A stretch of DNA of 47,611 nt from an uncultured Fibrobacter sp. (GCA_946402415.1 CAMIWK010000005.1:1-47611), one strand, 5' to 3'. Shown: positions 1 to 47,611, counted from the first letter of the stretch. Made by a program: numbers and translations. Notes: a model not told the origin generated them from the sequence alone.

Positions 1-2
1 AC

Positions 3-1277
3 GGGATGCTCCTGAACATCTTGAGCCGAGAAACCGACGGCTGCCGCGCCATGCGGAACTTGCTCAAGGACTGCCACGAAAGCGCCGCCAACAAGAAGCT
101 ATTGCAGCATAGGTCATTCCAGCTGTTCCGAAGCCTTGTGGAAAAGAAAATCGTAGAGTTTGTAAAGCCTGTGGCACCCGGCTATAGCCACCTTCGGGTC
201 AACTTGGATCTGCAAGATGACTTTGCCATGAACCAGCCCCTTTCTCTTTATCTGGTAGATACCCTGCCGAAACTGGACAGGGAAAGTCCCGAATACGCGC
301 TAGATGTAATAACCCTTTGCGAATCCATCGTAGAAAATCCTGATGCAATTCTCCGCATCCAGCAGAACAAGGCCCGCAATGCCCGCCTAGACGAGCTCAA
401 GGCCCAGGGCATGGAATTCAACCAGCGCATGGAAGAAATCGAGAAGGTGGAATACCCAAAGCCACTTCGAGATTTTATCTACGATACCTATAACGCCTTT
501 GCTGAAGTCCACCCATGGGTGGATGTAAACGTGGAACCCAAATCTATTGTCCGCGAGATGTTCGAAAACTTCAGCACCTTCAGCGGGTACGTGAAGCAGT
601 ACGGCCTGCAGCGTATGGAAGCGATTCTGCTCCGCCATCTTAACTACGTGTACAAGGTCTTGAGCCAGACCGTTCCCGACGGCTACAAGAACGACGAACT
701 CCGGGAAATGGAAGACTACCTGGGCGATATGATCCGTCGCACCGATTCCAGCCTTTTGGAAGAATGGGAAAAGATGGCCCACCCCGAAGATTACCAAAAG
801 CGTCTGGAAGCAGGCCTCACCGAAGACGAGGCCGAAAAGGCCTTCGGTGCCGACAAGGCCGCTGCCGACATCACCTACGACAAGAAACGCTTCCTCGGCA
901 TGGTACGCCAGCGCATCTTCCAGATTATGGGGAGCCTTGCCAAGCAGGACTTTGCCGCAGTTCTGGACAGCCTAGCCGATGACCTTGCTGAAGGGGAGAT
1001 GCTCACGGACGGTACGGGAAAGCCCTGGACCGAAAATTACCTGATGGAAATCATGGCTGCCTATACCGCCGAGCACCACCGGTTCCGCCTAGACGTAGAA
1101 GGCCGTTCGCTACGCCACACCATCGTCACCTACGAGGGCAACATAATGCATGTTCAGCAGATGCTCCAGGATGAAGAGGATTTCAACGACTGGAGTATGG
1201 ATTTCGAACTGAATTTAGTTGATTGTGGTGAAGCTGGCGTGCCTCTCTTGAAGATGACCCGAATCGGGGAAGCGTAG
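3..1277 (+). CDS. C-terminal part of DEAD/DEAH-box helicase with DUF3516-like domain (5' truncated by window edge)
   Basis: Frame open to the left edge; protein style (RHLNYVYKVLSQTVPDGYKNDELREMEDYLGDMIRRTDSSLLEEWE) recalls the DUF3516 C-terminal domain of helicases. Confidence 0.7.
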   Translation, partial: GMLLNILSRETDGCRAMRNLLKDCHESAANKKLLQHRSFQLFRSLVEKKIVEFVKPVAPGYSHLRVNLDLQDDFAMNQPLSLYLVDTLPKLDRESPEYALDVITLCESIVENPDAILRIQQNKARNARLDELKAQGMEFNQRMEEIEKVEYPKPLRDFIYDTYNAFAEVHPWVDVNVEPKSIVREMFENFSTFSGYVKQYGLQRMEAILLRHLNYVYKVLSQTVPDGYKNDELREMEDYLGDMIRRTDSSLLEEWEKMAHPEDYQKRLEAGLTEDEAEKAFGADKAAADITYDKKRFLGMVRQRIFQIMGSLAKQDFAAVLDSLADDLAEGEMLTDGTGKPWTENYLMEIMAAYTAEHHRFRLDVEGRSLRHTIVTYEGNIMHVQQMLQDEEDFNDWSMDFELNLVDCGEAGVPLLKMTRIGEA

Positions 1278-1320
1278 TTTTTCTATAGTTCAAGAGTAAA
1301 AAGCTCAAGGAGATTGTCCG

Positions 1321-1854
1321 ATGCGTCTATTTGCCTTTTTAATTGCCTTTGCAGTTGCTATGCCCTTTGCCTACGATGGCGATATGGATGTCTATCATGA
1401 AGTCAAGGAAGAACTGGCCTTGGTTAGGGATGGCTACCTTAGCGCCTTGAACGTGGCCATGAACGATGCCAACGAAGGGGATCCCGATGGTTGGTTCAAG
1501 GCTCGCGACAACGGGGAATGCGCCGACTGGGATGACCTGGAATACGCGGGTCCGGAACTGGAGCATTTCAAGCTCACCGAGATTCCCTACGGATTTCAGT
1601 TCAAGGGCCGTCATGGCGCCTACGTTATGGATGTGAAAATCAAGGTGGTTACTCGGGATACCGACATCTTTTACGACATCCAGTACCAGAAGGGCACAAA
1701 CGCCCCGGCCAAAGAAGTCATTGAAGAAATTTTCAAGAATGATCGTAAGGTCTTTTACGACCCCAAGACGCCCTGTACCCGTGAAGCCGTCACCTGCGTA
1801 GGCGAGTACAGCAAGGGCACCCTTGGGACCCTGAAAAAGAAAAAGTCCAAGTAG
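1321..1854 (+). CDS. hypothetical exported protein
   Basis: ORF 177 aa, N-terminal hydrophobic signal MRLFAFLIAFAVAMPFA. Confidence 0.65.
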   Translation: MRLFAFLIAFAVAMPFAYDGDMDVYHEVKEELALVRDGYLSALNVAMNDANEGDPDGWFKARDNGECADWDDLEYAGPELEHFKLTEIPYGFQFKGRHGAYVMDVKIKVVTRDTDIFYDIQYQKGTNAPAKEVIEEIFKNDRKVFYDPKTPCTREAVTCVGEYSKGTLGTLKKKKSK

Positions 1855-1860
1855 GCCTTT

Positions 1861-2607
1861 ATGAAAAGAAAGCCGGCCACAAAGGCTTCGGTAGAAGCCC
1901 GGATTCAGGAGGCCCTGTTCCGCGCTCAGGACCTGAAATTCAAGGCGTTTCACAGCAGGCTGATTCCCACGATTCCTGCGGATACAGTCATCGGCGTGCG
2001 GACACCGGAACTGCGCCGTATCGCAAAGGAATCCGGCTCTGACCCGAACATCGAAAAATTTTTGGATAAGCTCCCGCACAAGTATTACGATGAGAACCAG
2101 GTCCATTCCTTTATCCTGTCGGGCATCAAGGACTTTGATGAATGCCTCCGCCAGGTGGAAAACTTCTTGCCCTTCGTAGATAACTGGGCCACTTGCGACC
2201 AGCTCCGGCCCAAGGTTTTGGGAAGCAAGCCGGAACATCGCGAAAAACTGCTGAAGTCGATAAAGCTCTGGATGCAGGGTAAGCTTGCCTCCGGTAAGCA
2301 GGTCCAAGATGACACCTACGTGGTGCGCTTTGGAATCGAGATGCTCATGACCTACTTTCTGGATAAGGATTTTGATCCGGCCTACCTGAAGAAGGTTGCC
2401 GCCATCCGTCGAGAAGATTACTATGTGAAGATGATGGTGGCCTGGTTTTTTGCCACGGCCCTGGCCAAGCAATACGAGGCTGCGATGCCTTTTATTCAGG
2501 GCCGAAAGCTGGACCCCTGGACCCATAACAAGGCTATCCAGAAGGCTATCGAGAGCTACAGGATTACCCCGGAACAGAAAAAAAGCCTAAAAAGTTTAAG
2601 GCACTAG
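1861..2607 (+). CDS. DNA alkylation repair protein, AlkD-like HEAT-repeat family
   Basis: VRTPELRRIAKE..., HSFILSGIKDFDECLRQVENFLPFVDNWATCDQLRPK..., YYVKMMVAWFFATA typical of the family. Confidence 0.85.
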   Translation: MKRKPATKASVEARIQEALFRAQDLKFKAFHSRLIPTIPADTVIGVRTPELRRIAKESGSDPNIEKFLDKLPHKYYDENQVHSFILSGIKDFDECLRQVENFLPFVDNWATCDQLRPKVLGSKPEHREKLLKSIKLWMQGKLASGKQVQDDTYVVRFGIEMLMTYFLDKDFDPAYLKKVAAIRREDYYVKMMVAWFFATALAKQYEAAMPFIQGRKLDPWTHNKAIQKAIESYRITPEQKKSLKSLRH

Positions 2608-2715
2608 TTTTTTTCCACCTTGATTTTGTAGTTTGTCTGCCGGAATGCTTATGGGCGTTCTTTGGCGGATTCCGCAGGAATCTCTTTTGGATATGCTTTT
2701 CATGGAGGTCCTGCG

Positions 2716-4446
2716 GTGCGAACCCTTGTCTCCCTAGTTGTATTTCTAGCCGTTTTCGCTTTCGGCGCCACGCCGGATTCCTTGGGCACCCTGACCCTGG
2801 ATTTTGTGGATACGCCTGTTCAGGAAGTGGCCCGTTCCCTGTCTCTGGCTTCTGATGTTCCCATTTTGGTCGACGCCTCTGTTGAGCGTCGGGTGACCTT
2901 TCATCTGGAGGGGGTTTCCCTGCTGGAAGGGCTTTCCGCCCTGTGCGAATCCAACGGGCTGGAACTGGTCCAGAAGGAGAACCTGCTTGTTCTTCGGCCA
3001 AAGAAGCATCGCGGGATGAGTCATATCCAGATGCAGGATTCCACCATATCGGTACAGCTCCAGGAAAAGGACGTTCTGGAATTTCTGGAGGAGTACGGTT
3101 CTACTACTGGACTGAACATCTTGTGGAAACCCGGCGTCCAGGGGCGCATTTCCGGAAGCATCCGCAGTCTGCCGCCAGAGAGCGCCTTCCGCTCCCTGAT
3201 GGAGGCCAACGGCTTTCTGGTGGAAAAGAAAAACGGATGCCTGATGGTCCAGGGTTCTGGGACGCAGGCGGGGGAGGCTGGGGCTGGCGGCTCTGCGGAA
3301 CGTTCCCCGAGAATCTGGAAGAACGGGGAGCTGTACGATGCCCATCTAGATGAAGTATCGGTGGGAGAGACCCTGAAGGAACTTGCGGAGCTTGCGGAAC
3401 TGAATCTTGCCCTGTATGGCAACCTGGAAGAAAAGGTCCGTCTGGATTTTACGGCGGTACGGCTCCAGGATTTTCTGCAGCTGCTTTTCCGGGGGAGCCG
3501 CTACACGTTCCAGCTGGATTCGAACACCCTGTCCGTATCGGAGGGAGGTTCCAGGAATCCGCTTTCTACTACGGAGCTCTACCCGCTGAAGCACCTCCAG
3601 TGTGAAAAGGCCCTTCAGCAGCTGGGGAAGATGTTTCCTTCCGGCGAGATGACCATGTCCGAAGTGAAGGAGCAGAATGCGGTGCTGCTCGTAGGGCCGG
3701 CAGACCGGATTCAGGCGGTAAAGGCCATGTTGCAGAAAATAGACGTGCCTATGATGCAGGTGACCCTTTCCTGCGTCATTGTGGAATTCAAGAAGGGCAA
3801 GGCCTTTGAAATCGGGCTTCGGGGAGGTTCTGGCAGGCGTACCAAAGAAGGAGACCTGGGCATAAAGGGCTTTCTGGATTTTCTGGGAAAAGACGCTTCT
3901 GGCAAGGGCGCCGTCGGGAAAATCGGCATGCTGCCGGACCGCTTTGAGCTGGAACTGGCTTCTATGGAGGAGAACAACCAGGCCAAGGTTCTGGCCCGCC
4001 CGAGGCTCACTACGCTGAACGGCAACAAGGCGGAACTGAACGTGACCAACACGGTCTATTACTTGGTAAGCCAGGTCAGTGCCGAAGGTTACCCCATTAC
4101 GGACTACCGCTCCTTCAACGATGGAATATCTCTGGAGCTTACGCCATCTGTAACGCGGGAAGGGGTCATTACTCTGGACGTGGCCCCCGAAATCAAGACG
4201 GCGGGACGCAGCTCCGGTGACGGTCCGCGGGACATCAGCACCCGGAATCTAAAGACGGTGGTGCTTCTGAAGGATGGAGAGACCCTTTGCCTAGGGGGAC
4301 TGGTACGCAAGAACCGCACCGAGGTGCGCACAGCCGTTCCTTTTCTCGGGAGCATACCCTTCATCGGTAGACTTTTCAGCTACGAGAGCGAAGAAGAGGA
4401 GGAAAGCGAGCTTGCCATCTTCATTACGCCGGAGGTGAAGTTCTGA
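2716..4446 (+). CDS. type II/IV secretin (GspD/PilQ-like) with tandem STN-like N domains
   Basis: Likely GTG start giving signal VRTLVSLVVFLAVFAFG; secretin core VTLSCVIVEFKKG..., NNQAKVLARPRLTTLNGNKAELNV..., FLGSIPFIGRLFSYES. Confidence 0.85.
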   Translation: MRTLVSLVVFLAVFAFGATPDSLGTLTLDFVDTPVQEVARSLSLASDVPILVDASVERRVTFHLEGVSLLEGLSALCESNGLELVQKENLLVLRPKKHRGMSHIQMQDSTISVQLQEKDVLEFLEEYGSTTGLNILWKPGVQGRISGSIRSLPPESAFRSLMEANGFLVEKKNGCLMVQGSGTQAGEAGAGGSAERSPRIWKNGELYDAHLDEVSVGETLKELAELAELNLALYGNLEEKVRLDFTAVRLQDFLQLLFRGSRYTFQLDSNTLSVSEGGSRNPLSTTELYPLKHLQCEKALQQLGKMFPSGEMTMSEVKEQNAVLLVGPADRIQAVKAMLQKIDVPMMQVTLSCVIVEFKKGKAFEIGLRGGSGRRTKEGDLGIKGFLDFLGKDASGKGAVGKIGMLPDRFELELASMEENNQAKVLARPRLTTLNGNKAELNVTNTVYYLVSQVSAEGYPITDYRSFNDGISLELTPSVTREGVITLDVAPEIKTAGRSSGDGPRDISTRNLKTVVLLKDGETLCLGGLVRKNRTEVRTAVPFLGSIPFIGRLFSYESEEEEESELAIFITPEVKF

Positions 4447-5465
4447 TGGCCCGCATCCAAGGTGTCCCGGCCAGGATTTGTACTTGGGAACTGGTGACGG
4501 GCTTTGGCCAGAACCTAGCGGAAGAAAGTCTGATGGAATTTTTCCATAGGGATTTTCCGGAAGTTGAGAAGACTCCGAAATTCTGGAGGATGGTATCCTT
4601 CAACTCATCGGAGGGCCGTCACCACCGTTACCTGGTGATTCTTGCAGATCGGGAAAACCAGCGTGGTAGACGGGAGCTGCCTGCGTCCCTATTCCTGTTT
4701 GCTTGTGCCGACGAGCAGATGCGTTCTCGGGAAGGGCACGAAAACTTCCGTTATGCGGCGATTGTGGATGGGGTGCTGTACATACTGGTCTTTTACGAAG
4801 GGCGATTGTGCCATTGGTCTGAAGAACGGGGCTACGGTGGCCCGCAGGGAACGCCTCTTGCATTGGAACGTCTTGCGAAGATGGATGAGTTCCTGCACCA
4901 GGATCCGCTTTTCTCGCAGGCGTCTTCTTTTTGCTGTGGGAATCTGGAAAAGCCGGATGTGAATTTCCAGGCCCCTGCCGATTCCTGGATGTTAAAATTT
5001 CGGAAGGCCACCCGGGACCCGTTCTGGAAAGGCTTGCATCTGGAACCCAGAAGGCCCTGGAAACGGTTCGCCCTGTCTATAATACTATTTTTCTCAATGA
5101 TGACAGCGGGATTTTTGGCATGGGAAAATCTTGATACCGGGTGCGGGAAACTTCTCGGTCCTGAAGCTCCTATGCTTACTCCACCCGCGACAGAACCCAT
5201 ATCAAAAAAAACGGGACCAAAGGCCCTTGTGAAAGGCCGGCTCCCGAGAAATGGGACTGTGGCTCCCGAATGCGTAAAGCCAGCTCTGGTAATTCAGGGA
5301 ATCATCGGTAGCCGTCTGTTCTCGGGAGAGGTGGATGGCGAAAGGGTTATGAAAAGGACCGGAGATTCTCTGGGAGCGTACCGTGTAAAGTCTGTGCTTC
5401 GGGAACGGGTTGTGCTGGAATGCGGAGGTAGGGAATGGGAGGTGCTCAATGGCGCTACATTCTAG
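4446..5465 (+). CDS. bitopic inner-membrane protein: cytoplasmic domain, one TM, periplasmic GspC/PilP HR-like C-terminus
   Basis: TM RFALSIILFFSMMTAGFLAW; C-terminus IIGSRLFSGEVDGERVMKRTGDSLGAYRVKSVLRERVVLECGGREWEV; overlaps the secretin stop. Confidence 0.55.
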   Translation: MARIQGVPARICTWELVTGFGQNLAEESLMEFFHRDFPEVEKTPKFWRMVSFNSSEGRHHRYLVILADRENQRGRRELPASLFLFACADEQMRSREGHENFRYAAIVDGVLYILVFYEGRLCHWSEERGYGGPQGTPLALERLAKMDEFLHQDPLFSQASSFCCGNLEKPDVNFQAPADSWMLKFRKATRDPFWKGLHLEPRRPWKRFALSIILFFSMMTAGFLAWENLDTGCGKLLGPEAPMLTPPATEPISKKTGPKALVKGRLPRNGTVAPECVKPALVIQGIIGSRLFSGEVDGERVMKRTGDSLGAYRVKSVLRERVVLECGGREWEVLNGATF

Positions 5466-6252
5466 TTCCCGCGGGTTCGTGTTGCCCCTGGTGGCGATAC
5501 TGCTGTTTTCATTGACGCTACTTTTTACCACCCTTCTGAAATCGGCGGGCTGGCTGAACCCTGCACTGGGTCGCTATAAGGCGGATTTTGAAAATTTCTA
5601 TAAGGCGGAATCGGCAGTGATGCTCCATATGCAGGGATTTCCGTCGGATTACTATCCGGAATTGCCCCCTGTACAGTCGGAGCCCTTTGGGCCATGGGAA
5701 AAAATCTGTGCTGCGGAAATCTGCTTCTTGGCCGGTGCGGAGCCCCACAGCGTCTCTTTGTGGGAATGGAGCTATGGAGCCTCGGATTACAGGCTCGACC
5801 TGGAAAAGAGAATCCAGGAAAGTGCAAAGGACTCCTTGTACGGGAACAAGCGTTATTTCCAGGGGTCCTTGTTTATGTCGGCAGTGGTCCATCAGGGCGA
5901 CTTGGAGATGGACTTCTCGGATAGCGTGCAGTCGGCCAGCTTCTGGGTGGATGGAAATGTCCTTGTTCGGGGAAAGGCCCGCTTCGATACGCTTCGCCTG
6001 TATACCCTTGGGGACGTTGTCTTTCAGGGAGAGGTTTCTGTCGGGTATCTGGAACTAGTTTCCCGCGGGAATTTCCGGGCGGAAGATGACGCTCGTTTTA
6101 GTGGGGTTGCCCTGGTCTCCAGTTTTCAGATGGAGGACCGCGCCAAGGGACTGTTCCCCATCGTCATGGTGTCTGCCTGGGGAGAGATATTTGACGGATC
6201 TATACTCCCCGCCTTCGTTGAGGGCCGGCGAAAAATCTGGGGGCGCCTATGA
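5449..6252 (+). CDS. PilX-N-like minor pilin with repetitive beta-type domain
   Basis: SRGFVLPLVAILLFSLTLLFTTLL N-terminus, then VDGNVLVRGKARFDTLRLYTLGDVVFQGEVSVGYLELVSRGNFRAEDDARFSG repeats; ATG after GGAGGT. Confidence 0.55.
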   Translation: MALHSSSRGFVLPLVAILLFSLTLLFTTLLKSAGWLNPALGRYKADFENFYKAESAVMLHMQGFPSDYYPELPPVQSEPFGPWEKICAAEICFLAGAEPHSVSLWEWSYGASDYRLDLEKRIQESAKDSLYGNKRYFQGSLFMSAVVHQGDLEMDFSDSVQSASFWVDGNVLVRGKARFDTLRLYTLGDVVFQGEVSVGYLELVSRGNFRAEDDARFSGVALVSSFQMEDRAKGLFPIVMVSAWGEIFDGSILPAFVEGRRKIWGRL

Positions 6253-6635
6253 AACGGGGCTTTACCCTGATGGAGGTGCTGGTGGCTGCAGTCATCCTTG
6301 CCATAGGAGCGGCGGGTATCGGGCACGTCATCGTTGGATTCGTGCAGATTAAGGACCGGGAGGCCAAAAAAGGCCTGGCACTTCTCACGGCGGTGGAGTT
6401 GATGGAAGAACAGGTGGCCTCGCCAAGCCCTTGCGTTAAGCCCAAGCGCGACGAGGCCGACACGAGTAGGTTCGTTTTGCCTGTTTCGCGACAAGGCTTA
6501 GACTTTACCTTGTCTTTTGAACGAGTCCCCGGAGGGGCGCCCCTGCAATGGGCTAGCGTCCACGAAACGTCTGGACGGTGGGACAACTTGACACTAAAGA
6601 GGATTGTGAGATGCGTAGAGACGGATTCACCTTGA
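6249..6635 (+). CDS. type IV prepilin-like minor pilin (PilV/GspI-like)
   Basis: KRGFTLMEVLVAAVILAIGAAGIGHV class III prepilin signal. Confidence 0.8.
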   Translation: MKRGFTLMEVLVAAVILAIGAAGIGHVIVGFVQIKDREAKKGLALLTAVELMEEQVASPSPCVKPKRDEADTSRFVLPVSRQGLDFTLSFERVPGGAPLQWASVHETSGRWDNLTLKRIVRCVETDSP

Positions 6636-6835
6636 TGGAACTGATGGTGGCCATGGCCTGCGCGGGAATCATCACGCTGGTGGCCCTTGGCGTATGGAAA
6701 AACCTGCACGGGGACTATGTCCTCTTGCAGAGGAACTATCAGGCCAGTTCCAAGCAACTTTTACAGGATTTGGGACAAACTAAAAATCGGATCGTGGATA
6801 ACCCCGATCCGAATACAATCCAATCTCGTTTTTGA
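6611..6835 (+). CDS. short type IV prepilin-like protein (74 aa)
   Basis: MRRDGFTLMELMVAMACAGIITLVALGVWK prepilin signal; overlaps previous gene. Confidence 0.75.
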   Translation: MRRDGFTLMELMVAMACAGIITLVALGVWKNLHGDYVLLQRNYQASSKQLLQDLGQTKNRIVDNPDPNTIQSRF

Positions 6836-6838
6836 ATC

Positions 6839-8368
6839 TTAGCCGTTCTTCTTGGCCCTGTGCATCTCGATGATGTTTCCGATGTAGTGCATAAAGGAGA
6901 GCACGCTCACCGAAAGGAAGCCCACAGAATAGAGGGCGAGGAAAGGCCCGATGATAAATTTCTGGGCACCGATATACTCTAGTAGACCGAAGATACAGTA
7001 GACTCCCACCGCCAGTTCGATAACGGCCTGCCAGGGGAACTTCTGGGCGTAGTGGCTCTTGGCCTTTTTCTTGGAGCCGCCGCTCTTGGGGGTGCGGACA
7101 AAGCTGCCCTTGGACCCGATAACGGCGGAGAATACGGCGCGGGAGTTGCTCACGGCAATGCCAACGCCCAGCGCCATCAGAATAGGCAGGCTGAGCAGAC
7201 GGATTTTCCAGCCGGTATAGCCGGAGCAGCGCTGGGCCACAAAGTAAAGTACAGAAGGAGCGATAGCGGCAAGGAAGATAAAGCTGAAGCCGACGGTGTA
7301 GGCCCAGCCCGGCAGGTGAGCCACCGGCTCAAAGAAGGCGAGCAGAGGCCATGCGCAGAGGGCGGTAAAGAGCATACAGGGGTGAATCGAGTAGTGGGTC
7401 GTATGCAAGATGGCGCCAATCTTCACGCGGAAAGGAACCTTGGACTTGAGCACCCGAGGCAAAATCTTGATGGCGGTCTGGATAGAGCCCTTGGCCCAGC
7501 GGAACTGTTGGGCCTTGAAGGCGTTGATGTCGTTGGGGAGTTCGGCGGGCACAATCACGTCGAACACGAACTTCATCTTCCAGCCGGCCAGCTGGCTACG
7601 GTAGGAGAGGTCCATGTCTTCGGTCAGGGTGTCGCCTTCCCAGCCGCCACCGCCGTAGATGGCCTGCTTGCGCCACACGCCTGCGGTACCGTTGAAGTTC
7701 ATGAAGAGCTTGCCCCAGCTACGGGCGGACTGTTCCACCACGAAGTGTCCGTCGATACCGATGGACTGGGCGAGCGTAAGACCGGACTCGGTGCGGTTTA
7801 GGTGGCCCCAACGTCCCTGGACCAGGCCGATCTTCTCGTCCATCACCAGGTAGGGAATGGTCTTCAGCAAAAAGTCTTTTTCGGGCACAAAGTCGGCGTC
7901 GAAGATGGCGAGGAAATCGCCCTTGGCCACTTCCATAGCCTCCTTGAGGGCGCCCGCCTTGAATTCGGAGCGGTTCGTACGGTGGATAAGCTTGATGTCG
8001 TAGCCCTTGGCGGCCAGTTCCTCCACCTTCTTCTTGGCTACTTCGTAGCATTCGTCGGTGGAATCATCCAGGACCTGGATTTCGTGCTTGTCTTTGGGGT
8101 AGTCGATAGCGCAGACCGCCTCTAGTAGTCGCTCCACGCAGTTTGCCTCGTTGAACACGGGCAGTTGGGTGGTGACCTGGGGAAGGTCCGCCATGGAATG
8201 TTCGCGGTAAAACTGGAGAATGTTCTTGCGGTCGGTAAGACGGGTTTTTCGGCTATTTTTTAAAAACAGGTAAATACTGTAATAGCAACTAAAACCGTAA
8301 ATGACCAAGCCAACGCCTGCGATGACATATATGACGAACATCGCATAGAGTAGGACACTGTTTATCAT
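6839..8368 (-). CDS. processive family 2 glycosyltransferase (cellulose synthase-like)
   Basis: DDSTD, DADFVP, TEDMDLSYR and QQFRWAKGS motifs plus several TM segments. Confidence 0.9.
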   Translation of the reverse strand: MINSVLLYAMFVIYVIAGVGLVIYGFSCYYSIYLFLKNSRKTRLTDRKNILQFYREHSMADLPQVTTQLPVFNEANCVERLLEAVCAIDYPKDKHEIQVLDDSTDECYEVAKKKVEELAAKGYDIKLIHRTNRSEFKAGALKEAMEVAKGDFLAIFDADFVPEKDFLLKTIPYLVMDEKIGLVQGRWGHLNRTESGLTLAQSIGIDGHFVVEQSARSWGKLFMNFNGTAGVWRKQAIYGGGGWEGDTLTEDMDLSYRSQLAGWKMKFVFDVIVPAELPNDINAFKAQQFRWAKGSIQTAIKILPRVLKSKVPFRVKIGAILHTTHYSIHPCMLFTALCAWPLLAFFEPVAHLPGWAYTVGFSFIFLAAIAPSVLYFVAQRCSGYTGWKIRLLSLPILMALGVGIAVSNSRAVFSAVIGSKGSFVRTPKSGGSKKKAKSHYAQKFPWQAVIELAVGVYCIFGLLEYIGAQKFIIGPFLALYSVGFLSVSVLSFMHYIGNIIEMHRAKKNG

Positions 8369-8535
8369 AATTTCAAAAACCTTTGCATACTTGAATGCTT
8401 GACGCCAATTATAGAAAGGTTAACAAAACTTTTCTACACCTTATACGATTTTTTTGATAGTTTTTTTATCGCTTTTGGAAATTTTGAAAAAAAAGAAATT
8501 TTTCTCGGTTTTACCCCTTGACAAGGCACCGCCAG

Positions 8536-9054
8536 ATGGACAAAAATCCGCTTTTAGTTTGGGTTGAAAACAACCGGAAAAAAGAGGGCTTCGGCAAGTC
8601 CCTGGTCCAGCTTTTGGGGTATGCCTGCACGGACTGGATCCGCAGGGAGTGTTCTGCAAGTCTTACCGGCACCGATGGTCTATCCTGGTTCTTGGCCAAG
8701 ACTCCTTCTGAATATCCCATAGGGGAGTGGGTGCAGAGTCCGGAAGAACATGCGGAGGCCATCGTGGACTTTTGCGAGCGGTCCAAGACGGCTCCCATTC
8801 CGGAGAGCCTGAAGATGGAGTTTCCGAAGGTGCTGGACTTGCGGGGCGTGGCCTGCCCCGGGAACTCGGTCCGGTCCCGCTTGGTGATGGCGGGGTTCCC
8901 GGCAGGCAGAGAACTCGACATCTACCTAGATGAGGGCTCGCCCATAGAAAACGTGCCTGGGGCTCTGGTGGCCGACGGCATAAAGGTGCTTTCCCGAAAG
9001 AAAACGGGAAATTATTGGACCCTGACGGTGGTCAAGCCAATAAACAAAGTGTAG
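8536..9054 (+). CDS. TusA-family domain protein with about 100-aa N-terminal extension
   Basis: C-terminus VLDLRGVACPGNSVRSRLVMAGFPAGRELDIYLDEGSPIENVPGALVADGIKVL resembles sulfite-reductase-associated TusA-like domains. Confidence 0.6.
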   Translation: MDKNPLLVWVENNRKKEGFGKSLVQLLGYACTDWIRRECSASLTGTDGLSWFLAKTPSEYPIGEWVQSPEEHAEAIVDFCERSKTAPIPESLKMEFPKVLDLRGVACPGNSVRSRLVMAGFPAGRELDIYLDEGSPIENVPGALVADGIKVLSRKKTGNYWTLTVVKPINKV

Positions 9055-9071
9055 ATTGTAGGTAAAATGCC

Positions 9072-9130
9072 CACTCAAGCGTCATCCTGGACTGAGTGAA
9101 TCACTCAAACGTCATCCTCGACTGAGTGAA
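9072..9130. repeat. two tandem 29-bp copies (30-bp spacing), each with CACTCA...TGAGTG dyad
   Basis: CACTCAAGCGTCATCCTGGACTGAGTGAA and CACTCAAACGTCATCCTCGACTGAGTGAA. Confidence 0.9.
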
Positions 9131-9194
9131 ACGAAGGAGGGGATCCAGGGACTTAGGGACTAGCATCAAGGGGACTGTTTTAGGAGCGAGAAAT

Positions 9195-9779
9195 TTGGAA
9201 AACCGGATTCTGATAATCGGTGATGAACTGCTCGGAAGCGAGGGCGAGGCTGCCTTCCGCTGTTCCGAGATGCTCCTGTGCGCAGAGCCCAACCGGCCCA
9301 TGCAGTTTTCCATCAACGCTCCCGTGCTGCTCTCTATCCCGCAGCTCTTTGCACGGGCGTCTTCTGACATCATCGGCAAGAAGGCCGGACGCATTGTCCT
9401 GGGCCTTGGCCTAAACGACTTGATGCGGGAACGGGGCATGGGGGAGGTGGTGGCGGAGCACTACCGCACCCTGCTGGATGAGCTTCTGAAAAAGACCCAG
9501 TCCGACCTGGACCTGCTGACTATTCCTACCGAAATGCTTCCTGATGGGGGCGACCAGGTGGAGGTGCTGAACCAGGCCATCCGGGGCTTTGTGAGTATGG
9601 CGCCAGACCGTGTGGGAATCTTTGACTGGGAAGCCCATGTGCAAAACTTTCAGGCCAAACAGGAGGAACGGGGCAAGTTTGGCCGTAGCCTTTTCTCGGA
9701 GGCCTCTAAACCCACCTCTTTGTGCGTGACCCTGCTATCTATGTTCCTTGAAGATTGTATATTAAAAGAGTTGAAGTAA
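9195..9779 (+). CDS. hypothetical protein, SGNH/GDSL-hydrolase-like
   Basis: NRILIIGDELLGSEGE... GRIVLGLGLNDLM pattern; TTG start chosen so that the ORF does not include the upstream repeat. Confidence 0.45.
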   Translation: MENRILIIGDELLGSEGEAAFRCSEMLLCAEPNRPMQFSINAPVLLSIPQLFARASSDIIGKKAGRIVLGLGLNDLMRERGMGEVVAEHYRTLLDELLKKTQSDLDLLTIPTEMLPDGGDQVEVLNQAIRGFVSMAPDRVGIFDWEAHVQNFQAKQEERGKFGRSLFSEASKPTSLCVTLLSMFLEDCILKELK

Positions 9780-9789
9780 AGGAGTTACC

Positions 9790-10122
9790 ATGAGTCTTTT
9801 TGATGATCATTTTGCCGCAAAGAATGCCGCGAGCGCTCGCGCCTGGGCCATGGATGAAGAAAAGAAGAAAAAAGAGAAGCGTGAACCCGCTCCCCCCAAG
9901 ATGGGCGTGTGCGACAAGTGCCACCGCGAAGCGCTGGTGAAACCTTACCGCTCTCGCCAGGCTGACAAGATGGACGGCGCCACCAGCTTTGGTACGGTGA
10001 CCAGGCTCTTGTGCGAGGAATGCGCACCCAAGTCCCGCCGCGAGCGTGATGCCGAGGTGCCCCAGCTGACCAACAAGCAGGTCAAGAACCTGATGCGTTC
10101 TGCGAAGAAGGGCTTACTGTAG
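9790..10122 (+). CDS. small zinc-ribbon-like hypothetical protein
   Basis: CDKCHREA...LLCEECAPK paired CxxC motifs; upstream AAAGGAG. Confidence 0.7.
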   Translation: MSLFDDHFAAKNAASARAWAMDEEKKKKEKREPAPPKMGVCDKCHREALVKPYRSRQADKMDGATSFGTVTRLLCEECAPKSRRERDAEVPQLTNKQVKNLMRSAKKGLL

Positions 10123-10202
10123 TATTCTTTTTTTCTTATCTCCCTTAACGGGGGTTGTAAACTTTTCTAAATTTGGGCCCGCCTTTACCTAGGAGAGCCC
10201 CG

Positions 10203-12104
10203 ATGCAGACTATAGATGCCAAGAATTCCGTCAAGAACTATCTGAACGGTGTCGTGGCGACTATTACCCCTGAATTTGCCCGCGTTGTAAGGCGTGGCTA
10301 TACCCGCAAGGACTTGACCCGCGATTTGATGAGCGGGCTTATCGTGGGTATCTTGGCGCTCCCCCTGGCTATCGCTTTTGCTATCGCCTCGGGCGTGGGT
10401 CCTGAGCAGGGGCTTTATACGGCTATCATTGCTGGCTTTGCCATTTCGCTGTTGGGTGGCTCCCGCTTTCAGATTGGCGGCCCCACGGGCGCCTTCATCG
10501 TGATTGTCTACGGCATCGTTTCACAGTACGGCTATGACGGTCTTGCGTCTGCTACATTGCTCGCTGGTATCTTTTTGGTGATTTTTGGGCTTGCGAAGTT
10601 CGGCGCCATCATCAAGTTTATCCCGTACCCTGTGACAGTGGGCTTTACGGCGGGTATCGCTATCATTATCGCTCTGGGCCAGGTGCCCAATTTCTTTGGC
10701 CTGCGTTTCCTGGCCAAGGACCCTGCCGATGCGGTGGGCAAGATCAAACTCTATGCCTCTTCTTTTGACACTATAAATATATATGCTGTTATTGTGGGTC
10801 TTGTGGCCCTGGCGGTGTGCATTCTGTGGCCGAAAGTGACCACGAAGGTTCCGGGTTCCCTGGTGGCCATCGTGGTGGCGACGGTACTGGTGAAGGTGCT
10901 TGGCTGGGACGACCCGATTAACGGTCACGGTGTGGTGACCATCGGCATGAAGAACCATATTCCCAGCGGATTCCCGGTGCCCCACCTGCCTAACATCAGC
11001 CTCGAGATGATGCAGAAGGTGTTCCAGCCGGCCCTTACCATTGCCATGCTGGGGGCCATCGAGTCCCTGCTTAGCGCTGTGGTGGCAGACGGTATGACCA
11101 GTACCAAGCACCGCTCCAATACTGAACTTTTTGGCCAGGGAATCGCCAACATCTTGTCTCCTGTATTTGGCGGCATTCCGGCTACGGGCGCCATTGCCCG
11201 TACGGCCACCAACATCCGTAACGGCGCCGTGAGCCCGGTTTCGGGCTTGGTGCATGCGGTGGTGCTTCTGCTCATTATGCTGGTGCTGGGCAAGTATGCC
11301 GAGATGATTCCTATGGCGGCTCTTGCTGCCGTGCTTTTCCAGGTGGCTTTCAACATGTGCGGCTACCGGAGCTTTATCAAGATGTTCAAGGCTCCCAAGA
11401 GCGATGTTATCGTGATGCTGGTGGCTTTCTTCTTGACGGTGATTATCGACCTGACGGTGGCTATCGAGGTAGGCGTTTTGCTGGCTGCTGTGCTGTTCAT
11501 TAAGCGTATGAGCGATGTGTCCGAGATGGAGACAGTGACTGAGGCCCTCAGGGAAGACGACGAGGAGGCTGCTCATAATGAACTCAGTCGCCAGGTGCCC
11601 AAGGGCGTGGCGGTTTACGAGCTGGCCGGTTCCCTGTTCTTCGGGGCCGTAGACAAGTTCAAGGATACCATGGCCCGCATCTCCGACAAACCGAAGATTC
11701 TCATTTTGCGTATGCGTAGTGTGTCTAGCATCGATGCCGCCGGTATCCAGATGATTGAAGACCTTCTGAACCGCTGCAAGAGCGAGGGTACCCAGCTGCT
11801 CTTGAGCGGCGTGCATGCCCAGCCTGTAGTGGCCCTGACCCGTGCAGGGGTGCTCAAGCAGCTGGGTGAAGAGAACGCCCTGGGCAATATCGATGCGGCT
11901 CTGAACCGCGCCCGCGAAATTCTGGGCCTGCCTGTAGTGGATACGTCTCACGAGGTGGTCCAGGCGCCTACGGTCTCTTGGGAAAAGAGCCTGGATAAGC
12001 CTTGGATGCCCGAGGAATCCAACGCTGCCATAGCCGAGGAGACCCCCGAGGTGATTGCCGAGAAGATGATGGACGAACCCATCGTGAAGATCGAAGAGAA
12101 GTAA
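10203..12104 (+). CDS. SulP-family anion transporter with STAS domain
   Basis: DLMSGLIVGILALPLAIAFAIASGVGPEQGLYTAIIAGF, GGPTGAFIVIVYGI, C-terminal STAS ILILRMRSVSSIDAAGIQMIEDL. Confidence 0.95.
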   Translation: MQTIDAKNSVKNYLNGVVATITPEFARVVRRGYTRKDLTRDLMSGLIVGILALPLAIAFAIASGVGPEQGLYTAIIAGFAISLLGGSRFQIGGPTGAFIVIVYGIVSQYGYDGLASATLLAGIFLVIFGLAKFGAIIKFIPYPVTVGFTAGIAIIIALGQVPNFFGLRFLAKDPADAVGKIKLYASSFDTINIYAVIVGLVALAVCILWPKVTTKVPGSLVAIVVATVLVKVLGWDDPINGHGVVTIGMKNHIPSGFPVPHLPNISLEMMQKVFQPALTIAMLGAIESLLSAVVADGMTSTKHRSNTELFGQGIANILSPVFGGIPATGAIARTATNIRNGAVSPVSGLVHAVVLLLIMLVLGKYAEMIPMAALAAVLFQVAFNMCGYRSFIKMFKAPKSDVIVMLVAFFLTVIIDLTVAIEVGVLLAAVLFIKRMSDVSEMETVTEALREDDEEAAHNELSRQVPKGVAVYELAGSLFFGAVDKFKDTMARISDKPKILILRMRSVSSIDAAGIQMIEDLLNRCKSEGTQLLLSGVHAQPVVALTRAGVLKQLGEENALGNIDAALNRAREILGLPVVDTSHEVVQAPTVSWEKSLDKPWMPEESNAAIAEETPEVIAEKMMDEPIVKIEEK

Positions 12105-12131
12105 ACAAAAATTTCCGGCATATTTCGGCTT

Positions 12132-12175
12132 AAAAAAGAGTCTTATACAGTACGGGGCAATCCGCTCCGCCGTAC
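12132..12175 (+). promoter_or_regulatory. conserved leader of rpn unit with GTACGG...CCGTAC hairpin
   Basis: AAAAAAGAGTCTTATACAGTACGGGGCAATCCGCTCCGCCGTACACCGGGG; near-identical block at 37489-37532. Confidence 0.7.
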
Positions 12176-12204
12176 ACCGGGGCGTACCCGGGAATAAAGA
12201 CATT

Positions 12205-13236
12205 ATGAGCAAAAACAAGCAGAAGAAAACCAAACCCATCCGCAAGAAACCCATCCCCGAATCGTTGCAGGGGCAAGTCTATCTGGATCCAAAATACGAC
12301 ACCGGCTTCAAGGAACTCTTTGACAGCGAGGACGCCCTCAAGGACTTTTTAGACGGAGTCCTACAACTGGAAGGTAATGACAGAATCAAAAGACTCTCCT
12401 TCACCTTCGACAAGACCATAACCATACGCTCTGCCCGCAGCAAGAAGGTTATCCTGGACATCTTTGCCACCACGGGGACAGGGAGGTTCATTGATATAGA
12501 GATGCAGAGGGCGGGACACGACTTCTTTATCGACAGAGTCATCCTCTACAAGGCATTCCTGATTATCAAGGGCAAACAGGAGATGGAACGGTCCAAGGAG
12601 TTCCTGGCGCTCAGCAAGGATGTACGGGAAAACAAACGGTACGAGTTGCCGGAAGTCGTCTCAATTTGGATTTGCGACTTCGACTTGCCCGAGGCCAAGG
12701 AAGGAGAATACATTGATGAATGGAGCCTTTATAGCCGCAACGCACTGAAAAACGGTAACACCGCACCCGTTTTCACGAAAAATAAATATATTATGATAAG
12801 TCTGCCCAAGTTCAAGAAATCCGCTGGCGAGGTCAAGGACTCTGTAGATGCCTGGCTGTACCTGCTGAACCACGCCGGTGACGGCAAGGAACTGCCAGAC
12901 TTCGGCAAAGATGTCCTTGGGGAAGCCCTAGAACGCATACGGGTAGACAATGCAGACGACGAACTCTTAGCGAGGCAGGAAAGAGACATGATGACACGGG
13001 AAGAGATAGATACTATCATTGCCAGCGGTATACGTCGCGGCGTTGACGAAGGCTTAGCCAAAGCCCGTGAACAAGTCCGTGAAGAAGCCCGTGATGAAGG
13101 CCGTGCGGAGGGCCGTGCGGAAGGCCGTGCGGAAGGCATAGACATCCTGGAGTCCCTTGGCGTGTCAAGCGACCTGATTGAAAAGGCCCGGAAAATCGCC
13201 GCAGAGAAAGCCACGGAGACTCCTAGCAAGCTGTAG
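12205..13236 (+). CDS. Rpn family recombination-promoting nuclease / putative transposase (PD-(D/E)XK), copy 1
   Basis: LDPKYDTGFKELFDSEDALKDFLDGVLQLEG, VILDIFATTGTGRFIDIEMQRAGHDFFIDRVILYKA; C-terminal (RAEG)n repeats. Confidence 0.85.
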   Translation: MSKNKQKKTKPIRKKPIPESLQGQVYLDPKYDTGFKELFDSEDALKDFLDGVLQLEGNDRIKRLSFTFDKTITIRSARSKKVILDIFATTGTGRFIDIEMQRAGHDFFIDRVILYKAFLIIKGKQEMERSKEFLALSKDVRENKRYELPEVVSIWICDFDLPEAKEGEYIDEWSLYSRNALKNGNTAPVFTKNKYIMISLPKFKKSAGEVKDSVDAWLYLLNHAGDGKELPDFGKDVLGEALERIRVDNADDELLARQERDMMTREEIDTIIASGIRRGVDEGLAKAREQVREEARDEGRAEGRAEGRAEGIDILESLGVSSDLIEKARKIAAEKATETPSKL

Positions 13237-13260
13237 CAAGGTTCCCTAGCTGGACATTCG

Positions 13261-13290
13261 CCCCCGTGGATAGTTCCGCGGGGTGTTTTT
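13261..13290 (+). terminator. rho-independent terminator of rpn copy 1
   Basis: CCCCGTGG-ATAGTT-CCGCGGGG followed by TGTTTTT. Confidence 0.8.
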
Positions 13291-13309
13291 ATTTGCAGGA
13301 TGTGTGTTT

Positions 13310-13357
13310 TATGCTGCCTAGGTAAAGGGAAGGCTCCCTGATTGAAGCGGGGAGCCT
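13310..13357. repeat. left 48-bp inverted-repeat copy (partner 35768-35815), including terminator of left giant gene
   Basis: TATGCTGCCTAGGTAAAGGGAAGGCTCCCTGATTGAAGCGGGGAGCCT; 44/48 to the reverse complement of 35768-35815. Confidence 0.9.
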
Positions 13358-13386
13358 AAAAAGCATGAAGAAATATACCTTAAAAA

Positions 13387-16300
13387 TTACCAGCAATGTA
13401 TCTGCACAGAACCGCCCGAAGGAACATCCAAATTCAGGGGGAATGTAACAGAAGCTTGACCATTGCATCCTCCATAATCATTATAGAAAGATATTGCCGG
13501 ATCAAACCATGCTTTTCCTGAAGTTCCTCCATTACAATTTCCTGTCTGCATGTTTTTTGACCCAGATTGGCCATTACAATACAATTTGTATTTTCCCGGG
13601 CCAAATGTATTATTTCCAGATGCATTTGCCTCTTCTCTTGCATCGCTATCGTAGGTCACACTGAAGGAACATGGAGTAGCACTACCTGCGCTGTTACTTA
13701 CAGATAACGTATATGTAATTGTTGTTTTGTCCACTGTAGCTCCTGTAAACGGCGGGACGGAGGTTCCATACGTAGTTCCACTTATGGTTGACTGCCCACT
13801 AGCAGATATTGTATAAGAACATCCGCCAACGACCTTACAATTGGACACCGTCATAGGCATAGGAATACTTGTTCCTGGTTTTACAGTAACTGCAGAAGAT
13901 GGGCAACTAGCGATTGAAGGTGCCGTAGATGCGGGACTAACACTTGAACAATTATCCAAATACACTTTATTTATTTTTGAAGTTGGGCAATCAGGTACAT
14001 CTAACCTATTAACCAAATTCGGTGCAGGATTAGTTCCGCTCCAATAACCATTATCGTTATTATTTAAGGTAATGGGAGCACCATTCCATGTTACTGTTTT
14101 TCCTTTACATGACTGTATTTCTATTTGCATTCCCGTACAAATCTTATCAATCGTTATTATAGCACAACCATTAGACAATGTGCCCGTAACAGTTCCATTA
14201 CCACCCATACTTTGTGTAATTTCAGCGCAAGTCGCGCCTGCCGTAAACGCCATAACGCCTTGACATGTATCCTTAATGGTATGATCATCATGGTCGAAAA
14301 CAGTGAATGTATAGGCAATATTATCTTCAGCAACAGAAGGATTCTCTGCGAACGTTACACCCGTTGAAGCCGAAGTATATGTTCCAGCATCTGACGAGGC
14401 AAATGCGACTCCACCGCTTGTGCGTTCGAGCCTGTAATCGCAACCACCATCACAATTAGATAAGGACGCCGCCTTGAATGTGGCTGTTTGGTTGATTGTG
14501 AACGATTTTTTTGTACTTGGACAAGTTACATCCGGTTTAATCGTAATAGAACAATCATCATACTTAATATCATTAATCCATAGAGTGTATTTGCCCTTCC
14601 CTGATATAGAAGGATTGATGTCATTGTTCGTCCAGCTGCCCGAAGCTACGGCGGTTCCTGTAGAGGGCGTATCAGTGCCCTTCATAATACGCCAAGTACA
14701 AGCGCTTCCCGTACATGGGTTGTTTGCATGGGCCTTGAACTGTCCGTTTTCATATTTGCAATTAGAAGGCGAGAAATCCTTGAGAGTCAATGTAGCGGTA
14801 CATGCCTGAGTGTTATTAATATAAAGGGTATAAGTTCCACCGGTATTTGTACCAACTGTAATTTTTGACAACTGTATTACTGAGTTATTGTTTGTTGTGC
14901 CAGTTATATCACTAATACCCGAGCCAGTCGGAGCAACCAGTTTATAGCTCAGCCCCGATATTGGGTTACCTCCACTCTTTAAGTTCGTAAACTGGAAGTA
15001 AGCGTCTTCGCCAGGTTTGTAGTCACTGTTTGTAAACGAACAATTTGTAGTAACATTGGTAGAACTACTACTTGCCACGCTACTACTGCTGCTTTCTTCG
15101 GCACTAGAACTGCTTGAAAGCGGCAGCACTTTAAACGACACATTGCACGGGGTAAACGGCTTGTCGTCATTGGAACTCCGCACCTCGTAAGAGTGGCTGC
15201 AACCGCCTTCGGTTGTACATTCTTCGGCGTTACCACTCTTGGTCTTCGATAAGCCTTGGTTTCCGCCACCGGAACCAGAACAGGGTCCGTCTGTACAGGC
15301 GGTGTTTCCGCTCAACAGACCGTCATCAAACAGGATTTCATAGTCACAGCTGTTCTGGGGGCAGTTGTTCAACTTGAAGTTGAATGCCGGCCAAGCCGCA
15401 CCGCTAGCGATGTTGCTCGACGTAGCATCGCTGCAGCTGATGCTCCCGATAGTCACCGCAGGGGTACAGGTGGTCGAGATAGTCTCGCCACTAGCGTTTG
15501 TGATGGAGGCTGAGAAGTTGAAGGTGCTGCCTTGGTAGGATTCGTAGGGGTTATGGTCTATATACCAGGTCGCCCGATCGACAGAAGTTCCGCTAGTCCA
15601 CAACGAGGGTTGCTCGCTGGTGCTGGCGGCATCCACAGTAGAAGAGGCCACCTGCCCGGTCACGGCATAGCCGGAGACCTTGCTCTTGTTACTCACATCT
15701 GCGGAGACTTCCCACCGGCTGTTTGCTTCGTTGTAGGATACTTGGCAATTGGAAATGCCCACGGCGTTCTTGCAGGAGGAGCTGACTGAGACGTTGGACA
15801 CGGTGCCGTCGCCAAGGTTCTTGATCACTACCTGCTTCACGTTTTCGGGATCGAAGCCTTGTGCTCCATCGGCAAAGCTTTCCACCACGTCGAAACTAGC
15901 GGTTGTTCCTGAGAATCGCTCCGCATTACTGGCGAAATCATCAGCACCCCAGGTGTTGTTTTTACTCAGTAACCATACTTCCATCTGGCTGTTGTTCGGA
16001 TTCTCTAGAGAGATGTTTAATGTGGAACCGCGCAAGTTGACTGTTCCCGTTAGGGTGATCGTACCTTCTGTCCCGCCGGAACTGATGGCGGAGAGTGAGC
16101 CGAGATCGGCGTGACTTGTGCACTCCGTGAACTTGCCTGTCCAGAACATACCGCAATGGGCGCGTTGCGTTCCCGCCGCCCAGGCTACAACTTTGTTATC
16201 AGTGCTAAAGCAGTTCAGCCAGGCCTTGGCGGCCTTGACATCTACGCCGTTGTCACGGTATCCGTGTTGCCCCGCTCCGATGTTGCTGAAATAGTATCCT

Positions 16301-19300
16301 GAACTCGGGCAGGACACTTCGGAACCGGCCTGACCACTACAGGCATCAGTACCGTTATCGTAGTAGTAAATGGGGGTGCAACTCTTGCTATCAAACCATC
16401 CAGAGTGACCGACCCAGGGCTCTACCGTCGTCTCTGTGGGGATTACCCCGTCGGTTGCCACGGCAGAGAAGGAGCACTTGACCGTTGGGTAGGTGTCCCA
16501 GCAACCATCGGCGCCGTAGTCATCGCTGCTCCAGCCGATACCGTAAATTTTGAAGTTGGGATCCGCCATACTGAAACCTACGTACTCGTGATTGCGATTG
16601 GCATAGCTTTCGGGCAGGTTGTACAGCTTGATAGAAGTAGTATAGGTGTCTGGGGTCTCGTAGTAGTTCCCAGAGAACACAATCAGTTCTAGGGTACTGG
16701 AGTCGGTAAGAATAGCCTCAACCATCACCATAGAAGAAGGAGAGGCGGATAGGGCGGCGCCGTCCCTCTTGGGGAGAGCCGAGAGGCAGTTTTCTGTTCC
16801 TGCATTGGGGCAAAGGCTTGCTTCTACCTTGCCTTCGGTGTTCACGAACACATTCAACATCAGGAACTCGGTGCCTGTCGCATTGGAGTGGAGTAGAAAA
16901 CCGGATTTTGCAATCTTTGGCGAATTCTTTCCAAAACTGGATGTGACCTTGGGTAGCTGGACTAGTGCCTTGAGAGTTCCCCGGAGGCCTGCCTCTACGG
17001 TGCTCATAACCTTCACAGCTTCGCGAGTGGAGCGACTGCTCCTCCTGGAGGCAGCGTTGTCTATGGAGATGCTCTCGTAGGTGTCCTCGATGTCGCTCAG
17101 GGTCCCCTCGATCAGGTGCCATTTGGAGTTGGTGAAGGAACCACCCTCGATGGCATTCACGCACACGTCATCTACTGCGTTACCGCACTTGTCTATGCAG
17201 TACTTGTTGTTGCCACTGCGGCATTCTACGCCACCCTCCTTGAATTCATCAAAGAAGCAATGTTTATCCACCTCGCCGAAGTGGGCGTACAAGACGGCCT
17301 TATTGTCTTTTATGATGAAGCTCGTGTAGTTGGAGCTGGTGATCGGCTCTGTGGTGGGACAGGTAATGCCACCATTGTTTTCGCATTTCCAGTAGTTGAA
17401 GTTCTCATTTTCGCCATCGCTCTTTAGAATAGAAACATTTACAGTCTCGCCACTGTATAGGTCCATTGTACACGCTTTTGGATTATTGTCTTTGACCTCA
17501 TTGTAGTAGCAAGTGAGAGAGCGCGTGTTGGCATCAATTGTTACGTGAGGGTTATTGCCCGAACCCACGTCGCCTACGAATCCTACCTTTACGGAGCTCT
17601 TGCGGGCCTTGGCTATGGCCTTGAGTGTGTAGATTTTGTCTGCCTCGATGGTACTGCGGTCGAGCGCATTGTCTGTTAGGGGGATGATAACTACGCAACT
17701 GCTGATAGTTTTTGCCTCTAGAGTAAGGGTGCCTGTACCACCAGCGGGAACCTCCCAGGAGTTATTCGTGTCCTTGATGGCTGCGAATATAGAAGGCTCC
17801 ACCCAGATGGAATCTACGGGACAATCGGGCCATTCCAAAGAACCACGGTGGCCTGCCGCGGGACAGTCATCTGGCAAGGCATTACAGTATTCATCAATTT
17901 CTTCATCAGAAGGGTTGACACGGTTGATTGTGGCCAGATTGGAAACGTGTAGTTCTGAAATGAAGGGCCAAGTGACGGCATACCCTTCGCCACCCAGCAA
18001 CTGGAAGAACATTGTCCCGTTGCTCGCGCCGTCGGTGGTCACGTCAAACAGCTTCAGTTGACCTTCTGCTCCTTGCGGGAATGTGAATGAACATACGCCA
18101 TTGTTTAGGTGTGGTTCGTATTCCTCGTTCATTTGGTAGCTCCATCCAGAAGTCGTTGACGTGGGACATGCGACCAGGACTGTTATGGGAGTAGCATGAG
18201 CGGGAATGTTGGCGTGAACCTGGGCAGTGCCTGTGGGGGACATTTCCTGGACCGTTTCAACGAAGGATACTTGTGGAGCGCTGCCCAATACCCCGTTGAC
18301 GACCACCCAGAATGGAACGTTTGAGTATCCTGGGACTGTTGCACTGGCGTTGCACCTATAGACTTTCTGATCCAAGAGAACGCCGGCAGCCTCATTGTAG
18401 AGGTCTCCTGCCGGAAGGCCTGCCGCACACTGGACATTGACCTTGTTGGACGTTAAGTCAGAACCGTTCAGGGGAACAATGCTGTAATAGTCAGAGAGCT
18501 TGCCGTAGGGATCCCTAGGCAGGTAGATTATTCTCGGCAGTACAATGAAAGACGGATCTAGGGAAGGAGTATTGCCGTCATCACCCATGATCAGGTTTTC
18601 CCTGCCGGCATACTGGGTTTCTACGGTCACTCCCAACTGTGGAGCCATGGAGATGTAATAGGAATCCTTGCCTCCGTCGATAACTTCCAGATTGCCGCCG
18701 CCGGCGGCATTACCGCCTTCTCCGTCACCCTCGTTTCCTCCACCGCCGCATCCGCCACTGCCGTCATTCTGGCAGATGACTCCGGCATCGGTTAGATCTT
18801 GGACTAGGGCTTGATCGAAGTTCAATATAGAAGACTGGAATTTTGTCGTTGCACAGGCGCGAGCGGGAGCATACAGAGTTCCCGTTAGGTTGAGCTGTCC
18901 AGATTCGCCAATATTTTTGTTTGTGTAAATGAAGTAGTGCTCCACGATTTGCTGGACGTAATTAGCTCCGTTTCTAAGAAAAAGGAAAACCTTTGTATCG
19001 GCGGTAGTTCGAGGCAGTCCGTTTTGCCCCGCTTGAAGGCGATTGTCTACGACAATGATGAACTTGCCTTTTAGGGGTGTATTTGCGTCTGGGTTATAGT
19101 TTTGTCCTGGACTGCCTCCGGTTATGTGGACCACCAGGTAGCCGTTGTAGAGGTTTGCATCCCTTTTGGTATCATCTTCTGCATTTTCCTTGTAGCAGTT
19201 GTTTAGAGTTGTCTCAAAGCCACTTTGTGGCCAGGTGGTAATACTTGCAGCACATCCCTTTGTGGCATATGGCAGGTATGCCAGAGAATCCGTTATCAGG

Positions 19301-21261
19301 GGGTCGTCTACGAGGAACTTGGAACCGTCGCATCCTTCATCACTTTCTTCCCAGATGTTGAAACAGTCTTCCATTACAGACTCGGCACAGGCAAACTCTC
19401 TTTCATCGGGCATGGTATTTGACACCGTACCGTTGGCCCTGAACCAAGGCGTCACGCGGCAATCGGGGCGGTAGGTATCACCTTGCTTTTTCTTGCAGTA
19501 TGGAGAGCCCGTTGCCTTACCTCCATTCATGTCGTAGTTATAGCCGTTGTAGTTTTTCAGGTCGTAGAAGACATTGCCACCCACAATGTAGGCTCCTATT
19601 GGCGTTGGAACCTTAAATTTTGAATTGATTTGTCCTTCGTCCAATCTCCATACATCGTAATAGAAGTTATAGTCGCTATCGTAATTTAGCTGCATCCATT
19701 GCGCATTATATTGATCGGCGGCAATCCAATATCGCCAATCGGAATTATTGTACACTTTAAAATCAACATCGGTTGTGCCACCGGGGTAATACATGGCGTA
19801 TTTGTTGTCGCCTGCTGAAATCTGGTACTGATTGTAGGGCTTGTAGGTGCTGTCTCCCCAAAAATGCCAACCATTGTCGAAATATTCCACGTAAAAGGTT
19901 TTATTTCCGTTGCCTAGCCATGGCTCATAATTTGTTGAATTGCCCCAGGAGCCACAAATGTCCTTGTTGCTTGCGCTTACAGGATTATTATCTGTTCCTC
20001 CAACGCCCTTTCGAATTTGCCATTTATCTCCTGATGACTTCTGCGATGAGCAATATTTTCTGGATCCTGATATTTCCCTGACCCCCTTGTTTTTGAGGGA
20101 ACTGTTGAATGTTGCCAGGGATATGGCGCTTGCGATATAGGCTGTTGACGAGGAGTCTCCAAGGATGATTTTTTCGTAACTGCCTTGGTTGTCGCTGGTG
20201 TTGACTAAACGTCTTCCTGAACCATAGTTTTCAATTGAACCGTACCAAAGGTTTCTGGGCCCCGGCATCCACACGTTCCCATTTACAACGAAGGGATCCG
20301 TGGTTGCCTTTGAGACAATGGCACCGGAGTCGGAGACGCACAGGTTACCTCCGATTCTTGTTGCTCGGTCGCTGGCATCTTGGGCGGTTTGGTAGAATCC
20401 GTTTACGGTCATGTTGCCGTCAATAATCATGGATCCCGTACCGCTATGTTTGCCATCCCCGTTGAAGTAGACGTTGCCGAAGGCCTTTTTGATAAGTCCG
20501 TCGAAGTTTCCGCCTACATAAAAGTCAGTTGTTGTAATACCGTTATTCTCAATGGACGCATTGCCGCCAATACAACCGGTTTGTCCTATTTTCAAGTCGT
20601 TACCCGATAGGGAGATGTTACCCGTCACAATCCAGTTGTTGTCTACCTCTGGAGGGTTTCCGCTCCAGTTGCCGTTTACCACTGCTGATGTCATTACCAC
20701 CTTGCCTGCGGAGGTATACGACCCACCATAGTACGCGAAATTGAAGTCGATGTTTGCGTGGTGCTGCACTTGTGGTATCGTTACCTGGTACAGACCGTCC
20801 ACGTTCAAGATGGCCACCTCGTTATGGTAGGCTGCAGCTACTTCATTTCCGTTGATCTCATTTTTTCGGGCAAGACCTTGAGACACAATTTTTAGCTTAT
20901 AAGTAGTGTTTTGAACGTTTACTCCAGTAAGCCATACGTGGAAATCCTGCCCATTCCGCTGCAGGGAGCGAAGACGGCTATCCAGGTTTATCGACTTGCG
21001 AGTGCCATCAGGGAGCTTGTTTTCGGCACTCATGTACTGCCTAATGAGCGCGCCCACGTCGTTGCCATGGAACGTCATCCAGGTGCGGGCATTGTCAATG
21101 CCGGCAACGGCACTCTGGTAGGCCTCGCGTTGCATCATGCGGCTGCCGCTGGAGCGGCCTTCGCTAGATATCCATTTGTAAGTGGCTGTGGCGGCGATGG
21201 TGGCCACCAGCATAAAGAGAAGTACTGTGACAAGGGAAACGCCCTGTTTTCCGAAATACAT
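13387..21261 (-). CDS. giant PilX-N-like modular surface protein (2624 aa), left copy
   Basis: N-terminus KQGVSLVTVLLFMLVATIAATATYKW; Gly- and Ser-rich linkers, Cys-rich Ig/PKD-like modules, terminal DVPSGGSVQIHCW; paralogous to 28051-35691. Confidence 0.85.
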   Translation of the reverse strand: MYFGKQGVSLVTVLLFMLVATIAATATYKWISSEGRSSGSRMMQREAYQSAVAGIDNARTWMTFHGNDVGALIRQYMSAENKLPDGTRKSINLDSRLRSLQRNGQDFHVWLTGVNVQNTTYKLKIVSQGLARKNEINGNEVAAAYHNEVAILNVDGLYQVTIPQVQHHANIDFNFAYYGGSYTSAGKVVMTSAVVNGNWSGNPPEVDNNWIVTGNISLSGNDLKIGQTGCIGGNASIENNGITTTDFYVGGNFDGLIKKAFGNVYFNGDGKHSGTGSMIIDGNMTVNGFYQTAQDASDRATRIGGNLCVSDSGAIVSKATTDPFVVNGNVWMPGPRNLWYGSIENYGSGRRLVNTSDNQGSYEKIILGDSSSTAYIASAISLATFNSSLKNKGVREISGSRKYCSSQKSSGDKWQIRKGVGGTDNNPVSASNKDICGSWGNSTNYEPWLGNGNKTFYVEYFDNGWHFWGDSTYKPYNQYQISAGDNKYAMYYPGGTTDVDFKVYNNSDWRYWIAADQYNAQWMQLNYDSDYNFYYDVWRLDEGQINSKFKVPTPIGAYIVGGNVFYDLKNYNGYNYDMNGGKATGSPYCKKKQGDTYRPDCRVTPWFRANGTVSNTMPDEREFACAESVMEDCFNIWEESDEGCDGSKFLVDDPLITDSLAYLPYATKGCAASITTWPQSGFETTLNNCYKENAEDDTKRDANLYNGYLVVHITGGSPGQNYNPDANTPLKGKFIIVVDNRLQAGQNGLPRTTADTKVFLFLRNGANYVQQIVEHYFIYTNKNIGESGQLNLTGTLYAPARACATTKFQSSILNFDQALVQDLTDAGVICQNDGSGGCGGGGNEGDGEGGNAAGGGNLEVIDGGKDSYYISMAPQLGVTVETQYAGRENLIMGDDGNTPSLDPSFIVLPRIIYLPRDPYGKLSDYYSIVPLNGSDLTSNKVNVQCAAGLPAGDLYNEAAGVLLDQKVYRCNASATVPGYSNVPFWVVVNGVLGSAPQVSFVETVQEMSPTGTAQVHANIPAHATPITVLVACPTSTTSGWSYQMNEEYEPHLNNGVCSFTFPQGAEGQLKLFDVTTDGASNGTMFFQLLGGEGYAVTWPFISELHVSNLATINRVNPSDEEIDEYCNALPDDCPAAGHRGSLEWPDCPVDSIWVEPSIFAAIKDTNNSWEVPAGGTGTLTLEAKTISSCVVIIPLTDNALDRSTIEADKIYTLKAIAKARKSSVKVGFVGDVGSGNNPHVTIDANTRSLTCYYNEVKDNNPKACTMDLYSGETVNVSILKSDGENENFNYWKCENNGGITCPTTEPITSSNYTSFIIKDNKAVLYAHFGEVDKHCFFDEFKEGGVECRSGNNKYCIDKCGNAVDDVCVNAIEGGSFTNSKWHLIEGTLSDIEDTYESISIDNAASRRSSRSTREAVKVMSTVEAGLRGTLKALVQLPKVTSSFGKNSPKIAKSGFLLHSNATGTEFLMLNVFVNTEGKVEASLCPNAGTENCLSALPKRDGAALSASPSSMVMVEAILTDSSTLELIVFSGNYYETPDTYTTSIKLYNLPESYANRNHEYVGFSMADPNFKIYGIGWSSDDYGADGCWDTYPTVKCSFSAVATDGVIPTETTVEPWVGHSGWFDSKSCTPIYYYDNGTDACSGQAGSEVSCPSSGYYFSNIGAGQHGYRDNGVDVKAAKAWLNCFSTDNKVVAWAAGTQRAHCGMFWTGKFTECTSHADLGSLSAISSGGTEGTITLTGTVNLRGSTLNISLENPNNSQMEVWLLSKNNTWGADDFASNAERFSGTTASFDVVESFADGAQGFDPENVKQVVIKNLGDGTVSNVSVSSSCKNAVGISNCQVSYNEANSRWEVSADVSNKSKVSGYAVTGQVASSTVDAASTSEQPSLWTSGTSVDRATWYIDHNPYESYQGSTFNFSASITNASGETISTTCTPAVTIGSISCSDATSSNIASGAAWPAFNFKLNNCPQNSCDYEILFDDGLLSGNTACTDGPCSGSGGGNQGLSKTKSGNAEECTTEGGCSHSYEVRSSNDDKPFTPCNVSFKVLPLSSSSSAEESSSSSVASSSSTNVTTNCSFTNSDYKPGEDAYFQFTNLKSGGNPISGLSYKLVAPTGSGISDITGTTNNNSVIQLSKITVGTNTGGTYTLYINNTQACTATLTLKDFSPSNCKYENGQFKAHANNPCTGSACTWRIMKGTDTPSTGTAVASGSWTNNDINPSISGKGKYTLWINDIKYDDCSITIKPDVTCPSTKKSFTINQTATFKAASLSNCDGGCDYRLERTSGGVAFASSDAGTYTSASTGVTFAENPSVAEDNIAYTFTVFDHDDHTIKDTCQGVMAFTAGATCAEITQSMGGNGTVTGTLSNGCAIITIDKICTGMQIEIQSCKGKTVTWNGAPITLNNNDNGYWSGTNPAPNLVNRLDVPDCPTSKINKVYLDNCSSVSPASTAPSIASCPSSAVTVKPGTSIPMPMTVSNCKVVGGCSYTISASGQSTISGTTYGTSVPPFTGATVDKTTITYTLSVSNSAGSATPCSFSVTYDSDAREEANASGNNTFGPGKYKLYCNGQSGSKNMQTGNCNGGTSGKAWFDPAISFYNDYGGCNGQASVTFPLNLDVPSGGSVQIHCW

Positions 21262-21270
21262 AAATCCCTC

Positions 21271-22794
21271 CTAGTCGCTGGGTCCGTTGCTTGGGGTAGA
21301 AATGACCAGAGTGTCGCTACCCACCTCGCCATTATTGATGACCGATAGAACCAAACGAAAAGCCTTAACATTCTTTTTGTCCCTAAGCTGCGGAGCATAG
21401 CCCTCGTTGAACTGGTACGTCGATGACGCTACCTTGCGGAGCCTTAGGTTCTCTATGGTGAGTGTGCCGTCGTGGGCTAAAGGTGAATAGAACGAGAAGG
21501 TGAAGGCGATGCACACGTCGTCGATTTCTTCGGGAACGGTGAAACGCATAATCCTTCTTCCGTTGCCTCGATTCCGATCTAGTGGTGGGAAGAACATAAA
21601 GTCATCTAGAATGGTCTCCCCGTGTTCATTCTTGGGAACCTTTCCTGTACTGTAATTTCGAAATCCCACGGACATATGGTCTTTCCCTGGAACGAAGAGA
21701 AGGCTTCTGTCCACATTGTTCACGGGTAGAGGCATGTTAAAGGAAAGCTCGTACTCGACGTCGTTTTCCAGACGAATGCGACCGCCGCTAGGTCCATATG
21801 TTCCGCAGGCCTTCTGCCAATGTAGGTTGCCGTCGTTCCACTTACCGATAGCGACAAGCTGGTTGAACCTGCGGTTTTCCATGGTTAGCGTGTCTTCGGC
21901 GTTGTTATCCCAGTTCGAATGGAAAGGCCCCACTTCGCCGGTTACCAATTTTCCTCCTAGTCGCTGACTATTGCCAGAGGCATTCATAGTACCGCTTTCA
22001 TTTGCTACGAGTACGGGCAAGTACAAATCATCATCATTTGTTGAGCTTTCGAATGTTTTCCTTCTGGGGACTAGCCTAAAGTAGTTTGCGGTTGCGTCCG
22101 TTAACGTGTCCGTTGAAGTGTCTGGAGGGAAAATGCGTATGTTCTCCACTTTGGTCCGGGGCTCGGCTGGGAGAACCTTGAAGTTGGTTACTCCGGATGC
22201 AATTTCCACCGCATATTGCTTGGCTGTTAGGGCAGATTCGCCCTTCGGCCGGCAGAGGTCCGTGTTGATAATGCTTCCGCTGAGGGGCTCATCAATCGTG
22301 CGGCAGGAGCGCTTTAGAATATTGTTTTCTACGTACCAGTGGGCTTCTTCGACCGCCTGAAAACGGCCATCGCTATCGTAACGAACATATCGGATGAATA
22401 GACTGTCTACGTGGTCTGGATCGTTGGAAGCGACAAATCGAAATGATGATGAATCTCTTTGAGACTCCGTTGCGTTGTTTGGGTCCATATATACGGAATC
22501 ACGGACAGCGCCGAACTTATTGCCGTAATCCACATTGTTTAGAACGACAATTCCTTCTTCGACCGAACTCTTCGCTCCCATTTGGGAAAGATCCGCCTTG
22601 AACAGTGTAGCCACGTTTTCTGCATCCTGGGTAGCGCGGAGCATGTTCTGGGTACGCACGCGGAACTTGGTGGAGTCGGTAAAGGCGCGGCCGGCGATTA
22701 TGACTATGACACCCAGAAGTCCCATATAGACCACGAGTTCCATTAGCGTGAAACCGCGCTTCGGTTTATTACGAACGACTTTTTCATTAATCAT
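21271..22794 (-). CDS. PilW-like minor pilin, left operon
   Basis: KRGFTLMELVVYMGLLGVIVIIAGRAFTDSTKFRVRTQN; paralogue of 26611-28041. Confidence 0.8.
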   Translation of the reverse strand: MINEKVVRNKPKRGFTLMELVVYMGLLGVIVIIAGRAFTDSTKFRVRTQNMLRATQDAENVATLFKADLSQMGAKSSVEEGIVVLNNVDYGNKFGAVRDSVYMDPNNATESQRDSSSFRFVASNDPDHVDSLFIRYVRYDSDGRFQAVEEAHWYVENNILKRSCRTIDEPLSGSIINTDLCRPKGESALTAKQYAVEIASGVTNFKVLPAEPRTKVENIRIFPPDTSTDTLTDATANYFRLVPRRKTFESSTNDDDLYLPVLVANESGTMNASGNSQRLGGKLVTGEVGPFHSNWDNNAEDTLTMENRRFNQLVAIGKWNDGNLHWQKACGTYGPSGGRIRLENDVEYELSFNMPLPVNNVDRSLLFVPGKDHMSVGFRNYSTGKVPKNEHGETILDDFMFFPPLDRNRGNGRRIMRFTVPEEIDDVCIAFTFSFYSPLAHDGTLTIENLRLRKVASSTYQFNEGYAPQLRDKKNVKAFRLVLSVINNGEVGSDTLVISTPSNGPSD

Positions 22795-23330
22795 CGTATT
22801 ACCCCCATAACGTTGATTGCATGAATGGGGTTCGGTCCCGCGGGCCAACTGACCTTGACGTTGATGCGTTTGGCGTAGACATGGGAAAGAGGGTCTCCCT
22901 CTAGTACGGTAGGGTCCTTGACAATCCAAGATGAATTTTCCGCCTGATAGAGTTCATCTCGGTCCACCCAGACCGTACAGGCGTAGGTGACCTTCATGTC
23001 CGGTCCATAGCCATCTGGACGGTTCCAGACTCGCGTCACTTCGAGAGGAAGCGGAAGTATGTTTCCCTCTTCATCTTTGGGAAGTACCTCTTCGTAGAAG
23101 TTCGCAAGCCCTAGTGCGCCCAAGCTATCAATAATGTTCTGGGCTACTTCGGTAGCGCCGTCGCGACTACGTATGCGTAATAGGGCTTCGCGGTTGCCCT
23201 TCTGCAGGTTGGACACTGCTGTGTAGAGGATGCCGAGCACCAGGGCCGCTACTACGACCTCCATTATGCCAATGCCACGTTTCTTGTGGATGCGTGGATT
23301 CTGTTTGTGTGTGCGTTGCTTGTACATCAT
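22791..23330 (-). CDS. PilV-like minor pilin, left operon
   Basis: KKRGIGIMEVVVAALVLGILYTAVSNLQKGNREALLRIRSRDGATEVAQNI; paralogue of 26090-26614; 4-bp overlap with the next gene. Confidence 0.8.
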   Translation of the reverse strand: MMYKQRTHKQNPRIHKKRGIGIMEVVVAALVLGILYTAVSNLQKGNREALLRIRSRDGATEVAQNIIDSLGALGLANFYEEVLPKDEEGNILPLPLEVTRVWNRPDGYGPDMKVTYACTVWVDRDELYQAENSSWIVKDPTVLEGDPLSHVYAKRINVKVSWPAGPNPIHAINVMGVIR

Positions 23331-23334
23331 CTTG

Positions 23335-23892
23335 CTATATCCCCGACCAGTCCCCGTCATCGAACTTCATCATAGGCATAAAACGGTTGCTGTTCTTTAC
23401 CTTGGCTGCGGCCCCGTACTTACCTTGGCCTCCGTATTGCACGGCGAAAAACCCCTGGATAGGGGCGGCGGACAACCCGCGTCTGGGCGTGAATTCCGCT
23501 CCGTCTTCTGCAAGATTTACTCCACCGAGTGTTTCGGTGGCAGAGACCTCGCTGCTTTGGAGGATCCTGTTTGGACTTTCGAGCAGGAGACCGTCAACCC
23601 TGCTAACATTGTTTAGCCCGCCACCAGTTACCTCTGAGCAATTTCCCATATAGGTTCCCAAATTCTGGGCGTCTTCTCGCACAACACATAGCGTTGTATT
23701 CAACCGACGGGCTTCATTAGCGGTACGTTCCATAAAGGCGGTTACGTTTAGAGTGGCATCTTTGACACGTGCATTGGCCACAGCACTTTGGAGCCCTGCG
23801 ACTCCCAGGCCTGAAAGGATGCCCATGATGGCGATTACCGCTATCACCTCGGAGAGAGTAACTCCTGCCTTATATTTTGAACAGCTCAACAT
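23335..23892 (-). CDS. GspH/FimT-like minor pilin, left operon
   Basis: KAGVTLSEVIAVIAIMGILSGLGVAGLQ; ends DGDWSGI like its right paralogue (DCEWSGI). Confidence 0.8.
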   Translation of the reverse strand: MLSCSKYKAGVTLSEVIAVIAIMGILSGLGVAGLQSAVANARVKDATLNVTAFMERTANEARRLNTTLCVVREDAQNLGTYMGNCSEVTGGGLNNVSRVDGLLLESPNRILQSSEVSATETLGGVNLAEDGAEFTPRRGLSAAPIQGFFAVQYGGQGKYGAAAKVKNSNRFMPMMKFDDGDWSGI

Positions 23893-24009
23893 ATAAATTA
23901 GTCCACCAAAAAGTATCTTACTCGTTTTTACACACAAGTTTATCTATGCAGACAAACGCGGGACGCGTTACTACGCATTCCGTCTTTCTAAAATAGCTTG
24001 TATATATTT

Positions 24010-24059
24010 TTCCTTTAGAATAAAGGAATCAGCGCATTGTGTGCATTATTTGAGCACAC
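24010..24059. promoter_or_regulatory. two adjacent dyads between recombinase and left pilin operon
   Basis: TTCCTTTA-GAA-TAAAGGAA (24010-24028) and GTGTGC-ATTATTTGA-GCACAC (24039-24059). Confidence 0.5.
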
Positions 24060-24101
24060 TTTTCGCACAATCATGTACAAAAAAAATGTAAAATGCTGCT
24101 T

Positions 24102-25112
24102 TTAGATTTTTTCCGCCCACACCCGCATATCGGCGGGCATGATATGAGTATAAACGTCCAGCGTCATGGCGCTGGAACTGTGCCGCAAAAGCCGCATGGC
24201 GATAGCCACCGGGCACCCTGCCGCTGCAAGGTTCGTGGCAAAGCTATGCCGGAACTTGTGATTCGATGCCCAGCCCGCAATCCCGAGCTTCGTACACACT
24301 TTTTTTAGCTCCCGAAGGGACTTCTGCTTGTCGATTTTTAGCCCATCTCCCAGGCTCCCGAACCTTGCCAGTTCCCGTTTTAGGCGGGTGCTTATGGGGA
24401 GCACCGCAAATTTGTCGCTCTTTCCGATAACCTGGAATTTGTCCCCCAGGATATCGGCCTGCCGTAAACCCGCCGCTTCGTGAATCCTAAGCCCCGCATA
24501 GGCCATCAGGGCCCAAAGCATCCGCATCTCCCGCGAAGGGGCCGCCGCCACGATACGGTCCACCTCCTTCACGCTCCAAGAATCCCTCTCCACCTTGGTT
24601 ACCCGCCTAAAATCCACGAACTTGAATGGCTGAACCCGCTCCACCCTGTGCTCCCGATACACCCAGCTCAGAAAGCATCCGCAAACACGGCAACGGTGCC
24701 GTGCCGACTTCCCTCGGAGCGACGCATAGTATTTCCGTGCCATTCGCTCGTCGATAGCCAGCAGGTCTCCCACCCGCTGGGCATTGCACCACCCCGAAAA
24801 ATGTTCCAGAATCCGCCTGTACTGTTCCGCGCTGCCCATCTTCAGGTTCGGCCGCTCCAGAAACTCCCGCACAGCCCCTTCCATAGGCACCCCCTCCAGC
24901 GCCTCCCCGGGCATGGCAAAGCGCAGCACCAAAAGCCTCTGCAAGCATTCCTCGGCCACCTTCTTGCAAGTGGTCCCAAGCGACCTGTACGAAATCACCC
25001 CGCCCGAATTTTCCCGGAGGTACCAGGTCTTTATCCCGCGACTCTTGTGCCGCTGTACCACCGACAAACGCTTCCATTCCATGCCCCAAATAATAGGCAA
25101 AGCGGTGTGCAC
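24102..25112 (-). CDS. tyrosine recombinase / phage-type integrase
   Basis: R (AYAGLRIHEAAGL), K (VIGKSDKFAVLP), HKFRHSFATNLAAAG, LLRHSSSAMTLDVYTH: complete R-K-HxxR-H-Y set; start may be the internal ATG at 25082. Confidence 0.9.
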   Translation of the reverse strand: MHTALPIIWGMEWKRLSVVQRHKSRGIKTWYLRENSGGVISYRSLGTTCKKVAEECLQRLLVLRFAMPGEALEGVPMEGAVREFLERPNLKMGSAEQYRRILEHFSGWCNAQRVGDLLAIDERMARKYYASLRGKSARHRCRVCGCFLSWVYREHRVERVQPFKFVDFRRVTKVERDSWSVKEVDRIVAAAPSREMRMLWALMAYAGLRIHEAAGLRQADILGDKFQVIGKSDKFAVLPISTRLKRELARFGSLGDGLKIDKQKSLRELKKVCTKLGIAGWASNHKFRHSFATNLAAAGCPVAIAMRLLRHSSSAMTLDVYTHIMPADMRVWAEKI

Positions 25113-25174
25113 GGAATGTCACATGTCTCTTAAAAAGCTTCAAAAAAAGAAAAAAAACGCCCTTTTTACCCTAA

Positions 25175-25183
25175 GGGGGGGGG
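25175..25183. repeat. G9 homopolymer in the intergenic region between recombinase and right pilin operon
   Basis: CCCTAAGGGGGGGGGCAGG. Confidence 0.9.
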
Positions 25184-25494
25184 CAGGTCTTCCCCCTGAT
25201 TTCAGCCGCGAGGCGTCTTCCATCACCCCCTTCGCCTAGGGGCTTGCCGCCCCTAAAACCCCAAGATATGAGACTCATTGTCAATTTACGCAATTTTTGC
25301 GTCGTATATTGTCTTCATTACACGGTTTCTGCAAAAAAGGCCTTTTTCATCACGAAAAAGCCGTTTTAGGACCCTTTGTAAAATATTTTGAACTTTTTTT
25401 CAAAAAAAAAGCTATTTTAACTCGGACGGGAACAGGGGTTCCGGGTTTAGGGAGGTGTACCCGCCCCCCTTCCTGTCGTAGGGTGAATTTACTT

Positions 25495-26079
25495 ATGAGT
25501 AAGTTTTTGAACATTTTGAAGAGTTCCCGCCTTATGCGGGGTATGCGCGACAAGAAAGGCGTCTCCCTTCTGGAGGTGGCGGTGGTTATTTCCATCATGG
25601 GTATTCTCTCGGCTCTGGGAGTGTCCAAGATGCAGCGCGCCATAGCCAATACCAAGGTCAAGGATGCCGCCTACAATATCAGCGCCTTTTTGGAGCGTGC
25701 CTCTAACGAAGCCCGGCGGATGAGTACCACGCTCTGCGTGAAGACGGAGTCGGGGAACTCCAATATGCTCGTGATGTTCATGGCTCCCTGCAACTTCATT
25801 ACCGTTCAGACAGTGAGGCTTGATACACTCCTGTTGGATAGTCCGAACAAGATTATCAGTAATGACGGCTGTACCAACAAGATTGAGCTTACGAACTTTG
25901 AACCGAATGGTGCGCAATTCTCCCCTAGGCAGGGACTTTCCTCGGCCCCTGTTGATGGAGGGTTTTTCGCGGTACAGTATGGCTCCAGGGAAATCCGTTC
26001 CGCGGCAATCAAGTACAAAAAACAGAACAAGTTTGAGCCCAGCATAAGTTACGATGACTGCGAATGGTCGGGGATATAG
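25495..26079 (+). CDS. GspH/FimT-like minor pilin, right operon
   Basis: DKKGVSLLEVAVVISIMGILSALGVSKMQRAIANTKVKDAAYNISAFLERASNEARR. Confidence 0.85.
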   Translation: MSKFLNILKSSRLMRGMRDKKGVSLLEVAVVISIMGILSALGVSKMQRAIANTKVKDAAYNISAFLERASNEARRMSTTLCVKTESGNSNMLVMFMAPCNFITVQTVRLDTLLLDSPNKIISNDGCTNKIELTNFEPNGAQFSPRQGLSSAPVDGGFFAVQYGSREIRSAAIKYKKQNKFEPSISYDDCEWSGI

Positions 26080-26089
26080 GAAGGCTGTA

Positions 26090-26614
26090 ATGCGTACACA
26101 GAGTATACCAGAACAGGCCCTGCGCCGCAAGCGCGGCATCGGCATCATGGAGATCGTTGTGTCTGCCCTGGTGCTAGGGATTCTCTATATGGCGGTGTCC
26201 AACCTGCAAAAGGGCAACCGCGAAGCCTTGATGCGTATTCGCGGGCGTGACGGGGCCACCGAGGTGGCGCAGAACATCCTCGATTCCATAGGCACCTTGG
26301 GTCTTGCAAAATTTATGGATGCGTCCTTTGCCGATGCAAACGGCAATCCGCAAACCCTCCATCTTGACACCATCTGGCGTAAGTGGGAAGGCCAGCCTGG
26401 ACTGATTAGCCATGACATAAAGATTCCGTATTTGGCCGATGTCACGGTTTCTCCCGATACCACCTATCAGGCGATGAACTCCTCATGGCTGCGGGGGGCG
26501 GATAGCCTTACCCACGTGTTCGCCAAGCGGGTCGACGTAACTGTCAGCTGGTGCTTCAAGTGCAAGGGCGGGGTGCCCAACCAGCACATATCCATCTCGG
26601 GGGTGATCAGATGA
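26090..26614 (+). CDS. PilV-like minor pilin, right operon
   Basis: RKRGIGIMEIVVSALVLGILYMAVSNLQKGNREALMRIRGRDGATEVAQNI. Confidence 0.8.
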   Translation: MRTQSIPEQALRRKRGIGIMEIVVSALVLGILYMAVSNLQKGNREALMRIRGRDGATEVAQNILDSIGTLGLAKFMDASFADANGNPQTLHLDTIWRKWEGQPGLISHDIKIPYLADVTVSPDTTYQAMNSSWLRGADSLTHVFAKRVDVTVSWCFKCKGGVPNQHISISGVIR

Positions 26615-28041
26615 AAAAAGGCTTCACTCTCATGGAACTTCTGGTCTACATGGCACTTCTGGGTGCCATTGTGGTCATCGCGGGTCGTGCCTTTACGGAC
26701 TCCACCAAGTTCCGCGTGCGCACCCACAACATAATCAGCGCCAACCAGGAGGCGGGGAATGTGGGCCCGCTGCTCCAGTCGGACATTTCCCAGATGGGCT
26801 CGAAGAGCGACACCACCTATGTTGTCCACGATACGGTCTATATGGACCCCAGGAACAACGACCCCAATAAGAGGGACTCCTCGTCGTATATCCTGTGCAC
26901 TACGGTGGGTGACTCGAATTCGACCTGCCTCGCCAGTAACCCGGACTACGACAGCCTGTTCATTCGGTACATACGCTACAACGACAGCGGTGCCTACAAG
27001 GCGGTAGAAGAGGCCCACTGGTATGTGGAGAACAAGGTCCTTAAACGCGCCTGCCGCACCGTCGCCGGTGATACCACCGGAGGAAACTGCAGGTTTACCA
27101 ATATGTCGGTGGCTAAGGACAGCGCGGTGGAAATCGCGTCAGGGGTTGAACGGTTCAAGGTGTTCCCGGCTAGGCCCCGCTCTTCTGTGACAATTTTCCC
27201 CCCGGACTCCACGCAGGATACCACGGCGGGCAACGAGTCGGCCCTTATGTACAGGCTTGTTCCCAGGACAGATAGTATCTTCGTGAACGTTAACGTGACC
27301 AACGAGGCGGGCAGCATTAACTTTGGCGGCCTTGGCCAGAAACTTGGCGGAGGGGATGGTCCGTTCTTCTCGAACTGGAGCAACAAGCTAGGGGATACGC
27401 TTTCCCATAGCGACCGCAAGTTGAACCAGCTTGTAGCCATTATTGATAACGGGAACACTCCTGGTACGTGGAAAGACCTGTGCCGCACCCGGGGTGGGCA
27501 CTACAACGGGAGCATCTCCCTGCTGAAGGACGCCGAATACGAACTTTCCTTCAGCATGACAGGACCTTCGGTCAAGCCCGCCAGGGGGCTCCTCTTTGTT
27601 CCCGGGAAAGACCACATGTCCGTAGGCTTCCGTGACCAGAATGGTCAGCCGCCGAGGAACGCCGGGCATAAGATTGTGCTCGATGACTTTATGTTCTACC
27701 CGCCGTTGGAGGTGGATAGGGGTAATGGAAAGCGGGTAGTGCGCTTCACTGTCCCGGATTCCCTTGGCGGCCTGTGTATCGCCTTCACCTTCGCTTTCTT
27801 TTCGCCCTTGGCTTCGCAGGGGACCTATACCATCGACAGTCTGAGGCTCCGCAAGCTGCCCTACTCGAGCTATGACATCGATACGGTGGAGGTTTATCTC
27901 CCGTCTATTCGAAACAAGAAGAATATCAAGGCCTTTAGGGTGAGGCTACAGGTCGGTCGTGGCGGCAAGGCCGACCAGAAGGGAGAGACTGGCGAATTTG
28001 ATATGGTTATACCCACCCCGAGCAATGGACCGCGCGACTAG
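26611..28041 (+). CDS. PilW-like minor pilin, right operon
   Basis: MKKGFTLMELLVYMALLGAIVVIAGRAFTDSTKFRVRTHN; 4-bp overlap with upstream gene. Confidence 0.85.
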   Translation: MKKGFTLMELLVYMALLGAIVVIAGRAFTDSTKFRVRTHNIISANQEAGNVGPLLQSDISQMGSKSDTTYVVHDTVYMDPRNNDPNKRDSSSYILCTTVGDSNSTCLASNPDYDSLFIRYIRYNDSGAYKAVEEAHWYVENKVLKRACRTVAGDTTGGNCRFTNMSVAKDSAVEIASGVERFKVFPARPRSSVTIFPPDSTQDTTAGNESALMYRLVPRTDSIFVNVNVTNEAGSINFGGLGQKLGGGDGPFFSNWSNKLGDTLSHSDRKLNQLVAIIDNGNTPGTWKDLCRTRGGHYNGSISLLKDAEYELSFSMTGPSVKPARGLLFVPGKDHMSVGFRDQNGQPPRNAGHKIVLDDFMFYPPLEVDRGNGKRVVRFTVPDSLGGLCIAFTFAFFSPLASQGTYTIDSLRLRKLPYSSYDIDTVEVYLPSIRNKKNIKAFRVRLQVGRGGKADQKGETGEFDMVIPTPSNGPRD

Positions 28042-28050
28042 GAGGGAATT

Positions 28051-31000
28051 ATGTTCAGACAAGAAGCAAAATCCGGTATATCCCTTGTCGTTGTGATGCT
28101 TTTCATGCTGGTGGCTACCATCGCGGCCACGGCCACCTACAAGTGGATTACCAGTGAGGGAAGCACCAGCGCGAGCCGCATGATGCAACGCGAGGCCTAC
28201 CAGAGCGCCTTGGCGGGCATCGAGGATGCCCGTGCCTGGATAACGTTCCACGGCAATGACATGGGTGCGCTGGTCAAGCAGTACAGGGACAACATCGACA
28301 AGTACAAGCAGGCCTACCCGATAAGCCTAGATACCCTGCTCCACCCATCGATGAGGGCAGGTTCGATGCAGAAGTACCATGTGTGGATTACCGACATGGA
28401 AGTGGATACGGCTATGCATAGGGTAAAGCTGAAACTCCTTTCTAGCGGTGAATCCCGTAACGGTTCGGTCCATAACGAGGTGGCCTTGCTGAATGTGGAC
28501 GGACTTTACCAGGTGAAACTTCCCAGGGTCCAGCGTGTTTCCCACATCAACTTCGACTTTGCTTACTATGGCGGTTCTTACAGGACGTCAGGATCCACGA
28601 CGATGACTTCAGGAGTGGTGAACGGGAACTGGAACGGCAACCCTCCGACCGTGGAGAGGAACTGGATTGTGACGGGAAATGCCACCCTGTCCGGAAGCGA
28701 CCTGGCAGTCGGCGCAACGACCTGTATTGGCGGAAACGCCTCTATCCAGAACAAAGGTATTACCACGACTGACATTTACGTGGGGGGAGATTTCTCGGGA
28801 GTTGTCAATGCCGCCGGGAGTGCTTACTTTAACGGGGACGCCGACTGCGGTAACGGTTCTATGCGCATTGGCGGGAACATGACTGTGAATGGATACTACA
28901 TGACCAACCAGAGCGCCTCGGGTTATTCGACAAGAGTTACTGGTAACCTGTGCGTCGATTCTGCGGGTGCCATTGTTTCGGAAGCAACCGGTGATGTATT
29001 CCAGGTGAACGGGAACGTGTGGATGCCCGGTCCCCAGAACCTGTGGTATGGTGCGGTTGAGGGGGTTGGCTGCGTATGCAACATTTATAGTCCGGCATGG
29101 GCCAGTGACGCGTCTCATCTGGTCTCTTCCAATGTTCCTTGTACAAAATCGGGTGCTGATTGGAGTGAAGGGAAAAACTATGTTCAGACTGGCTGTACAT
29201 CTAGGCGCTTGGCCGGCACTGGAAGCAATGGCGTCAGTGACAACCAGAACTCCTATGAGAAGATTATCTTGGGGGATTCCTCGTCCCTTGTCTATATTGC
29301 GGGAGTCATATCCTCTTCGACCTACAACAGCACCAAAGCTAATTATTCCATCACGGAAACCAAAAGCAAGAAGTATTGCCCGACCCCAATCTCGTCTAAC
29401 GATGAATGGAGCATTAGGAATGGCTCTGGTGGTGGCGAATCTGGAGACATTCTGATACCTTCGTCAACCAAGAATATCTGCGGTACTTGGGGGACTCCTC
29501 ATTATGAAAACTGGAGTCCGTCTGCCTACTATGTACTGTACACCCGAAATTGGCAGGATTGGGACTATGGTTCTTACAAGCCTTATTCATCGGTCACGGC
29601 GGCCGCCGACAAGTACGCCATATACTACACCGGTGGCGTGACGGATGTGCGTTTTGGCTCCTACAACCTGTCGGATTGGTACGTTCTAAACAATTGGGTT
29701 AACGACCAGCAGAGACAGATACGGTTGGATTATGCCGGAGAAGACTATGGGCGTGGTACTAACCCTATTTACCGTTTTTTCAAGCCTTCTACCGCTAGCG
29801 ATCAGTTCCCCTGGAAATTTACCTCGCCCGTTCCCGTTGGTGGGTATCTTGTAGGTGGAGACAGCATCTTTTACAACGTAGGTACGGGAGTCTACAAGGG
29901 CTACAACTACGACATTGATGCAGGTAAAGCGACAGGTTCGCCGTATTGCAGAAAGGGTAGCGACCAGTACCGCCCTGTGTGCGGTGTGACCCCCTGGTTC
30001 AAGTCTAGTGGAACGGTGTCAAGCGTCATGGACGAGAGGACTTTTGCCTGTGCCGAGTCCGTAATGGAAGACTGTTTCGAAATCTGGGAGCCCAGCGCCA
30101 ACGGCTGTGATGGTTCCCAGTACATTGTCGAAGACCCCCTGGAAACGTGCCATAACGATTACGAGCCCTATGCCCATGTGGGGTGTGCCGCAAATATCAC
30201 CACCTGGGGGCAGAACGGTTTCGAGACAGCCCTCAACAACTGCTATAGCCAGACTGTCCAGGACCCGGCTCTTAGGGAGTCGAACCTGTATAACGGCTAT
30301 CTGGTGGTGCACATAACCGGAAGCTCGCCGGGGTACAACTACAACCCGAGTACGTCTACCCCCTTGAATGGAAGGTTTGTTATCATCGTGGATGACCGAG
30401 TTAAGGCCCAGAACGGCTTCCCCAGGACTACCTCCGATACGAGGGTGTTTATGATGCTCAATAGTGGGGCCGAAAAGATCCAGGGCGTGCTGGAACATTA
30501 TTTCATATACACCAAGCAGAACACTGGTACCTCTGACCAGCTGACGCTGACGGGAACGCTGTATTCACCTGCGGCTCTCTGCGTCACGAACCATTTCCAG
30601 TCCTCTACGCTGACTTTCGACCAGGCGCTTATCGATGACTTGAGCGGTGCGGGAATTATCAGTAGCGATGGATGTGGCGCCGGTGGTGGCGGCGGAGAAG
30701 GGGGCAGTGAAAGCAGCCACTTTGAAGTACAGGACGGTGGCGATGACCCCTACTTTATTGCCATGTCCCCGCAGCTTGGCGTGACGGTAGAGACCCAGTA
30801 CGAGGCCAGGGGAGAAGACCTGCCCTCTGCGGATGACGCTGCCAAGATGAAGCCGACACAGTCCTTCATTGTGCTGCCGAGAATCATCTACTTGCCCAGG
30901 AACCCCTATGGCGAACTTAAGGACTACTTTAGCGTTGTCCCCTTGAATGGTTCCGGGTTGATACGGGAAAACGTTGGCACGCCTGTGTGCGCGGCTGGGC

Positions 31001-34000
31001 TTCCCGCCTCGGGCCCGCTTTTTGCCAGGCCTAGCGGTGGCGTGCTCTTGAATGAGAGTGTCTACAAGTGCGTGGCCAGCGCAAGCGGACATCCGGATAT
31101 CCCGTTCTGGGTGGTTGTCTCGGGAATGTTAGGGCAGACCCCGCAGGTCTGGTTTACCGAAGATGCCCACGAGATGCCCTCTACGGGAACCGCTCAGGTG
31201 AAAGTGGATTATGAAGATCTTTCTGGAGGCAGTATAACGATTCACGTCACGCAGCCTTCATCGCTGCCTGGATGGACCATTGAACCGATTAATCCCGATG
31301 GAGATGCCTGCCCCAATGGTATCTGCTCATTCACCCTAAGTGGGAACGGCGGACCCACAGCCTTATTTAACATTCAAACTGCTTCGGCAAGCAACGGGTC
31401 GATTACGTTCCAGCTGATCGGGGATTCCACCTACGCCCTTGCTTCTCCCTGGAGCTCAACGTTCTACATGTCGAACGTGGCGACCATTAACCGTGTGAAT
31501 CCCTCGGAAGAAGAAATCAATGACTATTGTTCTTCGGCTCCCGATGATTGCCCCGAGGTGGGCCACCGCAGTGCCTCGGAATGGCCGGACTGCATTACCG
31601 ATTCAAGCTGGGTGAAACCTTCTGGCGGTAATCCCGTCATTGTAGACACTAACAATTCCTGGACTGTAGCTGCGGGAACCTCGAATTTGACCCTTGTCAA
31701 GGATAAGGACATTGACAACACTTGCGTGGTCATTATCCCCGGATATGGGGATTCCACATTCATTCCAGGCCCGATTGAGGCAAATACCTCTTACTACCTC
31801 AAGGCCATAGCCAAGGCCCGCAAGAGTTCCGTCAAGGTTGGGTTCAAGGGCGACGTGGGTGACGGCAAGAACCCTCACCTGCTCATTGATGCGGACACAC
31901 GCTCACTCACCTGCTACTACAACGACGTCAAGGACAGCGTACCCAAGGCCTGTACCATGGACCTGTACAACGGCGAGACTGTGAGAATTTCCATTGCGAA
32001 GAGCGACGGACAGAATGACAACTTCAATTACTGGAGGTGCGAGAACAATGGGGGCAATACCTGTCCCACCACGGATCCTATCTCCAGTGCCACGTACAAC
32101 AGCTTCACCATAAAAGACAACCTGGCGATTATCTACGCCCACTTCGGTGAGGTGGACGAGCACTGCTTCTTTGACGAGTTCAAGCAGGGTGGTGTCAGCT
32201 GTAACGCGAGCAACAGCAAGTACTGCGTAGACAAGTGCGGTAACGGGGCAAACGACGTGTGCCCAAGCGCCATCGAGGGAGGTGGCTACACCAACTCCAA
32301 GTGGCATCTGGTTGAAGGCTCCTTGGCTAACATCGAGGACACCTACGAGAGTATCTCCATAGACAATGCTGCCTCTAGGAGTAGCAACCGCGCGAATCGC
32401 GAGGCGGTCAAGGTTATGAGCACCGTACAGGCGGGAGTCCACGGGACCCTCAAGGCCCTGGTCCAGCTGCCCAAGGCTACCTCCAGTTACGGGAAGACTT
32501 CTGCAAATATCGCGAAGTCTGGCCTTATGCTCCGTTCCAACGCCACGGGCACCGAGTTCCTGATGCTGAACGTGTTCGTGAACAACTCGGGTAAGCTGGA
32601 GGCCAGGCTCTGTCCCAACGCCGGCACGGAGAACTGCCTTGACTCGATTCCCAAGAATCACGGAGCCTCCCTCTCTGTCACCCCGTCTTCTATGGTGATG
32701 GTGGAGGCCCAGCTTACGGACTCCACTCTTGAACTGACGGTGTTCTCCGGGAACTACTACGGTACTCCCGACACCTACACTACATCTTTCAAGTTGAACA
32801 ACCTGCCCAACAGCTACAACGACCGTACCCATGAGTACGTGGGCTTTAGCATGGCAGACCCGAACTTCAAGATTTACGGCATTGGCTGGAGTAGCGAGGA
32901 CTATGGCGCCGACGGTTGCTGGGACACCTACCCGACGGTCAAGTGCTCCTTCGCCGCCAAGGCGGAACAGGGGGTTATCCCCGTCAACACTACGGTGAAA
33001 CCCTGGGTCGGTCACTCAGGATGGTTTGACAGCAAGGACTGTACGCCTGCCTACTACTACGACAACGGTACTGATGCCTGCGGAGGCCATTCCGGCTCCG
33101 AGACGGCCTGCTCCAGCGATGGCTACGTATTTAGCAGTGACGGTGCGGGTCAGCACGGCTACCGCGTCAACAATGGCGTGGATGTCAAGGCCGCCAAGGC
33201 CTGGTTGAACTGCCTTACCAACGATGACCAGGCCGTGGCCTGGGCCGCGGGAACGAACCGCGCCCACTGCGGCATGTTCTGGACAGGGGAGTTCTCCGAG
33301 TGCACGAACCATGAGAACCTCGGGACAATATCTTCGATTAGCTCCGGAGGCGGTGTAGAAATGATTACCCTGGTGGGTACGGTCAACCTACGTGGCTCCA
33401 AGCTGAACTTCGCCCTAGAAAATCCGAACAGCAGCGAGGTGGAGGTGTGGCTCCTTAGCGAGAATGCCACCTGGGGCGAGAGTGGTTTCGCCAGCAATTC
33501 CGTAAGGTTTACGGGATCCAGCGCAAGTTTCGACGTGGTAGAGACCCTCGCCGAGGGCGCCCAGGGCTTTGACCCCGAGCACGTGAAGCAGGTGGTGGTC
33601 AAGAATCCGGGAGCCTACTCGGTGACCAATGTTTCTGTTACCTCGACGTGTAAGAACGCGGTGGGTATTTCCAACTGCCAGGTCTCGTACAACAGTTCCG
33701 AAGGCCGGTGGGAAGTCACCGCAGACGTGAGCAACAAGGGCAAGGTTTCTGGCTACTCCGTAACAGGCCGGGTGGGCTCTTCTGACGTGGTTACCTCGAC
33801 GGCCGAGCCCTCGTTCAGCGATGACCATGCCACCTGGAACATAAGCCATAACCCCTATGGCTCTTACCAGGGTAGCACCTTTGACTTTACCGCCTCTGTC
33901 ACCAATGCTAGTGGCGAGACAATCTCGACTACTTGCGAGCCTCCTGTGACTATTGGCAGTATTACCTGTAGTAACGCTGCCTCTAGCAACATAGCTAGCA

Positions 34001-35691
34001 GCGCTGCATGGCCTGCGTTCACCTTTAAGCTGAACGACTGTCCGCAGAACAGTTGCGATTATGACATCTACTTCGACGGCAGCATCCTGAGCGGCAACGA
34101 TGCTTGCGTTCAGGGGTCTTGCTCCGGCTCGGGTGGCGGTCAGCAGTCGAGGACCAAGAGCGGGAATGCGGAGGAATGTAACACCAACGGTGGCTGTAGC
34201 CACTCCTACGAGGTGCGGAGTTCCAACGCGGAGAAAAACTTCACGCCCTGTAATGTGTCGTTCATCGTGCAGAAGAAGGTTACCACCGAGGTGACTGCTA
34301 CGTGTAGCGTGGGCGGAAGCTTGTATCAGGGACAAGGTATCCAGCTGAATGTGTCGAACATAACCAATCTCAATAACCAAGGCAATATGACATGGAGCCT
34401 GAATGGTTCTACGCAGGTTTTGACGTGCAATTCGGGTGGCTGTTGGAATAATGCAATGAATGCGCCGACAACGCCAGGTACCTATTCCTATACGCTTACG
34501 TACAGTGGCGGTGAAGTTTGCTCGGGAACTGTAGTTATTGAACCGGCTCTTACTTGTTCCGTGAATCCCACGACATTGAGTAAGGGAGATAACTATACGT
34601 TTACGGGCTCAAACAATGTAAATTGCTGGAGTTGCACTTATACATACGATAGCGGAAGCGAAGGAAACCATAATCCTACAGATGCAATTACGAAAGCCGC
34701 GTCGACTACAGGCACAAAGACCTTGACGCTAAGCTGTACCTGCAACAACAGTATTACGGCTACCTGTTCCAAGGATATCACCATTAACCAGGCTCCGCCT
34801 GCCTTCCAATGCGAAACTAACAAGTCGGCAACGGTAAGTACCTCCATCTCGCTTACTCCGCAGAATCTGACGGGTTGCGAGGATGGCTGTAGCTACACCG
34901 TTGCAGGGACTTCTGTGACAGGAAACGGATATACAGGTGGCGCCCTGCCGAGCTTCACTGGACCGTCGTCGGCAGGCACGCAGACTTATACCGTGAGCCT
35001 CACGAATTCTGCAAATACCACGTCCCATGACTGCTCTGTCACGTGGACAGCGGTAAGCAGTAGCAGCGCTGCTCCCGCAAGTAGCAGTAGTGCTGGCGGC
35101 GGGTGCCATTGTACAGATTACTGCGATGAAGGCTGCGGTTCTATTATCACGGCCACAAATAGCGATTACTACGGAGCCAATAGATGTATTTTCATGACCT
35201 CAGCAAATAATCTCAATTTAACCCAGGCCGGGATTACGGTAAACGGAAGTTCTGCAAATATTTATTGCACGAGCTCCGGGGATTGCAGTTCTAAGCTAGC
35301 ATCTTATCCCCAAAAGGACGGCGGGTGGTATGTGTATGTACCCAATGTATGGGTGCATGTTGAAATTTCCGGTTCCAATCCCTGCTCCGGCGGAGGCGGT
35401 GGCGGTGCAAGCTCCAGCAGCGCTGCTGTAAGTAGTAGTTCTGGTGGTGGCGGCGGTGGCGGCGACTACGATAATGCAACCGTGGGGACACAATACAATG
35501 GACCTAAGAAGATTCAGTATACAAGTGGATCGGCGTGCCAGATTAGTGCATCAACTAGTGGTTGGACAGGTTGGATGTCAGAGGGCAGTGCCTATAACAA
35601 TTGGGGAACGGGTGCTCTTGTTTCGTTGAGTCCGACTATAAAAATTGATGTTCCCAGCGGGCAGTGGTTTAAATTTGATAATTGCTGGTGA
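28051..35691 (+). CDS. giant PilX-N-like modular surface protein (2546 aa), right copy
   Basis: SGISLVVVMLFMLVATIAATATYKWITSEG; conserved core with left copy; Ser/Gly linkers; terminal DVPSGQWFKFDNCW. Confidence 0.85.
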   Translation: MFRQEAKSGISLVVVMLFMLVATIAATATYKWITSEGSTSASRMMQREAYQSALAGIEDARAWITFHGNDMGALVKQYRDNIDKYKQAYPISLDTLLHPSMRAGSMQKYHVWITDMEVDTAMHRVKLKLLSSGESRNGSVHNEVALLNVDGLYQVKLPRVQRVSHINFDFAYYGGSYRTSGSTTMTSGVVNGNWNGNPPTVERNWIVTGNATLSGSDLAVGATTCIGGNASIQNKGITTTDIYVGGDFSGVVNAAGSAYFNGDADCGNGSMRIGGNMTVNGYYMTNQSASGYSTRVTGNLCVDSAGAIVSEATGDVFQVNGNVWMPGPQNLWYGAVEGVGCVCNIYSPAWASDASHLVSSNVPCTKSGADWSEGKNYVQTGCTSRRLAGTGSNGVSDNQNSYEKIILGDSSSLVYIAGVISSSTYNSTKANYSITETKSKKYCPTPISSNDEWSIRNGSGGGESGDILIPSSTKNICGTWGTPHYENWSPSAYYVLYTRNWQDWDYGSYKPYSSVTAAADKYAIYYTGGVTDVRFGSYNLSDWYVLNNWVNDQQRQIRLDYAGEDYGRGTNPIYRFFKPSTASDQFPWKFTSPVPVGGYLVGGDSIFYNVGTGVYKGYNYDIDAGKATGSPYCRKGSDQYRPVCGVTPWFKSSGTVSSVMDERTFACAESVMEDCFEIWEPSANGCDGSQYIVEDPLETCHNDYEPYAHVGCAANITTWGQNGFETALNNCYSQTVQDPALRESNLYNGYLVVHITGSSPGYNYNPSTSTPLNGRFVIIVDDRVKAQNGFPRTTSDTRVFMMLNSGAEKIQGVLEHYFIYTKQNTGTSDQLTLTGTLYSPAALCVTNHFQSSTLTFDQALIDDLSGAGIISSDGCGAGGGGGEGGSESSHFEVQDGGDDPYFIAMSPQLGVTVETQYEARGEDLPSADDAAKMKPTQSFIVLPRIIYLPRNPYGELKDYFSVVPLNGSGLIRENVGTPVCAAGLPASGPLFARPSGGVLLNESVYKCVASASGHPDIPFWVVVSGMLGQTPQVWFTEDAHEMPSTGTAQVKVDYEDLSGGSITIHVTQPSSLPGWTIEPINPDGDACPNGICSFTLSGNGGPTALFNIQTASASNGSITFQLIGDSTYALASPWSSTFYMSNVATINRVNPSEEEINDYCSSAPDDCPEVGHRSASEWPDCITDSSWVKPSGGNPVIVDTNNSWTVAAGTSNLTLVKDKDIDNTCVVIIPGYGDSTFIPGPIEANTSYYLKAIAKARKSSVKVGFKGDVGDGKNPHLLIDADTRSLTCYYNDVKDSVPKACTMDLYNGETVRISIAKSDGQNDNFNYWRCENNGGNTCPTTDPISSATYNSFTIKDNLAIIYAHFGEVDEHCFFDEFKQGGVSCNASNSKYCVDKCGNGANDVCPSAIEGGGYTNSKWHLVEGSLANIEDTYESISIDNAASRSSNRANREAVKVMSTVQAGVHGTLKALVQLPKATSSYGKTSANIAKSGLMLRSNATGTEFLMLNVFVNNSGKLEARLCPNAGTENCLDSIPKNHGASLSVTPSSMVMVEAQLTDSTLELTVFSGNYYGTPDTYTTSFKLNNLPNSYNDRTHEYVGFSMADPNFKIYGIGWSSEDYGADGCWDTYPTVKCSFAAKAEQGVIPVNTTVKPWVGHSGWFDSKDCTPAYYYDNGTDACGGHSGSETACSSDGYVFSSDGAGQHGYRVNNGVDVKAAKAWLNCLTNDDQAVAWAAGTNRAHCGMFWTGEFSECTNHENLGTISSISSGGGVEMITLVGTVNLRGSKLNFALENPNSSEVEVWLLSENATWGESGFASNSVRFTGSSASFDVVETLAEGAQGFDPEHVKQVVVKNPGAYSVTNVSVTSTCKNAVGISNCQVSYNSSEGRWEVTADVSNKGKVSGYSVTGRVGSSDVVTSTAEPSFSDDHATWNISHNPYGSYQGSTFDFTASVTNASGETISTTCEPPVTIGSITCSNAASSNIASSAAWPAFTFKLNDCPQNSCDYDIYFDGSILSGNDACVQGSCSGSGGGQQSRTKSGNAEECNTNGGCSHSYEVRSSNAEKNFTPCNVSFIVQKKVTTEVTATCSVGGSLYQGQGIQLNVSNITNLNNQGNMTWSLNGSTQVLTCNSGGCWNNAMNAPTTPGTYSYTLTYSGGEVCSGTVVIEPALTCSVNPTTLSKGDNYTFTGSNNVNCWSCTYTYDSGSEGNHNPTDAITKAASTTGTKTLTLSCTCNNSITATCSKDITINQAPPAFQCETNKSATVSTSISLTPQNLTGCEDGCSYTVAGTSVTGNGYTGGALPSFTGPSSAGTQTYTVSLTNSANTTSHDCSVTWTAVSSSSAAPASSSSAGGGCHCTDYCDEGCGSIITATNSDYYGANRCIFMTSANNLNLTQAGITVNGSSANIYCTSSGDCSSKLASYPQKDGGWYVYVPNVWVHVEISGSNPCSGGGGGGASSSSAAVSSSSGGGGGGGDYDNATVGTQYNGPKKIQYTSGSACQISASTSGWTGWMSEGSAYNNWGTGALVSLSPTIKIDVPSGQWFKFDNCW

Positions 35692-35766
35692 TTTGGAATA
35701 GTGATAAATCATTTTGTACATTTAATCAGCATGTAAGCGCCACCCAATCTGGAAGGAATGAACAAT

Positions 35767-35795
35767 AAGGCTCCCCACTTCAATCGGGGAGCCTT
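35767..35795 (+). terminator. terminator after right giant gene
   Basis: AAGGCTCCCC-ACTTCAATC-GGGGAGCCTT perfect 10-bp stem followed by TCCTTT. Confidence 0.8.
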
Positions 35796-35815
35796 TCCTT
35801 TACCCAGGCAGCATA
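35768..35815. repeat. right 48-bp inverted-repeat copy (partner 13310-13357)
   Basis: AGGCTCCCCACTTCAATCGGGGAGCCTTTCCTTTACCCAGGCAGCATA. Confidence 0.9.
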
Positions 35816-35975
35816 CAATAGCATTGCGTTCGATACGGAACGCACCGTTTTCTCGTGAGCGGGAGCATGTTTTCTCGCAAAATCCCTCAAAAAAGCTTAA
35901 AAAAGCCTGTTTTACGCGGTGTTCCCCTCCTTTTTCGCTAAAAAAAGGATATATTTAGAGGGAATGAGGTTTACT

Positions 35976-37319
35976 ATGAACAAGAAAATTCTCACAGGAC
36001 TTTCTGTTTTTGCTTTGGTCGCAGGCTTCTGGGCTTGCGGTGATGGTAGCGTCGAGGCTTTGAATGATGACGACCTGACCGTGAAGGGCTTCTTGGAAGA
36101 TTCTGAACTAGATGAAAAGGACTCTACATTAAGTGGCTCCAGTTTTTTCAAGCCGGAGGACGTAGAGGCTGCCAAGACGGCTTGCCTGGAAGATGAAGGT
36201 TGCAAGAAGGCCATGGATAAGGCCACTGGCGAAGAGGTTGTCCCTGAAAGCGAGGCCTCTATACCTACAGCCTATAGCTCTGCTACTCAGACTAATCCGG
36301 GTTCCAGCCAGAGTGGCCCCGTTATCAACCTTTCTTCTGCGCAAATCACGCCTGTCGGGGGCTCCTCCTCTTCGACCGCAGGTGGCAATCAAACCACCAC
36401 TTCCAGTTCAAGCGAGGAAATCGTTTCCAACGGTGATCCCGATGGCTCTTGCAGCCTGTCACCCACCGGAGCCTTGCAGAAAGGCGAAAAGGCGACCTGG
36501 ACGTTTACCAAGGCGACATGGAGCGGCGACATGATTGCCGACTACGAAGGGTATAAAGCTTACAATTCGTCCTTTGAAACAATTGACTGCGTATGGACTT
36601 TGACTGGCTCTGATGAAAAAACAACGACGGTCAAGTGCAGTGAATCGTCTGTGACCGCAACCTACCCGAGTATCGGGTCTTATACAGCCAAGATTAAGGT
36701 AGGTAACAAGGAGCCGCACGATTGCTCGGGAAAGGTCGAGGTACAGGGTACACCTGTGACGGACTGTAAATGCACCGTGGATTCTGCTTCACCCGATGTC
36801 AAGAACGGCGATGTGACGGTTACCTGGACTGTTTCGGGCTGTATGGCTGGTTCTGCTGCCGCAGACATCGGAACTTATACCTGGACAGGGCCTACGGCAA
36901 CCTCTGACCCTTCCAAGGCTACTGCCACTGTTTCTACCAAGGGTGATTCCCAGACGGCCTCGGTGAAGGTTACCAGCACGGAGAACGCCTCCATGAACGT
37001 GACCTGCCCGACGGTGAAGGCTATAAACTCCGACCTGCCGGATTATGAGCTTGTCCAAGGCGAGACTTTGGAAGTTCCTGTGGGCCAATGCGGTGTAGCG
37101 TCTGTTGCCGGAGTTGTTCGTTTTGAACATCCGTATGAAGCATCTGACTGTGATATTGCTTTGACAATAGATGGAACAGAGTACACTAAGACTGTTTCTT
37201 ACTGTAATGTTTATTATGGTGTTCTTCCTTGTGATGGGATTAACGTTAGTGCAGGAACACAGATTTGTGTGAACGAAGTAACATCCTCTTACGGGAAATT
37301 GAAGATGAAGTATAATTAA
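35976..37319 (+). CDS. Ser-rich-linker surface lipoprotein with variable C-terminal domain
   Basis: Lipobox signal MNKKILTGLSVFALVAGFWACGDG; SSSSST...TTTSSSSEE linker; upstream TATATTTAG and GAGGT. Confidence 0.8.
   Translation: MNKKILTGLSVFALVAGFWACGDGSVEALNDDDLTVKGFLEDSELDEKDSTLSGSSFFKPEDVEAAKTACLEDEGCKKAMDKATGEEVVPESEASIPTAYSSATQTNPGSSQSGPVINLSSAQITPVGGSSSSTAGGNQTTTSSSSEEIVSNGDPDGSCSLSPTGALQKGEKATWTFTKATWSGDMIADYEGYKAYNSSFETIDCVWTLTGSDEKTTTVKCSESSVTATYPSIGSYTAKIKVGNKEPHDCSGKVEVQGTPVTDCKCTVDSASPDVKNGDVTVTWTVSGCMAGSAAADIGTYTWTGPTATSDPSKATATVSTKGDSQTASVKVTSTENASMNVTCPTVKAINSDLPDYELVQGETLEVPVGQCGVASVAGVVRFEHPYEASDCDIALTIDGTEYTKTVSYCNVYYGVLPCDGINVSAGTQICVNEVTSSYGKLKMKYN
36662..36742 (+). repeat. 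81-bp inverted-repeat box inside lipoprotein gene (partner 39495-39575)
   Basis: CTACCCGAGTATCGGGTCTTATACAGCCAAGATTAAGGTAGGTAACAAGGAGCCGCACGATTGCTCGGGAAAGGTCGAGGT; 77/81 to the reverse complement of the partner. Confidence 0.95.
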
Positions 37320-37418
37320 AGTTGCGGAATAATTAAGGTTTACTGCAATGTTTGCTAGGAAGCTCTGTTGTTACGTTAAAAATCTAGCTTGAAATTTTTG
37401 CCCATACTCTTCTGTTTT

Positions 37419-37444
37419 CCCTCCCTCCGGGAGGGATTTTTTTT
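37419..37444 (+). terminator. terminator after lipoprotein gene
   Basis: CCCTCCC-TCC-GGGAGGG then ATTTTTTTT. Confidence 0.85.
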
Positions 37445-37449
37445 CGTCC

Positions 37450-37484
37450 GCCTTGTAAAAAGAATCTTTACAAGGCTTTTTTCT
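37450..37484 (+). terminator. second tandem terminator-like hairpin
   Basis: GCCTTGTAAA-AAGAATC-TTTACAAGGC then TTTTTTCT. Confidence 0.8.
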
Positions 37485-37488
37485 CCTC

Positions 37489-37532
37489 AAAAAAGTGTCT
37501 TATTCTGTACGGGGCATTCCGCCTCGCCGTAC
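37489..37532 (+). promoter_or_regulatory. conserved leader of rpn unit, copy 2
   Basis: AAAAAAGTGTCTTATTCTGTACGGGGCATTCCGCCTCGCCGTAC; GTACGG/CCGTAC stem as at 12150-12175. Confidence 0.7.
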
Positions 37533-37556
37533 ACCGGGACGCACCTGGACAAACAA

Positions 37557-38597
37557 ATGAACAATACAAATAATAACGAAATTAAACCCGAATTCACCAT
37601 CGCCACCTCACAAGATTTCTGGGTACAGAGAACCTATGAAGAAATCAAGAAACGAACCTACCTCGACCCACTCTATGACGCCGCATTCAAGGCGTTTCTG
37701 AGCGAAGAACAGGCCCTGATCAGTTTCTTGAACGGAGTGTTCCAGCTAGAAGGCGAAAATCGCATCACCACCGTCACCATCAAGAACACAGAAGTGAACA
37801 TCATTTTCCCGCAAGTCAAGGCGTTCAGGCTCGACATTCGCGCAACGACCTCGACGGGATTCTGCATCAACGTAGAGATGCAGAGAGCAAAGCACAGCCG
37901 ATTCATCGACCGCATTCTACTGCAGCACAGTGCGTTCATGCTTCAGAGCAAGTATGAATGGGACCAGGAATTCTTCAAGGATCCCCAAAAGAACCTTACC
38001 GATGAGGAACGCGCCAGGCGCGAGGAGCTCCGCTATGAGATACCGCCCACCTACGCCATCTGGATATGCGATTTCCCCGTAGAGCGGCAGGACAGTTACC
38101 GTGGCGCCTGGGCCATCCGCAATGAAAAGGGCTTGACAATCACAGACAAGGTGAAGTATATTTTATACGACCTGACGCAATTCAGCAAGACGCTCGATTC
38201 CGTCCAAACCACCGAGGACCGCTGGCTATACCTGCTCAAGCACGCAGGCAAGGCCGATGACCTTCCGGACTTTGGCGATGATGCAATCTCGCAGGCAATC
38301 AAGCGAATTTTGGTGGAGAAGGCGCCGGATAAACTTATCAAGGAACAGGCACGAGACATGGTTTTCACGGAAGAAGAACTGGATCACTTGGCAGCGATGA
38401 AGGTGCGGATCCGCAAGGAAGCCCGCGAACAAGGTCTTGCCGAAGGTCGTGCTGAAGGTCGCGCAGAAGGTCGTGTAGAAGGTCGTGCAGAGGGCCGAGA
38501 TGAAGGGATAGATATTCTGGAGTCCCTCGGTGTATCTGGTGATCTGATTGAGAAGGCACGAAAGATCGCAGCAGAGAAGCAACAAGAACTAAAGTAG
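37557..38597 (+). CDS. Rpn family recombination-promoting nuclease / putative transposase, copy 2
   Basis: YLDPLYDAAFKAFLSEEQALISFLNGVFQLEG, FRLDIRATTSTGFCINVEMQRAKHSRFIDRIL; C-terminal AEG repeats; ATG at 37557 preferred over upstream TTG. Confidence 0.85.
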   Translation: MNNTNNNEIKPEFTIATSQDFWVQRTYEEIKKRTYLDPLYDAAFKAFLSEEQALISFLNGVFQLEGENRITTVTIKNTEVNIIFPQVKAFRLDIRATTSTGFCINVEMQRAKHSRFIDRILLQHSAFMLQSKYEWDQEFFKDPQKNLTDEERARREELRYEIPPTYAIWICDFPVERQDSYRGAWAIRNEKGLTITDKVKYILYDLTQFSKTLDSVQTTEDRWLYLLKHAGKADDLPDFGDDAISQAIKRILVEKAPDKLIKEQARDMVFTEEELDHLAAMKVRIRKEAREQGLAEGRAEGRAEGRVEGRAEGRDEGIDILESLGVSGDLIEKARKIAAEKQQELK

Positions 38598-38625
38598 TTG
38601 CAAGGCTAACTACAGAAAACCCCCG

Positions 38626-38648
38626 CGGACAATTCCGCGTTTTTTTTC
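38626..38648 (+). terminator. terminator of rpn copy 2
   Basis: CGCGGA-CAAT-TCCGCG then T8. Confidence 0.85.
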
Positions 38649-38669
38649 ACGCCTTTATCAAGAAAGAAA

Positions 38670-38693
38670 CCCTCCCCACAAAAATGGGGAGGG
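38670..38693 (-). terminator. terminator-like hairpin after the inverted C-terminal cassette
   Basis: CCCTCCCCA-CAAAAA-TGGGGAGGG perfect 9-bp stem, T-rich on the minus strand. Confidence 0.75.
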
Positions 38694-38716
38694 CTGACCA
38701 AAATCAAGTTATCCTA

Positions 38717-39575
38717 TTACCATGTGTTTTGACAGGATGCTGTTCCGAACACCTTCACCGTAGTACAAGCACTATAGCTACCGGCGGATTGGTTGATTGC
38801 CTTAGGAGTCTCTCCATTGCAGCTAATGGCTCCAGATCCATTACAAACTAGCTGTCCCCTATTATCTGTGTAGGTGATAGTGTATATGTAACCCGATTCA
38901 AGGGTTTCCGCAGCACCTCCATAACTGAGGGAAATGCTCTTCGGTGCCCAGGAACTGGAATTGTCCGTAACAGTGACGTACTGTACGCAAGTCCCACCAC
39001 CAGCAGAACCATTTGCGAGTTCGTACTCATATTCCAGCACACCAGCTTTTGATGGAGTAACGTTAAACGAAGTACCACATTGTCCAGAAGCCCCATCTCC
39101 AGAGAACGAGGCACTCCAGCACGTTCCGCTATATCCAGAAACAGTGAACGTAAAGCTTTCTCCAAGATCAATTGCATTGGGGCTCACAGAGCAGGAGAAA
39201 TTGTCCGGCTGTGTCAGGTCTATGGCTGTCGCCGTCGGGCATGTCACAGTCTTCGAAGCGTTTTCTTTATTGGTGACAACGACGCTGGGGGTTACGGCAT
39301 CGCCCTTGGCCGAGAATGATGCCGTGGCCGTGTTGCTGGAGCCCGTGGCTCCGGTCCACTTGTAGGTAAATCCAGATTCCGTCGCTTCTGTTGCACAATC
39401 AGAGATAGTCCATGTTACCGTTTGGGCTCCATTAGTCACATTCGGAGCGTTTTCATCCACCGAGCACGTACATCCAGTCACCGGCGAGCCCACAACCTCC
39501 ACCTTTCCCGAGCAATCGTGCGGCTCCTTGTTTCCCACCTTAATCTTGGCTGTGTAAGACCCGATACTCGGGTAG
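38717..39575 (-). pseudogene. 5'-truncated, promoterless C-terminal cassette homologous to lipoprotein 35976-37319 (candidate silent cassette)
   Basis: Open frame YPSIGSYTAKIKVGNKEPHDCSGKVEV...SCQNTW; homology begins abruptly at 39575 with no signal peptide or plausible start upstream. Confidence 0.8.
39495..39575 (-). repeat. 81-bp inverted-repeat box inside silent cassette
   Basis: Reverse complement matches 36662-36742 at 77/81 positions. Confidence 0.95.
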
Positions 39576-39624
39576 TTTCCTGCGGGTTTTGGGAAAAAAG
39601 GGCTATTTAAGTATATTTGTTGCG

Positions 39625-40833
39625 TTGCTGTACGAACTTTCCATAGAAAAGCTGGTGCAGGGGGGCGAAGGGCTTGCCCGCCTGCCTGACGGTCGCGTGT
39701 GCTTTGTGCGGGGCGGCCTGCCCGGTGAGCGCTGCCGGGTGGAACTGACCACAGGCAAGAAGGACTTTGCGCGGGGTCGGGTAGTGGAAGTTCTGGAAAA
39801 GAGCGCCGACCGCGCGCATCCGAAGTGTCCGCTGTACGGAAAGTGTGGCGGCTGCAGCCTACAACATCTGGACTCCGCGAAACAGGTTCTGTATCTGGAA
39901 CGTGTTGAGCGGGAAAACTTCAAGCGGATCGCCCACGAGGAACTGCCCAGCGATTTTGTCATCCATCAGGGGGAGCCTTGGGGCTACAGGAATCGGGCCC
40001 GCGTGGTTTACTTGGGCGACCGTGACGGTCGTTGCCGTTTTGGATTCCGCAAGCAGGAAAGCAACGGTGTGGTGCCTATCGAAAATTGCCCTGTACTCAC
40101 TGCCGGACTGAATGACTTTTTGAAAAATGCCAAGCCTGCAGAAATTTTCAAGGGGCTGAAGCACATTCCGAAAGACTTGGAGCTGAACATCTTCGACGAC
40201 GGTACGGGCCGGGTGGCCTACTATTACCGCAGGATGCCTGAGGCCCGTAAGCGTGAATGCTCCGTCAGCACCGTTATGATAGGGGCCCAAAAAATAACGA
40301 GCGATGCCTCTGTGTTTTTCCAGAGTAACCTCTCCCTGTTGCCCCGGCTGGTACAGTCTGTGCGGGAGGCGGTGGACGAGGGAATTGCCTCGGGTGCGGC
40401 GTCTGATGAATGGCTCATAGACCTTTTCAGTGGGGTGGGGTTCTTTGCCGCCTTATTGCAGGATAAGTTCAAGCGGATTACCACGGTGGAGCGGGACGGA
40501 CTGTGCCTGCAGTACGCGAAGGTTAATTTGTCTGCTACCGCTTCCATTGAAAACGTTTCCGCCCCGGCGGAGGAGTGGCTGGTAAAGAACGTGGTGGATA
40601 TTCCCGCCACCCTGATTGTGGACCCGCCCAGGACGGGGCTCCCGCCAGAAGCGCTAGGGGCCATCGTAAAAAGCTCGGTGAACCGGGTGATTTACGTGTC
40701 TTGCGACCCGGTGACTCTGGCCAGGGATTTTGCAAAGTTCAGTACGGCGGGGTTTACCCTGAAACGTGCAGAAGGTTTCGCCTTTTACCCCCAGACGCCC
40801 CATCTGGAAATGTTGTTCGTGCTGGCCCGCTAG
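39625..40833 (+). CDS. rlmD: 23S rRNA (uracil-C5)-methyltransferase, RlmD/TrmA family (start uncertain)
   Basis: TRAM-like N-terminus EKLVQGGEGLARLPDGRVCFVRGGLPGE, CPLYGKCGGCSLQHL, LFSGVGFFAALL, VDPPRTGLP, YVSCDPVTLARD. Confidence 0.85.
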   Translation: MLYELSIEKLVQGGEGLARLPDGRVCFVRGGLPGERCRVELTTGKKDFARGRVVEVLEKSADRAHPKCPLYGKCGGCSLQHLDSAKQVLYLERVERENFKRIAHEELPSDFVIHQGEPWGYRNRARVVYLGDRDGRCRFGFRKQESNGVVPIENCPVLTAGLNDFLKNAKPAEIFKGLKHIPKDLELNIFDDGTGRVAYYYRRMPEARKRECSVSTVMIGAQKITSDASVFFQSNLSLLPRLVQSVREAVDEGIASGAASDEWLIDLFSGVGFFAALLQDKFKRITTVERDGLCLQYAKVNLSATASIENVSAPAEEWLVKNVVDIPATLIVDPPRTGLPPEALGAIVKSSVNRVIYVSCDPVTLARDFAKFSTAGFTLKRAEGFAFYPQTPHLEMLFVLAR

Positions 40834-40883
40834 AATCGCATTCCCGTATTTTGCTAGATTGTGAAGGTAAAGATGAGGTGATT

Positions 40884-41321
40884 ATGAAAAAATCATTGTT
40901 TTTGTTGTTTGTTGCCTTTGGACTGTTTTTCGGGGCCTGCTCTACCGAAGAGCCTTCGGTGGTTTGCGGCAGGGAATGGAACCCGGGCACCCAGGTGGTG
41001 GCCGATACGTCTAGCGAGTTTGCCCTGAACGACCCGCTGATTGTGCAGTTCCGCTACGGCAAGAATTTCGACTTTACCAAGATGACCATTACCTTCTACG
41101 AGGGAACCCTCGCAAGCAAGGGCAAGAAGATTTGGGACCGCGATGTGGCCGTGACCGAAAAACTGGGCGCCTACACATTGCAGGGAAAGTCCAAGCACGG
41201 GGGCCTCATGACCGCACGTGAACTGGCTCACCAGAAGAATCCCGGTTCCGTGGTGGTAGAATTCAGCACCGAGGGCCGCGTGTTGGCGGCCAAGGAACTG
41301 ACCTTGACCAAGAACAAGTAA
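40884..41321 (+). CDS. hypothetical lipoprotein
   Basis: MKKSLFLLFVAFGLFFGACSTEE lipobox. Confidence 0.75.
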   Translation: MKKSLFLLFVAFGLFFGACSTEEPSVVCGREWNPGTQVVADTSSEFALNDPLIVQFRYGKNFDFTKMTITFYEGTLASKGKKIWDRDVAVTEKLGAYTLQGKSKHGGLMTARELAHQKNPGSVVVEFSTEGRVLAAKELTLTKNK

Positions 41322-41350
41322 CTTGACGTTTTTTTGAAAGACTTATTGGA

Positions 41351-42280
41351 ATGCGCATGAGACGTTTTGCTTTTTTGGGTGCCGCCTTTGGGCTTCTGCT
41401 CTTGTCGGGCTGTAACGAGACTACGGTGACCGTAGGCTACAGGCTACAGGCTCCTGTGGACTTGGAACTGTACGCCGAAAGTTATTATGCCACGGTGGAC
41501 ATGGAAGGTACCGAACAGATGGGAACCATTACGGCTGCCTATGATGACCTGAACTATTCCTCCAGCGGCGACACCGTGAAGGTGAAGCGCAAGTACGTGA
41601 TGGATAAGTCCCGGGGCTACCTGAAGAACTTTATGCCTACGGAACTGGCTTTCCGCATTAAGGAAGTGGACCTTGCGGCTGTGGATCGCGTTGTAACTTC
41701 TCTGGAAGGAATCGATGACGGCTACGATACGCTTTTGAACCATATTCCCATGCCCGAACGTTGGCGCAAGCAGCTTTTGAATCCGGACTACAAGCCCCAC
41801 CTGAAACGCCTGGAAAAGCACCGCTGGGAAATGACCCACCTGCTCAAGGGAGAGGTTCCCTCTAAGGGGAACATCACGAAGCTGCTGCAGGACCAGGGAC
41901 GCTTGAACTTTGCCTTGATCAAGGTCGATTCCGTTGTGGTGAAAGGATTTGAAAATCGGGACCACCGCCGTTGCCTGGATTACGTGGTTTACCTTACGGA
42001 GACCGAAAGTTTTCCCTATTACATCTGGGAGCAGCACGTGAACAGCAACATCATCCCGGAAAAGTACAAGGCCTATAATTCTGGCCTGAAGGCGGAGTAC
42101 AATACGGCCTTCGAGGTGATGATGGAACCCGAGACGGGAATCCCCTGCCAGGAGCGCGAAGTGAAGGTGGGCAAGCACACTATGGTGCACCCCATTACCA
42201 AGGACACGGTGGTGTTCGAGAGCCACATTACCAACGAGCGCCTGTTTAACCTGAAAAGGCCCGAGGAGAGCGCCGAATAA
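41351..42280 (+). CDS. hypothetical lipoprotein
   Basis: RRFAFLGAAFGLLLLSGCNETT lipobox. Confidence 0.75.
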   Translation: MRMRRFAFLGAAFGLLLLSGCNETTVTVGYRLQAPVDLELYAESYYATVDMEGTEQMGTITAAYDDLNYSSSGDTVKVKRKYVMDKSRGYLKNFMPTELAFRIKEVDLAAVDRVVTSLEGIDDGYDTLLNHIPMPERWRKQLLNPDYKPHLKRLEKHRWEMTHLLKGEVPSKGNITKLLQDQGRLNFALIKVDSVVVKGFENRDHRRCLDYVVYLTETESFPYYIWEQHVNSNIIPEKYKAYNSGLKAEYNTAFEVMMEPETGIPCQEREVKVGKHTMVHPITKDTVVFESHITNERLFNLKRPEESAE

Positions 42281-42765
42281 TGTTTTTTGCTGGGTGTGGG
42301 AAGTCGTTTGCCAAAAACTTTAGGGAGTACCTAGAGGCGCTCCTTGGGTTTGCTGTACTTGCGCTGTTCTCTGGATGCGCGAACCATCCTTCGCCCCAGC
42401 AGACCATGGTAGACGACCGCTACCTGGTTTACGAGCAGACCTACAAGGCCTATACCGAAGCCGAGCAGAAGTACCTGAACCTGCTTTTCAATATCGAGCG
42501 TATGCCCGAAGAGGAAGAGCTGTGGATGATGAAGCGCGACCAGATGCTGGAACTGCTGCAGCTTCGGGACCTGATGCTCCAGGCCCGCGCCGAGCTGGAC
42601 GATGCGGTGCAGGACTGGGAGAAGCACCTGCAGGAGGTCCAGGCCGAGGCGAAGAAGGAACAGGTCAAGCAGTACAACCCGAATTTCCCGGGTCGTGATG
42701 GCCAGAGGACAAGCCCTGGGCAGTTGCTCCCCGGCGAAGTCAAGGGCAAGAACCAGCGGTGGTGA
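42280..42765 (+). CDS. hypothetical lipoprotein with coiled-coil-like region
   Basis: LLGFAVLALFSGCANHPS lipobox; ATG overlaps upstream stop. Confidence 0.65.
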   Translation: MFFAGCGKSFAKNFREYLEALLGFAVLALFSGCANHPSPQQTMVDDRYLVYEQTYKAYTEAEQKYLNLLFNIERMPEEEELWMMKRDQMLELLQLRDLMLQARAELDDAVQDWEKHLQEVQAEAKKEQVKQYNPNFPGRDGQRTSPGQLLPGEVKGKNQRW

Positions 42766-42777
42766 CGGAATTTTTAT

Positions 42778-45084
42778 ATGAATCTTTCCAAATCTTACCA
42801 GGACCTGATTTCTTGCTGTAACCACCAGATTGTGATTCTGGATGGCGGTTTTGGTGCGATGGTCCAGCGCTCGCATTTGACCGAGGCTGATTTTCGCGGG
42901 AAGATGTTTGCCGACCATTACGTGAACCTGACGGGCGACAACGACGTGCTGTGCCTTACCGCAGCAGGCAAGGTGAAGAGTATCCACCTGGATTACTTGA
43001 ACGCGGGCGCAGACCTGATAAGGACCAATACATTTGGGGCCACCAGTTTTGGCCAGGCGAAATACCGCCTGGAGCATATGGCCTACGACATTGCCAAGGC
43101 TGGTGCCCAGGTGGCCCGGGATGCGGTGAAGGAATACAATGAGCTGCGAGCGCTGAAGGGTGCTATGATAACGCCCAAGTTCGTGGTAGGAAGTATCGGC
43201 CCTGCCGGAGAAAACCAGGATGTGGCTTTTGGCGACCTGGTGCGGGCTTATGGCGAACAGGTCAGGGGACTTCTGGACGGAGGAGCGGATGCCCTTTTGG
43301 TGGAGGGCGTTTCTGATACGCTGAACGGCAGGGCTGCCCTTTATGCGATATGCAAGGAATGCGAGTCTCGCGGGGAACTTTTTCCCATCATGGTTTCGGG
43401 TGTCGTTACCGGCGGAGATTCCCGCTTGCAGACAGGGCAGACGGCCAGGGCCTTTTGGCATAGTGTCTCCAGTTTTCCGATTTTCAGTATCGGCTTCAAC
43501 AGTTGCGTGCGGGATGTGAACGACGCCTATGTGCGTGTCAGCGTTGTAGCCGACGGGGAAATTCCGGAGGAGTCTTCGGTGAACATCGTGGGAGGCTGTA
43601 GCGCTACCACGCCCGAGGCTATACGTGCCCTTGCGCGGACTTTTGCCCACAGGGATCCCCGTAAGGTGCCTGCCCGAGATTACGACCTGCTGTTGAGCGG
43701 GCTTGACCCTATGGAGGTGGAGCCCGGGTGCCGTTTTGTGAATATCGCCCCGCCGGGCAAGGGCGGACAGGTGATTGCCGTAAATTTGGACGGAGATCTT
43801 GAAGACCCCAAGTCCGGTATGCCCAGGCTTTTGAATGACATGCTGAAGGACCCGGCTCTGGCAAAGAGCCCCGTCATGATAGAGTCCCTCAGGTGGGACG
43901 TGCTGCTTTCGGGCATGGAGTGCGTACAGGGCAAGGGAATCGTGAATTCCATCAGCCTCAAGGAAGGGGAGGAGGTTTTCCTTACCAAGGCCGAAGAAAT
44001 CCGGCGCCATGGGTTTGCCGTAGTGTGCAGGGCGGAAGACGAAAATGGCTTGGCCCTGACTTGTGGGCGTCGTGAAGAATTGATAGGGCGGATGTACCGC
44101 CTGCTGGTGGGCAAGCTGAATTTTGCTCCCGAAGATATTTTGTTCGACCCGGTGGTGATTCCCATTGGTACGGGCAGGGATGAGCATCCCGAAACTATAA
44201 AGGCCTTTTTTGAGACATGCCGCTATGTGAAGGACAATCTGCCCCATGCCCACGTGGTAGGTGACGTGTCTCTTCTGGGCTACGCCTTTAGGGAAGACCC
44301 CTTCTTGCGTGGAGCCATGAATTCTGTATTCCTGTACCACGCGACCCATGCGGGAATGGTCTTTGGGATTGGGGACCTGCAGTCGGTGCCGCCTTACGCG
44401 GATGTGCCGTCGGAACTGAGCCATCGGATCGAAGACCTGCTGTTCAACCGCAGTGCTGGCGCCACGGACGCCCTGCTGGAGTATGCAGAAGCGTGTAGCA
44501 GGAACAAGGGCAAGGATGGCTCCGACGGCGGAAAGATTTTTATGCCCCGGCTGGAAAAGCGCTTTGTGGAACTGAAGCAGAAGTTGTCGGCCAAGCGGCA
44601 GGCCCTTGAATCTGGGGACAGACCCCGGCCGCCGTTCCAGGCGAAAATCCTGCTGGTGTCTATGGATTCTGTCATTCACGATATCGACAGGGACATTTTG
44701 TCGGAACTTTTGTCGTGCTACGGCATTCCCGTAGTGGACTTGGGGCGCGGCGGTTCTTGCGAAAAGATTGTGGAGGCCGTGCTTTTCGAACAGCCCGACA
44801 TGGTCTACCTTTCGGCCCAGTTTAAGGCGGGCCTTTCCGAAATGAGGCGCGTGGTCCGGGAATTCAAGCGTCAGGAAATCGGCACGGCCCTGATGGTGGG
44901 TGGCGATGCGGTGTCCGATGCCCTTGCTTCAGTCCGGATAGCCCCAGTGGCGCTTGGCCCGGTAATCTACGTTTCCGATGTGAGAAAGACCGTCAAGGTG
45001 GTGGAGGCCTATATGGACGAATCCAAGCGTCCGGCGTTTCTTGCGGCCCTGAAGGCCCACCAAGACAAGCTCCGCCTCTCTTGA
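42778..45084 (+). CDS. MetH-like protein: homocysteine S-methyltransferase, pterin-binding and degenerate B12-binding-like regions
   Basis: VILDGGFGAMVQRSHLTEADFRG, ADLIRTNTFGATSF, GSIGPAG, VNIVGGCSATTPEAIRAL, PVMIESLRWDVLLSGMECVQGKGIVNSISLKEG. Confidence 0.75.
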   Translation: MNLSKSYQDLISCCNHQIVILDGGFGAMVQRSHLTEADFRGKMFADHYVNLTGDNDVLCLTAAGKVKSIHLDYLNAGADLIRTNTFGATSFGQAKYRLEHMAYDIAKAGAQVARDAVKEYNELRALKGAMITPKFVVGSIGPAGENQDVAFGDLVRAYGEQVRGLLDGGADALLVEGVSDTLNGRAALYAICKECESRGELFPIMVSGVVTGGDSRLQTGQTARAFWHSVSSFPIFSIGFNSCVRDVNDAYVRVSVVADGEIPEESSVNIVGGCSATTPEAIRALARTFAHRDPRKVPARDYDLLLSGLDPMEVEPGCRFVNIAPPGKGGQVIAVNLDGDLEDPKSGMPRLLNDMLKDPALAKSPVMIESLRWDVLLSGMECVQGKGIVNSISLKEGEEVFLTKAEEIRRHGFAVVCRAEDENGLALTCGRREELIGRMYRLLVGKLNFAPEDILFDPVVIPIGTGRDEHPETIKAFFETCRYVKDNLPHAHVVGDVSLLGYAFREDPFLRGAMNSVFLYHATHAGMVFGIGDLQSVPPYADVPSELSHRIEDLLFNRSAGATDALLEYAEACSRNKGKDGSDGGKIFMPRLEKRFVELKQKLSAKRQALESGDRPRPPFQAKILLVSMDSVIHDIDRDILSELLSCYGIPVVDLGRGGSCEKIVEAVLFEQPDMVYLSAQFKAGLSEMRRVVREFKRQEIGTALMVGGDAVSDALASVRIAPVALGPVIYVSDVRKTVKVVEAYMDESKRPAFLAALKAHQDKLRLS

Positions 45085-45118
45085 ACTTCTGGGCCCTTTT
45101 TGCTAAATTTAGCCCGCT

Positions 45119-45649
45119 TTGAAAATTGAACTTGTCAAGACTCTCGCTGAACCCGAGGACCGCCGCACGGTCTGGTCCAGAAGTGATGCCCCCGAGCTGT
45201 TCGATGAACTGCACCTGGTGGGCGAGCTTGTGGCCGAACTGCTGGTGAGCCCCGAGGCTGGTGACCGCTTTTTGCTGACGGGCAAGCTTTCTGGTACGCA
45301 GAACCTTACCTGCTCCAGAACGCTGGAACCTTTCGACCGCCCCTTCTCTACCGAGATGGTGGTGGAGGTGACCCGCAGCCAGGTGGCCTCCCAGGAGCTT
45401 GACGAGGAGGACGCCGACGTGTACGCCTACCGGATTCCCCAGAATCAGGAGTTCGTAGAGGTCTCGGAGTGCGTTCGGGAGCTTGTAATCCTGCAAGAAC
45501 CGCAGGCTCCCGTGAAAAATCCCGAAGAAGATTTTATCTTTGTACCAAACAATCAAGCCGACGGAGATGACCCAGGCGCCGAAAGCCCCATGGACCCCCG
45601 TTGGGAAAAACTAAAAGCTCTCAAGAGCAAAATGGAAAATAGGAGTTAA
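45119..45649 (+). CDS. DUF177 (YceD-like) protein
   Basis: [34 protein letters not shown]; directly upstream of rpmF. Confidence 0.75.
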
Positions 45650-45651
45650 AA

Positions 45652-45840
45652 ATGGCCGTACCTAAAAGAAAGACCTCTACCGCCCGTCGTGACAAGCGCC
45701 GTACCCATTGGAAGATGGAAGCCCCGGCTATGGCTACTTGCGATCATTGCGGTTCCGTGAAGCGCCCGCACCGCGTGTGCCCGGTCTGCGGTTTCTACAA
45801 TGGCGTAGAAGTTGTCGACATGAAGGGTGCCGAAGCCTAA
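45652..45840 (+). CDS. rpmF: 50S ribosomal protein L32
   Basis: [51 protein letters not shown]. Confidence 0.97.
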
Positions 45841-45872
45841 TTGTTCTAAATTAACGAAAAAGGGAGGATTCC

Positions 45873-46856
45873 ATGATTCGTGTAGCTCTGGATGCTCTGG
45901 GTGGCGACTTTGCCCCCGATGTGGTTGTTGAAGGCGCCGTCAATGCGGTGAACAAGAACCCCAATGTCCACGTTGTCCTTTGCGGCCCCGAGGCCGTGGT
46001 CAAGGAGAAGCTTGCAAAGCTTGGCTATGCGGGTAATGGAATCTCTGTCGTCGATGCCCCCGATCCGGTGGCCATGGACGAACACCCTGTTCAGGTTCTC
46101 AAGAAGAAGCCCCATTCTGGCCTGGTGACCTGCGTGGCCCTCCAGAAGAAGGGTATGGTAGACGCCTCTGTGAGCGCCGGTAATTCCGGTGCCATGATGG
46201 CGAGCTGCCTTATGCTCTTGGGCAAGTCTAGCGAAAAGTTCAGCCGCCCGCCTATCGGGTGCGTGATCCCTACTGCCGACCGCCCCATCATCTTGGTGGA
46301 TGCCGGTGCCAATGTGGATGAACGCGCCTCTACCCTAGTGGACTTTGCCATCGCGGGTTCCGCCTTTGCCGAGACCTACTTCGGATACCAGAACCCGAAG
46401 GTTGGCCTCTTGAATATGGGCGAAGAGGAACACAAGGGCCCGGCTGTGCTTCAGGAAGCACACCAGCTGTTGAAGTCCGCCCCGGTGAACTTTATCGGCA
46501 ACATCGAAGGCGAGACACTCATTATGGGTGCTGCCGACGTGGTGGTGACCTCTGGCTTTACGGGCAACGTGGTTTTGAAGATGCTGGAAGGTTTCTTCGA
46601 ACTGCACCAGAAGATGTTCGGCACTATCGATACCGAGGCTGGCCGTCGCTTTGCCGAGATGTGGGACTACCGCATGACTGGTGGCGCCTTGCTCTTGGGT
46701 CTGAACGGCACGGGCATTATCGCCCACGGACGCTCCGACGCTCTCGCCATCGAGAAGGCTGTGGAAGTGGCCGCCAAGTATGCCGAGAAGGGCGTGTTCA
46801 AGAACGTGAACGAACGCCTGTCCGCCATCAAGGACGAACCTGCCGAGGCCAAGTAA
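45873..46856 (+). CDS. plsX: phosphate acyltransferase PlsX
   Basis: MIRVALDALGGDFAPDVVVEGAVNA..., SAGNSGAMMASCLMLLG, GFTGNVVLKMLEG. Confidence 0.96.
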   Translation: MIRVALDALGGDFAPDVVVEGAVNAVNKNPNVHVVLCGPEAVVKEKLAKLGYAGNGISVVDAPDPVAMDEHPVQVLKKKPHSGLVTCVALQKKGMVDASVSAGNSGAMMASCLMLLGKSSEKFSRPPIGCVIPTADRPIILVDAGANVDERASTLVDFAIAGSAFAETYFGYQNPKVGLLNMGEEEHKGPAVLQEAHQLLKSAPVNFIGNIEGETLIMGAADVVVTSGFTGNVVLKMLEGFFELHQKMFGTIDTEAGRRFAEMWDYRMTGGALLLGLNGTGIIAHGRSDALAIEKAVEVAAKYAEKGVFKNVNERLSAIKDEPAEAK

Positions 46857-46920
46857 ACGGCGTTTGCTAAAGAACGCTGGCAAACTAAGGCATTTGCTAA
46901 TTTGTCTGTAACAGGCTTTT

Positions 46921-46954
46921 AAGGACGGAGTTGAAAAGCTCCGTTCTTTTTTTT
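46921..46954 (+). terminator. terminator after plsX
   Basis: AAGGACGGAG-TTGAAAAG-CTCCGTTCTT then TTTTTT. Confidence 0.85.
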
Positions 46955-47103
46955 GTGTATTGCGCCCCGACCTTACAAAAACATTCCAATATGCTTTTAT
47001 TTGCAGGGATTTCGCGGATTTTGCTCGTTCGCCCTAGGAATGCTTCTGTTCTTTTTTAAATTTGGGACGTAACAAGAAATCGCGGTTTCCCGCGGAGGTT
47101 GTA

Positions 47104-47611
47104 ATGTCCAAGACAATTCTGCTTTTCCCTGGTCAGGGCGCCCAGTATGTGGGCATGGGCCAGACTCTCGCATCCACTTTCGAGCCGGCCAAGAAACTGA
47201 TGATGCAGGCCGACGAGATTCTAGGCTTTTCGCTTTCGAAACTCATGGCGGAAGGCCCGGAAGATGTGCTGAAGAGCACCGACAATACCCAGCCGGCACT
47301 CTTTACCGTGTCTGCCATGGTGATGGAACTTTTGAAGTCCGAAGGTTTTGCCTTTGACTATGTGGCTGGCCACTCTCTGGGTGAATATTCCGCCATCTAC
47401 GCCGCCGGCGGTTTCAGCTTTGAAGAGGGCTTACGCCTGGTGCGTACCCGCGGCGAACTTATGGCCAGTGCCGGCTCCAAGAACCCGGGTGCCATGGCCG
47501 CCATTATGGGTCAGGATGAGGCCAAGATTCTGGAACTCTGCGAAGCGGTGAAGGATGCCGGCGTGGTGGTTCCGGCCAACATCAACTGCCCGGGCCAGAT
47601 TGTGGTGTCCG
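47104..47611 (+). CDS. fabD: malonyl-CoA ACP transacylase, 3' truncated by window
   Basis: My translation MSKTILLFPGQGAQYVGMGQTL...VAGHSLGEYSAIYAAGG. Confidence 0.95.
   Translation, partial: MSKTILLFPGQGAQYVGMGQTLASTFEPAKKLMMQADEILGFSLSKLMAEGPEDVLKSTDNTQPALFTVSAMVMELLKSEGFAFDYVAGHSLGEYSAIYAAGGFSFEEGLRLVRTRGELMASAGSKNPGAMAAIMGQDEAKILELCEAVKDAGVVVPANINCPGQIVVS

Follow-up and report, generated by a model that had tools for sequence, protein, structure and literature searches.

The analysed stretch (the window; 47,611 nucleotides of an uncultured Fibrobacter sp., contig 5 of a 1.91-Mb assembly that is 62% complete, with relatives in Fibrobacter) carries a lipoprotein gene whose 3' part appears to be exchangeable. 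C-terminal swapping at this locus is well supported by sequence comparison, and in these rumen bacteria an inversion of about 3 kb of DNA would probably let the cell exchange the outer end of the lipoprotein. We consider an invertible C-terminal switch of a surface lipoprotein, with inversion as the usual step, the likely reading of the locus. In this model the promoter, the signal peptide and the N-part lie outside the segment (about 36657-39577), in which two alternative tails face each other across an rpn gene. Recombination of the inverted boxes would flip the segment, so that tail B would replace tail A behind the same N-part and the enclosed rpn would turn round. The flip would presumably be reversible within a population, and the usual step would be a flip and not one-way copying. 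In interspecies comparison, the tails exchange places, both orientations of the middle segment exist, and the boxes within a genome recombine.

With the lipoprotein as query, 151 genomes were searched and homologues were found in 75. Four further genomes, all Fibrobacter assemblies, contained, besides a full gene, a backwards fragment whose match starts at query residue 223-225: L030 (G016; SRR12081294_bin.20), L031 (G069; RUG11387), L032 (G049; SRR12081299_bin.46) and L033 (G071; SRR11784291_bin.31). A wider scan of named genomes for carriers returned the same four species and no more. The locus in the window comprises the following features:

35976..37319, plus strand: lipoprotein gene in the expressed position (open reading frame with ATG at 35976, 447 aa), composed of the N-part (residues 1-227), then the box and tail A
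36657..36742, plus strand: expressed copy of the box, an inverted repeat with the core GCAACCTACCCGAGTATCGG on its outer edge
36660..37319, plus strand: tail A, class I by homology, expressed at present
37451..37475, plus strand: perfect, terminator-like dyad CCTTGTAAA-AAGAATC-TTTACAAGG in the interval between tail A and rpn
37557..38597, plus strand: rpn gene inside the segment, encoding a PD-(D/E)XK nuclease (PF12784, E 9.5e-26)
about 38671-38694, minus strand: hairpin terminator behind the silent tail, predicted from sequence
38717..39577, minus strand: silent cassette, composed of the box and tail B (class II), 286 codons without a start
39495..39575, minus strand: silent copy of the box, inverted repeat of 36662-36742
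39589..40833, plus strand: rlmD-like gene (TRAM and tRNA (uracil-5-) methyltransferase domains), the outer flank common to L030 and L031

The lipoprotein has a signal peptide with a cysteine at residue 20, and its box starts at residue 228/229; neither the N-part nor the tails matched a Pfam or NCBIfam family. The sequence-only reading had described an 81-bp box recurring inverted with 77/81 identity and in the same reading frame in both copies, as well as a minus-strand copy without a start, with a stop at 38717 and its own hairpin terminator, and all of these observations were confirmed. The copies at 36662-36742 (plus strand) and 39495-39575 (minus strand) are identical at 77 positions (95% over 81 nt, E 2.3e-31) and align in the same frame; they are the only two copies in the 1.91-Mb assembly, so the box is locus-specific within it. 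The ungapped inverted repeat extends over 124 nt with 85% identity (36659-36782 and 39455-39578). The silent frame is open from 39577 to the stop at 38717 (286 codons), and its earliest in-frame ATG, GTG or TTG is an internal GTG at 39538. A drop in homology beyond the box had also been reported; the drop is real, whereas the accompanying figure of 60-65% was too high: the DNA identity of the expressed and silent copies is 93% in codons 0-28, 64% in codons 28-40, 54% in codons 40-130 and 44% beyond.

The same layout (N-gene, tail, rpn or its remnant, backwards tail) was found in all five species. In L030 and L031 the cassette occupies the rlmD locus of the window, and in L032 and L033 a second locus, with a flank common to those two. 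The repeat starts at essentially the same codon in all five (GCA/ACC TAC GCG; ACC TAC CCG in the window, whose silent copy is slightly changed exactly there), and the junctions are resolved to the nucleotide in five species. The inner end of the repeat differs per species. The repeat of the window covers 124 nt (85% identity), that of L030 386 nt (95%) and that of L032 61 nt (98%); in L031, 25 exact nt are followed by sequence of about 77% identity, and L033 has 15 exact nt. In 80 genomes of the genus, seven occurrences of the core GCAACCTACGCGNNNATCGG were counted, all of them at these boxes; because the core also encodes the conserved motif TYAxIG, its confinement to the boxes does not by itself prove a recombination site. 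The dyad CCCGAGTATCGGG in the box of the window was considered as a recombinase site and rejected, as it is not kept in the other species. The dyad at 37451..37475 is kept ahead of rpn at most of these loci. An assembly artefact was rejected as an explanation, because five assemblies show the layout and L033 lacks any long repeat that could be misassembled; the orientation in L030 could be a misassembly, its repeat being 386 nt long.

The sequence-only reading had named decay of the cassette by frameshifts in relatives as evidence against a switch; such decay is absent, the silent frames being open to the stop in all five carriers (224-307 codons). For tail B, the comparison of the silent copy in the window with the expressed copy in L031 from codon 40 onward gave dN 0.035 and dS 0.434 (ratio 0.081), which, given neutral drift and equal branches, would limit the silent period of tail B to about 16% of its branch at most (0.035/0.217). 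Maintenance is more weakly supported by the silent class I tails of L030 and L033 (dN/dS 0.55 over the distal 113 codons). Judging from the open frames, these substitution patterns and the expressed position of tail B in L031, the silent tails are maintained, and both C-parts are predicted to be functional. We therefore regard it as extremely improbable that the cassette is a functionless, degenerating duplicate that arose when the 3' end of the gene was duplicated in inverted, truncated form. Such a duplicate would explain why the silent copy has no start, and a related genome, L034 (RUG12637), has apparently lost the silent part by deletion; but this reading is opposed by the visible selection and the five open frames, by a DNA identity to the expressed tail of only 44-54% beyond the box, and by the presence of an orthologue in the expressed position in L031.

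Tail classes were assigned by homology over the whole tail length. Class I includes the expressed tail of the window, the silent tails of L030, L032 and L033, and the single tails of L034 and L035, and class II the silent tail of the window, both tails of L031 and the expressed tail of L032. The two classes are thus in opposite states (expressed/silent) in the window and in L032. Tail B, silent in the window, occupies the expressed position at the corresponding rlmD locus of L031 (92% amino acid identity over 285 residues), where it follows an N-part 73% identical to that of the window. L031 combines this N-part with tail B; a sister species thus already encodes the protein predicted to result from inversion in the window.

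The boxes themselves are mosaics. Up to codon 28, the silent box of the window is 93% identical to its own expressed box vs. 78% to its orthologue in L031, and in codons 28-40 the silent copy is 64% identical to its own expressed copy vs. 100% to the orthologue (p about 2e-4 for both identity switches). The two copies in L030 keep 93-100% identity over about 360 nt, beyond which they are dissimilar, and the switch point of the mosaic differs per genome. These mosaics indicate that expressed and silent copies exchange sequence inside single genomes, by conversion or crossover. Segmental copying from the silent to the expressed copy would be compatible with them. Exact runs inside the box of the window reach at most 32 nt, which is short for homologous recombination.

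Mosaic boxes with genome-specific inner ends are what gene conversion leaves, and one-way copying of the silent donor into the expressed gene, or replacement of tails through the shared box by horizontally acquired DNA, could account for such patterns with no programmed inversion. We consider this explanation, taken in both versions, unlikely, although it finds further support in two observations: (i) rpn or its remnant points away from the N-part in the window, L031 and L032, although their tails differ, and (ii) a 2-kb block of rpn and tail is 90% identical at two different loci (L030 and L033). Against it stand the reciprocal exchange of classes between the window and L032, which is not a case of the same tail twice, and inversion of the middle segment itself, with breakpoints at the box, in two pairs of genomes.

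These inversions emerged from alignment of the locus across related species, which revealed a shared layout, exchanged tails and a middle segment in both orientations. L030 and L031 are collinear through the N-part (85%) and through the outer box and rlmD (91%), and between these flanks the rpn segment is inverted (94.5% over 1163 nt). The second pair consists of L033 and L034; the latter carries, at the second locus, the N-part, box, class I tail and a partly deleted rpn, with an outer flank like that of L033 (87%). The block of box, tail I and rpn, from the box start to the rpn end, is inverted as a unit between them, and in L033 the N-part is fused to a different tail than in L034. The N-side alignment runs to position 4170 of L034 and the inverted alignment starts at 4157, which places the breakpoint within the 14-nt overlap, inside the core. 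The rpn stop codon of L034 abuts the flank directly and the usual rpn terminator is absent; L034 was on these grounds rejected as an ancestral empty site and is probably a deletion derivative that has lost the silent part. In L035, L038 and L040 the lipoprotein gene is followed by rpn in the same direction, so that the reversed rpn of L030 and L033 is probably derived.

Within the preferred model of an invertible switch, a single flip of the whole segment is insufficient for the window, L031 and L032, because it would turn rpn, and some tail swaps need more than one flip. Replacement of rpn may be one way to explain its constant direction, and a separate flip of rpn or conversion of tails may be others. 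The rpn of the window is a different allele (about 42% amino acid identity to the others), while its leader (37419-37549) is 82-89% conserved.

The enclosed gene is a clear member of the Rpn nucleases (COG5464/PF12784), with 91.4 bits vs. a curated cut-off of 27.4 for PF12784 and 54.4 vs. 52.1 for TIGR01784. Its 3' part contains 12-nt repeats, in agreement with the four-residue repeats described in the C-terminal part of Rpn proteins (PMC10327210). Breaks made by this nuclease between the tails could in principle lead to inversion: all five carriers have rpn or a remnant of it between the tails, and overproduction of Rpn raises RecA-independent recombination in E. coli (PMC5350276). We nevertheless judge it very improbable that rpn drives the switch. 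RpnA is a nonspecific endonuclease (PMC5350276), rpn genes are abundant (1-16 PF12784 genes per genome in 14 Fibrobacter genomes) and also follow the lipoprotein gene in relatives without the cassette, and in L032 the gene is a dead remnant, yet the boxes of this genome share 98% identity over 61 nt. Rpn proteins are described as horizontally moving, very unlikely to be transposases, and as phage-defence toxin-antitoxin systems (PMC10327210), and they have no published role in programmed inversion. Most likely, rpn is a resident passenger defence gene. Of the self-contained surface-protein switching unit suggested by the sequence-only reading, C-terminal swapping is supported, whereas a self-contained unit with rpn as its engine is not supported, rpn being common, dead in L032 and a member of a phage-defence family.

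The switch could be carried out by RecA-type homologous recombination between the boxes or by a tyrosine recombinase whose gene lies elsewhere. All five carriers have RecA. No IS110/Piv-type gene (PF01548) was found in the five carriers (drafts 62-95% complete), no serine invertase in the window's genome (62% complete draft), and no tyrosine recombinase gene (PF00589) on the cassette contigs of L030-L033; since the drafts are incomplete, these absences are weak evidence. Serine recombinase genes (PF00239) were found in one of the five, likewise incomplete, carrier drafts (L033, contigs 86 and 89, off the cassette contig). One candidate lies in the window:

24102..25112, minus strand: tyrosine recombinase gene, flanked by a pair of divergent pilX-type operons and 12 kb away from the switch

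Its product is a possible switch enzyme. Orthologues with at least 88% identity occur in six of 80 genomes, four of them carriers (4/5 carriers vs. 2/75 other genomes, p 5e-5). Because the association has p 0.24 among the nearest relatives, it may reflect shared descent, and on the same value the gene was not accepted as the cognate enzyme. No occurrence of the core site above chance was found near this gene and its orthologues.

Models of both tails are beta-rich and of moderate confidence (mean pLDDT 73 and 78). The top Foldseek matches of tail A are three CBM_E1 (cellopentaose-binding) entries, which are weak (TMt 0.59-0.61, E 4e-3 to 8e-3), and tail A has no sequence match to PDB chains or Pfam; the fold search with tail B gave only generic Ig-like multi-domain matches (TM about 0.2), which are not interpretable. 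The expressed tail of L033 resembles the end of the minus-strand PilX-like giant protein of the window (32% over 111 aa, E 6.6e-10). The tails may bind different targets, perhaps plant polysaccharides, and swapping of polysaccharide-binding tips is a reasonable guess, with phage-receptor variation as the alternative. A broader and rather doubtful idea is that rumen Fibrobacter has modular, switchable fibre-binding tips, shared by giant PilX-like proteins and lipoproteins and exchanged by box inversion, perhaps by the tyrosine recombinase of the pilX operons; if true, this would be a programmed adhesin switch altering substrate binding in a cellulose degrader. Members of Fibrobacter, which live in attachment to plant material, rank among the major degraders of fibre. 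In F. succinogenes grown on cellulose, many lipoproteins and some pilins are changed (PMC6851124). With a switchable outer end of a surface lipoprotein, a clonal population would contain two states, differing in adhesion or as phage receptors.

The window, as well as L030-L033, has the build of an invertible C-terminal switch, i.e. one N-part with start and signal outside, opposed C-parts and an in-frame repeat. The type 4 pilin locus of Moraxella (tfpQ/tfpI, Piv) reportedly has an invertible segment of about 2 kb, in which two alternative C-terminal regions face each other across another gene, and a constant N-part that lies outside this segment. The Fibrobacter locus shares this arrangement of N-part, facing C-parts and enclosed gene; it differs in that the Moraxella protein is a pilin and Piv (IS110-like) adjoins the segment, whereas in Fibrobacter the protein is a lipoprotein and an IS110-type gene was not found in the carriers. 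In the shufflons of IncI plasmids (PilV, Rci), alternative C-terminal segments are swapped by DNA inversion, as proposed here. Shufflons comprise multiple short segments, 19-bp sites and a tyrosine recombinase gene next to them, in contrast to the two tails, longer boxes and lack of an adjacent recombinase of the Fibrobacter locus. We do not assign the latter to any of the families defined by their recombinases, since the defining enzymes were sought beside the cassette and not found. As in vlsE of Borrelia and pilE/pilS of Neisseria, silent partial genes share boxes with one expressed gene; those systems have many donors and one-way copying, whereas Fibrobacter has one facing donor and interspecies inversions. 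In Ureaplasma (UU172/UU171), inversion at an intragenic inverted repeat joins one N-part to alternative unexpressed C-parts (PMC3047005). The protein is also a surface membrane protein, unrelated to the Fibrobacter lipoprotein, and its switching was demonstrated at about 1-2% of the population (PMC3047005), whereas that in Fibrobacter is deduced. A literature search returned no report joining Fibrobacter with 'invertible' DNA, and the papers retrieved for F. succinogenes and 'phase variation' were, by title, on other subjects. A C-terminal inversion switch is thus of a known kind and, for Fibrobacter, apparently new.

The 2-kb block comprising rpn and the silent tail is 90% identical between the lipoprotein loci of two other Fibrobacter species, L030 and L033, which occupy different chromosomal positions; tails therefore seem, from this sequence comparison, to move between loci together with rpn. 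The rpn genes of L030, L031 (a further species' locus of the same layout) and L033 are closer in type to a second rpn gene of the window than to the one inside the tail switch. Two features of the window:

12205-13236, (+), second rpn gene, with 12-nt repeats
37451-37475, perfect dyad CCTTGTAAA-AAGAATC-TTTACAAGG, ahead of the rpn inside the switch

The dyad, which may be a terminator or a recombination site, precedes the rpn of the same lipoprotein locus in several species, and was not found ahead of the window's second rpn.

Between the second rpn and the lipoprotein gene lies a divergent pilX region:

13307-13357 and 35768-35818, 51-nt inverted repeat (90%), immediately outside both PilX giants
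13387-21261, (-), PilX-like giant protein, 2624 aa, in an operon with pilin-like genes
24102-25112, (-), tyrosine recombinase gene, between the two pilX operons
28051-35691, (+), PilX-like giant protein, 2546 aa, in an operon with pilin-like genes

The two operons are divergent mirror images, and long inverted DNA repeats (72-79% identity) link the halves of the region. The giants share 56% identity across approximately 2280 residues, beyond which their C-terminal tips differ. The copies of the 51-nt repeat, 22.4 kb apart and terminator-like, could be the site of a larger inversion. Of 80 Fibrobacter genomes, only six have a close orthologue of the tyrosine recombinase, and the tail switch is present in four of these six.
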